Below are positions 1 to 64,000 of a stretch of 64,000 bases of DNA, piece after piece. Each line of letters starts with the position of its first letter. Position 1 is the first letter of the stretch. This DNA comes from Ruminiclostridium papyrosolvens DSM 2782 (GTDB taxonomy: Bacteria > Bacillota > Clostridia > Acetivibrionales > DSM-1351), in assembly GCF_029318685.1 (NCBI RefSeq), contig NZ_CP119677.1:1787501-1851500 (forward strand), written 5' to 3'. A program made the translations under genes and the position numbers. Below the pieces are notes generated by a model that did no database searches, had not been told where the DNA came from, and worked only from the letters and a program-made list of their open reading frames with translations.

Positions 1-1702
<1,702 letters not shown>

Positions 1703-1878
1703 AAGAAAACAGGTATTCAAAAGTAGAAGGTCTTAACCAGACAATGAGAGCTTCACATCTTCTTAGAAGAATAACATTAATCAGTTCTGAAGGTACAAAA
1801 GTATCTTAAAAAAGTTAACAAAATTGTCAGAAGCTAGTAGTATGTAAGTAATACGAAGCTTATCACAATTTTAAATTT

Positions 1879-1994
1879 TCTGGTGGAAATGACGAGATGG
1901 CCACACCCGTTCCCATACCGAACACGGCAGTTAAGCATCTCAGTGCCGATAATACTTGGCTGGAAACGGCCCGGGAAAGTAGGTCTCCGCCGGA
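1879..1994 (+). rRNA. rrf: 5S ribosomal RNA
   Basis: A 116-base sequence carries the conserved 5S core ACACCCGTTCCCATACCGAA and the AGTTAAGC segment. The ends TCTGGTGG and CCGCCGGA pair as helix I with two G-U pairs, which fixes the limits. It follows the 23S gene after a spacer of about 175 bases with no tRNA, and is followed by a strong terminator. Confidence 0.96.
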
Positions 1995-2002
1995 TTTATA
2001 TG

Positions 2003-2035
2003 AAAACCTCAAGCTTATAGCTTGAGGTTTTGTTT
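2003..2035 (+). terminator. rRNA operon terminator
   Basis: A perfect 12-base stem (AAAACCTCAAGC with GCTTGAGGTTTT) around a short loop is followed by a T-rich tract, nine bases after the 5S gene. Confidence 0.9.
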
Positions 2036-2071
2036 TGGTTTAAGCTATTTAAAAGTTAAACCAACTCAATA

Positions 2072-2102
2072 AAACCCCCATGCATTAAAACACGGGGGTT
2101 CC
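2072..2102 (-). terminator. Terminator of the dapA-dapB-ACT operon
   Basis: The hairpin AACCCCCATG/CACGGGGGTT is read on the minus strand into TTTTATTG, 22 bases past the stop codon of the last gene of the lysine operon. Confidence 0.8.
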
Positions 2103-2123
2103 AGATATTTCGTTAAATAGCTT

Positions 2124-2594
2124 TTATATATTAAATTCTTGTCTTATAGCATTAATAGCTTTATCAGCATCCTTTTCATATATGAGATAGGATATATCAA
2201 CTTCGGAGGTCGTGATAAGTTTAATTTCAATTTCATTATCAGCCATTAATGCAAAAACTTTTGCAGCTACCCCGGGTTTATCTCTCATGCCTTCTCCAAA
2301 GACACTAATTTTTGTGCTGTCTGAGTCTACTTCAATTCTCAGGTTGGGAACCTTTATTTTAAATGAGTTTAAAATAGTAATTACCTTTATTATGTTATCA
2401 GCAGGTATACTAAAATAAATATTGATTTTCCCTTTATAGGGTGGACTTTGACTAATCATATCAATATTTATATTTTCGTCTGCAATTTTATTGAAAATTC
2501 CCGCTATGAGAACCATATCATTTGGAAGATTATCTACTGCCACTAATGCTACATTGTATACTGTACTGATACTTGTAACCGGTAAAATGGTCAT
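2124..2594 (-). CDS. Stand-alone ACT-domain protein, aspartokinase regulatory type
   Basis: This 156-residue protein is built only of ACT domains (about residues 12-75 and 92-155). The second repeat has the typical aspartokinase C-terminal signature GEGMRDKPGVAAKVFALM followed by TSEVDIS. There is no kinase catalytic domain. ACT pairs of this kind bind amino acids, here most likely lysine or threonine. It is the last gene of the lysine-riboswitch operon, 24 bases after dapB. The start at 2594 is chosen because GGAGG sits seven bases upstream of this ATG; an upstream in-frame ATG at 2615 lacks a site. A role as a trans-acting regulatory subunit for an aspartokinase is inference, since lysC at 6448 already has its own ACT domains. 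Confidence 0.85.
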   Translation of the reverse strand: MTILPVTSISTVYNVALVAVDNLPNDMVLIAGIFNKIADENINIDMISQSPPYKGKINIYFSIPADNIIKVITILNSFKIKVPNLRIEVDSDSTKISVFGEGMRDKPGVAAKVFALMADNEIEIKLITTSEVDISYLIYEKDADKAINAIRQEFNI

Positions 2595-2618
2595 AATAAT
2601 ACCTCCTTGAAGCATTAA

Positions 2619-3383
2619 CTAGTTGGTTTCTGAAATAAGCTCCGACATTGAATACAATCCCGGTTTTTTTGATGCAATAAAGACTGATGCCTTTAATGCA
2701 CCTACAGCAAATATCTCTTTTGATAACGCAGTGTGATTTATTTCTATTATTTCATCGTTTCCTGCAAAAATAACAGAGTGATCACCCACAATTGTACCTC
2801 CGCGCACGGCGTGTATACCAATTTCCTGCTTACTGCGCTTCTTTCTTCTGGAATGTCTGTCATACATATATTCATATTTATCATCAAGTGAATCATTAAT
2901 AGCGTCAGCAATGGCAAGTGCTGTTCCACTTGGTGCATCAATTTTTTGATTATGATGTTTTTCAACGATTTCTATATCAAATTGGTCTTCAAGAACCTTA
3001 GCTGCCTTTTTAACCAAGTCAATAAGTAAATTGACTCCAAGTGACATATTTGCAGAGAAGAATACCGGTATTCTTCCGGCAACAGTGGTTTTAAGAGTAT
3101 TTATCTGCTCTGCTGCCAAACCTGTAGTAGCCAGTACCAGTGGTAAATGCTTTTCCTGAGCATACTCTACCAAAGGTGTAAATGCTTTCGGGTTTGAAAA
3201 ATCTATTATTACATCAACATCTACATTACAGTCTGTCAATGATGTAAAAACAGGGTATGGGTTATTTATATTATTATTAATATCAAACCCTGCTGCAATC
3301 TTTAATTCAGGAAAATTATCAGAAAGTCTGGTAATTACCTGACCCATTTTTCCATTGCATCCACTTAATAGTATATTAATCAT
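2619..3383 (-). CDS. dapB: 4-hydroxy-tetrahydrodipicolinate reductase
   Basis: DapB reduces the product of DapA to tetrahydrodipicolinate with NAD(P)H, in the lysine and diaminopimelate pathway of the cytoplasm. The 254-residue length is normal for the family. The N-terminal nucleotide-binding loop reads GCNGKMGQ (residues 8-15), FSNP and ATTGL follow in the Rossmann part, and the catalytic/substrate motif EKHHNQKIDAPSGTA is near residues 143-157. It lies between dapA (33 bases upstream) and the ACT gene, in one transcription unit. The ribosome binding site (AGGATGTGG) is weak. In a spore former the pathway also supplies dipicolinate and peptidoglycan precursors. Confidence 0.96.
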   Translation of the reverse strand: MINILLSGCNGKMGQVITRLSDNFPELKIAAGFDINNNINNPYPVFTSLTDCNVDVDVIIDFSNPKAFTPLVEYAQEKHLPLVLATTGLAAEQINTLKTTVAGRIPVFFSANMSLGVNLLIDLVKKAAKVLEDQFDIEIVEKHHNQKIDAPSGTALAIADAINDSLDDKYEYMYDRHSRRKKRSKQEIGIHAVRGGTIVGDHSVIFAGNDEIIEINHTALSKEIFAVGALKASVFIASKKPGLYSMSELISETN

Positions 3384-3415
3384 TAGCTATTCCACATCCT
3401 ATGTCTGTATTTTAG

Positions 3416-4297
3416 TTATGGCAATAAACCATACTTTACAAGTTCCGTTTTAAGTATTTCCAGATTTTTATCTGACATTTCAACCAATGGCAGCCTGCAG
3501 CCTCCTACATTCATTCCCATAAGGTTCATGGCAGCTTTAATTGGTATAGGACTTACTTCACAGAATAAAGCCTTAATAAGGTCAAGAGCTTTCAATTGCA
3601 GATTCCTGCTTCCATCAATATCACCTGAGATATATTTAGCAACAATATCATGGGTATCTTTTGGTGCAATGTTTGCTAAAACAGAGATAACACCTTTAGC
3701 ACCCATAGACAAAAATGGCACTATGGCTCCATCTTCTCCGGAATAAACCGTTATATCATCTCCGCACAGGTTAATGATGTCTCCTATCTGAGAAAGATTA
3801 CATTCTTTTAAACCTACAATATTATCAATCTTTGAGAGGGCCTGTATAGTTTCAGGAGCTATATTAAGGTTTGTTCTGGACGGAACATTATAAAGCACTA
3901 CAGGAATTTTTATGCTGTTTGCAACCATCTTAAAATGTTCATATAAGCCCTTTTGAGTAGTTTTATTATAATACGGGGTAACTGTGAGAATTGCGTCAGC
4001 ACCGACCTCCTCAGCGTATTTACTAAGCGCCACGGCGTGAACGGTGTGATTGCTTCCTGTTCCTGCAATAACCGGAATTCTTCCGTTAACCTTCTCAACA
4101 GTAAATTTGATTGCAGCCTTATGTTCCTCATCATACATGGTAGATGCTTCACCTGTTGTACCGCAAATAATAATTGCATCAGTACCTTCTTTAATCTGAT
4201 ATTCAATCAGTTCTGATAATTTATTATAGTCAGTACCGTCATTTGTAAATGGGGTAATAATTGCTACACCTGAGCCCGTAAAAATTGGCTTTTTCAT
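3416..4297 (-). CDS. dapA: 4-hydroxy-tetrahydrodipicolinate synthase
   Basis: DapA condenses pyruvate with aspartate semialdehyde, the first committed step to diaminopimelate and lysine. The 293-residue protein has the expected marks: GTTGEAS near residue 46, the pyruvate-binding/catalytic YYNK region near 108, YNVPSRT near 135, and the Schiff-base lysine in VGLKECN near 163. The start is the ATG at 4297, preceded by AAAGGGTGGGAACA; the longer in-frame extension would run into the riboswitch terminator. The gene is directly behind an L-box and its terminator, so expression should fall when lysine is plentiful. Confidence 0.97.
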
Positions 4298-4329
4298 TGT
4301 TCCCACCCTTTCATAAACAATAATATAAT

Positions 4330-4357
4330 TAAAAAACGTCGGCAGTAACGCCGACGT
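4330..4357 (-). terminator. Riboswitch-controlled terminator before dapA
   Basis: On the minus strand ACGTCGGC-GTTACT-GCCGACGT forms a perfect eight-base stem followed by six T. It sits between the lysine aptamer and the dapA start, where a transcriptional OFF switch needs its terminator. Confidence 0.9.
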
Positions 4358-4382
4358 CTGTTTAACCAATTATAGTAAAATA

Positions 4383-4562
4383 TAATTAATAACAGATAGC
4401 GCTCCACCATTTCTTGAATGATGACAGTCACAAGGCTATTGACCTTGAAACCAGGCATTACGATGTTCGGGGTACAGTACTGCCTTCGGCGTATTTTCCT
4501 TTCAGCACAAATCATTAGACCCCAGAATCCTCATTGTGCTTACTAATAAAAGACGCACCTCT
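4383..4562 (-). promoter_or_regulatory. Lysine riboswitch (L-box)
   Basis: Read on the minus strand, the segment begins AGAGGTGCGTC and contains GCTGAAAGGAAAATACGCCGA, then CTGTCATCATTC and a closing GAGCGC. These conserved blocks and spacings belong to the lysine-binding L-box aptamer. It is followed by a terminator hairpin and dapA. Lysine binding should favour termination and shut down dapA-dapB-ACT. The exact 5' and 3' limits are estimates. Confidence 0.93.
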
Positions 4563-4720
4563 ATCTAGCATATATTCTTTTTTTCTATAATAACATTCGT
4601 TATATCAAGTGTCAATTTATTTACATCTGATTTTTATATTATATGAACTATATTTCAATATTGTTACAATTCAGTAAACAAGGCAGGATGTACTTTTGAA
4701 CTTGTCGAAGTAAGGAGAAA

Positions 4721-6388
4721 ATGGAAAAGTGGGGGAGTTTAGTACTAATGAAAAAAATATCCTTATTTATATGCATTGTAATGATATTTATGATGCTGAC
4801 CGGTTTTAACAACTTGAATACGTCGGCGGCTGAGCTATCGTTAATAAAAATAGGTCTGTATTATGGGTCAACTGCTCAGAGCCAGATTAATGTCAGCAGC
4901 GACAAAGGAGTATCATTCTGTGCGTATGATGCAAAGACAGGAAAAAATAATAATGTTTATGAATTAGCTGTCGGTCAGACAATTACATTGAGAAAAGACA
5001 GCTACTTTCTACAAAGCGGAACGAAGTTCACACCGGTCGCTTCAACCGGAAATCCAACGAGCGGGCCTTACCATATTCGTATTAATGGTACATATAATAC
5101 TTATAATGATACAGTTTCACTGAGTCAAAGCTATAATAAGAAAGGTATTACTGTATATCCTGTTTATACTGATTCAGGTTGGCAAATATGGACAGGTTTT
5201 TACGCTAGTCAATCAACTGCTCAGGCAGCCATGAATACTGTTAAGTCAAAGTTAGGAGACAATACATATAACATAATTGCCGAGGCTGGTTCAAGAATTT
5301 ACGGTTCAGACCAAAATGGTAAAGTCTTATTCATGTATGCGTCATCAAATAGTGTTTTAAGAGGAAGAGCAACTTCAGCAGGTAATCCAAATACCATTAA
5401 AATAGGAACGAGCTTATATCGAGGACAAGTTGAGCTTAATAGGATATCCGGCAGCGATATGACAATTATTAATGTACTGCCTTTTGAAGAATATTTATAC
5501 GGTGTGGTTCCCAATGAAATGCCTGCATATTCAAATATTGAAGCATTAAAGGCTCAGGCAATAGCAGCAAGAACTTATTCTTACAAAACAATTAATAAGC
5601 ATTCTAAGTACGGTTTTAATTTGTGTGCTTCAACTGACTGCCAAGCATATAAAGGATATAGTTCGGAAAATGCTAATACAACCAAAGCCATTGATGAGAC
5701 ACGAAATATGGTTGTAACCTATAACGGCAATCTTGTTGAAACAGTCTATTCAGCGTCTACAGGTGGCAGAACCGAGGACGTTGTAAATGTTTGGGGTAAT
5801 AGCCTGCCATACTTAAAAAGTGTTGAAGACAAATATGAATCAGCGAAATCCTATAACTACAATTGGACAATGAAGTTCACTGCAGATGAGATAAGTGCAA
5901 AGCTGAAAAGTTATGGACTGGGAACTGTAACGGGCATTAAGATTACAAAGTACTCTGAGGCAGGAAGACCGATTGAAGTTGTTATAACTGGGACATTGAA
6001 GCCTGAAGGTGTTACAATCGTAAGAGATAAGTGCAGGACTTTTCTTAGTCTTCCAAGCCAAATGTATAATATTTCTTCTGATGCAAATCTAAATGTTCAG
6101 GTTAATAAAAAAATAGAAAATGTATCGTTGAACCAAATAAAAGTAATAACAAGCAGCGGGGAAAAATCTTATAATAATTCAAACCAGAAAGTAACTATTA
6201 TCGGGGCAGATGGTAAAGAATCTGTTGTCTCGGCAAATACCCAGGAATATGTTTTTACGGGCAAGGGCTGGGGACATGCGGTAGGCATGAGTCAGGAAGG
6301 TGCCATGGGTATGGCAAAAGCAGGCTTTACATATGAACAAATACTGACACACTATTACACCGGAACTAAGGTTGAGATTAAGAAATAG
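4721..6388 (+). CDS. Secreted SpoIID/LytB-domain protein
   Basis: This 555-residue exported protein starts with a signal peptide (hydrophobic ISLFICIVMIFMMLTGF, then a TSAAE cleavage region). The middle (about residues 145-200) resembles a SPOR-type peptidoglycan-binding repeat. The SpoIID domain spans about residues 235-430 and shows LPFEEYLYGVVPNEMPA, EALKAQAIAARTYS and the YSASTGGRTE segment; a final GWGHAVGMSQEGAMGMA closes the fold. SpoIID-family proteins are lytic transglycosylases or enhancers of cell-wall hydrolases. True SpoIID is shorter (about 340 residues), so this is better called a SpoIID/LytB paralogue. A second start at 4748 (MKKIS) gives a tidier signal peptide; 4721 has AAGGAG close by. 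Confidence 0.88.
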   Translation: MEKWGSLVLMKKISLFICIVMIFMMLTGFNNLNTSAAELSLIKIGLYYGSTAQSQINVSSDKGVSFCAYDAKTGKNNNVYELAVGQTITLRKDSYFLQSGTKFTPVASTGNPTSGPYHIRINGTYNTYNDTVSLSQSYNKKGITVYPVYTDSGWQIWTGFYASQSTAQAAMNTVKSKLGDNTYNIIAEAGSRIYGSDQNGKVLFMYASSNSVLRGRATSAGNPNTIKIGTSLYRGQVELNRISGSDMTIINVLPFEEYLYGVVPNEMPAYSNIEALKAQAIAARTYSYKTINKHSKYGFNLCASTDCQAYKGYSSENANTTKAIDETRNMVVTYNGNLVETVYSASTGGRTEDVVNVWGNSLPYLKSVEDKYESAKSYNYNWTMKFTADEISAKLKSYGLGTVTGIKITKYSEAGRPIEVVITGTLKPEGVTIVRDKCRTFLSLPSQMYNISSDANLNVQVNKKIENVSLNQIKVITSSGEKSYNNSNQKVTIIGADGKESVVSANTQEYVFTGKGWGHAVGMSQEGAMGMAKAGFTYEQILTHYYTGTKVEIKK

Positions 6389-6403
6389 AAAGAAACAGTT
6401 TAG

Positions 6404-6447
6404 ATATATAAAAAGGGACTCACTAAAAATGAGCCCCTTTTTATATA
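6404..6447. terminator. Bidirectional terminator between the SpoIID-domain gene and lysC
   Basis: AAAAAGGGACTCA-CTAAAAA-TGAGCCCCTTTTT is flanked by A-rich and T-rich tracts on both sides and lies between two convergent genes. Confidence 0.85.
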
Positions 6448-7812
6448 TTATTTGTATAACTTGTTAAGGAAAAATTCATTGTAGAGAGATATAACAGCTT
6501 TGTGTGCTTCGTTCTCTCTTACAGCAAACATCATTGTTATTTCTGATGAACCTTGATTAATCATTTCCAAACTTATGGATGCCTTGGCTAATGCAGTTGT
6601 GGCCCTTGAAGCAGTTCCTACGGTATTCTTCATACCTTCGCCAACGATTATTATCATTGCGAGGTCGTGGTCAATGGAAACATCGTCAACCTTTAACTCA
6701 TCTTTGATACGGTCAATTATTTTTTGTTCTATACCTGCCTTCAGTTGGTTCTGTTTTAGTATTATAGATATGTTGTCAATGCCTGAAGGAGTATGCTCAT
6801 ATGAAATACCTTCATCTTCAAGAATTTGAAGGAGCTTTCTTCCGAAGCCTACTTCTCTGTTCATCATAAATTTGCTCACATAGATACAGCAGAACCCTGC
6901 ATCACTTGCTATTCCAACAACATGGTTGGGTGAATAGTCTCTGGTGAGGGAAATCTTTGTTCCCGGAGCAGATGGGTTATTAGTGTTTTTTATACAAACC
7001 GGAACACCAGCCATAAAAACCGGAACCAGTGTATCTTCATGTAATACTGAGAAACCGGCATATGATAATTCTCTCATTTCACGGTAAGTCAGTTCAGGTA
7101 CTGCAACAGGATTGTGAACCAGTCCGGGATGAGCTGCATACACAGCATCTACATCAGTAAAATTCTCGTACAAATCAGCCTTTAATGCTGCTGCTAAAAT
7201 GGAACCGGTTATATCTGAACCTCCACGTGGGAAAGTTGCAACTTTTCCGTCTTTAGTGTAACCAAAGAAGCCCGGAAAGATAACAATTCCTTCAATACTG
7301 TTAATCATTTTAAGGTTTTCATAGGATTCAGGCAAAACCTGTGCGTTTCCGAATTCATCACTCATGAGTAACCCTGCTTTTTTAGGGGATACATATTCTG
7401 CCTTTTCGCCTATACTGTTCAAGTATGCAGCTACCAATTTGGCACTGTTATCTTCTCCGGCAGCTTTCATGGCATCCATAAACATACCTGTGTGAGAAGT
7501 ATCGAGTTTAAGTCTTTCTTCTAAATCGGACTTAATCATTTTAACAATTTCATCATCAAGCCCAAGTTCATTAGCTATATCCTTGAACCTCTTTACAACA
7601 GCCTCAAGTTCTGCGTCTGCATTTCCTGTCTGCAGGTGTTTTTGTGCACAAGCAATAAGTAAATCAGTAACCTTGGTATCTGAACTATCCCTTTTACCGG
7701 GAGCAGATACTACAATAACCTTTCTCTCGCTATCAGCAAGGACGATACTGCAAACTTTTTTAATCTGTTCTGCATTAGCTAAAGAGGTTCCTCCAAATTT
7801 TGCTACCTTCAT
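6448..7812 (-). CDS. lysC: Aspartate kinase
   Basis: The enzyme phosphorylates aspartate, the entry step to lysine, threonine and methionine. The 454-residue monofunctional form has the N-terminal KFGGTSLANAEQIKKV kinase motif, the FPRGGSDITGS motif near residue 200, and a C-terminal regulatory half with two ACT domains (IVGEGMKNTVGTASRAT, then SLEMINQGSSEITMMFAV). The ATG at 7812 is chosen because GGAGGATTCAAA precedes it. No L-box was seen upstream, unlike dapA, so feedback control is likely at the protein level. The gene stands alone and converges with the SpoIID-domain gene. Confidence 0.95.
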   Translation of the reverse strand: MKVAKFGGTSLANAEQIKKVCSIVLADSERKVIVVSAPGKRDSSDTKVTDLLIACAQKHLQTGNADAELEAVVKRFKDIANELGLDDEIVKMIKSDLEERLKLDTSHTGMFMDAMKAAGEDNSAKLVAAYLNSIGEKAEYVSPKKAGLLMSDEFGNAQVLPESYENLKMINSIEGIVIFPGFFGYTKDGKVATFPRGGSDITGSILAAALKADLYENFTDVDAVYAAHPGLVHNPVAVPELTYREMRELSYAGFSVLHEDTLVPVFMAGVPVCIKNTNNPSAPGTKISLTRDYSPNHVVGIASDAGFCCIYVSKFMMNREVGFGRKLLQILEDEGISYEHTPSGIDNISIILKQNQLKAGIEQKIIDRIKDELKVDDVSIDHDLAMIIIVGEGMKNTVGTASRATTALAKASISLEMINQGSSEITMMFAVRENEAHKAVISLYNEFFLNKLYK

Positions 7813-8075
7813 TTTGAATCCTCCATCCATTTATATTAAAAATTTACTCTCAAAACATGGGGACTTGTTGTCCCTAAGTAAATATAAGAGCATATGGAAC
7901 TTCATACGATTATCTCATAAATTATACAAAAAAAGATTATGTATGGCAATAATATTTGTAATATAAACAATTATAATGTATGATATTTATTGGTTTATTT
8001 TATGCAATAAGTTTTATGATTGTTATTTATAATAAACAGACATAATAATAGAAGAAAAATTGGAGGTTATTTTAG

Positions 8076-10245
<2,170 letters not shown>

Positions 10246-10300
10246 TAGGATAATACAGTTTAACTGTGTTAAATAAAAATATTTACAGGAGGCTTTAGTA

Positions 10301-10576
10301 ATGGCGGCGTTAATTCAATTAGTATTACCTATGGCTTTAATTCTGGGACTTATGTATGTAATGCTCATTCTCCCACAGAAAAAAAAGGAAAAGAAGACCC
10401 AGCAAATGCTTAATTCACTTCAAGTTGGATGGGGTGTTACAACTATCGGAGGTATAGCAGGTAAGATTATAAACATAAAAGATGACGAAATATATATCGA
10501 ATCCGGTGTTGATAAAAATAAGATACTTGTAAAGCGTTGGGCAATTAAAGATGTTGTAAAGCCTGTTGAAGGCTAA
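10301..10576 (+). CDS. yajC: Preprotein translocase subunit YajC
   Basis: This is a 91-residue single-span membrane protein. An N-terminal hydrophobic helix (about residues 5-26, ending ILPQKKKEKK) is followed by the soluble QQMLNSLQVGWGVTTIGGIAGKI region and a final KRWAIKDVVK, as in YajC proteins that associate with SecDF. A typical GGAGG precedes ATG 10301. Following queA-tgt is the usual context, and secD-secF lie 3 kb downstream. Confidence 0.93.
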   Translation: MAALIQLVLPMALILGLMYVMLILPQKKKEKKTQQMLNSLQVGWGVTTIGGIAGKIINIKDDEIYIESGVDKNKILVKRWAIKDVVKPVEG

Positions 10577-10677
10577 TAAGCAAAATATAATTAATTATAA
10601 CCAACTTGTTCTAAGTGGACTACCTCAAAAATATGATATACAAAGAAGATTTTATATTATATTTTTGGAGGTACACT

Positions 10678-11082
10678 ATGGGCGTACAGACACCTGGGAT
10701 AAAAAAAACACTGGATGAACACATAAACCTGCTGCGAGTAGTAAAAGGCTTAATGATTGCTTTTCTTATAACGCTTCCGTGTTTTTTAGGGTTCGCATTG
10801 TTTTTAACATATACGGATTTTCCTGAAAAACACACCTATATTGCAGTTCTTATTACAACTGTATTGAGTGTACTGGTGGCTTCAGCTTACTCCACAAAAA
10901 ATGTTAAGAGTAAAGGCTGGATGAACGGCTGCTTTGTGGGAATCCTTTATGTGGCTTTACTATACATTGCCAGCAGTCTTGTGTTCCTGAACTTTAAAGT
11001 TGATGTTCAGGTTATGTTATCAGTGGTTATTGGTGCTATTGTGGGGTGCCTTGGTGGCATTTTTGGGATTAATTTACGATAA
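10678..11082 (+). CDS. TIGR04086-like four-helix membrane protein
   Basis: This is a 134-residue integral membrane protein with four predicted helices: near residues 18-41, 50-66, 80-103 and 111-132. Its size, topology and place directly after yajC and before the SCIFF genes match the clostridial TIGR04086 family, whose role is not known. The start at ATG 10678 has TGGAGG eight bases upstream; an earlier in-frame start at 10615 lacks one. The family assignment is from memory of this conserved neighbourhood. Confidence 0.8.
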   Translation: MGVQTPGIKKTLDEHINLLRVVKGLMIAFLITLPCFLGFALFLTYTDFPEKHTYIAVLITTVLSVLVASAYSTKNVKSKGWMNGCFVGILYVALLYIASSLVFLNFKVDVQVMLSVVIGAIVGCLGGIFGINLR

Positions 11083-11124
11083 CGGTTTTCTAAAAAATGG
11101 CTTTTCAAAACTAAATAGATATGC

Positions 11125-11130
11125 TATAAT
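11125..11130 (+). promoter_or_regulatory. Extended -10 promoter of scfA
   Basis: The -10 box is TATAAT preceded by TG and one base (TGCTATAAT), an extended -10 element about 33 bases before the scfA start. The -35 (TTTTCA at 11102) is weak. Confidence 0.6.
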
Positions 11131-11162
11131 CGGCTAAGAAAATTGATGGGGGGGACTACATA

Positions 11163-11303
11163 ATGAAACATATAAAGACTATTAACAATGCTACTCTTAA
11201 AAATAGCCTTGCAAAAGGTGGATGTGGCGAATGTCAGACTTCTTGCCAGTCAGCTTGCAAGACATCATGCACAGTTGCTAATCAAAGCTGCGAAAATAAG
11301 TAA
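11163..11303 (+). CDS. scfA: SCIFF peptide precursor (six cysteines in forty-five)
   Basis: The gene encodes a 46-residue ribosomal peptide precursor with a basic leader (MKHIKTINNATLKNSLAKGG) and a core holding six cysteines: CGEC, TSC, SAC, TSC and a final SC before ENK. This is the SCIFF signature, present in nearly all Clostridia. The downstream radical SAM enzyme installs thioether bridges between cysteines and nearby residues. A very strong GGGGGGGAC binding site is six bases upstream. The gene is normally far more highly expressed than its maturase, and the hairpin between the two genes here fits that. Confidence 0.95.
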   Translation: MKHIKTINNATLKNSLAKGGCGECQTSCQSACKTSCTVANQSCENK

Positions 11304-11353
11304 TATTAGATATGCATATTGATTTTTCTTAATATGTATGAATTTATAAATTA

Positions 11354-11386
11354 GTGAAAGGTGATTTTACACTTTTCACTTTTTTA
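11354..11386 (+). terminator. Leaky terminator between scfA and scfB
   Basis: GTGAAAGGTG and CACTTTTCAC form a nearly perfect ten-base stem around ATTTTA, followed by seven T. It lies in the 140-base gap between the peptide gene and its maturase, with no clear second promoter seen. Confidence 0.8.
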
Positions 11387-11442
11387 AATGTTCTAACCCG
11401 GTGTTGTATCCAGGATTTTTTAGCTTTAGGAGGTTTCTTTAA

Positions 11443-12786
11443 ATGATTCACAAGTATACTATGTACGATACCAATATAGTCTTGGACATAAACAGCGGTG
11501 CTGTCCATGTATTTGATGATGCTGCTTTTGATGTAGTAGATTTATATAAGAATGAAACAAGAGAACAAATAGTTGAATTACTATCAGAAAAATACTCAGG
11601 ACAAGTTATTGAAGATGCCTTTGAGGAAATTGCAGAACTTGAATCCAAAGGTTTGCTTTTTAGTGAGGATGTATATTCAGATGCTTTAAATAAGTGGGAA
11701 AGAAAACCGGTAGTAAAGGCTTTATGTTTACATATTTGTCATGACTGTAACTTAAGATGTAAGTATTGTTTTGCTTCCACCGGAAGTTTTGGTGGTCACA
11801 GAACCATGATGGATCTTGAAACAGGCAGGAAAGCAATAGATTTTCTGATTGAAAAATCAGCAGGCAGACGTAATTTGGAAGTGGACTTTTTCGGAGGAGA
11901 ACCGCTGATGAACTTTGACGTGGTAAAAGGTATTGTTGAATATGCCAGAATCAGAGAAAAAGAATCTGGCAAGAATTTCAGATTTACTATTACTACGAAT
12001 GCTGTATTATTAAATGATGAAATAAAAGACTTCATTAATAAGAATATGCATAATGTGGTTCTCAGTATTGACGGACGTAAGGAAACAAATGACAATATGA
12101 GGCCAAGAGTTGATGGCTCAGGTACTTATGAAAGAATACTTCCTAAAATTCAGGATATGGCAGAATCTAGAAATCAGGATAATTACTATGTAAGAGGTAC
12201 TTTTACAAGAGAAAATCTTGATTTTTCCGAAGATGTACTTCATCTGGCTGATCAGGGCTTCAAGCAGATATCTATAGAGCCTGTTGTTGCTGCTAAAGAT
12301 TCCGGTTATGACATCCGTGAACAGGATCTCCCAAAACTTTTTGAAGAGTATGAAAACCTTGCAAGAGAATATGTAAAAAGAGATAGTGAGAATTGCGGCT
12401 TTAATTTCTTTCATTTTATGATTGATTTGCAACAGGGACCTTGTGTCATCAAGAGACTTGGGGGATGCGGTTCAGGACATGAGTATCTGGCTGTAACGCC
12501 GGAAGGCGATTTATATCCTTGCCATCAGTTTGTGGGAGATGAGAAGTTTAGAATGGGCAATGTTCATGAAGGTGTATTCAATAGTGATTTTCAGAAAGAT
12601 TTTCAAAAGTCAAATGTTTACACAAAAAAGGACTGCGCTGAATGTTGGGCTAAATTTTATTGCAGTGGAGGGTGTGCTGCAAATGCGTACCAATTTAATA
12701 ATGATATTAATGTTCCATACAAAATTGGTTGCGAACTTGAGAAAAAGAGAGTAGAATGTGCAATCTGGATAAAAACTCAAGAATAG
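11443..12786 (+). CDS. scfB: Radical SAM/SPASM SCIFF maturase
   Basis: The 447-residue enzyme cuts SAM reductively and forms sactionine-type thioether links in the SCIFF peptide. An N-terminal RiPP-recognition-like region (residues 1-85) precedes the radical SAM cluster motif CHDCNLRCKYC near residue 101. The FFGGEPL motif near residue 150 binds SAM. A SPASM domain with auxiliary iron-sulfur clusters shows CGSGHEYLAVTPEGDLYPC, then CAECWAKFYCSGGC near the C-terminus. It is directly paired with scfA, and the AGGAGG site before ATG 11443 is good. Confidence 0.95.
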   Translation: MIHKYTMYDTNIVLDINSGAVHVFDDAAFDVVDLYKNETREQIVELLSEKYSGQVIEDAFEEIAELESKGLLFSEDVYSDALNKWERKPVVKALCLHICHDCNLRCKYCFASTGSFGGHRTMMDLETGRKAIDFLIEKSAGRRNLEVDFFGGEPLMNFDVVKGIVEYARIREKESGKNFRFTITTNAVLLNDEIKDFINKNMHNVVLSIDGRKETNDNMRPRVDGSGTYERILPKIQDMAESRNQDNYYVRGTFTRENLDFSEDVLHLADQGFKQISIEPVVAAKDSGYDIREQDLPKLFEEYENLAREYVKRDSENCGFNFFHFMIDLQQGPCVIKRLGGCGSGHEYLAVTPEGDLYPCHQFVGDEKFRMGNVHEGVFNSDFQKDFQKSNVYTKKDCAECWAKFYCSGGCAANAYQFNNDINVPYKIGCELEKKRVECAIWIKTQE

Positions 12787-12797
12787 AGGGGTTCATT

Positions 12798-13298
12798 GTG
12801 ATAAAGGATTTTAACAACATCACACCTAAAATCCACGAGACTGCGTTTGTTGCACCAAACAGTACAGTTATTGGAGACGTAGTTTTGGGTGAAAATACAA
12901 CTATCTGGTACAATGCGGTTTTAAGAGGAGACATCGATAGTATAGTTGTCGGTGATAATACAAATATACAGGAAGGCTGTATATTACATTGCAAAACGGG
13001 TATTGAAGTGAAATTGGGTTCTCATGTAACAATCGGGCACGGGGCAATTTTGCACAGCTGCAGCATAGGGAATAATACACTTGTGGGAATGGGTGCAATA
13101 GTGCTTGACAGCGCGGAAATAGGCAACAATTGTCTTGTAGCTGCCGGAAGTGTAGTTACACCAAGGACTAAAATACCGGATGGCTGTCTTGTTGCAGGCA
13201 GTCCGGCTGAGGTTAAAAGGACATTGTCCGACCAAGAGATTGCTGAAATCAAATGTAATGCAAATGAGTATATTAATCTGTTAAAATTTTACAAATAA
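12798..13298 (+). CDS. Gamma-carbonic-anhydrase-like hexapeptide protein
   Basis: This 166-residue left-handed beta-helix protein has many hexapeptide turns (IGDVVLGENTTIWYNAVLRGD, then IGHGAILHSCSIGNNTLVGMGA). The zinc-ligand histidines of gamma-class carbonic anhydrases are seen in ILHC, TIGHGA and LHSC. Such YrdA/PaaY-like proteins may be carbonic anhydrases or unknown acyltransferase relatives. The GTG at 12798, with GAGGGG upstream, is preferred over a longer frame overlapping scfB. It starts 12 bases past scfB and probably shares its transcript. Confidence 0.88.
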   Translation: MIKDFNNITPKIHETAFVAPNSTVIGDVVLGENTTIWYNAVLRGDIDSIVVGDNTNIQEGCILHCKTGIEVKLGSHVTIGHGAILHSCSIGNNTLVGMGAIVLDSAEIGNNCLVAAGSVVTPRTKIPDGCLVAGSPAEVKRTLSDQEIAEIKCNANEYINLLKFYK

Positions 13299-13316
13299 AT
13301 AGTTTTCAGCAAAAGT

Positions 13317-13347
13317 GAATATCCTATAATCACAGGATATTCATTTT
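13317..13347 (+). terminator. Terminator after the scf operon
   Basis: TGAATATCCT-ATAATCAC-AGGATATTCA is a perfect ten-base stem followed by TTTTA, 18 bases past the stop codon. Confidence 0.85.
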
Positions 13348-13457
13348 AAATTCATTTTATATCTTACAAAGGATGACATGTTTAATTCATTAGTTAAAAT
13401 ATAAACAAAATTAATTACTTAATTTGTAAATTTATGTTTAATATTGAGACTTATTTA

Positions 13458-13486
13458 TTGACTAGCATTTTTGTAAGTTATATAAT
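13458..13486 (+). promoter_or_regulatory. Sigma-A promoter of secD-secF
   Basis: TTGACT (13458-13463), a 17-base spacer, then TATAAT (13481-13486), about 39 bases before the secD start. Confidence 0.85.
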
Positions 13487-13524
13487 GGCGTAAGTGGATT
13501 ATAATTTAAGGGGGAATACTACAA

Positions 13525-14853
13525 ATGAGAGGAAGCAACGCGGTTAAATTTTTCTCGATATTGCTTATCATCGGAATTTTGACCTGGATAGCAGCTTATG
13601 GTTCTATCTTAGGTTTTGAAATACCAGGTGTTAAGGAAATTAGAACGGGTATTGACATTCAGGGAGGCGTGGATGCTAGACTTTACGCAGTAACAAAGGA
13701 CAAAAGCAAGGCAAAAGCTGAAGACTTGGATGCTGCAAGAATTATCATAGGTAAGAGATTGGATTCTAAAAATATCTTTGACAGAGTTATCACTGTAGAT
13801 AAAGATAAGGGATACATTCTAGTACAAATACCACACAAAAAAGGCGAAGCATTCGATCCACAGAAGTCAATAGAAGAAATTGGTAAAACCGCATTATTAA
13901 CCTTCCAAGAGGTTGACACAAGCAAAAAAGATGCAAATGGAAACTATCTTCCAACCAATAAGATTATTCTTGAAGGTGGAGATGTAAAAGATGCCACTCC
14001 TGAAATTGATGGCGAAAATGGTGGTTATTGTGTCGCACTGAAACTTACATCAGAGGGCGGAAAAAAGTTTTCAGAAGCAACAGGAAGACTTATTGGTAAA
14101 CCTATAGCAATATTTATGGATAATGATTTAGTCAGTGCTCCAAACGTTCAGACACAGATTACCGGCACTTCCGCTAGAATTACTCTTGGTGGTACTGCCA
14201 GTGATGAACAAAGAGACGAGGCTAAAAATCTCGCCGGTCTTATTAAGTCAGGTTCATTGCCATTTAAGTTAGAAGCAAGACAGGTAAATAATATAAGCCC
14301 TACCCTTGGATCTAACGCACTTAATGTAAGTATAAATGCATTTATAGTGGCACTTATACTGATTTGTTTATTTATGATTTTCTATTACAGATTACCGGGA
14401 TTAATTGCAAGTATTGCATTAATTCTCCATACGGTTATGGAGTTACTGGCATTGTCCTGGACAAATATAATTGTTACTTTACCGGGTATTGCGGGTCTTG
14501 TACTGACAATAGGTATGGCCGTTGATGCCAACGTTATAATATTTGAAAGAATTAAGGATGAAATCAAAAACGGAAAGACTCTTCATGCTGCAATTGATGT
14601 AGGATTTAAGAGAGCCTTCTCAGCTGTACTTGATTCAAACGTAACTACTCTTATATCTGCCGTAGTATTATGGAAATTTGGTACAGGCCCTATACAGAGT
14701 TTTGCATATACTCTGGGAATAGGTGTTGTATTAAGCTTTATAACTGCTGTAACAGCTTCCAGAATAATGCTGAAGTCCATACAGGATATTGAAGTTGCAA
14801 AACACCATTGGTTATATGGCGTAAGTATGAGAGGAGGAAAAGCAAATGGTTAA
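13525..14853 (+). CDS. secD: Protein translocase subunit SecD
   Basis: SecD uses the proton motive force to pull preproteins across the membrane after SecYEG. The 442-residue protein has an N-terminal helix, the GIDIQGGVDARLY motif at the start of the large extracytoplasmic P1 region, and five C-terminal helices beginning near residue 273. The helices carry GLVLTIGMAVDANVIIFERIKDE, the central RND-family motif with its conserved aspartate. The gene overlaps secF by eight bases, a sign of translational coupling, and is driven by a consensus promoter. A separate SecD and SecF pair is common in clostridia. Confidence 0.95.
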   Translation: MRGSNAVKFFSILLIIGILTWIAAYGSILGFEIPGVKEIRTGIDIQGGVDARLYAVTKDKSKAKAEDLDAARIIIGKRLDSKNIFDRVITVDKDKGYILVQIPHKKGEAFDPQKSIEEIGKTALLTFQEVDTSKKDANGNYLPTNKIILEGGDVKDATPEIDGENGGYCVALKLTSEGGKKFSEATGRLIGKPIAIFMDNDLVSAPNVQTQITGTSARITLGGTASDEQRDEAKNLAGLIKSGSLPFKLEARQVNNISPTLGSNALNVSINAFIVALILICLFMIFYYRLPGLIASIALILHTVMELLALSWTNIIVTLPGIAGLVLTIGMAVDANVIIFERIKDEIKNGKTLHAAIDVGFKRAFSAVLDSNVTTLISAVVLWKFGTGPIQSFAYTLGIGVVLSFITAVTASRIMLKSIQDIEVAKHHWLYGVSMRGGKANG

Positions 14854-15826
14854 TTTATATGCTAAGAGATACTACTTTTTTATACTCTCAGCCATAATTA
14901 TTTTATCAGGTGTTGCTATGTATTTAGTTGAAGGCTTTAAACTTGATATAGAGTTTGAAGGCGGAACTATAATAGAGATGAGAGCAAATGATAAAATGTT
15001 TACTGAGAAAAACACTCAGGATTTACAGACTCAAATCGCAGATTTTGTTACAAAGACATTAAATAAACCTGCAAAGGTTCAGAAGTCAACTTCATACGAT
15101 GTAAATGGTGCAAACGCTAAGAGCTTTGATATAATAAAAATAAGCATAGGAAGTCAGGATACACTTTCAAACACTGAATTGACTAAAGTTGAAGAAGCAG
15201 TTGTAAAAGAGTTTAAGCTTAATGCTAAAGACGCTGTTGTAAGTGAAGAAAGTGTTGAACCGTTCATTGGTAAGGAAATAATGAATAACGGCTTGAAGGC
15301 TATTGTTATAGCTTTTGTATTGATTATATTATATGTTTGGTACAGATTCAAAGCTATGTCAGGGTTATCGGCCGGTGTATTTGCGGTTGTAGGAGTTATT
15401 CATGATGTTTTGGTAATGCTTTCTGTATATGTTATTTTCCAGATACCATTGAATGAGTCATTTATTGCGGCAATGTTGACTGTTGTTGGGTATTCTATGA
15501 ATGATACAGTTATAATTTATGACCGTATCAGAGAAAACAACAGACTGCTCAGAAAAGTGCCTCTTCCTGAATTGGTAAACAGCAGTATAATCCAGACTTT
15601 AAACAGATCAATAAACACAGTTGTTACTTCCTTAATAGCAATAACTACTGTATATATATTCTCTAAAATAAACGGTATAAATTCAATGGAACAATTCAGC
15701 TTCCCGTTGATTGTAGGTATTACAGCAGGATGTTATTCATCAATATTTATTGCAAGCCCGCTGTATGTAATGTGGAAGGAAAGTCAGAAAAAGAAGAAGA
15801 TTTCAGGAAAACCAGCAAAAGCTTAA
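14846..15826 (+). CDS. secF: Protein translocase subunit SecF
   Basis: SecF pairs with SecD in the same translocase motor. The 326-residue protein has helix 1 near residues 8-28, then GFKLDIEFEGGTIIEM, the SecF signature. An extracytoplasmic segment leads to five more helices, including the motif VVGYSMNDTVIIYDRIREN and the LNRSINTVVTSL segment. The ATG overlaps the end of secD. It is followed by a terminator, so secDF is a two-gene operon. Confidence 0.95.
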   Translation: MVNLYAKRYYFFILSAIIILSGVAMYLVEGFKLDIEFEGGTIIEMRANDKMFTEKNTQDLQTQIADFVTKTLNKPAKVQKSTSYDVNGANAKSFDIIKISIGSQDTLSNTELTKVEEAVVKEFKLNAKDAVVSEESVEPFIGKEIMNNGLKAIVIAFVLIILYVWYRFKAMSGLSAGVFAVVGVIHDVLVMLSVYVIFQIPLNESFIAAMLTVVGYSMNDTVIIYDRIRENNRLLRKVPLPELVNSSIIQTLNRSINTVVTSLIAITTVYIFSKINGINSMEQFSFPLIVGITAGCYSSIFIASPLYVMWKESQKKKKISGKPAKA

Positions 15827-15836
15827 TAAAAATACT

Positions 15837-15876
15837 AGACTGTTGGACATCAGATTTGTTCAGCAGTCTTTTTTTA
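15837..15876 (+). terminator. secDF terminator
   Basis: AGACTGTTGGAC and GTTCAGCAGTCT pair around a nine-base loop and are followed by seven T. Confidence 0.85.
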
Positions 15877-15940
15877 TAGCATTGAAAAAATACGGGTTCC
15901 AATAGGAACCCGCAGGCGATAGTTAAGTTATGTGGCGAAA

Positions 15941-16225
15941 TCACGCTTTTTTCTTGATAACGATATCAATTACAAAGGCTGCTATGAGAAACTCACATAA
16001 AAGATAAAAGCTGTTAGTGATAAATGATTTTGCTGTGCTATCAAAAATAATGCTATAGCTATTACTTGTTCTGTTAATAATAAAAAATACCGTGCCTAAT
16101 ATTATCAATAAAAGTGCAGCCGGAGTGGCATATTTAATCATCTTTTTTGGTAAATCAGCCATATTACATATAGCTGAACTTAACATATTAAATTTGGCTT
16201 TTTTATCTTTTTGATTACTATTCAT
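15941..16225 (-). CDS. Small two-helix membrane protein, unknown
   Basis: This 94-residue protein is not recognised. A polar, lysine-rich N-terminus (about 30 residues) precedes one hydrophobic helix near residues 32-50 (TPAALLLIILGTVFFII) and a second near 67-88 (SFYLLCEFLIAAFVIDIVI), and the protein ends in KKKA. The ATG is preceded by TTAGGGGGTTAATAT, a good ribosome binding site. It stands alone between secF and a divergent small gene. The intergenic region on its 5' side carries Spo0A-like boxes, so a sporulation link is possible but unproven. Confidence 0.7.
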   Translation of the reverse strand: MNSNQKDKKAKFNMLSSAICNMADLPKKMIKYATPAALLLIILGTVFFIINRTSNSYSIIFDSTAKSFITNSFYLLCEFLIAAFVIDIVIKKKA

Positions 16226-16384
16226 ATATTAACCCCCTAAATATTTAGACCTCTGATTAAGTAAAGAAAACTCTATAGAACATGCATATACATAGGTTAT
16301 TAGATAAAAATGATTTTACGTACAAGTAAAATAGTAACACTTATAGTTTAGAACAGCAATGTTAATAATTGATAATAATCCGTT

Positions 16385-16436
16385 ATTCGACAAAATTCAT
16401 CAAGCGAGTAAAACTTTTATGTAAAGTTGGTCGAAT
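16385..16436. promoter_or_regulatory. Spo0A-like boxes in a divergent intergenic region
   Basis: ATTCGACAAAA (16385-16395) is on the reverse strand an exact TTTTGTCGAAT, the published Spo0A box form. A second half match GGTCGAAT is at 16429-16436. The pair sits between two divergent small genes. Confidence 0.5.
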
Positions 16437-16516
16437 TAGAATAAAACTTTTGTATAGTTTAATATATCCCAATATATTATAATTACCATAAAAAGATGCG
16501 AAGGAGGAGAGCAGGA

Positions 16517-16807
16517 ATGAGAGATTATGAAACAAATCTTATTTACTCAAAAAAAGTTGTTGTCTCCGAAGGTAAAGAAAAGGAACTATATCTCAAGTAC
16601 TATCTTATCGCAAGTGAACAGACTAATTCCACTACTACGTATGGCATACAAGTTATTATGGAATACGATGTGGGAGGAATTGAAAAGGCATTTATTCCGG
16701 ATGTTCTTCCATCCAAAACAGGTATAAATAACCTTATTTACTTGCTGTACTCGAATTCAGTTACTCCGGTTAGCGTTTATGATGTTATATATGATTGCAT
16801 AGCATAA
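16517..16807 (+). CDS. Small DUF6514-like protein
   Basis: This 96-residue soluble protein shows YGIQVIMEYDVGGIEKAFIPDV and a C-terminal segment of the form (V)TPVSVYDVIYDCI. It resembles the short clostridial DUF6514 family, whose function is unknown; the match is from memory and tentative. ATG 16517 follows AAGGAGGAGAGCAGGA, a strong site, while the earlier in-frame ATG at 16496 lies within that site. Spo0A-like boxes stand about 80 to 130 bases upstream, which suggests control at the onset of sporulation. Confidence 0.7.
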   Translation: MRDYETNLIYSKKVVVSEGKEKELYLKYYLIASEQTNSTTTYGIQVIMEYDVGGIEKAFIPDVLPSKTGINNLIYLLYSNSVTPVSVYDVIYDCIA

Positions 16808-17044
16808 AGATTAGTTAATTAATTGGATTATAAAGTATGTTCTAGCAGAACATGCTTTTTTTGTGCGATTTAAGGCTTTATTGATTGAATTTGTTATTAA
16901 AAATATTATTAAAAAAGAAGGATTATTAATAATAATGTCGAACACATATTAAGTGATTTTGGCTAGGTTTAAAATAAATTATAGCAGATATGTCTATAAT
17001 ATTTGCATATGAGTAAAAATAAGTAGATAGGGATATTGAGCATA

Positions 17045-18862
17045 ATGGCAAATTTATTTCCAGACGACCTTATTGAAGAGATAAGAGTAAGTAATGACAT
17101 TGTCGGTGTTATATCAGAATATGTCAAGCTGGAGAAGAAAGGAAAGAATTATTTTGGAAAATGTCCTTTTCATAATGAAAAGACAGCATCATTTTCTGTT
17201 GAGCCTGTAAAACAGATATTTCATTGCTTTGGATGTGGTAAAGGCGGAAACGTTTTACACTTTATTATGTCCATTGAAAATCTGGATTTTCCGGAAGCCT
17301 TGAGATTTCTTGCTGATAGAGCTAAGATTCAGATTCCGGATATAACCGAAGGTGTTCGTAATGACGAGAAAGCTGGTTTAAAAAAGGAGCTACTGGAGAT
17401 AAATCTTGAAGCAGCCAGGTTTTTTAGAGACAACCTTAACAATGAAAAAAATAATATTCCAAATTCATATTTAATGAACAGGAAGATACAGAAACAAACT
17501 ATAGCCAAGTTTGGTATAGGTTATGCCGAGGACAGATATGATATACTATATAAACACTTAAAGGCAAAAGGCTTTAGTGATTCATCCATTAAACAAAGTG
17601 GGCTTGTTATATATAAGGAAGAAAGTGGTAAAATTTACGATAGATTTAGAGGTAGGATTATGTTTCCAATATTTGATATAAGAGGAAATGTAATAGCCTT
17701 TGGAGGGAGAGTTCTTGATTCGTCTCAGCCAAAATACATGAATTCTCCTGAAACTGAAGTTTATCAGAAAGGTAAACACTTGTATGCCTTGAATTTTGCA
17801 AAAAGTGCTTGTTCCAAACAATTGATTTTATCAGAAGGTTATATGGATGTTATATCATTACACCAATGTGGAATAATAAACTCAGTTGCTCCTTTAGGAA
17901 CAGCATTAACAGAAAATCAGGGCAGACTTTTGAAGAAGTACACTGAAGAAATAGTTCTTTCCTTTGATTCTGATTCAGCTGGCCAGGCTGCTGCATTCAG
18001 AAGCCTTGATTTATTAAATGAAATTGGCTGTAATGTTAGGGTTTTAACAATACCATCAGGTAAGGACCCTGATGAGTTTATTAAGGCTCATGGAGTTACA
18101 GAGTTTAAACAACTTGTTGATAGATCAAAAGGTTTGCTTGATTTTAAGCTTGGTTCGCTAAAAAATGATATAGATACCTCAACAAATGAAGGAAAAGTCA
18201 GGTTTCTTGATAAAGCTGTACTTATATTGGACAAAATTGACAATAATGTAGAAAAAGAACTTTATGTAAAAAAATTATCTGATGAGTTGGGAGTAAGTAC
18301 ACAATCAATTTTATCAGAAATAGCAAAGCAACAAAAGGAAGCAGATTCAAATTTTAAGCAACAAGTACCTAGAAGTAATAATTTTAGCCGAAATCCAATA
18401 CGAAAGAGTACAGTTGTTAAGAATCAGGAAGAATGGTTGGTAAGACTGCAATTAATGCTGTTGGCAACTATATGCATCGATAATAATGTATACTTTAGCA
18501 TTAAAGATGTTATTAGTTGGGACAGTTTTGAATCAGATGAAGTAAAAAATGCATTTGATTTTGCAGTGGAAAGAATTGAAAGTAAGGCAGGGATATTAAC
18601 GGGTGAAATATTAAATAAACTTTCTCCCGGGATGGCAGAAAGTTTTGCAAATATAGTGCAGTCTCAGAGTATATTTGAGGATAATAAAAAAGCGGCTTTG
18701 GATATAATTAGAAAGATAGACCTGTTTAGCTTGGAAGAAAGAAAAAATCAAATAATCGAGCTTAAAAAGAGTAGTGATCTGACAGAAGGAGATGTTGAAT
18801 TATTAAATCGGGAATTAAGCAGTATTGTATCGAATATAGCTATAAAGAAAAAAGGTTTGTAA
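17045..18862 (+). CDS. dnaG: DNA primase
   Basis: DnaG makes RNA primers for chromosome replication and works with the replicative helicase. The 605-residue protein has an N-terminal CHC2 zinc finger (CPFHNEKTASFSV to HCFGCGKGG, about residues 38-62). The catalytic core has the TOPRIM motif LILSEGYMDVISLHQ followed by SFDSDSAGQAA with the metal-binding acidic residues. The C-terminal helicase-binding part is more variable. The ATG at 17045 gives the standard MANLFPDDLIEEIR start; the binding site is weak (AGGGAT). It precedes rpoD by 25 bases, the classic macromolecular synthesis arrangement. Confidence 0.96.
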   Translation: MANLFPDDLIEEIRVSNDIVGVISEYVKLEKKGKNYFGKCPFHNEKTASFSVEPVKQIFHCFGCGKGGNVLHFIMSIENLDFPEALRFLADRAKIQIPDITEGVRNDEKAGLKKELLEINLEAARFFRDNLNNEKNNIPNSYLMNRKIQKQTIAKFGIGYAEDRYDILYKHLKAKGFSDSSIKQSGLVIYKEESGKIYDRFRGRIMFPIFDIRGNVIAFGGRVLDSSQPKYMNSPETEVYQKGKHLYALNFAKSACSKQLILSEGYMDVISLHQCGIINSVAPLGTALTENQGRLLKKYTEEIVLSFDSDSAGQAAAFRSLDLLNEIGCNVRVLTIPSGKDPDEFIKAHGVTEFKQLVDRSKGLLDFKLGSLKNDIDTSTNEGKVRFLDKAVLILDKIDNNVEKELYVKKLSDELGVSTQSILSEIAKQQKEADSNFKQQVPRSNNFSRNPIRKSTVVKNQEEWLVRLQLMLLATICIDNNVYFSIKDVISWDSFESDEVKNAFDFAVERIESKAGILTGEILNKLSPGMAESFANIVQSQSIFEDNKKAALDIIRKIDLFSLEERKNQIIELKKSSDLTEGDVELLNRELSSIVSNIAIKKKGL

Positions 18863-18887
18863 TTGAGCTTGAAAGGAGGGGAAATAA

Positions 18888-19967
18888 GTGAAACATAGTC
18901 AGGAGAGTAGAAAGGCATTACTAAAGGAACTAATAGATAGAGGAAAGCAAAAAGGAATGCTGACCTACAAAGAGATTATAGATGCCTTTGAGGAAATCGA
19001 GCTTGAGCCGGAGCATATTGAAAAAATATACGAAACCCTTGAAACAATGGGAGTTGATGTAGTTGGCGATATGGAAGCTGAAATGGAAGAGATTCAGCTA
19101 ACGGACGAGGAACTTGATATTAGTATTCCGGAGGGCATAAGTATAGATGACCCTGTACGTATGTATCTTAAAGAAATTGGTAAAGTCCCTCTTTTATCAG
19201 CAGATGAAGAAATTGATCTTGCTCATAGAATGGAAAACGGTGATATTGAAGCAAAAAGAAGATTGGCCGAGGCAAATTTAAGGCTTGTTGTCAGCATAGC
19301 CAAAAGGTATGTTGGCAGAGGTATGCAGTTCCTTGACTTGATTCAGGAAGGTAATCTTGGATTGATTAAGGCAGTTGAAAAATTTGATTATAGAAGAGGT
19401 TTTAAATTCAGTACCTATGCCACATGGTGGATAAGACAAGCTATCACAAGGGCAATTGCCGACCAGGCGAGAACTATCCGTATTCCTGTTCATATGGTAG
19501 AAACTATTAATAAATTGATTAGAGTTTCAAGACAATTGTTGCAGGAGTTGGGTAGAGAGCCACAGCCCGATGAAATTGCAAAAGAAATTGGTATGTCTGT
19601 AGACAAGGTTCGTGAAATTATGAAAATTTCACAAGAGCCAGTATCACTGGAAACTCCTATAGGAGAAGAAGAAGACAGTCATTTGGGTGACTTTATTCCA
19701 GATGATGATGCTCCGGCTCCTGCAGAAGCTGCTGCATTTACTTTGCTTAAAGAACAGCTTATTGACGTGCTGGATACTTTAACTGCACGTGAAGAAAAGG
19801 TTCTAAGGCTAAGATTTGGTTTGGATGATGGACGAGCAAGGACTCTTGAAGAAGTTGGTAAGGAGTTTAATGTAACCAGAGAGCGCATTCGTCAAATAGA
19901 GGCAAAGGCGTTAAGAAAATTGAGACATCCAAGCAGAAGCAAAAAGTTAAAGGATTATTTAGACTAA
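18888..19967 (+). CDS. rpoD: RNA polymerase primary sigma factor
   Basis: The 359-residue housekeeping sigma-70 factor (SigA) recognises TTGACA/TATAAT promoters, which fits the promoters seen here. Region 1.1 is at residues 1-60, region 1.2 reads [17 protein letters not shown], and region 2 includes [32 protein letters not shown]. Region 3 follows, and region 4.2 ends [30 protein letters not shown]. The GTG start has GGAGGGG seven bases upstream. It is cotranscribed with dnaG. Confidence 0.97.
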
Positions 19968-19971
19968 TCTA

Positions 19972-20012
19972 TGGACCCGCTATCCGAAATAAATCAAGGA
20001 TAGGGGGTTTTT
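19972..20012 (+). terminator. dnaG-rpoD terminator
   Basis: CCGCTATCC and GGATAGGGG pair around a 12-base loop, followed by seven T, just past the rpoD stop. Confidence 0.75.
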
Positions 20013-20133
20013 TTGCACCTTGATAGCCATTTTTTAGAAAACTAAAAATAATAGATATTATTCGATTGGTTTAATATAAGTAAGAAAAACGACAATAAAC
20101 TATTTAAATAGTCTATTTATGGTTATTTTGGTG

Positions 20134-20162
20134 TTGACCAGTTTATAGTTCGTAAGTATAAT
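20134..20162 (+). promoter_or_regulatory. tRNA operon promoter
   Basis: TTGACC (20134-20139), a 17-base spacer and TATAAT (20157-20162), about 50 bases before the first tRNA. Confidence 0.8.
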
Positions 20163-20213
20163 AGTTTATGTGCTCGAGAGAGCAAAGCCCTCAAATGAGA
20201 GGCATAGAGATAT

Positions 20214-20289
20214 TCCTCAATAGCTCAGTCGGTAGAGCATGCGGCTGTTAACCGCAGGGTCGTAGGTTCAAGTCCTACTTGAGGAGCCA
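20214..20289 (+). tRNA. tRNA-Asn (GTT)
   Basis: The 76-base cloverleaf has acceptor TCCTCAA/TTGAGGA and an encoded CCA. The anticodon arm is GCGGCTGTTAACCGC with anticodon GTT, and the T arm is GTAGGTTCAAGTCCTAC. It shares a promoter with the next tRNA. Confidence 0.95.
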
Positions 20290-20293
20290 ATTC

Positions 20294-20370
20294 GGGCCTT
20301 TAGCTCAGTTGGTTAGAGCAACCGGCTCATAACCGGTTGGTCCGGGGTTCGAGTCCCTGAAGGCCCACCA
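20294..20370 (+). tRNA. tRNA with CAT anticodon (probable Ile2, possibly elongator Met)
   Basis: The 77-base cloverleaf has acceptor GGGCCTT with AAGGCCC and an encoded CCA. The anticodon loop CTCATAA gives CAT and the T arm is CCGGGGTTCGAGTCCCTG. The acceptor and D-arm resemble tRNA-Ile2, whose C34 is changed to lysidine, but elongator Met cannot be ruled out by eye. Confidence 0.88.
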
Positions 20371-20410
20371 AATAAAAAGAACACGCAGATGCGTGTTCTT
20401 TTTATTTTAT
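20371..20410 (+). terminator. tRNA operon terminator
   Basis: AAAAAGAACACGC-AGAT-GCGTGTTCTTTTT is a 13-base stem with a T tract, directly after the second tRNA. Confidence 0.88.
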
Positions 20411-20575
20411 TCTGTTGGTATAGTCCGTACTCAACTTTTCGTCCTGCAAATCAATAGTTGTTTTATTTAATGCAGAGTTATGTGGATTAACACCTAAAAT
20501 GTCCCTTCCCAAAAGAATGCTTGATATGGGGGTTTCAATATCGCTGCCACTATTCTTATTCTTGAAAAAGCTCAC
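20402..20575 (-). CDS. Small acidic protein, unknown (57 residues)
   Basis: This is an open frame of 57 residues from GTG at 20575, with GAGGTATCTTCT before it. It reads MSFFKNKNSGSDIETPISS and ends STDYTNRIK. It has no membrane segment and no recognised domain. It occupies the only gap between the tRNA pair and trmK and runs opposite to both. It shares the bidirectional hairpin of the tRNA operon as its terminator, which supports a real short gene. It was not named from any family. Confidence 0.5.
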   Translation of the reverse strand: MSFFKNKNSGSDIETPISSILLGRDILGVNPHNSALNKTTIDLQDEKLSTDYTNRIK

Positions 20576-20622
20576 AGAAGATACCTCGTTTCATATTTTA
20601 TGTCCTACTTTTAAATCAAACA

Positions 20623-20652
20623 TTGATTAATTATCTTTAGTATGTGTATAAT
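20623..20652 (+). promoter_or_regulatory. trmK promoter
   Basis: TTGATT (20623-20628), an 18-base spacer and TATAAT (20647-20652), about 55 bases before the trmK start. Confidence 0.65.
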
Positions 20653-20706
20653 TTAATCTGGTGATACAGAAAATGACCATATTAGTTACAATATTTGGAG
20701 GATGTT

Positions 20707-21399
20707 TTGATTTTAAATTTAAAGGGAAGGCTCAAATTAATTGCTGATAAAGTTCCTAAATGTAATGTGTTGGCAGATATAGGAACTGACCACGCATATA
20801 TTCCTATTTATCTGGTTCAGAATGGTGTTTGCCAAAAGGCAATTGCATCAGATGTTAAAATAGGACCTGTAAAGATGGCTAGTAACAATATTTCTTTATA
20901 TAAATTATCTGAAAAGATAGAAACCAGACTTGGTAATGGCTTGGATACTATAGAAATTAATGAAGCGGACTCAATAATCATTGCCGGAATGGGTGGAACG
21001 CTTTTGACGGAGCTTTTAGAGGCCAATAAGCCAAAAACAGTTAATGCTGATACTCTGGTATTACAACCTATGAATGATCTTCATGTAGTGCGAAAATGGT
21101 TGTATGACAACGCTTTTGAAATATATGATGAAGAAATGGTTGCAGAAGGTCCTAAAATATACTTTGTGCTGTCTGCTAAGTTCAGTGGAAATGAGAAACA
21201 ATACTCTGATTTTGAACTTTATGTTGGACAAAGACTTATAGAAAAAAAAGATCCATTACTTGGTGCTTATTGTAGAATGAAGGTACAGCAGATTGATAAA
21301 GTACTTGAACAGTTGGAAGAAATGAAAGAAAATGATGCGCTTAAAAGTCAATATTTAAGACAAAAAATAGATTATATAAATTTGATTGAAAAACTATAA
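20707..21399 (+). CDS. trmK: tRNA (adenine(22)-N(1))-methyltransferase
   Basis: TrmK methylates A22 in the D-loop of bacterial tRNAs using SAM. The 230-residue protein shows the SAM motif LADIGTDHAYIPIYLVQNG near residue 22 and the catalytic-site segment IIAGMGGTLLTELLE, followed by LQPMNDLHVVRKWLYDN, all typical of the YqfN/TrmK family. The start is TTG at 20707, five bases after GGAGG; an earlier in-frame TTG at 20695 overlaps that site. It is paired with the Nif3-family gene and follows rpoD, the standard gram-positive order. Confidence 0.93.
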   Translation: MILNLKGRLKLIADKVPKCNVLADIGTDHAYIPIYLVQNGVCQKAIASDVKIGPVKMASNNISLYKLSEKIETRLGNGLDTIEINEADSIIIAGMGGTLLTELLEANKPKTVNADTLVLQPMNDLHVVRKWLYDNAFEIYDEEMVAEGPKIYFVLSAKFSGNEKQYSDFELYVGQRLIEKKDPLLGAYCRMKVQQIDKVLEQLEEMKENDALKSQYLRQKIDYINLIEKL

Positions 21400-21425
21400 A
21401 TATATTATCTGTAAGGGTGAAAAAA

Positions 21426-22220
21426 ATGAATGCAGGAGATGTACTTAATTATTTAAATGAAATTGCACCTTGGCGATATGCTGAGGAGTGGGATAGTGTA
21501 GGGCTAATGGTTGGCAGCAGGGACAGCAATATAACAAAAATACTACTTTGTATGGATGTAACAGCTAACGTGATATCTGAAGCTGAAAGTAATGGTGCTC
21601 AAATGATTATTTCTCATCATCCTTTTATCTTTTCAAAGATGAAAGCCATAGATATGGAAACTTTCAAAGGAGCTCAGATAGCAAAGCTGATAAAAAACAA
21701 TATAACAGTTGTTAGTGCACATACAAATCTCGATACAGCCCCGGGGGGAGTTAATGATACTCTGGCAGAGAACTTACAACTTAGGAATTGTAAGAATTTG
21801 AAAACGTACATTCCAAAAGGATTAAATTTTGACTTAGGAATGGGAAAGATAGGGGAATTACCGGATTATACGAGTTTTGATGAATTTGTTAGAGATATTA
21901 AGAAAAACTTAGGAATAGAGAATCTCAGAATAATCGGTAATAAACCTGAAAAAGTAAAAAACATTGCAGTGTTTTGCGGCAGCTTTGATGACGATCTGGA
22001 GAACTTAAAAAGCCGCAAGGCTGATGTCTTGGTAACAGGTGATATAAAGTACCATACTGCGTTAGATGCCGCTCAAATGGGTCTGTGCATTGTTGATGCG
22101 GGGCATTTTGCAACAGAACGAATCATTTTGCCTAAATTAAGGGATACCCTAAGCAAAAGATTTAAGGAACTTGAAATAATTTGCAGTATAGTGGAAGCTG
22201 ACCCATTTAATTTTGCTTGA
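21426..22220 (+). CDS. Nif3-like dinuclear metal center hexameric protein
   Basis: The 264-residue Nif3/YqfO family protein forms a hexameric toroid with a dinuclear metal site. Metal ligands are visible as MIISHHPFIF near residue 64, SAHTNLD near residue 98, and the C-terminal GHFATE. It has the short form without the PII-like insert found in some YqfO proteins. The molecular role is not settled; an annotation as GTP cyclohydrolase I type 2 is common but weakly based. ATG 21426 has TAAGGG eight bases upstream. It is cotranscribed with trmK. Confidence 0.92.
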   Translation: MNAGDVLNYLNEIAPWRYAEEWDSVGLMVGSRDSNITKILLCMDVTANVISEAESNGAQMIISHHPFIFSKMKAIDMETFKGAQIAKLIKNNITVVSAHTNLDTAPGGVNDTLAENLQLRNCKNLKTYIPKGLNFDLGMGKIGELPDYTSFDEFVRDIKKNLGIENLRIIGNKPEKVKNIAVFCGSFDDDLENLKSRKADVLVTGDIKYHTALDAAQMGLCIVDAGHFATERIILPKLRDTLSKRFKELEIICSIVEADPFNFA

Positions 22221-22245
22221 CTTATATTAATTCAACAACTATAAT
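22217..22245 (+). promoter_or_regulatory. rnpB promoter
   Basis: TTGACT (22217-22222), 17 bases, TATAAT (22240-22245). It overlaps the stop codon of the Nif3-family gene and stands about 37 bases before the RNA. Confidence 0.8.
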
Positions 22246-22281
22246 TAACAGTCTTGAGAGAACTTTAACGTTCTCAATTTA

Positions 22282-22631
22282 TGAGTAAGCCAGATGATCG
22301 CAGATACTGCCTGAAAAGGCGTAGATGAGGAAAGTCCGGGCTCCATAGGGCAATGGTGCCGGGTAACTCCCGGTGAAGGTGACTTTAAGGAAAGTGCAAC
22401 AGAGATATACCGCCATATTAGGCTTGCGCCTTATGGTAAGGGTGGAAAGGCGAGGTAAGAGCTCACCAGCGACTTGGCGACTTGTCGGCTATGTAAACCC
22501 CACCTGGAGCAACACCGTGGAGGGACGCAATGACTGCCCGTCAGTCCCGGGGAGGTGGCTTGAGCCATGCAGAAATGTACGGCCTAGATAGATGATCGTC
22601 GAATACAGAACCCGGCTTATAGACTTACTCA
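22282..22631 (+). ncRNA. rnpB: RNase P RNA, class A
   Basis: This is the catalytic RNA that trims the 5' leader of tRNA precursors. Conserved segments are GAGGAAAGTCCGGGCTCC near 22327, AACAGAGATATACCGCC near 22398, AGGTAAGAGCTCACCAGC near 22453, AACCCCACCTGGAGCAA near 22496 and ACAGAACCCGGCTTA near 22606. The ends TGAGTAAG and CTTACTCA pair as P1. The layout is that of class A rather than the Bacillus class B. The limits are set by P1 and may differ by a few bases. Confidence 0.96.
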
Positions 22632-22646
22632 TACCTTTTATCAGAG

Positions 22647-22675
22647 ACACTCGCTTATATGGCGGGTGTTTTTGT
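22647..22675 (+). terminator. rnpB terminator
   Basis: ACACTCGC and GGCGGGTGT pair and are followed by TTTTTG, 16 bases beyond the RNA. Confidence 0.7.
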
Positions 22676-22686
22676 GGTTATGGGCT

Positions 22687-22702
22687 GTAAGTCTATAAGC
22701 CG
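22687..22702 (-). repeat. Inverted copy of the rnpB 3' end
   Basis: The 16 bases GTAAGTCTATAAGCCG are the exact reverse complement of 22613-22628 at the end of rnpB. This lies at the border between core genes and the accessory island and could mark a recombination scar. Confidence 0.6.
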
Positions 22703-22980
22703 TCTCAATAAAATTTCTATTATGAAAAGGATTATCGCCTTTATTAATCTATTTAATAAAATCATACTCCTCAAATTTTCTTAAGTCAATCCAAGTAAAA
22801 AGTTTTTTCTTATAAAAGGGTAGTAGAATTTGATTACGAAAAATTAACCTGATAGTATATAACCATCAGATAAGAAATGCAGTTATGGAGCAGGCTGTAT
22901 CTGCTATGAAGAGTCGACCTTCAAGGAAATATAGGCTACATACAGGGAAAAAGACTATGAGAATTATGAGGTGAATATAC
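22703..22980. other. Gap between rnpB and the integrase
   Basis: No full gene was seen. A plus-strand frame of 29 codons (22885-22974, MEQAVSAMKSRPSRKY to MRIMR) ends six bases before the integrase start and may be the tail of a lost gene. No -35/-10 pair of note was found. Confidence 0.4.
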
Positions 22981-23886
22981 ATGAACAAAAATGACTTCCA
23001 AATAGCAGTAAATGGATTTCTAAATGATTTGGATTGCAGCCATTGTTCGGAGAGTACAATAAAAGCATATCGTTCGGATCTGACACTTCTTAATGAATTC
23101 CTTGATTTAAGGTATAAAAGTCTATTGAATAATTTGTCAGCCATGAAGACAAGCCATGTGTTACAATACAGAGACTTTTTGTTCCATAAAAAAGGATTTA
23201 AACGGAAAACGGCTGACAGGAAATATTTCTGCTTTAGAAAATTCTGCGAATATCTTGAACTTGCTGGTTTTATCGAAAAGAACCCTGCTCTTGAAGTAAA
23301 GCATAAAAAGTATAAAGACACCAAAGCACCAAACTTTCTGGAGTGGGAAGAAATATACCAGATCATTGACGTGGTTGCCCTATTTGAGACGGAAAATACA
23401 GCAAGAGATGCTGCTATGCTTTCAGTTTTGGCTTATTTAGGCTGCAGGAGGTCTGAAGTAATAGATCTGGACTGGAAGGACATTGATTTTCAAAAAAATG
23501 AAATTGCAATATACAGGAGAAAGACAAAAACCTATGATTATCTTCCAATGCATCCTAACTTGGAAAATGCCATGAGAAGGTACTATGCTGAAAACCGATT
23601 CACTCCCAAAGGACCTCTGTTTTTATCAGAGCGTGGAAATAGGCTTTCTGTAACAGCTTTTAAGCAAATGTTCGACAAGGCAGTATTATATTCTGGCATT
23701 AAGAAGGAATTTGATATAACACCGCACACCTTCCGTCATTCTTTCATAAGCAATATGATAAGAGAAGGGGCAAGTATTGCTGAAATACAAGAATATACAG
23801 GGCATAGTGATCTCGGAAGCCTGCAAGTCTACTTTCATATGGGTACTCAACACAAAAGAAATATTTTATCCAAAATACCAGCATAG
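22981..23886 (+). CDS. Tyrosine recombinase/integrase
   Basis: This is a 301-residue XerC/D-like site-specific recombinase. A SAM-like N-terminal DNA-binding domain (about residues 1-95) is followed by the catalytic domain with Arg in GCRRSEVIDLDW (near 155), a Lys in the YRRKTKTYDYLP hairpin, HTFRH (near 248), and GHSDLGSLQVY with the nucleophile Tyr near 283. All catalytic residues look intact. GAGGTG precedes ATG 22981. It is the first gene past rnpB and probably moved the island, but the insertion site is not shown. It may also be a left-over from an older element. Confidence 0.9.
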   Translation: MNKNDFQIAVNGFLNDLDCSHCSESTIKAYRSDLTLLNEFLDLRYKSLLNNLSAMKTSHVLQYRDFLFHKKGFKRKTADRKYFCFRKFCEYLELAGFIEKNPALEVKHKKYKDTKAPNFLEWEEIYQIIDVVALFETENTARDAAMLSVLAYLGCRRSEVIDLDWKDIDFQKNEIAIYRRKTKTYDYLPMHPNLENAMRRYYAENRFTPKGPLFLSERGNRLSVTAFKQMFDKAVLYSGIKKEFDITPHTFRHSFISNMIREGASIAEIQEYTGHSDLGSLQVYFHMGTQHKRNILSKIPA

Positions 23887-24112
23887 CATTGAAACACTTG
23901 AGCCAGCCTGTAATGTTGACGAATACCACCAGAAGAATCCCATTGGATCACGCTTTGATCTGATTCCTATTACCGTAAATACACCCAATGTAACTTATTG
24001 CCATGATGACCGCTGCGGAGTTGTCAATAAGCTGATTGAAAATGATGGTGTTAAAATCTTTACGCATACTCTGATACGGAAGAAGTGTTTTGGGGCGGGA
24101 AATCAGGATTAA
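23887..24112 (+). pseudogene. Fragment of an unrecognised protein after the integrase
   Basis: An open frame without its own start runs through the integrase stop region. It encodes IETLEPACNVDEYHQKNPIG, then FDLIPITVNTPNVTYCHDDRCGVV, ending CFGAGNQD. The sequence reads like ordinary protein with a CHDDRC motif and looks like the C-terminal remnant of a gene cut off upstream. The family was not recognised, and it could be chance. Confidence 0.25.
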
Positions 24113-24484
24113 GTAAAATCAGGGATTTGGAGCAAGGGGTAGGGAAGATGTTTGGAGGGTGGGAATATAGTTAGGGGTCAGAAAAAGAGGGTAAGGGTTA
24201 AGGGGGAGAAAAGAGAGGTAAAACGGTTCTTCCGTAAGGAAAATAAAGTTCTTCCATGAGTCGGAAGGCATAAAAAAACGCTTTATGACGGCCTGCGAAA
24301 ATGGAAGCTACGGTGGCTGGGATTCGGACTCCGTCAGATTGAGATAACCGAAGAATATGCTTAAGCATATCTGAATCCATAAGCTAAAGGCTTACGGACG
24401 AAAAGATTAATGCAGACATGGTTAAGAGAATACTGAATTATGATAAAATATAATAAAAAGATGCCATAAGGGGTGTTCCAAATT
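24113..24484. other. Purine-rich gene-free stretch
   Basis: The first 130 bases of the plus strand are strongly G/A-rich. A perfect 16-base palindrome ATATGCTTAAGCATAT lies at 24355-24370. A 60-codon minus-strand frame (24198-24380) has no clear start site. No gene is supported here. Confidence 0.4.
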
Positions 24485-24754
24485 ATGAAATGGGATGAAG
24501 TTAGAAAGTTATATCCTGACCAGTGGGTAAAACTACAAATAACAAACTCTCATACAGATGATTTTTATTTGTATATTGATGAAATGAAAGTAATTAACCC
24601 CATTGAAAACGATAAAGCGGCAACTTTAGAACTAACGAAAAGTATAGGGAACAATTTGGTCTTCCATACAAGCCATGACATAATTAAAACCAACTTAATT
24701 AAAAGTATGGGGCTGTTCAGGTTGATTAATAAATCCGTTGATTTTGGAGATTAA
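24485..24754 (+). CDS. Small conserved hypothetical protein
   Basis: This 89-residue protein begins MKWDEVRKLYPDQWVKLQI and contains HTDDFYLYIDEMKVINPI and LVFHTSHD. Short Firmicutes proteins with the same pattern (MKWxxVRxxYPxxWV, a middle YIDE, and a late VYHT) are common and often stand beside aspartyl-protease-like genes; their role is not known. Here the neighbour is an ATPase instead, four bases downstream. The start is ATG 24485 after AAGGGGTG; the earlier GTG at 24473 overlaps that site. Confidence 0.7.
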   Translation: MKWDEVRKLYPDQWVKLQITNSHTDDFYLYIDEMKVINPIENDKAATLELTKSIGNNLVFHTSHDIIKTNLIKSMGLFRLINKSVDFGD

Positions 24755-24757
24755 GTC

Positions 24758-25483
24758 TTGGCATACCTAAAAGAAATCAGATTCAATTGGGATAAGGTGG
24801 AAAGTAGAAACAGATACCCGTTCGATATTCCTTCGCTGAAGAGAATTAAGTCCATATATTTTAAAAGTAATGTAACATTCTTTGTCGGGGAGAACGGGAG
24901 TGGCAAATCAACACTACTTGAAGCTATTGCTCAAAACTGTGGATTTTGTGTGAAAGGCGGCAGCCGTAATAGCTTACTGACTGATGATGTTGACGATTTG
25001 TCACTTTCGTCAATATTAACCCTGGCATGGCTTCCGAAGGTTTCAAACGGATTTTTATTGAGAGCCGAGACTTTTTATGATTATGCAAGTTACATAGACA
25101 GTTTGGGACCAGAAGCATATGCATCATACGGGGGTAAATCGCTTCATATGCAGTCCCATGGAGAATCTTTTCTTTCGCTTTTGCAGAACAGGTTTGGTGG
25201 CAAAGGGATATATCTTCTGGATGAACCTGAAGCAGCATTATCTCCACAAAGGCAGCTTGTACTTCTTCGGATAATACGGCAGTTGGAGAAAGACGGAAAA
25301 GCCCAGTTTATAATAGCAACTCATTCGCCGATTCTTATGGCTTACCCAGATGCCGACATCTATAGCTTCGACCATTCTCCCATTATAAAGGTGCAATATG
25401 AGGAGACCGAGCATTACCAGGTTACGAGAGGGTTTCTTAATAATCGGGATAAGGTGCTGGAAGAGCTGTTTTCAGACGATTAG
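24758..25483 (+). CDS. ABC-type/OLD-like AAA ATPase
   Basis: The 241-residue ATPase has the ABC fold in one chain: Walker A VGENGSGKST near residue 46, a signature-like SHGESFLSLL near 130, Walker B GIYLLDEPEAALSP near 150, and the switch histidine in IIATHSPIL near 188. Such single predicted ATPases occur both alone and in defence loci. There is no nuclease domain. The start is a TTG with GGAG nine bases upstream. It is coupled to the small gene before it, four bases apart, so the two probably act together. Confidence 0.82.
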   Translation: MAYLKEIRFNWDKVESRNRYPFDIPSLKRIKSIYFKSNVTFFVGENGSGKSTLLEAIAQNCGFCVKGGSRNSLLTDDVDDLSLSSILTLAWLPKVSNGFLLRAETFYDYASYIDSLGPEAYASYGGKSLHMQSHGESFLSLLQNRFGGKGIYLLDEPEAALSPQRQLVLLRIIRQLEKDGKAQFIIATHSPILMAYPDADIYSFDHSPIIKVQYEETEHYQVTRGFLNNRDKVLEELFSDD

Positions 25484-25765
25484 GTCATTATGTACTTTAT
25501 AAATCATTAAAATTTAATATGTTGTCCAAACCTATATGTGAATGATTTTGAGAGTAGATTTCATTTTTAAAGATTCCACTTTATAGTACTGAAATCATAA
25601 GTGTAGGGTCAAACCATGGAATGTAAAATTTGTGGGAACATATTCCATTTAGGGCAGGTTAAAAATATTAAACACTCGAAATTTAACTAATGATGTTATA
25701 TATTTTCAGCATACTATTTCATAACCGACAATTTTTCAATAATTTCAATATAGTTATATTTGTTT
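25484..25765. other. Gap with a truncated zinc-finger-like start
   Basis: The gap lies between convergent ATPase genes. A 24-codon plus-strand frame at 25617-25691 reads MECKICGNIFHLGQ and stops, which looks like the N-terminal end of a broken CxxC protein. Nothing else was seen. Confidence 0.3.
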
Positions 25766-28033
25766 TTATGAACACAGGTTTAAAGCAGCAGTTGCAAAGC
25801 TCTTCAATTCCGTAGCATTTATCTCCAAATTGTTCGCCAGGGGGTTTGTATCATGGTGATACTGTTTTGAGTAGTCATTAACAGCTTCTATTTCTGGTAG
25901 CTTGTCCTTTAACCCGAAGTAGGGATGTTCGCAGGTTGAAGTTCTCACCATATCGATGAAATTACCAAGCCATTTATCGCACTTGAAGTGCTTGGGGTAG
26001 TGCATCCTATAATGTGCTTCGAGCAGCGGCCTGATTGCCCGTACAACTGATATTTCACTTTCGTTGGATATTCCGAGAATGTAATCGTCAAGTATAAAGT
26101 AATTGATAAAATAATCGCTCAACTGCGACTTATCAATATCAAATTTACTGAATTTTTTGTTCTTTATTTCCAGCATAACAATATCATGTGTTTTATGGGT
26201 ACGGTCAAAATATTTCTTTGTGAATTTAAGGTCATGCGTAAGGACAAACATTTGCTTTACTTTGCCCAGAAGTTCAGAGAGGATACTTGCGGTCATACTA
26301 ACCCTATAAAAATCCAGGCTGGAAATAGGATCATCAATAACTACTATCTTTTTATCAATATCAGAGGATTTGTTCAGTTTTGCAACAAAGAAAGCAAAAG
26401 CAAGTGTACTTTTATCACCTTCAGAAAGAGTATTTTTGAATTGAGGAACCGTATCACGATTCTTCGTATCGCATAAGCAAAATGGTTGTCCATTTATTGA
26501 GAGCTTGAACTCAAATTTTGGCCCGCTCCTATAATCAGTGTCTATATCACAGATTATAAATCCAGCTCCAAACTTTTCAAGGATTGTATTAATTTCAACT
26601 GCAAATGTACTTCTAAACGCTTCAGTGTATTGATCCAGTTTTCCTTTTGCTATAACCTTTTGATCATCAAGCCCTTGCTTTGTCTGACTATTGGTAGTGT
26701 ATTCCTGACACGCTGTATCGATTTCAGGTATATACCTCTTTTTGGTAAGGTATAGTTTATCCAAATTTTCTTGAAGCTCCCTTTTATTGGCACTGCTAAT
26801 CCTTTGTTTAAACACCTTTACCTTTTGGTTATTTTCTTTTACATTTTGCTGACAGGCTGCTACTTGTGCAGTAACCTGATCGAGAATACTTGTAATCTCG
26901 TCTGGAAGGCTAATGGTGGATAATATATCACTTTTTTTTGCGATAAACAAAGATTTTAATATTTCTGCCAAGCTCTCAAGAACGGCGACAACCTCTTCGT
27001 TAAAAGATACAGGAACAGTATCACCAGTTTTTTCACTCCAATATTGGGCTTCCCTAATATTGTCTGTGATAGCCTTTCTTAACCTGAAAATATTTGCCTC
27101 GCTTAATTCCTGTCCAATTTTATCAATCTGTGAAGATAACCCTTTTTTATACTCTTCATATTTTTGACTAAAATACTGTTTGTAGGCTTGTATTATCTCG
27201 CTTTCCGAAACATCACAGCCGCAGAAGGGGCATTTATCTTTCTGAATTAGGGTCAGACCTTGATTAATCCAATTTCCAGCGGCCTTGCTGTTCAGATTTT
27301 TAATGTGTTCATTAACAAGCTGTTCTGCTTCTTTTGAAATCTCACTATAACCTTTAGTGAGCAGAATTTTTATTTCATTTATGTCGGGCAGCTTAATCTC
27401 AATACTTGTGAATTCACTATGTTTTATGATATCTTCACTTTGTTCCAGGTTTTTCAAAGTCGATTCAAGTTGACTAATTTGCTCGTCGATATTATCAAGG
27501 TTTGGTAACGCAATAAATGCTTCAGTAACTATTTTTTTTGCAGTATGTGATTGTATTACTTTTTCTGCTGCCTTTAATTCACCCTGAACCTGTTTTATTT
27601 GTTCGTCTAATCCGTTTATCTGGTTTATCAAATTTACACCATCTTCACCAAGTACGAATTGGTGAAGGTTCCGCTTATGCTCTGGATTAATGGTATCACC
27701 TATGTAGAGATTTTCTGTAATAAACCTTGCATTAAATATTTCCATGTCAGGTATAAGTTCAGTCCAAGCATCATTTTCAAACTTTATTTTCTTTGTCCCA
27801 GACAAAAACTCAATTTTTTGTGTTCCTACAGAGCCAAGTGTTTTTCTACCAATCAATAGCTCTCCATTCCCTTTTGCAAGAGATTCAAAAATTATTGATA
27901 AGGTAGTTTTACCCTGACCGTTTGCCGCAAATATAAGGTTATTTCTCTTAAAGCCCCTATCCCATGAACTTGAATCTACTTGTAGATCGTTAAAAATACC
28001 GATGTTTTTTAGGGTTAACAGCTTGTCTATCAT
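25766..28033 (-). CDS. RloC/PrrC-like AAA_13 protein, probable anticodon nuclease
   Basis: The 755-residue ATPase has Walker A FAANGQGKTT near residue 36 and two long helical segments around a zinc hook CPFCGCD near residue 268. An ABC-type Walker B IVVIDDPISSLD is near residue 563 and the following switch is LTHDLKFT. The hook within the coiled coil is a hallmark of RloC in the AAA_13 family. The C-terminal region has RAIRPLLEAHYR (about 662-673) and YSKQYHHD (about 724), which resemble the Arg-Glu-His nuclease residues of PrrC/RloC. Those enzymes cut tRNA anticodons when DNA restriction is overcome. It stands divergent from BREX and may be its back-up. Nuclease activity is inference. Confidence 0.75.
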   Translation of the reverse strand: MIDKLLTLKNIGIFNDLQVDSSSWDRGFKRNNLIFAANGQGKTTLSIIFESLAKGNGELLIGRKTLGSVGTQKIEFLSGTKKIKFENDAWTELIPDMEIFNARFITENLYIGDTINPEHKRNLHQFVLGEDGVNLINQINGLDEQIKQVQGELKAAEKVIQSHTAKKIVTEAFIALPNLDNIDEQISQLESTLKNLEQSEDIIKHSEFTSIEIKLPDINEIKILLTKGYSEISKEAEQLVNEHIKNLNSKAAGNWINQGLTLIQKDKCPFCGCDVSESEIIQAYKQYFSQKYEEYKKGLSSQIDKIGQELSEANIFRLRKAITDNIREAQYWSEKTGDTVPVSFNEEVVAVLESLAEILKSLFIAKKSDILSTISLPDEITSILDQVTAQVAACQQNVKENNQKVKVFKQRISSANKRELQENLDKLYLTKKRYIPEIDTACQEYTTNSQTKQGLDDQKVIAKGKLDQYTEAFRSTFAVEINTILEKFGAGFIICDIDTDYRSGPKFEFKLSINGQPFCLCDTKNRDTVPQFKNTLSEGDKSTLAFAFFVAKLNKSSDIDKKIVVIDDPISSLDFYRVSMTASILSELLGKVKQMFVLTHDLKFTKKYFDRTHKTHDIVMLEIKNKKFSKFDIDKSQLSDYFINYFILDDYILGISNESEISVVRAIRPLLEAHYRMHYPKHFKCDKWLGNFIDMVRTSTCEHPYFGLKDKLPEIEAVNDYSKQYHHDTNPLANNLEINATELKSFATAALNLCS

Positions 28034-28206
28034 TTGTGTACCTCCAGACCAATACTAATGTTTTCGGAATTATATTATAGTCGTTGTAAGAAAATCCCAC
28101 TGGTAAATTTTATCACAAAATAGGAGATTTTTAAACGTTTTTCGTATAATTTACACCACAATAAAGTTAGAAGAGCCAATAATACAAAAAGTATATTTGT
28201 TACCAA

Positions 28207-28335
28207 GTTTCCATGTTGTAAAACAAGAAAAAAATCTAAACTTTTAAGTAAAGGAATAATAGAACGTAGTATAGAACAGGGCGAGGCTGTGTGGACGGAA
28301 AATCCTGCGATTCATATGGGTAAGACAGCGGACGG
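28207..28335 (+). repeat. Left direct repeat of the BREX island
   Basis: About 129 bases match 46948-47079 in the same orientation, by eye a bit over 80% identical. Both copies keep one reading frame encoding a shared AVWTENPA..MGKTADG segment, with a single in-frame three-base length difference. The copies bracket brxF through the frameshifted gene at 46486. Confidence 0.8.
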
Positions 28336-28607
28336 AACACAATAGTTCCTTGAAACGAACCTCTATGCTGCTGTCACTTCGGCTCGGCAAGTCAGAATCG
28401 AAGATGTCAGCCTGTTTATCTATTATTTTATACGGGACATTCCAAAATTAAAAAACCATTTGTAAGGGATAATTAATTGATATCCTTATACGGTGTACTT
28501 TTTTAGAAAGAAACAAGGGGACCAACAGCATTCATAAAGGTAACGGTGTTGATAAAAACAAAAAGGGAGTTTTATGTACTTTTATGTATATTTCTGGATA
28601 AGATATA

Positions 28608-28616
28608 TGCTATAAT
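28608..28616 (+). promoter_or_regulatory. Extended -10 promoter of the BREX operon
   Basis: TGCTATAAT gives TG plus a perfect -10 box about 43 bases before brxF. No good -35 is seen, as is usual for extended -10 promoters. Confidence 0.6.
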
Positions 28617-28658
28617 TAATATTGTATGCAGTTCAACGAAAGACAAAGGCGGGATAAT

Positions 28659-29135
28659 ATGGCTTTTATCAACGAAGTTAAAAAGATGTCGAACTCTATG
28701 TTAGACAAATATTACAAGCTCATACTCCTGATAGGGAAGAATGGGTCTGGGAAAACCAGCCTTATAAATGAATTGTGTGCTGCCAATACTTATAGTTACA
28801 TTAATCTGAATTTAGCATTATCCGAGAAATTAAAGGATGTACCTATAGGAGATAGATGCTATTGTGTTCAAGATTTTATTGATGAAATAATTAGGAACGC
28901 ATCTGGAGATTTTATTGTGTTGGACAATATTGAACTAATCTTCTCCAAGCATCTTCAATTAGAACCATTAGGTGTCTTGAAAAATATAGCAAAATACAGG
29001 AAAACAATTGTTGCTTGGCAAGGTAGCATAACGAATGGATATTTGACCTATGCCGAGCCTACACATGAGGATTATGTAAAATATAAAATGGATGAATTGG
29101 AATGTTTATATATAAATTTGGAGAGGGGTTTGTAA
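28659..29135 (+). CDS. brxF: BREX-3 P-loop protein BrxF
   Basis: This is a 158-residue small ATPase-like protein with Walker A LIGKNGSGKT (about residues 24-32) and a Walker B-like DFIVLDNIEL near residue 86. BrxF is specific to BREX type 3, where it opens the operon directly before brxC, exactly as here. Its role is not known in detail; BREX blocks phage replication without cutting DNA and methylates the host. The ATG at 28659 fits the AAAGGCGGG site; an upstream in-frame start at 28626 lacks one. It lies one base from brxC. Confidence 0.85.
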   Translation: MAFINEVKKMSNSMLDKYYKLILLIGKNGSGKTSLINELCAANTYSYINLNLALSEKLKDVPIGDRCYCVQDFIDEIIRNASGDFIVLDNIELIFSKHLQLEPLGVLKNIAKYRKTIVAWQGSITNGYLTYAEPTHEDYVKYKMDELECLYINLERGL

Positions 29136-29136
29136 G

Positions 29137-32100
29137 ATGAAATATAGTCAATTAGTACAATTTGATCCTATTGAAACTGTCGTTAAACTAAAAGATGCTG
29201 ATTCAAAGGGAGAAGCCGAAAGACTTGTAAAGACCTATGTCATGTCCGACAGTATGGCCGATAGCCTTATAGGAGTTGTAATTCCACAGTTACAGTTTGA
29301 ACAAACCGTTGATAATAAAGGAGTTTTTATTGTTGGTAATTACGGCACAGGTAAATCACACTTAATGTCTATTGTATCGACTATTGCAGAAGACGCAAGC
29401 CTTTTGGATTATATAAAACATGATAAATTTAGGGAACATGCTAAATCCATTGCAGGAAAGTTTGAAGTATTGAGGTTCGAGATTGGTGCTTCAAAGATGA
29501 ATTTAAGGGACATAATCGTCAGAAAGCTGGAAAGCGACCTTAAACAAAGAGGGATTGATTATAAATTCCCACCACTTGAAGAAGTTACTGATAATAAGCA
29601 GTATCTTGTTGAAATGATGGGACTATTTGAAGAAAAGTATCCAGATAAAGGGTACCTCATTGTTGTTGATGAGCTTCTGGACTATCTTGGCAGCAGAAAA
29701 GAATTGGAGATTAAGCTCGACCTGGGCTTTTTAAGGGAGATTGGAGAAGTTAGCAAGAATACTCGCATAAGGTTCATGGCAGGCGTTCAGGAAACTCTGT
29801 TTGATAACCCTGGCTTTTCTTTTGTAGCAAAAACTATACTTAAGGTTAAAGATAGATTTGAACAGATCATTATAAGAAGAGAGGATATATCGTTTGTAGT
29901 CTCTCAAAGATTGCTGCAGAAAAATAATGAGCAGAAAGCCTGGATAAGAGAACACTTGCAGAAGGTTAGCTCAATGTATAAGAACATGGCTGATAGGATT
30001 GAGGAGTACGTTAATTTGTATCCAATACACCCAGCTTTTCTTGAGACTTTTGAAAAGGTATATATAGCAGAAAAGAGAGAGGTTTTAAAAACCATAACCT
30101 TAACCATAAAGGAAATGCTCGACAGCGAAGTACCCAATGAGGAGCCTGGGCTTGTTTCCTATGATGCATATTGGTCCTACATAAAAAACAGTCCATCAAA
30201 GAGAACAGAAACAGAAGTAAAGGATGTTATTGATAAAAGCGGCATATTGGAAGGTATTATTCAGCATTCCTTTACAAAGCCCCAATATAAGCCTATTGCT
30301 TTGAGGATTATTTACGCATTAAGTGTTCACAGGTTGACCACGGGTAATATTAATGCTCCTCTGGGTATTACAGTGCAAAATATGAAGGATGATTTGTGCA
30401 TATACGATCCTCTGCTTCCAGAGAAGGAAGAAGATTTTCTTATCACAACCATTGAGACTATTATGAGAGAAATCTCTAACACTGTCAGCGGGCAATTTAT
30501 TGAATATAACCAGGAAAACGAGCAGTATTACCTTGATCTTAAAAAAGATATTGATTACGGTGCAAAAATTCAGCAAAAAGCTGATCTACTTGATGAAGAT
30601 AGTTTGAACGAATTCTATTATAAATTAATAAATATATCAATGGAATGGAATGCACAGGAATATATAACGGGTTTTGAAATATATGAATATGATTTAATAT
30701 GGGAGGATAAAAATGTAGAGCGGGAAGGATACCGTTTTATGGGGACTCCCAATGGGCGGTCAACTGCTCAACCACCGAGGGATTTTTATATTTATTTCTT
30801 GCCACCATATGGAACTGATAATTCCGCATATATAAAGAACGAGGACGAAGTGTATTTTGAGTTCATGTGTGATGCTGGGTTTACCAATTTACTGAAGATG
30901 TATTCCGCTGCACACAAAATGGCAAGTATTTCATCAGGTGATAGTAAAAACTCTTATCTAAAGAAAGCAGAAGACTACCAAAAAGATGCTATAAAATGGA
31001 TAAGACAGAATATAAATCAATGCTTTATTGTCAGTTATAGAGGTGAAAGCAAAACAATATTATCTTGGTTAAAAGGTAAAAGAATAGGAGATAAGTCGCT
31101 CAAAGAACAAGTAGACATGGCTGCGGCATCTTGTTTAGATGTATGGTTTAATGAACAATATCCTGATTATCCAAAGTTTTATATTACAGTTACTCACAAT
31201 AATTATAATCAGCTGTTTAAGGCTGCTATGGACTATATCGCAGGTAAAAAAACAGATACAGGCTCAAAGATACTTGACTCCTTACAACTTTTAGATGTAG
31301 AAAATATTTCTCCCAAAAACTCTGTATATGCAAAGTATTTTATTGACCTAATCAATCATTTGCCTCAAGGAAAGGTATTAAATAGGTCAGAAATCATAGA
31401 GCGTATTAACGAAGAAGTTGAATATGATAAGAGATTTAAGTTGGAACCAATCTGGATTGCTTTGATAATGTCATCTTTAGTATACAACGGAGACATTACA
31501 CTTGCTGCTGGTGGTAAGAACTTTGATGCTACGATGTTAAAGGAATTAGCAGCAGAGAATACCATGAACCTTATAGAGTTTAAGCATTGTGACAGGCCAA
31601 AGGATGTGCCTGTAGCTGTGCTGAAGAAACTATTTGAAATTCTTGGGCTGCCCCCTGGACAAATCGTTAATGCAAATACAAGGGATGTTGCTGTTGCCAG
31701 TATGCTGGTTAAGATTGATGAATATATTGATAAGGCTTTGAAGGCTACCCTTTTCTTGAATGGTGATATATCCGTTTGGGGGAAGCCCTCAATGGAATCT
31801 TATAAGGTGGATAACTATAAGGAAAGTATAAAAGAATTTAAGAATTTCCTGGATGGTTTGAAGATTTTTAATACCCAGGCAAAGCTGAAAAATTTCAGAC
31901 ACACCGAGGAAGAGATTGATAAGCAAGGAGCAGCATTAAGGCTGCTTGTGGACATTGATAAGATTAAGGATTTGAAATCAAAGATAGAAGCCAATACAGC
32001 TTATCTGTCTGGGGCAGAAATTGTATTGAAGGACCAGTCGTGGATTGACAAGGTAAATGCTTTGAAGCTGAAGCTGGAAACAGTTCTTAAGAACCTTGAT

Positions 32101-32805
32101 AATATTGATGAAGATTTTATAAGAGTATTTAATAGCGAATTATCAGGTTTGAAGGATGAGTATAGAAATGTCTATATGGAACTTCATAAAAAAAATAGGC
32201 TTGATTTGAATGGCGATAATGCAAAGAAAAAAATTATGCAGAGCAAAGAGCTTAATAATCTTAAGAAATTGACGGCTATAGAAGACATACTTCCTGTAGT
32301 TAAGCTAAATGGAATCACAGAAAAAATTTCAAGGCTTCGTACTTGCTATAACCTTACCCAGCAGGATATGGAAGGTAAATTTATGTGTCCGCACTGCCAA
32401 TTTAACCCTTCCGAGAATAATCAACCTGTTCATGGGGTAATTGACAGTGTAGAAGATGATATTGAGAAGATTTATAAGGAGTGGACCGAAATTATTGTTT
32501 CCAGCGTTGAGGATCCAATGGTTAAAGAGAATATTGGCTTCCTTAAAGCAGAGCAACAGAATGTGATTAGTAAACTGCTTGAAACAAGAAAACTTCCAGA
32601 CGTTATAGATGGCAACTTTGTATCTGGCGTAAACACTCTGATGAAAGGGCTGGAAAAAGTCGAAGTGCTTGTAGAGGATATGAAAAAAGCAATTTCAGGT
32701 GATGGTCCTGTTACTGTTGAGGATATTAGAGCAAGATTTGAAAAGTATGTCCGTGACTTGACGAAGGGCAAGGATGAAAGCAAAGTAAGAATCATATTGA
32801 AATAA
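29137..32805 (+). CDS. brxC: BREX-3 ATPase BrxC
   Basis: The 1222-residue ATPase is of the BrxC/PglY type, the large motor protein of BREX. Walker A VGNYGTGKSH is near residue 67 and Walker B YLIVVDELLDYLG near 172. A long, mostly helical C-terminal half follows, with one CPHCQF knuckle near residue 1083. The length matches BrxC proteins (about 1100-1300 residues). It is translated from an ATG two bases past brxF. BrxC is essential in studied BREX systems and is thought to help form the complex with PglX and PglZ. Confidence 0.9.
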   Translation: MKYSQLVQFDPIETVVKLKDADSKGEAERLVKTYVMSDSMADSLIGVVIPQLQFEQTVDNKGVFIVGNYGTGKSHLMSIVSTIAEDASLLDYIKHDKFREHAKSIAGKFEVLRFEIGASKMNLRDIIVRKLESDLKQRGIDYKFPPLEEVTDNKQYLVEMMGLFEEKYPDKGYLIVVDELLDYLGSRKELEIKLDLGFLREIGEVSKNTRIRFMAGVQETLFDNPGFSFVAKTILKVKDRFEQIIIRREDISFVVSQRLLQKNNEQKAWIREHLQKVSSMYKNMADRIEEYVNLYPIHPAFLETFEKVYIAEKREVLKTITLTIKEMLDSEVPNEEPGLVSYDAYWSYIKNSPSKRTETEVKDVIDKSGILEGIIQHSFTKPQYKPIALRIIYALSVHRLTTGNINAPLGITVQNMKDDLCIYDPLLPEKEEDFLITTIETIMREISNTVSGQFIEYNQENEQYYLDLKKDIDYGAKIQQKADLLDEDSLNEFYYKLINISMEWNAQEYITGFEIYEYDLIWEDKNVEREGYRFMGTPNGRSTAQPPRDFYIYFLPPYGTDNSAYIKNEDEVYFEFMCDAGFTNLLKMYSAAHKMASISSGDSKNSYLKKAEDYQKDAIKWIRQNINQCFIVSYRGESKTILSWLKGKRIGDKSLKEQVDMAAASCLDVWFNEQYPDYPKFYITVTHNNYNQLFKAAMDYIAGKKTDTGSKILDSLQLLDVENISPKNSVYAKYFIDLINHLPQGKVLNRSEIIERINEEVEYDKRFKLEPIWIALIMSSLVYNGDITLAAGGKNFDATMLKELAAENTMNLIEFKHCDRPKDVPVAVLKKLFEILGLPPGQIVNANTRDVAVASMLVKIDEYIDKALKATLFLNGDISVWGKPSMESYKVDNYKESIKEFKNFLDGLKIFNTQAKLKNFRHTEEEIDKQGAALRLLVDIDKIKDLKSKIEANTAYLSGAEIVLKDQSWIDKVNALKLKLETVLKNLDNIDEDFIRVFNSELSGLKDEYRNVYMELHKKNRLDLNGDNAKKKIMQSKELNNLKKLTAIEDILPVVKLNGITEKISRLRTCYNLTQQDMEGKFMCPHCQFNPSENNQPVHGVIDSVEDDIEKIYKEWTEIIVSSVEDPMVKENIGFLKAEQQNVISKLLETRKLPDVIDGNFVSGVNTLMKGLEKVEVLVEDMKKAISGDGPVTVEDIRARFEKYVRDLTKGKDESKVRIILK

Positions 32806-32818
32806 CGGAGGATAGGTC

Positions 32819-35371
32819 ATGGAGTTAAATAAAGAGACCTTGGATAAGGTAAGAAATATTGAGGGATTTCCTATTGGCAAGGATGAAGATATTATTAAGC
32901 TATCGGATCCACCGTATTATACGGCGTGTCCGAATCCATTTATAAATGAGTTTATTGAAAAGAGCGGAACACAATATGACGAAGAAAATGATAATTATAA
33001 TGTAGAGCCTTATACGGCTGATGTTTCCGAAGGTAAGAATGATCCAATTTATAACGCTCATTCCTATCATACAAAAGTTCCTCATAAAGCTATTATGAGG
33101 TATATTTTGCATTATACAAAGCCTGGTGATATTGTTTTTGATGGGTTTTGTGGAACGGGAATGACTGGTGTTGCCTCACAGATGTGCGGAAATCCTGATA
33201 GCCTGTTTAAATTAAGCATAGAACAAGATATGAAAAATATTAGATGGGGAGCAAGAAGAGCAATCCTAAATGATTTATCAGTAGCTGCAACATTTATTGC
33301 ATACAACTATAATAAACCACAGACTGCTGCTAAATTTAGTGCTGATTGTAGTGATTTAATTAGTGAAATTGAGAAAGAATGTCATTGGATGTACAAAACT
33401 AATCATATTATTGATGGTAGGCCGCAAATAGGAATCGATGGTCAAGTAATTAAAGGAAATATTAACTATACTGTATGGTCAGATGTTTACTTATGCCCTA
33501 ATTGTAACACGGAATTAGTATTTTGGAATGTTGCAGTAGATAAAGAAAATGGAGTTGTTAAAGAACATTTTAATTGTTGCCATTGCAATAAAGATTTAAC
33601 AAAAAAAGATCTTGAAAAGCTATGGATTACAAAATATGACAAAGCTATTAATGGGAAAGTTGTCCAGGCTAAACAAGCTCCAGTGCAAATTAATTATACT
33701 GTTGGCAAAAAGAGATATGATAAAGAACCTGATGAATATGATATACAATTGTTAAATAAGATAGACGAGATAGAAATTCCATATTGGTATCCTAATAATG
33801 TTCTTCCAGAGGGTTATAACACGGAGCAACCTAAAAAATCGCACGGTATTACTAATGTACATCATTTTTTTGTAAAACATAATTTGTATGTTTTGGCGAA
33901 AATATACAATGCATCAAAGAATAACCCACACATACTCTGTTTAATAGGTGATATGTTGCCAAGAGCAAGTAAAATGCACAAGATTGCTGTTAGTAGGCTT
34001 AACAGTAATCTATCTAAAACTGCTGGTATATTAACTGGAACATACTATATTCCATCGAATTCGATTGCGTATTCGCTTATTGAAATGTTAAAGTCAAGAG
34101 TTGCTGATGTAGAGAACTATATTAATAAAACAAACTATAATGATGATTGTATTATTAGTTGTCAATCAACAACATCTATGAGTAACATTAATGACAACAG
34201 TATTGATTATATTTTTACTGACCCGCCATTTGGAGAAAACTTGATGTATTCAGAGCTTAACTTTTTATGGGAAGCGTGGCTTAAAGTTTTCACAAATAAT
34301 AGACACGAAGCAATAATGAACAAAGTACAAAATAAAACACTCAATGAATACCAAGACCTTATGGAGAAGTGTTTTATGGAGAATTACAGAATACTCAAAC
34401 CAGGTAGATGGATGACTGTTGAATTTCATAACTCTCAAAACAGTGTTTGGAATGCTATACAGGAAGCAATTTTAAAGTCTGGTTTTGTTATCGCTAATGT
34501 TAAAACTTTAGACAAGAAACAAGGGAGTTTCAAGCAAGTCACAACTACTTCTGCTGTAAAACAGGACTTGATAATTTCGGCATATAAACCCAAGTCTTCT
34601 TTTGTTCATCGTTTTTTAATAGAAGCAGGTACAGAGGAAGGTGTGTGGGATTTTATTCGGGAGCATCTTTCTAAACTTCCAGTGGTAGTTGAATGTAGCG
34701 GAATGTTAGATACTATTCCAGAAAGACAAAATTATCTGCTTTACGATAGCATGGTTGCTTTCCATATCCAAAAAGGTGCAACAGTACCGTTAGGAGCCGC
34801 TGACTTTTACTTGGGATTAATACAAAGATTCCCAGAGAGGGATGGTATGTACTTCTTGCCTGGACAGGTAAGCATTTACGATGCCAAAAGAATTACTCAA
34901 GAGCTTAATGAGCAGATGTCATTGTTTGTTCTGGATGAAAAGACAGCGATACAGTGGCTTCATATAGAGCTTGCAACACCGCAAACATACCAGGACGTAC
35001 AACCTAAATTCCTGCAGGAATTGAAGCAGCTAAAATATGAAAAAATGCCAGAACTACGGGATCTGCTTGATGAGAATTTCCTGCAGGATGAACAAGGAAA
35101 ATGGTATGTACCTGACGTAAATAAACAGTCCGATCTTGAAAAATTAAGAGATAAAAAGCTCTTGAAAGAGTTCGACGAATACAGAAACAGCAAAGGAAAG
35201 CTCAAGTTATTCAGGATGGAAGCAATTAGAGCGGGTTTTAAACACTGCTGGAAGGAAAAGGACTATAAAACTATTGTTAATATTGGTGAAAGAATGCCAG
35301 AAGCCGTGGTACAAGAGGACCCGAGCATACTTATGTACTACGATAATGCTCGAACAAGAATAGGGGATTAA
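32819..35371 (+). CDS. pglX: BREX-3 DNA methyltransferase PglX
   Basis: The 850-residue methyltransferase has the SAM motif FDGFCGTGMTG near residue 107 and the catalytic motif TDPPFGENL near 467, in the order motif I then motif IV. A zinc ribbon (CPNCNTEL with CCHCNKDL, near 225-260) is inserted between them. It should methylate adenine on host DNA so that BREX spares it. PglX of type 3 differs from the longer type 1 enzyme, and the DPPF motif fits this form. The C-terminal 250 residues lie outside the catalytic core and may recognise DNA. The gene ends one base before the helicase start. Confidence 0.88.
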   Translation: MELNKETLDKVRNIEGFPIGKDEDIIKLSDPPYYTACPNPFINEFIEKSGTQYDEENDNYNVEPYTADVSEGKNDPIYNAHSYHTKVPHKAIMRYILHYTKPGDIVFDGFCGTGMTGVASQMCGNPDSLFKLSIEQDMKNIRWGARRAILNDLSVAATFIAYNYNKPQTAAKFSADCSDLISEIEKECHWMYKTNHIIDGRPQIGIDGQVIKGNINYTVWSDVYLCPNCNTELVFWNVAVDKENGVVKEHFNCCHCNKDLTKKDLEKLWITKYDKAINGKVVQAKQAPVQINYTVGKKRYDKEPDEYDIQLLNKIDEIEIPYWYPNNVLPEGYNTEQPKKSHGITNVHHFFVKHNLYVLAKIYNASKNNPHILCLIGDMLPRASKMHKIAVSRLNSNLSKTAGILTGTYYIPSNSIAYSLIEMLKSRVADVENYINKTNYNDDCIISCQSTTSMSNINDNSIDYIFTDPPFGENLMYSELNFLWEAWLKVFTNNRHEAIMNKVQNKTLNEYQDLMEKCFMENYRILKPGRWMTVEFHNSQNSVWNAIQEAILKSGFVIANVKTLDKKQGSFKQVTTTSAVKQDLIISAYKPKSSFVHRFLIEAGTEEGVWDFIREHLSKLPVVVECSGMLDTIPERQNYLLYDSMVAFHIQKGATVPLGAADFYLGLIQRFPERDGMYFLPGQVSIYDAKRITQELNEQMSLFVLDEKTAIQWLHIELATPQTYQDVQPKFLQELKQLKYEKMPELRDLLDENFLQDEQGKWYVPDVNKQSDLEKLRDKKLLKEFDEYRNSKGKLKLFRMEAIRAGFKHCWKEKDYKTIVNIGERMPEAVVQEDPSILMYYDNARTRIGD

Positions 35372-35372
35372 A

Positions 35373-38045
35373 ATGTTCAGTATTGGGGATTGGGTTTTAG
35401 ATAAAGAAAATAAGAAAACTGTTAAGGTTATTGAAAGCAATGACCTGTGGGGTTATAAGTCATACGCAGTGTTCGATCCTGGTGAGCAGAAGTCATATTT
35501 TTTATCGGAGGATAAGATTTGCAATGTGGATGCTGGAGAGGATTTCAGCATCCATTCTTTCAAATACCTTGTAACTTCGGCACGAATAAAAAATGAGCTT
35601 GCAAACGGTATACTGTCTTCTATTGGTGACAGCATAATACCATTGCCGCACCAGATTTATGCACTTAACAGAGCTTTATCGAGTAATAAAGTTCGATACA
35701 TTATTGCTGACGAGGTTGGTCTTGGGAAGACTATAGAAGCAGGCTTAATCATAAAAGAGCTTAAGACAAGAGGTCTAATAAACAGAGTTCTTATTGTCTG
35801 CCCCAAAGGTCTTATGACCCAATGGCATAATGAAATGAAGATGAAGTTTAATGAAAACTTCAATATTGTACTACCCGAAGACTTTGACTCCATTAAGAGG
35901 ATATATGGAGAAGGAAACATATGGGCAAATTTTTCGCAGGTCATATGTTCTCTTGACTCGATAAAACCTTTGGAACGCCGTAATGGCTGGAGCAAGGAGA
36001 AAATTGACGAGTACAATAAGGAAAGGCTCGGAAGCCTTATCTTTGCAGGTTGGGATATTATTATAATCGATGAAGCTCACAGAATTGGAGGCTCTACTTC
36101 TGATGTAGCAAGATATAAGCTGGGTAGTGCTTTAGCAGATGTAAGCCCATATCTACTTCTACTTACAGCCACACCGCATCAGGGAAAAACAGAACCTTTC
36201 TTAAGGTTGATCCGTCTTTTAGATCAAGATGCTTTCCCAGACAGCAATGCTATTGTCAAAGAGCAGGTAAGCCCCTATGTTATTAGGACAGAGAAAAGAG
36301 AAGCTGTGGACAGCGAGGGGAATCGGCTGTTTAAGAATAGGGTTACTAAAGCTGTAAATATTGAATGGGAACAGAGACATAGCCTTCAAAAGCAGCTCTA
36401 CGAGATGGTTACAAAATATGTGACAGAAGGCTATAACAAGGCAAGAAAGGAGAAAAAGAATTATATTGGCTTCCTTATGGTGCTGATGCAAAGGCTTGTT
36501 ACAAGCAGTACCAGAGCCATAAGAGAGAACTTGGAGAGAAGGCTTGAAATACTTCAAAACAGTTCAACCAGACTTGTAAACTTGAGCGAAGCCGATTTAA
36601 TGGAAGCAGATGCAGAAGAGACTGTTGAGGAACTGATCGCAGTCCAGTCCATTAATATGAAGAAAGAGATTGAAGAAATAAAAGATATGCTGGTGGTTGC
36701 CAATCAGGCAGAGTATCAGTATGTCGATACCAAAGCTGAAAAACTGCTGGAATTCATTTATAAGATACAGATGGAGTATGAAGATTTTAAAGTAATCATT
36801 TTTACTGAATTTGTAGCCACACAGCAGTTTTTAAAGGAGTATCTTGAAAGCAAAGGTTTTAAGATAGCGACTTTAAATGGTTCTATGGATATTGAAGAAA
36901 GAAATACAACCTTGAAAGAGTTCAAGGAAAGAGCAGACATACTTATTTCTACCGATGCTGGCGGAGAAGGTTTAAATTTGCAGTTTTCAAACATAGTAAT
37001 TAATTATGACCTGCCCTGGAATCCAATGAAAATAGAGCAGCGTATCGGTAGGGTGGACAGAATTGGGCAGCAGAGAGATGTATATGTATTTAACTTCATG
37101 CTTTCAGAAACGGTAGAATTCAGAATCAGAGAGGTTCTGGAAGAAAAGCTGGCCACTATTTTTGAGCAGTTCGGTGTGGATAAGATGGAAGATGTTCTTG
37201 ACTGTACCGACGCAGAGTTTGACTTTACAGACATCTTTGTAAGAGGCATTACCGATCCTAAAAATGCAGATTATTATATTGAAAAGTTAGAGAAGGAAGT
37301 AAGAGATAAAACAGAAAGAATTAATGAAATCAAAGGCTTGTTGCGGGACGAAAAAGTAATAGATAAGAGCTTGGTTGCAGGAATTAGTAACCTTCCCATA
37401 AAGAGCTGGCTGAAACAAATGTATAGTAATTTCCAATTGTCCCAGGGAAAAGAGGTAAATCTGATTGAGCTTGCCATGATAGATTTGAATAACCAGCAAG
37501 TAAAAAAGATGCTGAAAAATATGCCCGTATGGGCAAGAGGTCATAAAGTACCAGCCCTTGAGCTTGCAGGGGTATCTAACGAAAAAGGCTATTGGTCTTT
37601 ATGGGATGTAAGCATCAATGATAGTGACGTAAATAAACAGATATTCCCTTTGTTTGTCAATGAAAGCGGAGTTATGCGGGCAGCTTCTTCAAAAATATTG
37701 TGGGAAGCCTTTTTGAAGGAGAATGCAAATCCAGCGTTAAAGGGGTATAGGGAGTTTGAAGACACCACCTATACTATGCTTTGTGAAAAAGCCAAAGACT
37801 ATGCTTACAATCTGTTTGAGAATATGAGAGAAGGTTATTTAAACAAGCTGTCCAAAGAACAGGCAAAATATGAGTATGCTTTCAAACTGCGAAGAGAAGC
37901 GGCCCAGAGGATAGGACTTGAAAGCGTAAGAAGCTACAGAGCAAAGTCCATAGGCAAGGAAGAAGAAGCATGGCGATTTAAGATCGAAAAAGAAAAAGCG
38001 ATAATTCCAATTCTTAAACCTCTATGTATTGTATACCTGGAGTGA
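35373..38045 (+). CDS. brxHII: BREX-3 SNF2-type helicase BrxHII
   Basis: The 890-residue superfamily 2 helicase has motif I DEVGLGKTIEAG near residue 112, motif II DEAH near 231, motif III LLTATPHQGK, and the C-terminal motifs STDAGGEGLNLQF and RIGRVDRIGQ near 555. These mark the SNF2/RapA-like group. BrxHII is one of the defining parts of type 3 BREX and sits between pglX and pglZ in the known gene order, as here. Its task is probably DNA translocation in the defence complex. It overlaps the pglZ reading region slightly; the pglZ start follows the stop by four bases. Confidence 0.9.
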   Translation: MFSIGDWVLDKENKKTVKVIESNDLWGYKSYAVFDPGEQKSYFLSEDKICNVDAGEDFSIHSFKYLVTSARIKNELANGILSSIGDSIIPLPHQIYALNRALSSNKVRYIIADEVGLGKTIEAGLIIKELKTRGLINRVLIVCPKGLMTQWHNEMKMKFNENFNIVLPEDFDSIKRIYGEGNIWANFSQVICSLDSIKPLERRNGWSKEKIDEYNKERLGSLIFAGWDIIIIDEAHRIGGSTSDVARYKLGSALADVSPYLLLLTATPHQGKTEPFLRLIRLLDQDAFPDSNAIVKEQVSPYVIRTEKREAVDSEGNRLFKNRVTKAVNIEWEQRHSLQKQLYEMVTKYVTEGYNKARKEKKNYIGFLMVLMQRLVTSSTRAIRENLERRLEILQNSSTRLVNLSEADLMEADAEETVEELIAVQSINMKKEIEEIKDMLVVANQAEYQYVDTKAEKLLEFIYKIQMEYEDFKVIIFTEFVATQQFLKEYLESKGFKIATLNGSMDIEERNTTLKEFKERADILISTDAGGEGLNLQFSNIVINYDLPWNPMKIEQRIGRVDRIGQQRDVYVFNFMLSETVEFRIREVLEEKLATIFEQFGVDKMEDVLDCTDAEFDFTDIFVRGITDPKNADYYIEKLEKEVRDKTERINEIKGLLRDEKVIDKSLVAGISNLPIKSWLKQMYSNFQLSQGKEVNLIELAMIDLNNQQVKKMLKNMPVWARGHKVPALELAGVSNEKGYWSLWDVSINDSDVNKQIFPLFVNESGVMRAASSKILWEAFLKENANPALKGYREFEDTTYTMLCEKAKDYAYNLFENMREGYLNKLSKEQAKYEYAFKLRREAAQRIGLESVRSYRAKSIGKEEEAWRFKIEKEKAIIPILKPLCIVYLE

Positions 38046-38049
38046 TTGC

Positions 38050-39990
38050 ATGATTAATGAAATTATTTTAGAAAAGCTATATCTAAAAGAAAATGAATTT
38101 ATTCTGGTCTTTGATCCTGATAACCTACTTGGTGCGGAGGCTATTGTAGAGCATGTAAACCAGGCTGGGTTTTCTATTGTCAATTATGAGGACCCAGAGG
38201 TCTTTCGGTATTATTATGAGGAGAATATCCGCAGTTTTCTGGATCGGGGAAAACCTCTTGATAATAAGGTTCTGATAAGGTATACAGTGGAACAGTCTAT
38301 CCCTTATGATATAAGGGCTAAATGCTTCTTTGTTGAAGTAACCTTGCGGGAGCTGTTCCCTAAATTGAGCTATACCGTAATAAAAGAGCTTTACAGTGAG
38401 GTGTTTGACAAACTGTATAAGGTATACTCACGATATAGCGGACCGATTTTGGGAGACAAAGGAACAAAAGATTTTATATTGAAAAATGCGTATGGTGTAA
38501 TACCAGAGGTTATTGCCGATTTTCAAGAGTTGGTTAAGACCTTTATTCCGCTATATTATAGAGGGGAAGAGCTGCCTCGACTAATTGCAGATTATGCAGC
38601 AGAAGCTATAAGTAGTAATGGTCAGCTTAAACAATATCCAGTTAAGACTATAGTGAGTGGTAAGGTGTCCTGTTTCCACTTTATTCAGGAACAGTGGGAA
38701 CTGTATATCAGGAAAACAAATGGAGAAGCTGTTGAAACAGTTATTGATTTCGGAAATTACGAGATTAGAGCGTATATAGATAATCTTTTCCAGGAAAACT
38801 ATTTGACTCCAGTAAAACAGCTTAAGCTACGGGAATACCCTACCTGGATGCAATCAGGTGTTGTATATGATATAGCAGGAAATATAGAACGCAAGTTTGA
38901 TAACTATATTGATAAAATTATAAATAATGTCCAGAGTGTAAAATCGTATAAAGACTGGTTCGGTATTGCGGCCTTGTGGGCGGAAGTTCTTACGCTTAAA
39001 TACGATCAGAGCAAAAGTTACTCACTTGATAACAAAAAATTCAAAGACACTGGCAGTTTACTAAAAGAATGCTTTAAGGATTGGCTGCTTGCAAACTACA
39101 ATATGCTGGCATCGTTGTCATATGCTAAAGCTCCAGTAATGGTTCATAAAATACCCTGGCACATAAATCACCGTTTTCCCAAACAGGAAAATAAAAAGGT
39201 TGCTCTGCTTGTTATCGATGGAATGTCGCTGGACGATTGGTTTGTTATTAAAGAAGCTATAAATGAAAACAATAAATACATATTTGAAGAGACCCTATGT
39301 TTTGCATGGATTCCCACTATGACATCAGTATCCAGGCAAGCAATATTTTCAGGAGAGATACCTACAAATTATGCAGATACTCTTTTGTCTACCAACCACG
39401 ACGATAAACAGTGGAAGAAATTCTGGCGTAATATCGGCTATAATAATAACAGTGTTGCATTTAAGCGTAATATAAAAGAGTTCAGGGAAGACGGACTTGA
39501 CGATATTTTGAATGATAACGGGCTACGGGTATTGGGATTGGTAGTAAATATGGTAGATGATATTATGCATGGCCAGCAGCTTTCAATTGAAGGTATGCAC
39601 CAGGATATAAGATTATGGGCAAATAAAGGTAGCCTTGTAAGGTTTATTGATAGGCTGTATTCAAAAGACTTTGAAGTTTTTATAACTTCTGATCATGGTA
39701 ATATCGGTGCTGTTGGACAAGGAACCCTCCAAGAAGGGTTAGCTGTCGAAAGCCCAGGGGAAAGAGTACGCTTCTATAATAGTGATATAAATTGTGATAC
39801 AATTATGTCGAAATATAAGGCACTAAAGTGGGAAGCATCAGGGTTGCCTAAAAAATATAATTATGTTGTGTCGGAAGAAAATCTGGCGTTTGTAAAAGAA
39901 GGAAAGAAGATTGTTGCTCATGGAGGCTTGGCTATAGAAGAAGTAATTGTACCATTTATACATATGAGAAAGGAAAATCAGAATGCTTGA
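38050..39990 (+). CDS. pglZ: BREX-3 phosphatase-fold protein PglZ
   Basis: The 646-residue protein is of the alkaline phosphatase superfamily. The metal-binding segments are LLVIDGMSLDDW near residue 388, PTMTSVSRQAIFSG near 421 with the nucleophile-position Thr/Ser, TSDHGN near 546, and a final HGGLAIEEVIVPF. This layout is the PglZ domain. PglZ is the one protein shared by all BREX types; it binds metals and may act on nucleic acids. The ATG at 38050 follows GGAG with seven bases between; the longer frame from 38029 starts inside brxHII. Confidence 0.92.
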   Translation: MINEIILEKLYLKENEFILVFDPDNLLGAEAIVEHVNQAGFSIVNYEDPEVFRYYYEENIRSFLDRGKPLDNKVLIRYTVEQSIPYDIRAKCFFVEVTLRELFPKLSYTVIKELYSEVFDKLYKVYSRYSGPILGDKGTKDFILKNAYGVIPEVIADFQELVKTFIPLYYRGEELPRLIADYAAEAISSNGQLKQYPVKTIVSGKVSCFHFIQEQWELYIRKTNGEAVETVIDFGNYEIRAYIDNLFQENYLTPVKQLKLREYPTWMQSGVVYDIAGNIERKFDNYIDKIINNVQSVKSYKDWFGIAALWAEVLTLKYDQSKSYSLDNKKFKDTGSLLKECFKDWLLANYNMLASLSYAKAPVMVHKIPWHINHRFPKQENKKVALLVIDGMSLDDWFVIKEAINENNKYIFEETLCFAWIPTMTSVSRQAIFSGEIPTNYADTLLSTNHDDKQWKKFWRNIGYNNNSVAFKRNIKEFREDGLDDILNDNGLRVLGLVVNMVDDIMHGQQLSIEGMHQDIRLWANKGSLVRFIDRLYSKDFEVFITSDHGNIGAVGQGTLQEGLAVESPGERVRFYNSDINCDTIMSKYKALKWEASGLPKKYNYVVSEENLAFVKEGKKIVAHGGLAIEEVIVPFIHMRKENQNA

Positions 39991-40690
39991 TAGGATTGGT
40001 TTTGATAGAGTTGTAAAGTTGAATTGGCTTAATAAAACAGTGGAAATTTATAATCAGGAAAAAGATTTTAAAAAGGTAAAGTTAGATCTTGACTATTACT
40101 TAAGGGACGATGTTGGCGGCGATAATAGAAGAAAGACAATAAACATACTTATAAGGACATGGGTAAACGTTGATCCAGTACATGTGGCAATTAGAGACAA
40201 AGCTCTCGACCTCTTTAAAATGGCTGATGCAAATGAGAGAATTGCTATTCAGTGGTCTATGCTGCTATTGGCATATCCTATTTTTGATAACTTAACTGCT
40301 GTTGCGGGTAAGCTGCTTAATTTACAGGACGAATTTTTATTAAGCATGGTAAGAAGAAGAATCTATGAGCTGTGGGGCGAGCGTTCCACGCTTCAATATG
40401 CCATAGATAAGATGATACGCTCACAAATTGACTGGGGAGTTCTTTCAGATGGAGAAAAGCCAGGAGAATATAAGCGGATACAACCATTGGAGATCAAAAA
40501 TAAGGAAGTGAAATTACTTTTGATTGAAGCATACCTTCTTGCTTCAGGGAAGCCTCATCTCCAATTTGTTGAGGTTAATAAGCTGGATGAATTGTTTCCT
40601 TTTAAGTTGGATATAGGGTTAGACGATTTTCATACAGTTGACAAGTTTAAACTTAACAAAATGGGTGGGGAAGTTGTTATTGGGCTATAA
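39983..40690 (+). CDS. brxA: Probable BrxA, last gene of the BREX-3 operon
   Basis: This is a 235-residue, mostly helical basic protein whose start overlaps the end of pglZ by eight bases. The middle reads DANERIAIQWSMLLLAYPIFDN and MVRRRIYELWGERSTLQYAIDKMIRS, which suits the DNA-binding BrxA (DUF1819) fold of two winged-helix-like parts. In type 3 BREX, brxA follows pglZ, so position and size agree. The sequence match itself was judged by eye and is weaker than for the other five genes. It ends 23 bases before a convergent gene. Confidence 0.7.
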   Translation: MLDRIGFDRVVKLNWLNKTVEIYNQEKDFKKVKLDLDYYLRDDVGGDNRRKTINILIRTWVNVDPVHVAIRDKALDLFKMADANERIAIQWSMLLLAYPIFDNLTAVAGKLLNLQDEFLLSMVRRRIYELWGERSTLQYAIDKMIRSQIDWGVLSDGEKPGEYKRIQPLEIKNKEVKLLLIEAYLLASGKPHLQFVEVNKLDELFPFKLDIGLDDFHTVDKFKLNKMGGEVVIGL

Positions 40691-40713
40691 TAGGAGTTGC
40701 ATCTAATATAAGT

Positions 40714-41394
40714 TTAGATTATTACTTTGAGTTTATGAGTTATGTTAACTTCATTGTTATTAAAAGTGCAACCCAATCCCTCCACCTTCATACCTTTTTC
40801 AAGGCATTTTTTTAATTGCTCAAGGTAGGTTTCGTATTGAAGATTGATCGATATTGTTTTTACATAAGGGCTTAAGGCAATAAAGCAATATTTTACATTC
40901 CAACCTAAATCTAAAAGAGCCTCAATTTTTTGCAATTGTTCGATGGCTCTTTGAGGATATACAGACGGAAATAGAGCAGCTTTTTTTGTTGAAATTATAC
41001 TTTTAGCTTCAAATAAAGTTTTATGATCAGGCAAAATAAGATCAGCCTTATAGCCCTCAATAGTTTTTTCCTTTAAAATAATATCGGAGGGCTTACACAA
41101 TTTGTAATTTTTTCTTATATCCTCTTCAAGTATTCGATTTGTTATATTCAGATTTAAGAGGATGTAATTGCGGTAATATTGGACAGCAAAAACACTATAT
41201 TTTGTTCTAATATCAGTACCTCTGTTTAAAGTAAGTAGCACCCTTTTTCCTTTAAGGTTAATCAAAGGAGATAGTTTTGAAGAGCTTGGCAGATAGCATT
41301 CAAGCTCATTTCCCATAATAAGGACTTTACACAAGAATCTATTTTTACTTTCCGATTTGAAAATACCTTCGATTAACTCGCCCACAATTTTCAT
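40714..41394 (-). CDS. SfsA-like nuclease
   Basis: The 226-residue protein resembles SfsA, once called sugar fermentation stimulation protein and now seen as a DNA/RNA nuclease-like fold. The N-terminal half is OB-like (KNRFLCKVLIMGNELECYLPSSSKL). The C-terminal half has a restriction-endonuclease-like core with ADLILPDHKTLFEAKSI (D...ExK), then the family mark ALFPSVYPQRAIEQLQKIEAL. It is more distant than chromosomal SfsA. Its place inside a defence island, convergent with BREX, suggests a nuclease role in defence, which is inference. GGAGAG precedes the ATG. Confidence 0.72.
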   Translation of the reverse strand: MKIVGELIEGIFKSESKNRFLCKVLIMGNELECYLPSSSKLSPLINLKGKRVLLTLNRGTDIRTKYSVFAVQYYRNYILLNLNITNRILEEDIRKNYKLCKPSDIILKEKTIEGYKADLILPDHKTLFEAKSIISTKKAALFPSVYPQRAIEQLQKIEALLDLGWNVKYCFIALSPYVKTISINLQYETYLEQLKKCLEKGMKVEGLGCTFNNNEVNITHKLKVII

Positions 41395-41561
41395 AGACTC
41401 TCCATATTTGATAAAATGTTTAAATCAAGCCTTTATAGTGTAAACCATTCTTAAGAATGTTGCAAGAACTGGAATAATTGAGCTAAAAACTTGTTATTAG
41501 AAAAATGTACAATTTTCAGTTTCTGTGAAGGATTTATGCATTAATAGTAGAAATTGTATAT

Positions 41562-41589
41562 TTGATAAGATAGTTTTGATTTATATAAT
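41562..41589 (+). promoter_or_regulatory. Promoter of the helicase/GIY-YIG genes
   Basis: TTGATA (41562-41567), 16 bases, TATAAT (41584-41589), about 56 bases before the helicase start. Confidence 0.6.
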
Positions 41590-41645
41590 CATTATTCAAG
41601 AAAAATTATTGAAAAAATATAATTAGTAATCAAGGAGAAGCAGCT

Positions 41646-44600
41646 ATGCAGCATCTTTCCGCCAGGTTAGCCTGGCATGATAACGGTTGGAATGGTCATT
41701 TGTGTAAGGAGCCAAAAAAGAATATATATTGTTCAGGAAGGTACTCTTTTCCTGGAGATATGATTGGAGAATATAAAGATGTGGATTTGGAGGAGGGAAA
41801 TAATTGTAAAAACTGCAACAGTATAGATTTTATTCCTCCCTGCTGCTACAGCATTAATGCTTTTGGAAAAGAAAGCGTAGAGTGTTATGCAACTCCGCCT
41901 GAATTTTTTAGGGACGACACTGAAGAAAAACATTGGGAGCTGCCGCCTGCATCAGTATGTACCTGGTGCTATGAGGAGATGTATAAAGATGAGGTAAAGC
42001 TAAATGGGAAGTATTATGATCCTAAAAAGAGAAGTCAGGCTATGGAAGAATACTATTCCCAGTTTGAAAAAGATAAATCCTTAATATTCTACTATACAAA
42101 CTATGATAATCCTTTTAGCGGGGAAGAGAAAAAGTATGTTCTTGTTGGCGTTTCAAGGCTCAAAGAAATCCTCCCCACTCTGAAGTGGGAAAACCAGGGC
42201 GATGAATCCTACGAAAAGTATGGAAACCTTGTTTGGGCAAGGGTTGTTCAGTCCACATATCCAGATGAAGGTTTTAGGATACCCTATGAAAATTACATGG
42301 ACAACGAGGAAGTCCTTTCCAAGCTGGTATTCACACCAGAGAACTCAAGAAATTTCAAGTATGCTACAAGAGCCTTCGGAGACGATGATGCTTTAGAGCT
42401 TATTGAAAGGCTGATAGAGGTTGTAAACTACTTGAGCGAGCTTGATGACAAAACAGAGGATTGGGGCATTCGACTAAACTGGCTGTCTTCAATCATGGCA
42501 GAACTATGGGGAAATAGAGGGATTTACCCAGGAATAAACAGTGTAGCAGATTATTTGGGTGGAAGCAGGCTTATCCCACTAATTAAGAAAGAACTGGACA
42601 AGGGAACTTCGGAAGAAACCATATATAAAGAAGTTAATAAACTCTTTGAAGGGGACGCTACCTCTATTTTTGTCGCCAAACTTGATAGTGACTACATAAA
42701 AAAGCTGCAAAAACAATGGAAGTATAAAGAGGATATTGAGCAAGAGCTTTTAGCCAATGTATTTCCAAGGTTTGCTTTAACTTCCCAGCAGATTTCAAAA
42801 ATATTAGATGAGGAGCGTAGCAAGAACGGGATATACTCAAGTCTCGAAGACATAGCGGAAAATCCGTATATAATTTGTGAAGAATATATTGGGGATGAAC
42901 CAGATGATACAATATCATTTTCCAAGATAGATCACGGTATATTCCCAAGCCCAGACTTTGGGGTGGAAGCATTGATGGACACTGATGATGCAAGGCGATT
43001 AAGGGCATTGCTCGTAGACGCTTTGAAAAAGACGGCACAGCATTCATTTGTTAATGCTAAAGTGCTATTAGGTACAATTAACAGGAAACTCGAATATATG
43101 CCTGACTGGAAAAAGGCCAAATTCACTCAAAAATACATAGAGGTTGAAGAAGATGTTCTGGATAAGCAACTTGAACTTAAACGGAAAGATAAAGAAATCT
43201 ACATTTATTTGAAGGAAATATATAAGCTGGAAGACGTTATCGGGTCTGCAGTCAAAGAACTTGCTGCAAGGCCAAATTTAAAACTTAAATATCCTGTTGC
43301 AGAGAAAGACTGGGAGAATTATATATATAAAAAGGACAGTATCATTGAAAAGCGTGATCCCGCAAAATATCGGAAGATTGTTGATGATCGGATAGAAATG
43401 TGCAAAAGGATATTTCAGAAACCGATATGTGTCATCACGGGAGAGGCTGGTACAGGAAAAACTACTATTGTTAATGCCATAATTAATGCGGTTGAGAAAT
43501 CAACAGGGGAGGGAACCACATTTCAACTACTTGCTCCTACGGGAAAGGCTGCAGAGCGGTTAAGGCTTGCCACAGGGAAAAATGCTGCTACCATTCACTC
43601 ATTCCTCGTGCAAAGGGGTTGGATGAATGACAACTTTACCTTTAAAAGAGAAGGTGGAGTGGCGGACGAGACCAAAAAGACAATTATCATTGATGAATGT
43701 TCGATGTTGGATACTGTTATACTGGGAACCCTTTTCAAAAGCATTAACTTCAACTGTGTCCAGAGGATCATTTTTGTAGGGGATCATAACCAATTGCCAC
43801 CAATAGGCACGGGAAAGCCTTTTGCAGAGATAATTGACTATCTTAAGAAATACTATCCCGATTATATAGGTATTCTGACACCAAATATTAGACTTATTGA
43901 AGAAGGCGGAATATCTCTGGAGCTTGCACAGATATTTACTGAAAACGGAAATGAAAATGAAGAAGGAATACTTCAGAAGCTGCAGTATGGTGGGGAAATT
44001 GATAAGGATTTAAAGGTTATATTCTGGAAGAATGAAAGTGAGCTTAAAGAGAAAGTTGTAAGCGAAATTATAAGCAAAGTAAGAAAGGATGGGGAGGAAA
44101 CAGAGGAGACAGTCAGGTACACCTTTGACAGGCTTTTCGAGAACCAAAAGAGTAAATTCGACCGTAATCCTGACAACTTCCAAATAATTTCACCATATAG
44201 GAACGAAGAGTATGGCACGGAATCCGTAAACCAACTTATGCAGCAAACCTTTAACAACTATAATTATGAGAAACATGGGAAACTTGGTGGAGTCACTTAC
44301 TTCGATAAAATTATTCAGTATATCAACAGACCCAAATCCTACCCATATTATGCCTATAATTTCAGCAGCAGGCAAGTGGAAAGGTTGGAAGTCTATAATG
44401 GAGAAATTGGCTTTATGGTTCCTCATGCGGCGGATAAACTGTGGAGTAAGCCATTTTTCAGATTGTCCAAGTTCCAGGCAAAGTTTAAGGGAAAAGAGAC
44501 CTTTGGCATTGAGTTCAATTCCGATAATATGGTGACGGAGAATGTTGAGCTGGCGTATGCTATATCCGTCCATAAAGCTCAAGGCTCGGATTTTGATAAT

Positions 44601-45182
44601 GTTTACTTTATACTGCCCAAGAAGAAATCCAGATTGCTCTCAAAAGAACTTTTTTATACGGGCATTACAAGGGCGAAAAAGCATACTACTCTATTTATAG
44701 AGGATGATATTGGAGCTTTGTTGAGCTTGAGGCGTAAAGAAGCATCAGAAGTATCAAAAATAAATTCTTCTATTATGGAATTTAACCCAATCCCCGAAGA
44801 GCTTCTCAATATAAACGAGTGGTATGAGGAAGGGAAAATTCATAGAACTCTGGCCGATTTCATGGTACGGTCGAAATCGGAGGTAATAATTTCCAATATG
44901 CTTTTTGAAGAAAACATACCATTTTGGTATGAGAAACCCTTGTATGCTGATGACGGAACTATGTATTTGCCTGACTTTACTATTGAATACAACGGACAGA
45001 CCTGGTACTGGGAGCATCTTGGTTTTAAAGGTAATAAAGGTTACGACCAGCATTGGAACAAGAAGGAAAAATGGTATAAGAATAATGGCTTCTTCGACAA
45101 CCTGATCGTTTCTGATGAGCAAACTGGGGCAGATACAGTTAGTTGGAAACAAACCCTTTACAAGAAACTCGGGAAAGCGTGA
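41646..45182 (+). CDS. RecD-like helicase with N-terminal Cys-rich and C-terminal nuclease-like domains
   Basis: This is a 1178-residue multi-domain protein. The N-terminus (LSARLAWHDNGWNGHLC, then cysteines through residue 75) is an uncharacterised Cys-rich module found on such helicases. The superfamily 1 helicase core has Walker A ITGEAGTGKTT near 597, IIIDECSMLD near 680, VGDHNQLPPIG near 710 and ISVHKAQGSDFD near 970. The tail (about 1070-1178) has RSKSEVIISNML, LPDFTIEY and WYWEHLGF, which resembles a PD-(D/E)xK nuclease. AAGGAGAAGCAGCT precedes the ATG. It is followed closely by a GIY-YIG gene and a zinc-ribbon gene. A DNA-processing defence role is inferred from context. Confidence 0.82.
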   Translation: MQHLSARLAWHDNGWNGHLCKEPKKNIYCSGRYSFPGDMIGEYKDVDLEEGNNCKNCNSIDFIPPCCYSINAFGKESVECYATPPEFFRDDTEEKHWELPPASVCTWCYEEMYKDEVKLNGKYYDPKKRSQAMEEYYSQFEKDKSLIFYYTNYDNPFSGEEKKYVLVGVSRLKEILPTLKWENQGDESYEKYGNLVWARVVQSTYPDEGFRIPYENYMDNEEVLSKLVFTPENSRNFKYATRAFGDDDALELIERLIEVVNYLSELDDKTEDWGIRLNWLSSIMAELWGNRGIYPGINSVADYLGGSRLIPLIKKELDKGTSEETIYKEVNKLFEGDATSIFVAKLDSDYIKKLQKQWKYKEDIEQELLANVFPRFALTSQQISKILDEERSKNGIYSSLEDIAENPYIICEEYIGDEPDDTISFSKIDHGIFPSPDFGVEALMDTDDARRLRALLVDALKKTAQHSFVNAKVLLGTINRKLEYMPDWKKAKFTQKYIEVEEDVLDKQLELKRKDKEIYIYLKEIYKLEDVIGSAVKELAARPNLKLKYPVAEKDWENYIYKKDSIIEKRDPAKYRKIVDDRIEMCKRIFQKPICVITGEAGTGKTTIVNAIINAVEKSTGEGTTFQLLAPTGKAAERLRLATGKNAATIHSFLVQRGWMNDNFTFKREGGVADETKKTIIIDECSMLDTVILGTLFKSINFNCVQRIIFVGDHNQLPPIGTGKPFAEIIDYLKKYYPDYIGILTPNIRLIEEGGISLELAQIFTENGNENEEGILQKLQYGGEIDKDLKVIFWKNESELKEKVVSEIISKVRKDGEETEETVRYTFDRLFENQKSKFDRNPDNFQIISPYRNEEYGTESVNQLMQQTFNNYNYEKHGKLGGVTYFDKIIQYINRPKSYPYYAYNFSSRQVERLEVYNGEIGFMVPHAADKLWSKPFFRLSKFQAKFKGKETFGIEFNSDNMVTENVELAYAISVHKAQGSDFDNVYFILPKKKSRLLSKELFYTGITRAKKHTTLFIEDDIGALLSLRRKEASEVSKINSSIMEFNPIPEELLNINEWYEEGKIHRTLADFMVRSKSEVIISNMLFEENIPFWYEKPLYADDGTMYLPDFTIEYNGQTWYWEHLGFKGNKGYDQHWNKKEKWYKNNGFFDNLIVSDEQTGADTVSWKQTLYKKLGKA

Positions 45183-45192
45183 GGTGGCTGCT

Positions 45193-45972
45193 ATGACGTT
45201 AAACATTGGTGGTCATAAATTCCAGTTTGTTTGCAACATATTACCAGAAACTGATAGTAGAGGGGTTATTAGCGAACTATTTCCTCAAGATTTATATGAA
45301 AAAAAGGATAGTGTTAAATTGCATAAATACGGCAATGGACCATTTTGTAAGTTTAAAATTCCTGATTGTTGGTTGGGAAGGCAAGGCGTTTATGCGATCC
45401 TTATAGATGATAATATGGTATATATTGGAGAATGTGAGGACTTACTTGTCAGGTACAATTCTGGTTACGGTAATATTTCTCCCCGAAATTGTTATATAGG
45501 CGGGCAGTCGACGAACTGTAAGATAAACTCTAACATTCTACAGGAAATCAAGAACGGCAAAGTTATTAAGCTATTTTTCTACGAGACTTCTGAAATGTTT
45601 GCTGTGGAAGACGACATTATTTCCAGACTTCACCCCGCTTGGAACTCCAAGTCTGGAAATAAGCGTAAGCACACAGAATTGCCAAAGTCATCTGCAAAAA
45701 CAAAATCAGTGGAGCGGAACAGAAGTAATAACTCACCCCAATATAGCCTGCTTACGCAATATTTATTGAACTTGAGCGGTAATGAATATAAACTGACATA
45801 TGATCAGTTGGAGCAAATTGTTGAGGGAGAATTACCCAATTCGGCATATAAACATAGAGCTTGGTGGGGAAATGGCGGACATTCTCACGCTAACTATTGG
45901 CTGGATGCAGGTTGGCAAGTCGGAACTGTTAATCTTGGGAAGTATGTTGTGTTTGTTAAAGCTGGATGTTAG
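45193..45972 (+). CDS. GIY-YIG nuclease-domain protein with DUF7662-like tail
   Basis: The 259-residue protein has a GIY-YIG-type core: GVYAILIDDNMVYIGECEDL (about residues 62-81) followed by RYNSGYGNISPRN and a late glutamate in FAVEDDIISRLHPAWN (about 136-151), the usual order of catalytic motifs. After a basic linker, residues about 180-259 (YSLLTQYLLNL, LTYDQLEQI, RAWWGNGGHSHANYWLDAGW) match a small domain often called DUF7662. ATG 45193 has GAGGTGG six bases upstream and follows the helicase stop by ten bases; the longer frame begins inside the helicase. Likely cotranscribed with it. Confidence 0.82.
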   Translation: MTLNIGGHKFQFVCNILPETDSRGVISELFPQDLYEKKDSVKLHKYGNGPFCKFKIPDCWLGRQGVYAILIDDNMVYIGECEDLLVRYNSGYGNISPRNCYIGGQSTNCKINSNILQEIKNGKVIKLFFYETSEMFAVEDDIISRLHPAWNSKSGNKRKHTELPKSSAKTKSVERNRSNNSPQYSLLTQYLLNLSGNEYKLTYDQLEQIVEGELPNSAYKHRAWWGNGGHSHANYWLDAGWQVGTVNLGKYVVFVKAGC

Positions 45973-45987
45973 CCATTTGGAGGAATT

Positions 45988-46383
45988 ATGGGAATCGGAA
46001 TAACAGTAACCTGTAAAAGCTGCTCATATAATAAAAGTTTCCTTTTAGGTATTGGAATGGACTATCCGTATCTTCTGGGGGTTGTAAAGGAATTAAACAA
46101 GAAAGCAAGATTACAGGTAGAAGAATTAATTGCTGATAATAAAATTGAGAGTCATGAATACAGCAGGGCGTTATACAGATGCCCCAAATGCGGAACTCTG
46201 GCTGAAAAGGGAAGCCTAACATTGTTTTGCAATGATGGATCGGTCGTTGAAGCTCCATATTTTTGTCGTAGGTGTAAAAGTAAATTCGAGATTGTTGACA
46301 ATCTTGAAACTATCAGAAATATAGAGTGTCCTAAATGCAAGAGTGTTTCCCTGGACTATGTAGAAAACATATTGTGGGATTAA
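45988..46383 (+). CDS. Four-CxxC zinc-ribbon protein
   Basis: The 131-residue protein has four CxxC pairs: CKSC near residue 10, CPKCG near 64, CRRC near 92 and CPKC near 112. This predicts two zinc ribbons separated by a helical stretch (EELIADNKIESHEYSRAL). No catalytic motif was seen, so it may bind DNA, RNA or a partner protein. It starts 15 bases after the GIY-YIG gene behind GGAGGAATT, and is probably the third member of the helicase operon. The family was not recognised. Confidence 0.75.
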   Translation: MGIGITVTCKSCSYNKSFLLGIGMDYPYLLGVVKELNKKARLQVEELIADNKIESHEYSRALYRCPKCGTLAEKGSLTLFCNDGSVVEAPYFCRRCKSKFEIVDNLETIRNIECPKCKSVSLDYVENILWD

Positions 46384-46485
46384 CGGGGGAATGTTTATCG
46401 CTTTAAAACCTTTATATATGCCAAGTTTCATCGATGAGTAAAGGAATGAGAATTCAGCTTTGCGATGTATTTATTGGAGGGTTAC

Positions 46486-46876
46486 ATGGTAAAAAAGAAT
46501 ACTTGTGATTATAATGATATTATTGAGGTCGAGAGCAGCGTCGGAGGCTTTTCAGGACCATCATATTGTGTGCAAATAAACCTCAAGGACAGAACAGCCC
46601 ACTTCTGAATACGGCTACCGAGACCAGGAATTCCAGGAGATCAGCTTGGACGAACAGGAAATTAGTGAATTTATAAGCGAGTTAGAAATCATAAGAATTT
46701 TGAATTGGAAGAAACACTACCGCCCAAAGGTTGATATATGTGACGAAACCCAGTGGTCTATAACTGTTAGGATTGCCGAGATTGTATTTGAAAAATATGG
46801 CGATAACAGCTATCCTAAAAGTTGGGAAATATACTGTAATGCGATAGAAAAGTTGATTAATAAGCCTTTTACATGA
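46486..46876 (+). pseudogene. Frameshifted small protein gene
   Basis: An ATG with GGAGGG before it opens a 40-codon frame (VEVESSVGGFSGPSYCVQI type content, ending RTAHF) that stops at 46606. The +1 frame goes on without a break as EYGYRDQEFQEISLDEQEI to KLINKPFT at 46876. Removing one base at about 46606 would join both into a protein of about 129 residues. The two halves make a sensible single small domain. It may be decayed, a sequencing error, or a true programmed shift; decay is most likely. Its family is not known. Confidence 0.65.
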
Positions 46877-46947
46877 TTAAGCATGATTTTAAAAAGGAAA
46901 TGTCAGATACTATTTGCAGTGATAAGGCTGTAATATAAGATTTTGAT

Positions 46948-47079
46948 GTTTTCATGTTGCCAAAACAAGAAACAAAATCTGAACTTTTTATGTGAAGGAG
47001 TAATAGAAAGTAGTACGGAACAGGGCGGAGCTGTGTGGACGGAAAATCCTGCGGTTTCTATGGGTAAGACAGCGGATGG
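46948..47079 (+). repeat. Right direct repeat of the BREX island
   Basis: Diverged copy of 28207-28335. The frame reads FSCCQNKKQNLNFLCEGVIE and TEQGGAVWTENPAVSMGKTA. Here it is preceded by ATG at 46946 but lacks an obvious ribosome binding site. Confidence 0.8.
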
Positions 47080-47187
47080 TAGCAGAAACGCCTCAAAAAA
47101 GCTTGAAATATGTATGAAGATTTTTGTATAATACAAGTGCGAAGGACTCCTTCGTCATAATAAAATTTAGTTAGTTTAGATGGAACG

Positions 47188-47216
47188 AAAGGATGTCGCA
47201 AGATGTCCTTTTTTTC
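47188..47216 (+). terminator. Hairpin with GCAA tetraloop and T tract
   Basis: AAAGGATGTC-GCAA-GATGTCCTTT forms a ten-base stem with two G-U pairs, followed by five more T. Confidence 0.75.
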
Positions 47217-47575
47217 CGTCCTTTTTTGTTTGGACATAAATAGAATGGAAAAAAGAATAATGATAATGAGGAAAAACGGGGATGGACGGAACCCTCCCCT
47301 ATGATTACATCATTCGCTCGTATACTGGGTTGGCAGGCAGAATGATGCGGTCGTATGGACACAGAGCCAAGACAGAAAAAGATTCTGGAACCGATTATAG
47401 GCAAATATCTGCTGTTATATCAGATGAGATGCAGATAGAAAAAATGACCGATGAGTCCAGTCGACGGACTGTTAGGCGTTGTTGTAGCAGGAGAAGCGGT
47501 CAGTTTTGAGAAGGAAAGTGCGTTTTTGACCTCTTTTAATGCATCTGTGATTGTGGCATGATGGTTGCTTCGCAA

Positions 47576-47707
47576 TCTTTAGCTGGCCGAAATGGTAGGC
47601 AAAGAAAACAAGAAAAACGCAGTTAGGATCGTTTTGTATACCAATAGCTCGTCGGTACTGCGTTTATCTCCTGTTTTCTGTTTTGAGCGAATTGCCCCAG
47701 CTAAAGA
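47576..47707. repeat. Long imperfect inverted repeat
   Basis: TCTTTAGCTGG (47576-47586) is exactly complementary to CCAGCTAAAGA (47697-47707), and further in GAAAACA pairs with TGTTTTC and ACGCAGT (47617-47623) with ACTGCGT (47657-47663). Together they make a stem of about 50 bases on each side around a 33-base loop. Confidence 0.7.
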
Positions 47708-47848
47708 CTGTTGGGATTTTAAAAACGCAATACGTTTTTTAGTTATATGTATTCAGAATCTTGGGATTAGGACAGAATACGACAGACTATTTTCTCGTAA
47801 TTTGTCATAAGACAAATTAGTTTAGATTAAGCGGAATTCCACTAAAAT

Positions 47849-47968
47849 TTACCAATGTGTATGTGTGCAGGCATCCGAAGCTGCCAGTCCCGCCATCATG
47901 TCTGTGTTGTACGTCTTCTGCGTCTGCTGATTAACTGTTGTCTGTATATCTTTTTCATTTTCGTTCAT
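47849..47968 (-). CDS. Orphan 39-residue peptide, possible secreted or modified peptide
   Basis: This short frame starts with ATG at 47968 behind a very strong AAAGGATGTGGGGGGAC site. The peptide has a polar, Gln- and Thr-rich N-terminal part (MNENEKDIQTTVNQQTQKTY), then NTDMMAGLAAS, and ends DACTHTHW. A polar leader, a small-residue junction (AGLAAS) and a short Cys/Thr/His/Trp tail are the shape of a modified-peptide precursor or signalling peptide. No modifying enzyme, peptidase or transporter gene is seen next to it, so this is a guess from shape. It could also be a short regulatory frame. Confidence 0.4.
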   Translation of the reverse strand: MNENEKDIQTTVNQQTQKTYNTDMMAGLAASDACTHTHW

Positions 47969-48077
47969 GTCCCCCCACATCCTTTGTGTGTATTGTTTTG
48001 CTTTGTATCTCTCATAAACAGTACTTCTTCCAGGAGCCTATTTTTTAAGAGATATATTTTTTAAAAAAGGCAAGAAA

Positions 48078-48103
48078 AAAGACCGCTGGGAGCGGTCTCA
48101 TAA
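48078..48103 (-). terminator. Terminator of the 48111 gene
   Basis: On the minus strand GACCGCTCCCAGCGGTC is followed by six T, just past the stop codon. Confidence 0.85.
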
Positions 48104-48110
48104 AAAATGG

Positions 48111-48599
48111 CTAACTACTTTTTTCGTTATATTTAATCCAGTCGTCTGCGAGGATAGTTGTGCGATCATATTCTGACATCATGGCATATGACGAAAGGTT
48201 ATTTTCGCATAAATCACGAAACTCTTTTAGCCTTTTTCTAATTCGTTCAAGTATGGACAATTCCTTCGGCGATAAATTTCTTATTTCGATTTCCTTGGTA
48301 AATGCATCGATATAAACATCTATTTCAAGAATATGTGTACACATTGGCACTTCTGGAGCTGCCAGAAATGATTCTGATGTTTCTTCTGAAATAATATCCT
48401 CAATAGCTTCTGATAAAGCTCCAAAGGCAATCCATTTGACAGTGTATTCTTCATTCACTGGTTTGTATTTTTCACAAACTCGATGTACAACATCAAGTTC
48501 ATTTGTATAGAACATAACTTGTATAAAATTACCGTCTACAGCATTATTGTCTGCTAATTTACGCTTGGATATATCTCCAAACTGAATTATTTCTCCCAT
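48111..48599 (-). CDS. Hypothetical protein (162 residues)
   Basis: The protein begins MGEIIQFGDISKRKLADNN and is acidic throughout. It has an alpha/beta middle (FIQVMFYTNELDVVHRVC, HILEIDVYIDAFTKEIEIRNL) and a C-terminal helix (ELSILERIRKRLKEFRDLC). The family was not recognised. A good GGAGAATACA precedes the ATG. It lies 97 bases downstream of another unrecognised minus-strand gene with a similar acidic C-terminal half built around ILDRIRTRL or ILERIRKRL, so the two may be distant relatives. Confidence 0.65.
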   Translation of the reverse strand: MGEIIQFGDISKRKLADNNAVDGNFIQVMFYTNELDVVHRVCEKYKPVNEEYTVKWIAFGALSEAIEDIISEETSESFLAAPEVPMCTHILEIDVYIDAFTKEIEIRNLSPKELSILERIRKRLKEFRDLCENNLSSYAMMSEYDRTTILADDWIKYNEKSS

Positions 48600-48696
48600 T
48601 GTATTCTCCTTGCTATTTGTAATTACATACTACAACTACTGCATTAAGGATGCAAGTTTTACTAAAGAATGCAATAATTCTTCATCCTTTATTATT

Positions 48697-49416
48697 TTAT
48701 GGCTTTTGTGCTTCAAAATCATCCATATCGGTCTTTGCAAGCCTAATCTTCTCGTCGTCTGACATATGTTGCAAAGTCACTGCATCTCTTGCAACTATTG
48801 TTCTTCTGATGCTGATGGATGATAATCTTGTCCGTATCCGATCCAGTATTAAGCGTTTTTTGCGTGGGGTGTTATTGTTGTTGAGTTTATCATCTATTAC
48901 ATATATTATAGGATCGAGATACAAAACATGAGTATCGATTACACAATCCTCGCCAATATCGACAGTATCAAGGATACAATCAATAGTCGATGCAGCCTCG
49001 TGTGCAAAGGATTTTGCGTCATATTTTATCATGCAATCCTTGCATATCGATTGTAATATGTTGGTTTCTGCGTTGTTTAGATATAAAGTAATGACATTTA
49101 GATGTTTTTTCCTCATACTTATCTTTTGTTTGTTTACCTTAAATCCTAATTCGGACACAACACGTACTGCCCTGGGAGATATTGCATAATAATAATCCTG
49201 TATATCAGCAGCTATCTCTACAGCATCTCGGCAATCGTTGTCATCCAATGTGACATCAGCTGTATCCTCGTAGGGTTTTTCGTTAACTGCATCCCGTATC
49301 ATTTGTGCAAGTATGTATTTATATGGATTGTCTTTTTCGTAGACTTCTTCGAGTAGCTCGACGAAATCTATCCAATACTCTTTTTTTAACGTTATTGTTT
49401 TCATTTTTGCCTCCAT
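48697..49416 (-). CDS. Hypothetical protein (239 residues)
   Basis: This is a soluble, helix-rich acidic protein beginning MEAKMKTITLKKEYWIDFVEL; a start at the inner MKTI is also possible, since GGAGGC stands before the first two ATG choices. Features are an acidic stretch ADVTLDDNDCRDAVEIAADI near residue 54, a paired-cysteine segment ICKDC near 120, and RKKRLILDRIRTRLSSISIRR near 187. There are no membrane segments. No family was recognised. It and the 48111 gene share a transcription direction and the RIRxRL element. Confidence 0.6.
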   Translation of the reverse strand: MEAKMKTITLKKEYWIDFVELLEEVYEKDNPYKYILAQMIRDAVNEKPYEDTADVTLDDNDCRDAVEIAADIQDYYYAISPRAVRVVSELGFKVNKQKISMRKKHLNVITLYLNNAETNILQSICKDCMIKYDAKSFAHEAASTIDCILDTVDIGEDCVIDTHVLYLDPIIYVIDDKLNNNNTPRKKRLILDRIRTRLSSISIRRTIVARDAVTLQHMSDDEKIRLAKTDMDDFEAQKP

Positions 49417-49933
49417 TAACGCAAGTTACATAAATATGATACGATGACTTTATTAAGGTTGCAAGTGTTATTCGTGAGTGGGATAGCAGTTATTGGTCGT
49501 AGCAGAGCGGCTGCTCCACGGTGGGTTTTACGCCCTGCTCTTAAAAGAAAATTGCCCAAGTCCTGAAAAAGTTGAGAAGCAAAAAAGGAAGTTTCTGCTT
49601 CCTTTTCATATCACAGTCCCACATAAGAACTATGGCTCGTTCCTGCCAAAATCGAACGGTAGGAACCAGAAATCTAATATTCCTATTAATGATGAACCCT
49701 TGTGCCGAGGAATTGAAGGCGGTACATTTATTTTAAAATTCTCTTCGCATCAAGTCTTACCTATAGAATTTTCCATTCCCTTATTTGGAATGATTGGTTC
49801 TTTATATCCTCGACTCTCGACTGATGTAATTCAATATTTATATTTTTTATTTGTTCTGCCGATTATAAACGCCTGCATAAAGATTTCGAGAGGTGTCTCC
49901 CCATAGATTTCAGAAGATTGGTACCGAGGTATT
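49417..49933. other. Gap without a supported gene
   Basis: A plus-strand frame of 137 codons (49493-49906) has no ribosome binding site, and a hairpin with a T run at about 49586-49608 (AGGAAG-TTTCTG-CTTCCT) falls inside it. It is not called as a gene. Confidence 0.4.
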
Positions 49934-50269
49934 CTATTTTGCTTTACTCTGAAATCCTTTTTCTTTACAATACAAAATAGTGAGTTTGGGATATTTCTTC
50001 TTAAATTGGCTCACTTTTTCTGAAAGAGTATTGTAATCGTTTTTGAATTGAACAAATTTATATAAAAGATACATTTCGCCTGATAAAAATTTACCGTATA
50101 TGTCTACAGCATCTGTGATGGAGTAATTTGATTGTAGATTAAGCACCTTTACTTTAAAGTCACCCGAAAAATCAGCTAAATTAAATATGAGCTTTTCCAT
50201 TTCCAGGCATAATAGGGCCTCTTGTTTTAAATAGTCGTTTAATACTTTTTTAAACTCGATATAATCCAT
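49934..50269 (-). CDS. Hypothetical protein (111 residues), third gene of ATPase operon
   Basis: This is a small helical protein starting MDYIEFKKVLNDYLKQEALL and ending in a lysine-rich KKYPKLTILYCKEKGFQSKAK. No domain was recognised. It begins four bases after the stop of the 50274 gene, so it belongs to the same operon as that gene and the AAA ATPase at 50734. Size, charge and context suggest a partner subunit of that ATPase, but nothing in the sequence proves it. Confidence 0.6.
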   Translation of the reverse strand: MDYIEFKKVLNDYLKQEALLCLEMEKLIFNLADFSGDFKVKVLNLQSNYSITDAVDIYGKFLSGEMYLLYKFVQFKNDYNTLSEKVSQFKKKYPKLTILYCKEKGFQSKAK

Positions 50270-50273
50270 ATTA

Positions 50274-50684
50274 TCAATTCTCCTTTTTGACTGCTGAACC
50301 TACACCGCTTAAACAATAATAAAACATTGCTTCCTTTAGTAAATTTAACGAAATATCCTCATCCAAGGTAATGGGACCGAAACTATGCATTAGCATCAAT
50401 AAAATATCACCAGCCTTATTATAGTTACCGCAAACAATGCCTTCCGCAATCCAAATTGAATCAGATGTGAAAGAAGACCACCGCACAATCTGTTCTTGGG
50501 TTGGGGTTCGTTGAAGCAAATCTTCAAGGTATAAGACATTTAGTAGGCCGAGGTTATAAGTCAAAAGCAGCATAAACTGCTGTACTTGGACGTGTTCGCC
50601 ACAGTGCATCTTAAAATCTTTCGGCATGAATTTATCACATTTGAAATGAATAAGCTGTGGCCCAAGATTGAATTTGAGTTTCAT
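50274..50684 (-). CDS. Hypothetical protein (136 residues), second gene of ATPase operon
   Basis: The protein begins MKLKFNLGPQLIHFKCDKFMPKDFK and continues as a helix-rich chain with QQFMLLLTYNLGLLNVLYLEDLL and DILLMLMHSFGPITLDEDI. No family was recognised and no transmembrane helix is certain. ATG 50684 with GGGAG upstream is preferred; an in-frame TTG at 50729 would give 15 more residues and sit closer to the upstream gene. It lies between the AAA ATPase and another small gene, all tightly spaced. Confidence 0.6.
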   Translation of the reverse strand: MKLKFNLGPQLIHFKCDKFMPKDFKMHCGEHVQVQQFMLLLTYNLGLLNVLYLEDLLQRTPTQEQIVRWSSFTSDSIWIAEGIVCGNYNKAGDILLMLMHSFGPITLDEDISLNLLKEAMFYYCLSGVGSAVKKEN

Positions 50685-50733
50685 ATCCTGATTTCTCCCG
50701 TTTAATATTTTTCCAGTAGCTGATTTCAATGTA

Positions 50734-51420
50734 TCAATCCAGTTCCAAATATTGTTTAATCTCCTCTGTTGTGATATCCTTCAATTCATTCTGTCCGATA
50801 ATTCCTCGGATTTTTTCACATATCGAATCAATGTATTTAGGGACCCCGCCAGAAGCAGAATGTATGAGGTCTATGTGCTTAACCAAAATATCAATTGTAT
50901 GTTGCGGGTAGCATTGAGCTGCCATTTTAAACAGGGTATAATTTTGGGTTTCCTCTTGATCAAAAGGCTCCAAAATACGTATGTTGGATTCATTTACTAT
51001 GTTTTTTATCTTTTCCTTTAATTCATTTCTGCCCAAAAGAACCAGCGAAACATTGCTCTGAACAATTTTAACAGTGCTTATGAACTGGTGGATCTGTTGT
51101 ATTACTTCTTCTTCATATAAATGGCAATCGTCAATAATTAAGGCAACATGTATTCTACCTTTTTCTGCCTCTTTTAAAGTATTTAAAAAATCCTGCTCCA
51201 AACCAGCAATATTGTCTGATGTTTTAAAGTTTAGATTATTTACGACTTCTTCCAATACTTCCTCATAACTGTCATGTTTGCCATGCAAATGTACTGTCGT
51301 ACCACCTAAATCCAATACTTTACTTTTAAACATTTCGGCAGTCATTGTTTTTCCGATTCCTTCTACACCAATAATCGCACGTGTACCTTCTCCCCAAATT
51401 TGATACCACTTATTATTCAT
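50734..51420 (-). CDS. ExeA/TniB-like AAA ATPase
   Basis: The 228-residue AAA+ ATPase has Walker A IIGVEGIGKTMTAE near residue 18, Walker B HVALIIDDCHLYEEE near 93, a sensor-like VSLVLLGRNEL near 127, and a late segment SASGGVPKYIDSICEKIRG like the sensor 2 region of ExeA/TniB-type ATPases. Such proteins serve in transposition (TniB/TnsC-like), secretion or plasmid processes. No transposase is beside it. A GGGAGG site precedes the ATG. It heads a three-gene minus-strand operon and is divergent from rep, which suggests a part in element maintenance. Confidence 0.75.
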   Translation of the reverse strand: MNNKWYQIWGEGTRAIIGVEGIGKTMTAEMFKSKVLDLGGTTVHLHGKHDSYEEVLEEVVNNLNFKTSDNIAGLEQDFLNTLKEAEKGRIHVALIIDDCHLYEEEVIQQIHQFISTVKIVQSNVSLVLLGRNELKEKIKNIVNESNIRILEPFDQEETQNYTLFKMAAQCYPQHTIDILVKHIDLIHSASGGVPKYIDSICEKIRGIIGQNELKDITTEEIKQYLELD

Positions 51421-51902
51421 AGTCTACATCCTCCCAATATTATAATTTTTGTAAGAGCTGTCAGCATAGATAATAATTGTTTTCATTTCCAGTCATCTCA
51501 CCTCCCTTATTTTCAAAGAAAAATCTGTCACTTACTTATAATCCATATGGTTATAAGAAAATTCAGAATAACACGGAATAATTCGATATTTTCTCATTTA
51601 AAACGAATGGAGCAATTTGCACACCTGATTCTGCAAATTGCTCCAAATAAATATCTACTATTCTGTTTTTCTATAGTTATAGTATATCATTCATATTATT
51701 TTTTCTCAACATGATTTCAAATCTCAATAGTAAAATTTGATTTTGGTAGAACTAATGTTCTAAAATGTATGGTAAAAGTACACATATTCATAACGTCAAT
51801 TCAGAATTAGCATCTGCTATCGTGGTTCACCTGATAACAAAAAGAAGATACATAATCAGGTTGAAACCCCTGGTTATGAAACAGATAGGGGGTCGATAGC
51901 GT
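51421..51902. other. Divergent region between the ATPase operon and rep
   Basis: It holds a perfect 13-base inverted repeat (51609-51644), a second hairpin (about 51852-51877) and an iteron-like half site GGTCGATAGC (51891-51900) right before the rep start. No gene is seen. Confidence 0.5.
51609..51644. repeat. Perfect 13-base inverted repeat
   Basis: GGAGCAATTTGCA and TGCAAATTGCTCC are exact reverse complements ten bases apart. It may be an operator for the divergent genes or a structured element of the replicon. Confidence 0.75.
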
Positions 51903-53696
51903 ATGATTGAACAAAATGAAAAAGGATTATATCAATTTAACGACAGACAAATTGAAGAACAGGCGAGAAAACAGCAGGATTTCCTGCGGATTATTCATCC
52001 GTTCTTGAACGAAACCGACATAATGAGACAAGAATGTGTAGAATTGAGACCACTGCCACGGCAAAAGGATATAAAATATATCAGGTCATTAAATCTTTGG
52101 AGGTTGGATCAAAGGGGACTGGAAAGGCATATTGAGTTTCTTAAAGGGCTAAACGGAATTCCTGCGTGCTTGTATTACTCCGTATATGCTTATGATTACA
52201 GCAAGGAAACCTACAGAAAGGACGGCAAACCATATGCCAAAGGGAAGATAAACAATCAAAATGCCCGCTTTACTTCTATTGCCATTTGCGATCTGGACAA
52301 AATATCCGAGGAGCGGCATAGCGATGTTGTTGGTATGTTTGAGAACTGCGGCATAGCACCACTGACGGTTTTCAGTGGCCACGGATTTCAGGATATCGTG
52401 CTTCTCAATGAACGAGTGTATGACATTGAATTACTCAAGAGGTTTAATTATATTCTCAAATTAAAGGGATTTCCCATTGACGAGACCATAGTGGACCCCG
52501 CCCGAATTATGAGAATGCCTTTCTCATTCAACTGCAAAGCCTTTTGCCAGGAGGATAAATACCATGATGCAGAAAGTCCTGTGGCTATTCCCACAAAGCT
52601 GGTAAGGTTTACTGATAAAAGATATTCCGTGGAGGAGGTGTTTGACAGGCTTAATACTCTTCCCGACATAAAAAACGATTTCAGCATACAGGTTAATATG
52701 CCAGAGAAAGAGCAGGAAAACATACCTACAAAGGACGCTGTAGCAAAGGAAGCAGAACCCATTGAAGCTCCAATAAGGGTATTCCAGGAATTGAGTGAGG
52801 AACAGGTTGAGGAACTATCCAGCATATATAATATAATACGGTTCAAAGAGCTGCCTGACGCAGTACAAAGAATGCTCTATGGCACCAGGGAAGGCTTCAG
52901 AAACAAAACCCTTATATTCCTGACTATGTTTTTTGCAAACAAGCTGGGATTACCGCTCCCAAAGATAATCCAATCCCTTGTCATCTGGGGGGCAAGGTGT
53001 AATCCAATGCTTGACGAGGAATATATTATTGCCAATGTCACCAGGATTTACAGGCGTAAGTTTAAGGGAAATGGCAAGTATGACAGTCAAATGGTCAAGG
53101 AGTTTGGATATATTGATTTCAAAATGTATCGGAGGGACAACAAAATTTTGTTCAACAATGAATTCTTTGATATGTTCCACCTATTGTCAGACGGGGCTGT
53201 GAGGGTATATCTTGCTGCAAAACTCTACGAAAAGATGACTGGGGAAAAGCTCTGGACAATTGACCGCCTGGTTGAGTTAACGGGGTATAGTGCCAGAACT
53301 CTGTACAGGCATTTACAGCAGCTTACAGACTACAGTTTGGTAGATAAAAAACGGTGCTGCAGGCCAAAGGGTGAACAATACAGGTATTGCATAAATAAAT
53401 TCTTCGATGTAACAAAAGGTTTCCTTTCCTTTGAAACAGCAACATTGGAATACCTGCTTAAACAAGGGCTATTGACTGATGGGGAATTGAAACTCTATAT
53501 ATATCTCTGCCAGAAGATAAACCAGTCAACAGGCAATGAATGCTGGTTAAGCCAAAAGAGCTTGGGAAAGGATATTGCAAAAAAGCGGAATTCGATCTCC
53601 GAAATGACCACTTCTCTGCATAAAAAAGGACTTATTAAAAAGACAGCAGAAAGCTACGGCAAGATAACTTACTGCTATTATTCACTTATCTATTAG
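51903..53696 (+). CDS. Rep protein with primase-like motifs and winged-helix tail
   Basis: The 597-residue protein is probably the replication initiator of an integrated plasmid-like element. Three motifs in the order of archaeo-eukaryotic-type primases are seen: AICDLDK near residue 126 (DxD), FSGHGFQDIVLL near 156, and DPARIMRMPFSFNCK near 198. The third resembles the D..R..R.P...N.K motif of plasmid primases. The C-terminal half has two winged-helix-like segments (LTGYSARTLYRHLQQL near 462 and LSQKSLGKDIAKKRNSISEMT near 550). Iteron-like repeats lie just downstream. Family identity is by motif only; activity is inference. Confidence 0.72.
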   Translation: MIEQNEKGLYQFNDRQIEEQARKQQDFLRIIHPFLNETDIMRQECVELRPLPRQKDIKYIRSLNLWRLDQRGLERHIEFLKGLNGIPACLYYSVYAYDYSKETYRKDGKPYAKGKINNQNARFTSIAICDLDKISEERHSDVVGMFENCGIAPLTVFSGHGFQDIVLLNERVYDIELLKRFNYILKLKGFPIDETIVDPARIMRMPFSFNCKAFCQEDKYHDAESPVAIPTKLVRFTDKRYSVEEVFDRLNTLPDIKNDFSIQVNMPEKEQENIPTKDAVAKEAEPIEAPIRVFQELSEEQVEELSSIYNIIRFKELPDAVQRMLYGTREGFRNKTLIFLTMFFANKLGLPLPKIIQSLVIWGARCNPMLDEEYIIANVTRIYRRKFKGNGKYDSQMVKEFGYIDFKMYRRDNKILFNNEFFDMFHLLSDGAVRVYLAAKLYEKMTGEKLWTIDRLVELTGYSARTLYRHLQQLTDYSLVDKKRCCRPKGEQYRYCINKFFDVTKGFLSFETATLEYLLKQGLLTDGELKLYIYLCQKINQSTGNECWLSQKSLGKDIAKKRNSISEMTTSLHKKGLIKKTAESYGKITYCYYSLIY

Positions 53697-53698
53697 GA

Positions 53699-53727
53699 CT
53701 GGGGCTTGAAGCCCCTTTTCTTTTTAA
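53699..53727 (+). terminator. rep terminator
   Basis: GGGGCTTGAAGCCCC with a T-rich tail, a few bases past the rep stop. Confidence 0.8.
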
Positions 53728-53787
53728 AAATAGCAGATATGGATACGCTGTATCAATTATTCCCAGCATAGTACACTTGTTGGGCCT

Positions 53788-54663
53788 AAATGACAGCTAT
53801 CGACTATCCTTTGTGCCCTGAAACTGGCTTGGTTAGCGGGATGTTTTCCCTAAATGCCAACTACCGACACTATTAATAAATACAGGGAGAGAAGGAGAAG
53901 GGGGGCTTTTTCAGTACCAGTCAAATTAAAAAAACGGAAGCAGTAAATCTTTGTATTCCGATATAAGAGAGCATATCCTATTACCATGTCGGTTGCTGTC
54001 CATTAAACAAATGGTACAGTTCTTTTCCCAGCATAAAAGGATTATCGTCTCTTTACTACGTCGATACGTGTCAATTAAGGAAATAGGTTATATATTTCGG
54101 GCTATGCTCTAATGACAACTACCGACTCCATCTTGCAGGCTGAATGCCTTACTATACAGCCGTTGTATTTCATAATTGCCAGCTACCGACACTATTAATA
54201 AATACAGGAGAGGAGGGAGAGAGAGGGGCTTCACTGCTCGGAGCATATAATGGGCAACAGAAATTACATACAACTTGATGTAGGGAGCAGTTGAAGTCTA
54301 TAGAGTTACATTATGGGAGTGAGCCAAAGATAAGTACCTTCGGTGAATAATCCAAACGGAACAAAGCCTGCATTCTTCCGTTACGAATAATTGTTGCTTT
54401 GCCGATTTTTTTACTCTTCATCCAGAGAACCGAAATAAGGGATTAACCTTTATACCGATAGCTGTTCTTATGTCGGAAAAGCCCGTCCTACTGGCTAAAA
54501 AAATACATGTGTTTTGATCCGTTGCCGTTTCCATATGCTATAAATGACAGGGATGTTTTTGTTTCAAAAATCTTGAAAACTACACTATGACTGCTGTTAA
54601 AGACACAATTTCTACACTTTTGATAAGCAAAATGAAATAACCTCCCCCTGTCGATAGTTGGCA
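53788..54663. repeat. Iteron-like repeats, candidate replication origin
   Basis: At least eight copies of a motif close to TGMCAGCTAYCGAC are present. Plus strand: 53791, 53855, 54113 and 54177. Minus strand: 53987-54002, 54060-54073, 54456-54469 and 54648-54663. The copies at 53855 and 54177 extend over 50 bases with ACTATTAATAAATACAGG and a purine-rich G/A tract. The region is gene-free and lies between rep and an XRE regulator. This is the typical make-up of an iteron-controlled origin. Confidence 0.7.
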
Positions 54664-54770
54664 ATTATTAAAAAGAGAGTGTGGTATGTGAATTGTGATA
54701 AGTAAAAATTGACTTTTACTATAAGAATTAGTTACCATAAGAATAGAACATTACGATTGGAGGCGATGTT

Positions 54771-54980
54771 ATGATGCAATGTTGCGAAAAATATAACGGA
54801 GACAAAATCCGACTTGAGCGTGCCCGCTGCGGTTTAAGTATGTCGGAGCTTGCTAAAGCAGCTGATATACATCTTAAAACTGTGGAACGGATTGAAAAAG
54901 GCAAAACAGTGCCGAGAGTGCAGACCCTGGGGCGTATTGCCAAATCTCTAAACAGGGAACTGGAATACTTCCTGGCTTAA
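54771..54980 (+). CDS. XRE-family transcriptional regulator
   Basis: This is a 69-residue single helix-turn-helix protein. The XRE fold covers IRLERARCGLSMSELAKAAD, then LKTVERIEKGKTVPRVQTLGRIAKSL, with the recognition helix near residues 33-45. The ATG has GGAGGCGATGTT before it. It follows the iteron region and precedes a hairpin-rich stretch. A role in copy-number or transfer control of the element is likely from context. A short form with no second domain fits a repressor. Confidence 0.85.
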   Translation: MMQCCEKYNGDKIRLERARCGLSMSELAKAADIHLKTVERIEKGKTVPRVQTLGRIAKSLNRELEYFLA

Positions 54981-55379
54981 GAGTTAAGAAGCAAAGTGGT
55001 AAAAATAAAACTTTGCGATGTCCTTGAAAAAAATCTTGATTTCTCAACGAATCATACAATAATATCAAAACATGGCAACCTCTTATTTTTAAATTTCCGC
55101 AACAGCGAAATGCATGGCTGCGGAAATTTACATAAAATTGTTTCCCACGGCTTAAAAGCCGTTTTTCATAATAAAAATTACTTTCGTCATGCTCCAGGTG
55201 GATTAACTGCCACCTGGGGTAACATTTTTTAAGATGCAGGCATTTGACTTCAATGAGCGATGGCTCCTTGAATACATAAATTTATGCTGTCGGTTTAGTG
55301 CCGTTCAAATAGAAAACCACGCATCAAATAGCAGAAGCGTGGTTTTTAGCATTTTCAACAGGCTTTTAACATAAAATCG
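54981..55379. other. Hairpin-rich stretch, possible structured RNA
   Basis: Four hairpins are present: AAATTTCCGCA/TGCGGAAATTT (55091-55129), ACGGCTT/AAGCCGT with T tract (55147-55167), CCAGGTGG/CCACCTGG with T6 (55194-55228), and AAAACCACGC/GCGTGGTTTT (55313-55346). The last also terminates the minus-strand gene at 55380. A weak plus-strand frame at 54996-55232 runs through the hairpins and is not called. Confidence 0.5.
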
Positions 55380-55526
55380 TTAATGAAAATATGATCTAAA
55401 AATTGCCCAAAACCTTTTCAGAGTAGCCTTAAAGCCCTTGGGCTGCTCGGACAAAAAGTATGTATATCCGTTTTTATGCTTGATAGGTTTAGCATTAGTG
55501 ACTGCAATATATAATGGTTGTTGCAT
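55380..55526 (-). CDS. Small hypothetical protein (48 residues)
   Basis: The protein reads MQQPLYIAVTNAKPIKHKNG, YTYFLSEQPKGF and a basic aromatic tail KATLKRFWAIFRSYFH. GAGGATGAG lies upstream of the ATG, and the gene starts 18 bases after the 55545 gene on the same strand. It has its own terminator (55313-55346). The family was not recognised. The pairing with the 74-residue neighbour suggests a two-gene unit. Confidence 0.5.
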   Translation of the reverse strand: MQQPLYIAVTNAKPIKHKNGYTYFLSEQPKGFKATLKRFWAIFRSYFH

Positions 55527-55544
55527 CCTACATCACTCATCCTC

Positions 55545-55769
55545 TCAAATCGTTGGAATTACGGTCTCTAAAAACATCTGAAGTGGACAGCCCAAAGGAG
55601 ATATTATACTGCGGCTTATCGTCTTCAGGCCGCTTTTTACTGGATATGTAAGCGAAATAGTGTCTATAATACCTTTCCTTTTCCTGCACAGCTGGTACAT
55701 AAACCCGTCCCTGCACCAGACCATCTTTGTATCAATTACATTGCCTATATTATTATTCAATATTATCAT
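55545..55769 (-). CDS. Small hypothetical protein (about 72-74 residues)
   Basis: This is a short protein with GNVIDTKMVWCRDGFMYQLC and ISRSIISPLGCPLQMFLETV. No domain was recognised. The first ATG directly touches GGAGG; a TTG three codons in (55760) has better spacing and may be the true start. Upstream lie two AAGTATAC direct repeats (about 55807-55825), a possible operator. It forms a unit with the 48-residue gene downstream. Confidence 0.45.
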   Translation of the reverse strand: MIILNNNIGNVIDTKMVWCRDGFMYQLCRKRKGIIDTISLTYPVKSGLKTISRSIISPLGCPLQMFLETVIPTI

Positions 55770-55925
55770 CCTCCATATTGCACTTGTATGCTAAATGCAC
55801 TAAAATTAAGTATACAATAAGTATACCATAATGTTTGGTAACACAAAAGTAAAAATAAAAACTTGAAAAGCCGATGAATCTTTCCCTAAAATCAATTCAT
55901 CAATAAAGGGAAGGGGTTTTTTAAG

Positions 55926-56186
55926 ATGATGGTAGGTTGCGAAGTATTACAAGATGAGCGGTTTGTGTCTCTCAAAATCGGCATTGACATTTACAAAGTA
56001 ATGGCAGGTAAAAGGAGTCCATACGGCCCTCAAAAACTAAAAAAGGTTTATAAAAAGATGACGGGTGTTGAAGGTGGTAGCTATGTCAATCACATGATTT
56101 CAGGTGGATACCTTTACATTGTCCCAGGGACTGGGCAGGGGATTGAAGAGGATTGCAGGATTATGAGTTCGGTATTAAAGCAATAA
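55926..56186 (+). CDS. Hypothetical protein (86 residues)
   Basis: This small soluble protein has FVSLKIGIDIYKVMAGKRSP, YGPQKLKKVYKKMTGVEGG and a glycine-rich end SGGYLYIVPGTGQGIEED. No family was recognised. A GGAAGGGG site precedes the two tandem ATG codons. A hairpin (TTTCCCT to AGGGAA) stands just before that site and may affect translation. A -35-like AAAACTTGAAA is at 55858, a motif also seen before the 56933 gene and near 59876. Confidence 0.6.
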   Translation: MMVGCEVLQDERFVSLKIGIDIYKVMAGKRSPYGPQKLKKVYKKMTGVEGGSYVNHMISGGYLYIVPGTGQGIEEDCRIMSSVLKQ

Positions 56187-56243
56187 AAGGGTATACGGGG
56201 GACAGAAGTCCCCTGTTACATATAAATAAAGGAGTCGATCAAG

Positions 56244-56825
56244 ATGAAAAAGGCTATCAAAATAATTTCGCTTCTATGCGTTCTAATAATCACAATTATG
56301 ATGTTGGGAGGCTGTGGAACTGAACCTGGTGTTTCTAAAAACCAGACTGACTTTACTGTTGTTGATGAACAGGGTACTGTTACAAAGTTCCTCACTGTTG
56401 ATAATTCGGAAGTGGTTAAGATGAAAGAGACAGTGGAAGGATTCGTGAAGGCTCTGAATAACAGAAGCTACAAGACCATAAACGGTTCAGAAGAATATGG
56501 ATATTATACTCAAGGAATAATTGATATCGCAAACAAACAAGGTGACATAGCCGCAACTATAAAGGTTTACAAGGACAATCAACTCGAAAATAGCTATGTG
56601 GGTCTTGATGGATTAAAAATGGCTTTTAACAAAGACTTTACCAAGTGTGATATCACCGTTGTTGGCAAGCTGAAGGTCACAAGTGCATCTGCCGCACACC
56701 TTTCTTCGTTAAAGATTGGTAAAGATGTGGTGTTCGGATACGATTACACTTTCAAGTGGCTCAAGCAAAATGATGTGTGGAAAATCCATTCTGTCACAGC
56801 AGCAAATCCACATGAAATCAAGTAG
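56244..56825 (+). CDS. Lipoprotein, unknown
   Basis: The 193-residue exported lipoprotein begins with MKKAIKIISLLCVLIITIMM and then a lipobox LGGC near residue 27, so cysteine 27 should be lipid-anchored. The mature part (EQGTVTKFLTVDNSEVVKM, an alpha/beta fold ending GYDYTFKWLKQNDVWKIHSV) looks like an NTF2/DUF4878-like small domain of the kind that often binds ligands or partners. The match is weak. AAAGGAG stands before the ATG. It lies with other surface proteins of the element. Confidence 0.7.
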   Translation: MKKAIKIISLLCVLIITIMMLGGCGTEPGVSKNQTDFTVVDEQGTVTKFLTVDNSEVVKMKETVEGFVKALNNRSYKTINGSEEYGYYTQGIIDIANKQGDIAATIKVYKDNQLENSYVGLDGLKMAFNKDFTKCDITVVGKLKVTSASAAHLSSLKIGKDVVFGYDYTFKWLKQNDVWKIHSVTAANPHEIK

Positions 56826-56843
56826 TTTGTGCCTAATGAAAAG

Positions 56844-56872
56844 ATAGTCAGCAATGCTGGCTATTTTTTTGT
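56844..56872 (+). terminator. Terminator after the lipoprotein gene
   Basis: ATAGTCAGC-AAT-GCTGGCTAT followed by seven T, 20 bases past the stop. Confidence 0.85.
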
Positions 56873-56932
56873 ACATAAAACTTGAAATCCCATGAAATGA
56901 TTTTATAGAGTGAACATAAGGAGGTGATTGCC

Positions 56933-57967
56933 ATGAAAAAAATTGTATCTATTTTAATGATTTGTGCATTGGTATTGAGCATAAACGTACAGGCTGTATT
57001 TGCTTTTAATGGTGAGTATACAGCTACTGGCACACAAGCACTGACAAGTGATAGTGGCATTTCTGGACAGGGAGGCTCCGATCATGCAACAGTAACTCTT
57101 GATGGAACAACTAAAGTCAAACCGCAGCCAAAGCCATCGGGAAGTTCAACGCCATCAACAGATTCAAGCGGCAGTAAAACAACGACTCCAGCCAAAGAAT
57201 CGACAAACGAAACTCCGACATATATACCAACGACCACCATTGAACAGACTCCAGATATATATATTCCAAGTACTCCTGACACACCAGCAACTCCTGATAC
57301 ACCAGGAACGGACGACCAGGTAATCAAACTGGAAGGCGAAATTACTGATGGATTCTCGTTAAATTGGGGTCAGCTCAAGTCCAGAGGTTCATATGTTGAC
57401 TTGACGATTATTAAAGGGAAACCTGGAACAAAAGGCACTCCAGCTAAAGAGGGAACCCTTGGAAAAGTAATCGATGGTATATCCATTCTTTTGTTCGGTC
57501 TTACTCCTGGAGAACCTGATGTCACAACCGTTATGACTCCAGAAGAAATTGAGGCTCGTGAAGCAGCTGCGACTTATCAGGAACCAATTGACATCTCTGG
57601 TGAATGGCATCATGTCATGTACGTTAAATACTGGGATTGGAACCTTCATCAAACCAAGGATGCAAGCATTGCCGATATTACAGCACAGACTCCGACATGC
57701 TTCCTTAAGCAGACATTCACGAAGACTGGCCCGTACAGAGCTACTGCAAAAGCATGGTGCAGATGGGAATATGGCCACTACGAACTCCGCACGGATTCAG
57801 AAGGTCATTCTTATAAAGTCGCTGTAAAAGATGGAGAATATGACGAATACGACCTTTCCAGAACAAAGATTTATACGTTCACTATCGGCTATAACGACCT
57901 TGGTAAGTCAGTTGAAATTCCGAACAGTCAAGCAACCGTAGTTCCAGTTGATGAACTGGTAGAGTAA
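56933..57967 (+). CDS. Secreted Pro/Thr-rich surface protein
   Basis: This is a 344-residue protein. A signal peptide (MKKIVSILMICALVLSINVQ, then AVFA-F) is followed by a low-complexity linker rich in Pro, Thr and Ser (about residues 50-130; PDTPATPDTPGTD). A folded region follows with tryptophans (ISGEWHHVMYVKYWDWNLHQ) and a beta-rich end (KIYTFTIGYNDLGKSVEI). There is no sorting motif or anchor. The start at ATG 56933 fits GGAGGTGATTGCC; the GTG nine bases earlier overlaps that site. No family was recognised. It is likely a cell-surface or pilus-related protein of the element. Confidence 0.72.
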   Translation: MKKIVSILMICALVLSINVQAVFAFNGEYTATGTQALTSDSGISGQGGSDHATVTLDGTTKVKPQPKPSGSSTPSTDSSGSKTTTPAKESTNETPTYIPTTTIEQTPDIYIPSTPDTPATPDTPGTDDQVIKLEGEITDGFSLNWGQLKSRGSYVDLTIIKGKPGTKGTPAKEGTLGKVIDGISILLFGLTPGEPDVTTVMTPEEIEAREAAATYQEPIDISGEWHHVMYVKYWDWNLHQTKDASIADITAQTPTCFLKQTFTKTGPYRATAKAWCRWEYGHYELRTDSEGHSYKVAVKDGEYDEYDLSRTKIYTFTIGYNDLGKSVEIPNSQATVVPVDELVE

Positions 57968-57971
57968 TGAA

Positions 57972-57995
57972 ATAAACCTCAACGGAATCGTTGGG
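57972..57995 (+). terminator. Hairpin after the surface protein gene
   Basis: AACCTCAACG-GAAT-CGTTGGGGTT is a ten-base stem with no strong T tract, so it is a weak terminator or processing signal. Confidence 0.5.
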
Positions 57996-58117
57996 GTTGT
58001 TACATATCAGAGAAAATGGTTAAAGGATTAAGGGGAAAGAGAAAAATGTTTCAATACCCTTTAATCCTTGTTCCGTATCTCTTATGAAAATAAGCGAAGA
58101 CGAAGGAGTGAATTGAA

Positions 58118-58336
58118 ATGTTGTTGAACGTTACTTTTATTATTTGCCCAGTATTAGCGGTTTGCGTTACCGTTGGTGGAATTGTCCATTGCTACAGGAG
58201 TTTTACATCAGCAAAACCGCAGAAATCTTTAGATGGGGATCTTTGGCGGTATCAAGCCACCAATGGTTGGTTCAAGGGGATGTTAGAATATTTGGGTTTA
58301 AAACTGCAATTGAAATACAAGAGTGAGAAGGTTTAA
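58118..58336 (+). CDS. Small membrane protein (72 residues)
   Basis: One hydrophobic helix covers residues 4-24 (NVTFIICPVLAVCVTVGGIV), followed by a soluble basic tail with KPQKSLDGDLWRYQATNGWF and KLQLKYKSEKV. AAGGAG precedes the ATG. The gene is flanked by its own terminator (58326-58350) and is not obviously cotranscribed with its neighbours. No family was recognised. It may be a helper of the surface proteins around it. Confidence 0.6.
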   Translation: MLLNVTFIICPVLAVCVTVGGIVHCYRSFTSAKPQKSLDGDLWRYQATNGWFKGMLEYLGLKLQLKYKSEKV

Positions 58337-58350
58337 CCAACCTTCTTTTT
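58326..58350 (+). terminator. Terminator after the 72-residue gene
   Basis: AGAAGGTT and AACCTTCT pair and are followed by TTTTCTTT. Confidence 0.75.
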
Positions 58351-58463
58351 CTTTCTAATTTATGTAAATCGGAGGCTAACCAGCTTCCGATTATTGCTAT
58401 TTGTCCAACAGCCGTTTTAATATCCCAATGTCCCGATTATGGTGTGCTTTCAAGTTGAATATG

Positions 58464-58513
58464 CTAATTGCAAACGAATAAAGTTTGCAATTAGAGTAGA
58501 ATTATTGTAAAAT
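58464..58513 (+). promoter_or_regulatory. Promoter with a 12-base inverted repeat over the -35
   Basis: CTAATTGCAAAC and GTTTGCAATTAG (58464-58494) are a perfect inverted repeat with a seven-base spacer. The right arm contains a -35-like TTGCAA (58485-58490); 17 bases later is TAAAAT (58508-58513). A repressor or activator site at this promoter is likely. Confidence 0.55.
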
Positions 58514-58559
58514 AATGTACATTAAGGGACATTTGCGGTATGGGACAAAGGAAAAAAGA

Positions 58560-58640
58560 TAATGTTAAGGGCAAACTTGCTGAAAAGCAAGGACGCAAAG
58601 CTACGAGTCTAAAGCGTAATGCCAGGATGGTCGGGTTGCC
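58560..58640 (+). promoter_or_regulatory. Cyclic di-GMP-I riboswitch (GEMM)
   Basis: AGGGCAAACTTGCTGAAAAG is followed by GGACGCAAAGCTACGAGTCT, AAAGCG and ATGGTCGGGTTGCC. These are the conserved parts of the c-di-GMP-I aptamer: the GCAAAC start, GAAA tetraloop region, GGACGCAAAGC core and receptor, and the late closing GGGTTGCC. It precedes a terminator-like hairpin and a secreted protein gene. Whether c-di-GMP turns it on or off cannot be told by eye. Confidence 0.88.
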
Positions 58641-58652
58641 AAAAAGGCTAAT

Positions 58653-58688
58653 AAACCGTGGCACTCGTTGCTGCGGTTTTTATTTTAC
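58653..58688 (+). terminator. Expression-platform terminator of the c-di-GMP riboswitch
   Basis: AAACCG and CGGTTT pair around a 14-base loop, followed by T-rich sequence, 13 bases past the aptamer and before the next ribosome binding site. Confidence 0.7.
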
Positions 58689-58713
58689 AGAAAAACAAAG
58701 GAGAGTGGTATAA

Positions 58714-59856
58714 ATGAAAAAGAAGATTATGAGAGGGATTCTTGCTTTAATCATGGTTTGTGCGGTGGTGTTTACCGCAGCAAATGCAACTAATGTAAGT
58801 GCTGCAAGTGAAGATACGCCGACTGCCAAGTACACTAACTGGGCATTCAATGATGATTTTACCAAGGTGACAATTGACGGTAAAGTATATAATAATTGTG
58901 TTGTCTTGACGAGATCGGGAACGGAATTAAGTGTCGTAAATTTATGGGCTTCATACTTAACCAACCCATATAGTCAATTGGATATGACACCAGATGAATT
59001 TGCGTTTGGAAGTGACGCAGGTTCTCTTCAAAATGAATTGGGATCTCTTATGACTGGAAGTGAATCAAAATATCCGTATGGATTTGAGTTGATAGCTATC
59101 AATTGGATTCCTTGGCAAGAGACAGAATATAAAGATAAATTTATTGAAAAATTCAAGATGTTTTATGATCCGTATCACAAAGATGTTTTTAAGAGCGAAG
59201 ACGTTATGATTTCTTATCTTGAAGATAAAAGCAACAATGGTCTTGCTTTAGGTATTCTTAAAGAAAAACTTACAAAAGAGCAGGCGGCTGAAAAGTATGA
59301 TTTATTAAAAATGAAGGTTACGATTCAAGAAAACGAAATTTTAAAGACTTCTGATGAATACTTGGCAGTCAGTGGCGGTGGTAAACCATGGTTCGGAAAT
59401 GAGCTTTCATTTGACAATATCAGCGACATCAAGGCTAAAATGGCCTCCAATGCCAAAGTTTCTACTAAAACGACGGTTGTTCTTCATCTGAATGACCCGA
59501 CAATGTCTGTGACAAAAGGTTCTGAAACCAAGCTTGTGACGCTTGAAGCGGCCCCCGTTGCCCCGAACGGAACAACACTGGTTCCTATCAGAGCCATTAC
59601 TGAAGCTTTTGGTTCCAAGGTGGATTGGCTTGGGGAAACCAAGGAGGTTGTCATTACCAAGGGCAACACGACTATTAAACTCAAAATAGGCTCCAAAACA
59701 GCATATGTCAACGGACAAGCCGTCCAGATGCTTGAGGAAGCCCAGACTATAAACAGCAAAACGGCCGTCCCATTAAGGTTTGTGAGTGAGAACATGGGGT
59801 ACAAGGTTGAGTGGGAAGGCTCCACTCAAAAGATTACAATGACAGAACAAAGATGA
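58714..59856 (+). CDS. Secreted stalk-domain (copper amine oxidase N-terminal-like) protein
   Basis: The 380-residue exported protein has a signal peptide MKKKIMRGILALIMVCAVVF ending near NVSAASE. A large unrecognised middle part (residues 35-260, rich in aromatic and acidic residues) leads to a C-terminal stalk domain of about 115 residues. Its marks are GTTLVPIRAITEAFGSKVDW, ITKGNTTIKLKIGSKTAYVN and TAVPLRFVSENMGYKVEW (PF07833-type). Such domains occur on clostridial surface proteins. Expression is set by the c-di-GMP riboswitch upstream. AAAGGAGAG precedes the ATG. It is followed by a terminator and the giant PKD protein. Confidence 0.85.
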   Translation: MKKKIMRGILALIMVCAVVFTAANATNVSAASEDTPTAKYTNWAFNDDFTKVTIDGKVYNNCVVLTRSGTELSVVNLWASYLTNPYSQLDMTPDEFAFGSDAGSLQNELGSLMTGSESKYPYGFELIAINWIPWQETEYKDKFIEKFKMFYDPYHKDVFKSEDVMISYLEDKSNNGLALGILKEKLTKEQAAEKYDLLKMKVTIQENEILKTSDEYLAVSGGGKPWFGNELSFDNISDIKAKMASNAKVSTKTTVVLHLNDPTMSVTKGSETKLVTLEAAPVAPNGTTLVPIRAITEAFGSKVDWLGETKEVVITKGNTTIKLKIGSKTAYVNGQAVQMLEEAQTINSKTAVPLRFVSENMGYKVEWEGSTQKITMTEQR

Positions 59857-59945
59857 AACTATTTCTAATATGAGTAAAACTTGATTTTCAGATAATGAAC
59901 ATAATACAATAGTAGTGTCAGGTTAATGCTGCTTTTTATTTTTAA

Positions 59946-59992
59946 AGGAATCTTGCACGGATTAAGAAATGCCCGTGCAGGATTCTTTTTAA
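59946..59992 (+). terminator. Terminator between stalk-domain and PKD genes
   Basis: GAATCTTGCACGG and CCGTGCAGGATTC form a 13-base stem with one mismatch around an 11-base loop, with TTTTTAAATTTTT after it. Confidence 0.8.
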
Positions 59993-60019
59993 ATTTTTAA
60001 AAAAATAGGAGGTGGCATG

Positions 60020-63000
60020 ATGAAAAAAATGAATAAAATCTTAAGCAGTGTTCTGGTTTTGTGTCTTTGCTTTAACATTATAATTCCAATAACCTCGAAT
60101 GAGAACTCTACGATACCGTTTTCGTCCGAAAAGGTGTATGCGATTTCAGAGTCCGATTCAAACTATTGGAAGTATGGTGGGGCAGGATGGACTCTGACCT
60201 CTCCTCTTTGGAAAGACAAGGACGGTGAAACAGACGGCCTTTGGACTTGGTATGTGGATGGTGTTAATAAAGGGACCATGTGGTGTATTGACGCTCCTGC
60301 TGGGGGCGGTGGATATAACACCATTGGCCCGAACGAACTATCCGCATGGGTTTCCGCATTTAACGGCGAATATTCCTATGTACAAAGCCGCATTTCATCG
60401 TCGGTATTTACCGTAAAGGGACCGAGAGATATTGGTACAAGATTCAATCGTTACTACACTCGTGACGTAGCTGCTCTTTGCGGTGCTACGGTTCCGAGCT
60501 GGGATAGTAAAACGAAAAGTGCCAAGGTTCTCACTACAAAGTCTCCTTTTGCGAATATAAATAAACCTTATTCCTTAAAGGCAGGAGCTACGGGGTCGTT
60601 TACGATCATCGGTAATGCGTTTGCAGGTTCTTCGCTTACGTACAATTTTGAGATCGACGGTACATCTGTTAGCAGCGGCTCTTCGGGAGTAAACCTTAAC
60701 AAAGTTGTAACCAAGTCTCTGACAGCAGGTACGCATACGTTGACCCTGGAATTGACTGATGCTTATCAGAGAACGACTACAAAAACAGACTCGATCACTG
60801 TTACAGCAGTGACAACCCCAACCACACCGCCAATTGGTGGTAACAACCCTCCGTCCGCCAAATTTTCAATGGCATCTTCAGCTGACACTGGAGATACAGT
60901 TAACGTGACAGATTCCTCCTCGGATTCCGATGGCACAATTGCGAGCCGTACCTGGACAGTCTCTCCGACTTCTGGCGTGACAAACAGTTTGAGTACCAGT
61001 GGAAGCGGAGGAACGCTGAAATTCAGTTCAACTGGTTCTTATGATGTTACACTGAAAGTCACGGACAATAAGGGAGCAACGGACTCAATGACAAGAACCA
61101 TAGTCATTGGTGAAGGATATACGCCGCCGCCACCACCGCCACCAGCACCTAAATATGAACCTATTGCCAGCTTCGGAATGACATCTGCTGCTGGTCAAGG
61201 GACATCAGTTTCGGTGTCAAACTGGTCTACGGACATTGACGGTACAATCGTATCTGCTGACTGGTCTGTTTCCCCTAACGGCGGAACACAAAAATCCCTT
61301 GGACTTAATGGTGGTACAATTACGTTCAACCAGACAGGCACTTTTACCGTTACTCTTACTGTAACGGATAATGATGGCTTGACGGGAACAACGTCAAAGC
61401 AAATCACCATTACGAACCAACCACCTGTCGCAAAGATGTATATCCCAGACAAAGTGGTTCAGGGTAACGACTTCACGATTTCAAGCGGATCTTACGATCC
61501 CGATGGAATCATTCAAAAGACTACTTGGACCGTTTCTCCAAACACAGGTTTGGTGGGAACACTCAACGGAACAAGTAATACCGTTTACTTCGATACAGAA
61601 GGTACGTATACCATTACGCTGACTGTCGAAGATAAATGGGGGTTATCTGCATCAGAAACAAAAACGATCACTGTTGAACCTGCTATTCCGAATGCAGCGT
61701 TCGACGCACTGGGGACCTACAAGCAGAATCGTAAAGTGACGTTGGATTCAACTTTCAGTAACTCTCCGAGCAGGTATCCGATTGATGTCTCCAAGACAGA
61801 ATGGGTTATCACTCCTCTTACAGCAGGTGTGACAGCCTCCGACATCAAGATTGATACAACCACCGCCCTTAACAAACGTGATATTTTGTTTAAGCAGCCT
61901 GGTGTCTACAACATCAAGTTGAGAGTTTGGAACGAAAAACATTGTTCCGAATGGGTGGAAAAGCAGATTACCATCGGTAAGGATGAAAAGCCTGTTGCCA
62001 ATTTCTTTATCACATCTATTGTGAACAGAGATCCAAATAACGGCAATATCGCAACTATTCCTCTGACAGACATGTCTTATTCGACAGATGGTGACTCGAT
62101 TGTTCAGAGAATCTGGAAGTACAAGTTCGACAGCAACAATGATGGCAGCTTCGGTGACGAAACCTGGGTCACTATTGACTCTGAAAACAAATCGAGCCTT
62201 TCCCTCCAGGTTACGAAGGTAGGTAACTATCTGGTTGAACTTGAAGTTGTTGAAGAATTTGCAGAGCCGACTATCGCAGCTTTTGTTACGGCTGCTGATA
62301 GACAAAGGGCCGATACTTCTTTGAATCCAATTGACAGCAAGAAGTCAAATGTAGCAAACATTAACCCGTTTGTTGACTTCGATGTTTCGGCAAAGAAAAA
62401 GGTGGATATTGTATTCACCGTTGGTCAAGCAGATGCTTCAAAAGTAGCGGATTTGAGCAGCAAGATTGCGAGCTATGTCACAAGTAAACTTGCGGCTAAT
62501 AACATTGACGTGAAAATCTCTACCATTGAAACTGCTGGAATGGACGTACAAAACTCTTTCTCGTGGATTAACAACGTCCACAGCGGAATCGGGTCTATCT
62601 CCTTCCAGAATGGCGGCTCTACCGTCTATATGAATGGTAACACCAGTAACGCTGGTTACAACAGCATCTACACCAACAGCCAGGACCCCAACACAAACAA
62701 ACAGGTGTTGAGCTTCTCCTACAGTCTGAACTACGGAGATAGTTTCGATGCCGCAGGTGTTCTTTTGAACACAAATCTCGATACCGTCGGTAATATGAAC
62801 GGTTATGCTCTTATGTTCCCACGAAGTGGTACTGCCGAACTTTACAGAATCACAAACTGGTCAAACAGTGCATATGAGGAAATCTATGGCGGCAACTACA
62901 CTGGTCAGAAAACTCTTGTTGGAACGATTCCAATGGGTAGCTCTGGTTCGTATATCATCGAAACAACCAAGACCCAAATGACGGTCAAGTACAGCAATGG

Positions 63001-64000
63001 TTCAGTAATTAAAACAATCGATCTTCCGACACACTATGGTTGGGGCTTCGGTTTTTGTTCTGACCACTATAGCCATGGGTGTGATCAGATAGGTCAGTTC
63101 TCATTGTCTGGTATTAGTATGCATGTCACAAAGGGTAAAACTCTTGATGAAGTTCTGAAAGAGCCAAGTTGGAGAGATGGAGCAAGCCACTTCCTGGTAA
63201 ACATCAATGATGTTCAGCTTGGGGAGTTAAATGATCCTGATAAGGTAGCAGTGCTTCTGACAAAGATGGCATCTGACAGCCTTGACTTCGACGTTCTTGG
63301 AACCTCGGCCAACCAGTCACAAGTTCAGACATTCATCGCCAAAAATTCTGGAAACGGTGTCTTCTATGACAATACGAACATGAACACGGCAATGGATAAC
63401 CTCGGCACATATATTTTGAATAAAGTATTGGCGGCAGCCAAGAACAATATCAAGTATGTGTTGCTGGGTGAGGAAGTTGAGTATTCGTTATATACTAACG
63501 ACTATGAAAACGACCCTGAATACGCAAGACGCTGGATTTATCAGCACGATGCGGACTATTTCCAAAATGGCCTTGGAGTAGCGGCCTATAACAACACCTA
63601 CCTGGCTACGCCAGTAACGACGTTTGACAAGGTCGGTGCGTTCGTCGCACAGTTCCAAATCAGAGATAACCCTGTCGGAACAGACAATCGCTTCGATGAG
63701 TACAGATTATGGTCAGGTATGCCGCTCAACGGTATGACTATCTATGTACACCGTAAGCCTATTGCCAAATTCACTATATCGGCAGTCCCGAACGCTTCAA
63801 CTGGACAGTTTGATGTTTCTTACACGGAATCGTCCTATGACCTTGACCATCAATACGATGCGGGCAAGGGAATTATGACGAAGGAATGGAAATGGAAGAA
63901 TACCAATGATTCTTCTTGGACATATGGACCTCCTCCTTCATCCCTTCCACCGAACAATAACTATATTGTTCAGCTGCGTGTTAGAGACATAGACGGACCA
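60020..64000 (+). CDS. Giant secreted PKD-repeat protein, partial (runs off the window)
   Basis: An unbroken frame of 1327 codons continues past the window end. A signal peptide (MKKMNKILSSVLVLCLCFNI and on) leads to a unique region. Then come a proline linker (YTPPPPPPPAPK near residue 370) and four to five PKD/Ig-like repeats (about 275-365, 375-465, 466-555, 556-655 and 656-750) with DGTI..W.VSP and GTYTITLTVEDK marks. A later part (residues about 795-845, DIVFTVGQADASKVADLSSK) looks VWA/adhesion-like, followed by concanavalin-like and further beta domains. ATG 60020 has AGGAGG seven bases upstream; 60017 is also possible. Codons are richer in G and C than upstream. A large adhesin or surface fibre is the likely role. 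Confidence 0.83.
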   Translation, partial: MKKMNKILSSVLVLCLCFNIIIPITSNENSTIPFSSEKVYAISESDSNYWKYGGAGWTLTSPLWKDKDGETDGLWTWYVDGVNKGTMWCIDAPAGGGGYNTIGPNELSAWVSAFNGEYSYVQSRISSSVFTVKGPRDIGTRFNRYYTRDVAALCGATVPSWDSKTKSAKVLTTKSPFANINKPYSLKAGATGSFTIIGNAFAGSSLTYNFEIDGTSVSSGSSGVNLNKVVTKSLTAGTHTLTLELTDAYQRTTTKTDSITVTAVTTPTTPPIGGNNPPSAKFSMASSADTGDTVNVTDSSSDSDGTIASRTWTVSPTSGVTNSLSTSGSGGTLKFSSTGSYDVTLKVTDNKGATDSMTRTIVIGEGYTPPPPPPPAPKYEPIASFGMTSAAGQGTSVSVSNWSTDIDGTIVSADWSVSPNGGTQKSLGLNGGTITFNQTGTFTVTLTVTDNDGLTGTTSKQITITNQPPVAKMYIPDKVVQGNDFTISSGSYDPDGIIQKTTWTVSPNTGLVGTLNGTSNTVYFDTEGTYTITLTVEDKWGLSASETKTITVEPAIPNAAFDALGTYKQNRKVTLDSTFSNSPSRYPIDVSKTEWVITPLTAGVTASDIKIDTTTALNKRDILFKQPGVYNIKLRVWNEKHCSEWVEKQITIGKDEKPVANFFITSIVNRDPNNGNIATIPLTDMSYSTDGDSIVQRIWKYKFDSNNDGSFGDETWVTIDSENKSSLSLQVTKVGNYLVELEVVEEFAEPTIAAFVTAADRQRADTSLNPIDSKKSNVANINPFVDFDVSAKKKVDIVFTVGQADASKVADLSSKIASYVTSKLAANNIDVKISTIETAGMDVQNSFSWINNVHSGIGSISFQNGGSTVYMNGNTSNAGYNSIYTNSQDPNTNKQVLSFSYSLNYGDSFDAAGVLLNTNLDTVGNMNGYALMFPRSGTAELYRITNWSNSAYEEIYGGNYTGQKTLVGTIPMGSSGSYIIETTKTQMTVKYSNGSVIKTIDLPTHYGWGFGFCSDHYSHGCDQIGQFSLSGISMHVTKGKTLDEVLKEPSWRDGASHFLVNINDVQLGELNDPDKVAVLLTKMASDSLDFDVLGTSANQSQVQTFIAKNSGNGVFYDNTNMNTAMDNLGTYILNKVLAAAKNNIKYVLLGEEVEYSLYTNDYENDPEYARRWIYQHDADYFQNGLGVAAYNNTYLATPVTTFDKVGAFVAQFQIRDNPVGTDNRFDEYRLWSGMPLNGMTIYVHRKPIAKFTISAVPNASTGQFDVSYTESSYDLDHQYDAGKGIMTKEWKWKNTNDSSWTYGPPPSSLPPNNNYIVQLRVRDIDGP

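Follow-up and report, generated by a model that had tools for sequence, protein, structure and literature searches.

Does a cluster of repeated sites on both strands, placed between a gene for a primase-like Rep protein and one for a small regulator, mark an origin of replication within a bacterial chromosome, and if it does, what would it replicate? The window analysed here is a stretch of 64,000 nt (positions 1787501–1851500 of a one-contig, 5.03-Mb chromosome); coordinates above 64000 continue its numbering into the adjoining chromosome (stretches L011–L014 and L065). The locus probably serves a 63.5-kb integrative element at rnpB as its replication module, with a divergent Rep distantly related to RepA of plasmid pCD6 and with twin sites just past rep (unit A) as the origin.

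The region between the rep stop (53696) and the start of an XRE regulator gene (54771) contains seven copies of the asymmetric 18-nt motif TAAWTGMCARCTAYCGAC with 0–2 mismatches, the plus strand carrying four and the minus strand three. The 14-mer TGNCANCTAYCGAC occurs exactly five times in the window (53791, 53855, 54113 and 54177 on the plus strand, 54650 on the minus strand) and inexactly at 54060 (one mismatch) and 53988 (two mismatches), both on the minus strand; inclusion of the flanking TAAW gives the 18-nt motif. The motif scan places the sites at 53787–53804 (iteron 1, +, TAAATGACAGCTATCGAC), 53851–53868 (iteron 2, +, TAAATGCCAACTACCGAC), 53988–54005 (iteron 3, −, TAATGGACAGCAACCGAC, two mismatches), 54060–54077 (iteron 4, −, TAATTGACACGTATCGAC, two mismatches), 54109–54126 (iteron 5, +, CTAATGACAACTACCGAC, two mismatches), 54173–54190 (iteron 6, +, TAATTGCCAGCTACCGAC) and 54650–54667 (iteron 7, −, TAATTGCCAACTATCGAC, about 100 bp ahead of the XRE gene). 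Iterons 1 and 2 lie 64 bp apart in unit A (53787–53909, +), the proposed origin, which begins about 90 nt past the rep stop. Iterons 5 and 6 show the same 64-bp spacing in a second twin block, unit B (54109–54227, +), shifted by 322 bp from unit A. The initial annotation had described two near-identical blocks of 50 bases; the repetition is real, and the repeated blocks measure 64 nt at 80% identity. It had also reported a half site overlapping the start of rep. That half site, CTATCGAC, is present on the minus strand at 51892–51899, between the ribosome-binding region and the start of rep, and ends 3 nt ahead of the ATG (51903); 12 of the 18 motif positions match over 51892–51909. It is a plausible candidate site for auto-repression of rep.

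Between 53697 and 54770, the pattern with up to two mismatches finds seven sites, where 300 dinucleotide shuffles yield 0.09 on average and 2 at most; the pattern had been fitted to these very sites. De novo searches of the same interval (100 shuffles each) gave eight sites for a 14-mer with 3 mismatches (shuffle mean 3.5, maximum 5), eight for an 18-mer with 5 mismatches (mean 3.35, maximum 5) and ten for an 18-mer with 6 mismatches (mean 6.6, maximum 10, equalled in one of 100 shuffles). The cluster on both strands proposed by the initial annotation is confirmed, and its copies exceed the number expected from shuffled sequence; its figure of eight or more sites is better read as seven, because the de novo eight consist of six of the seven motif sites and two weak ones (54542+ and 54457−), with 53988 absent. 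Over the whole window the count at 3 mismatches is ordinary (57 sites against 50.4, with 17 of 100 shuffles getting as high) whereas the local count is not, so the signal is the cluster itself: repeated asymmetric sites beside rep, beyond chance, as in iteron replicons. Elsewhere in the genome there are three more exact 14-mers, at 678515, 3174893 and 3937644; they depart from the 18-mer at 2, 3 and 3 positions, respectively, and the weakest members of the cluster are no better than the first. No second site was found in the 701-bp stretches around them, and since each stands alone they were treated as chance occurrences. A scan for the paired-site pattern in 391 genomes of the class returned three matches, all in this genome (backward control, 0), and none in viral contigs; as the pattern was built from these sites, the scan speaks for specificity, not function. 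Two features weigh against replication from this locus: a perfect DnaA box is lacking, and the AT content of 40-mers peaks at 54685–54744, away from the site pairs. An RNA element was considered and rejected, as the predicted folding of the paired units, with DNA parameters, does not surpass that of shuffled sequence on either strand (z 0.2 to 1.5) and the only three Rfam matches fall far under the gathering scores of their families.

The rep gene (51903–53696, +) encodes a protein of 597 aa with an AEP primase-like half, a PriCT-like middle and two winged helices. Comparison with the RepA family alignment A5, the first row of which is pCD6 RepA, gave an hhalign probability of 97.6 (E 3e-12 for one comparison) over Rep residues 113–579, spanning the primase motifs, the PriCT-like region and both winged helices at 24% identity. 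Searches with tblastn against plasmids and phages found nothing at E 1e-5, which counts against a replicon, and the link to pCD6 RepA is therefore a distant one. Close relatives of Rep were absent from the genome-contig and viral-contig collections, as were matches of A2 and A3 in viral contigs and of the L047 and L082 proteins in phages. Pfam detects only helix-turn-helix domains in Rep (HTH_36, E 2e-12, two stretches) and no AEP or PriCT domain, another point against, and residues 1–333 weakly match phrog_4861 'DNA primase' (E 1.9e-4).

Genome searches with Rep brought up, in a Clostridiaceae MAG and in two Lutispora species, proteins related to its C-terminal part, as well as a fused AEP-plus-winged-helix relative in G362. 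L047 in G150, found next with a profile search, is 45% identical to pCD6 RepA and matches proteins of plasmids from Sarcina (54%), Terrisporobacter (48.5%) and Paraclostridium (24%) and of a second Clostridioides plasmid (23%). Among five relatives, weak matches to PriCT_1 (E 8.6e-5), AEP-TOTE and RepB_primase were each found in one member; L037 and L046 match the polymerase/primase phrog_695, and L037 also matches a Deinococcus RepB-primase protein. The domain order of Rep fits the AEP, PriCT-1 and HTH arrangement described within one protein for RepE/RepS and PrimHYQ (PMC5862659, accessible part), with PriCT_1 itself detected in one of the five relatives and not in the window protein. The layout, which the initial annotation had not recognised, is accordingly a known one, colinear with pCD6 RepA, and the relatives include plasmid replication proteins rather than only the chromosomal non-replication genes that it had allowed for. 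Rep appears to belong, as a divergent member, to the initiators that combine an AEP primase, PriCT-1 and winged helices, and pCD6 RepA is a distant relative. Of the proposed 'candidate new replicon', the plasmid-type replicon is well supported by the RepA homology, by RepE54-like winged helices and by a repeat pair in nine of 12 tested relatives; 'new' applies only in the sense of a divergent member whose repeat layout is unusual and which lies inside an integrated element.

A first hint of that repeat pair came from the repeat tables of pCD6, pTPDSL2 and a P. sordellii plasmid, in which pairs 67–79 bp apart lie right after rep. Fourteen near-complete records were tested and counted as 13 (12 relatives and the window), L086 giving the same result as L085. 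Left out were L088 (cut), L092–L122 (partial matches), nine pCD6-like records of equal match score and a 4675-bp plasmid (H14/H16). Within 260 nt past rep (or, in Terrisporobacter, within the 249 nt that the record provides), nine of the 13 records have a significant pair at p 0.005, the least possible value with 200 shuffles. In the window the spacing is 64 bp and the position +89 (p 0.005 in 200 shuffles, 0.0033 in 300). Spacings and positions in the plasmids are 79 bp at +61 (pCD6), 69 at +47 (Terrisporobacter), 67 at +96 (P. sordellii) and 81 at +67 (Sarcina), and in the others 79 at +75 (G150), 77 at +73 (L089), 77 at +54 (L090) and 68 at +41 (L091). In the upstream control none of the 14 records fell below p 0.05.

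Widening the interval to 360 nt, a choice made after the first result and to that extent unfavourable to the case for a replicon, added only L084 (79 bp at +243), for 10 of 13 records. Also unfavourable are the three records lacking a significant pair at 360 nt, G362 (p 0.14), L085 (p 0.13) and L087 (p 0.60). In the ten positive records, the downstream score of the record is not reached by any of the 204 control windows; the fair count is 0 of 178 in eight records, because the pCD6 and Sarcina scores come from a tandem array after the pair, and the pairs of these two rest on the 260-nt test. Scores of at least 12 occur in 8 of 204 control windows of the positive records and in 7 of 90 of the other three, again a point against; the window pair scores only 12.5, and none of its own 30 controls reaches 12. 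Three family members and the window pair were already known before the test. Five of the nine other records were positive at first and six after widening, and as L089 and L090 are near-copies (96%), this amounts to four or five of eight among previously unseen records. The repeat sequences differ from member to member, and what is common is the position and the spacing (64–81 bp). Since a repeat pair follows rep in 10 of the 13 records, the first pair in the window, unit A, is judged from these comparisons to be the most likely origin. In the accessible open-access literature, which does not cover the original pCD6 paper, we found no description of the pCD6 origin core or of a repeat pair after rep.

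Like pCD6 (Clostridioides difficile, NC_005326.1) and its Terrisporobacter, Sarcina and Paraclostridium plasmid relatives, the window combines colinear homology over most of Rep (AEP-like half, PriCT-like region, two winged helices) with a direct-repeat pair just past rep, 79 bp apart in pCD6 and 64 bp in the window. It differs from pCD6 in its repeat sequence and protein (24% identity in the profile alignment), in having three paired blocks and inverted copies, and in being chromosomally integrated, while pCD6 has a 35-bp × 7 tandem array after the pair. Among the pCD6-like records H3–H12, lengths of 6655, 6760, 6795, 6830, 6865 and 6935 are multiples of 35 bp apart (6618 does not fit), in keeping with the 35-bp array after repA, which probably varies in copy number. 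RepE54-type iteron initiators share the two winged helices, with fold similarity to the Rep model, and bind an asymmetric site of similar length, but they have no primase half, and their short-period tandem array contrasts with pairs 64 bp apart on both strands in the window. The Inc18 or PriCT_1 replicons (pAMbeta1 RepE, pIP501 RepR, pSM19035) resemble the locus by description: they have a PriCT_1 initiator, an origin right downstream of rep and a small XRE protein, Cop, and the RepE monomer of pAMbeta1 binds one 25-bp site directly downstream of repE, as against twin sites in the window (PMC5703833, accessible part).

The third paired block (L011:4304–4490, or 68304–68490) lies outside the window, 14.6 kb downstream. 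Its sites at 68366 and 68430 (L011:4366 and 4430) have 0 and 4 mismatches and are again 64 bp apart, and beside them is a minus-strand site with 3 mismatches. Over 123 bp it can be aligned with unit A (69%, E 5.6e-4, against 0.0067 for the top match among ten further genomes of the genus), and it is situated directly after a second small XRE gene (L011:3949–4284), ahead of a very short ORF. No rep adjoins it, which does not favour a replicon.

With a small XRE gene beside both clusters (54771–54980, +, 69 aa, HTH_3 E 1.6e-12, and L011:3949–4284; 31% identity over 59 aa), one of the clusters lacking rep, and a half site at the rep start, the sites might instead be operators through which XRE regulators control rep and nearby genes, with no origin at all. 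This explanation is unlikely. The 18-mer is asymmetric, whereas XRE dimers usually bind palindromes, and twin repeats also follow rep on pCD6 and on Sarcina p10, whose few annotated genes (from an incomplete gene table) name no HTH regulator. If the locus is a replication module, the XRE protein encoded at 54771–54980 is possibly a Cop-like repressor and may act like Cop of the Inc18 plasmids, where it is encoded upstream of rep (PMC5703833, accessible part).

The primase half of Rep deserves closer inspection. Its AEP-like motifs (52275–52547, +; definitions from the accessible part of PMC5862659) comprise DLD at residues 130–132, SGHGFQ at 158–163, and a stretch with D193, VDPARIMRMP (197–206), N210 and K212. 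Motif I (hhhDhD) is present as AICDLDK, with D130 and D132 invariant in alignment A4. Motif II (sxH) is not, the histidine being replaced by glutamine in SGHGFQ, which argues against a working replicon; the same change has been described for PolpTN2-like and RepB'-like AEPs (PMC5862659, accessible part). A clear motif III (hD/E) does not stand out, a further point against; D193 and D198 precede R204, and relatives carry glutamine (STQILRVP), as reported for RepE/RepS in the same source. A PriCT-1-like helical region (approximately residues 316–400; 52848–53102, +) aligns with the same region of the RepA family, and the two winged helices (residues 412–595; 53136–53687, +; block pLDDT 58–93) are the proposed iteron binder.

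Structure models of Rep have a mean pLDDT of 47.5 (first) and 52.5 (second), and the AEP half is badly modelled, another point against; strands at 125–130, 153–157 and 162–168 are predicted with low confidence. Of the 50 Foldseek matches listed, 36 are crystals of RepE54, RepE or other Rep–DNA complexes (E 9e-4 to 0.02), many of them of one protein. SarS ranks first, only two of the listed matches fall below E 0.001, and no AEP is named among the 50, the AEP half being weakly modelled. The match is taken to be to the winged-helix part of Rep because most of the remaining model is poor.

A replicon that is genuine in origin and no longer initiates replication would account for the motif II substitution, the lack of close relatives and the location of the element in the chromosome. 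This is somewhat less probable still than control by XRE operators, given the open frame of 597 aa, the seven conserved sites and the repeated blocks, and the primase and polymerase activity reported for PolpTN2, which has the same motif II glutamine (PMC5862659, accessible part).

The replication module is part of an element inserted at the 3' end of rnpB, the RNase P RNA gene (22282–22635, +; Rfam RF00010, 275.7 bits). A 23-bp repeat at that end (attL, 22611–22633, +) has an exact second copy at 86102–86124, and in genome G005 the end of rnpB runs straight into sequence matching 86102–86158 (89% over 57 positions); the exact repeats and this empty site define an element of about 63.5 kb. As expected of an integrative element, it also encodes a tyrosine recombinase near attL (22981–23886, +; phrog_1 integrase, E 6.9e-54), with further ones close to the other end (85047–85955) and at 74169–75092. 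Sixteen bp of the att sequence recur as an inverted copy at 22687–22702, 54 bp inside the left end, possibly as part of a recombinase core site. Beyond attR, nearly all of 86125–99023 is missing at this place in G006 and G007, and the conserved flank resumes at 99023. It is very improbable that the repeated sites are accessory sites of a recombinase or transposase: the element has three tyrosine recombinases, and an AAA ATPase divergent from rep (50734–51420, −; AAA_22, E 4.7e-10) weakly matches phrog_296 'DNA transposition protein' (E 4.2e-4), but the distance to the nearer end of the element is about 31 kb for one cluster and 18 kb for the other, and their placement relative to rep is that seen in the family plasmids.

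The cargo includes a BREX operon (28626–40690, +; BrxF, BrxC, PglXI, a BrxHI/HII-type helicase, PglZ and BrxA by PADLOC models), which we take to be of type III. PADLOC lists more defence candidates at 24758–28033 and 41646–45182 (proteins matching PDC-S06 and PDC-S68, and an AAA ATPase whose matches are scattered), and two divergent TIR genes with ThsB_TIR matches (L011:4814–6096) are Thoeris-like. Relaxase, type IV secretion and conjugation genes were not recognised in the ORF lists of the element, part of which were HMM-scanned. Rep occurs in none of ten other genomes of the genus, which tells against a replicon. Related AEP genes in bacterial genomes are nearly always found in integrated elements with direct-repeat borders (PMC5862659, accessible part). 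SGI1-type elements are likewise integrated islands with plasmid-like replication, in a different host group and at a different insertion site (PMC7433901 and PMC7826253, accessible parts).

From these observations we infer the following course of events. After excision of the element, a Rep monomer would use its pair of winged helices to bind each of the asymmetric 18-bp sites. In unit A, the twin sites 64 bp apart and 90 nt past the rep stop would form the origin; as 64 bp is close to six helical turns, two Rep molecules could sit on one face of the DNA. Rep would then melt neighbouring DNA, and the first primer could be made by Rep itself, or the DNA be opened for a host transcript to act as primer. 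Rep of ColE2 makes the first primer itself. In pAMbeta1, the RepE replicon is reported to use a host transcript (PMC5703833, accessible part). The half site, the inverted copies and the distant third block (unit C) may limit initiation, rep expression or copy number by auto-repression or by Rep-mediated pairing.

A broader proposal can be offered only tentatively, and we regard it as rather doubtful. Twin direct repeats 64–81 bp apart downstream of rep might be the conserved origin core of pCD6-type AEP-PriCT-winged-helix initiators, and the defence island, carrying three such cores, one of them 14.6 kb away, might pair them through Rep, together with the small XRE regulators, so that it replicates once excised and its BREX and Thoeris-like genes increase in dosage. 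The repeat pair common to distant members is in any case a precise and testable origin candidate, and placing a pCD6-type replicon in a mobile anti-phage island suggests possible extrachromosomal copying of the island. Plasmids based on the pCD6 replicon serve in several clostridia and acetogens (PMC8351756, accessible part).

Some observations concern elements that encode related winged-helix proteins. Nine and about five iterons of sequence CACAGTATAMGTGCCA are found at L035:8518–8869 and L050:12972–13153, 2.0–2.4 kb past rep and behind an RNase H gene; no such cluster was seen in L. saccharofermentans. A core TTGnCAnnTAT shared with these Lutispora and Clostridiaceae element iterons was considered and rejected, as a PWM test, in which two of the five L050 rows were misaligned by one base, gave no support: column shuffles reached the score in 158 of 5000 cases for L035, 2794 of 5000 for L050 and 488 of 5000 combined, a result adverse to the replicon, and for L035 the opposite orientation aligned best. 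A related Rep in Lutispora saccharofermentans and G362 lies near an apparent rlmH and a large serine recombinase, both identified by eye (L049:6618–10552; L037:741–1220 and 9308–14981). The arrangement recalls the SCC elements of staphylococci, which sit at rlmH. An ORF at L049:19333–20277 combines an N-terminal RNase H with a C-terminal ParB_N match below the curated cut-off, and similar ORFs were noticed by eye in L035 and L036.
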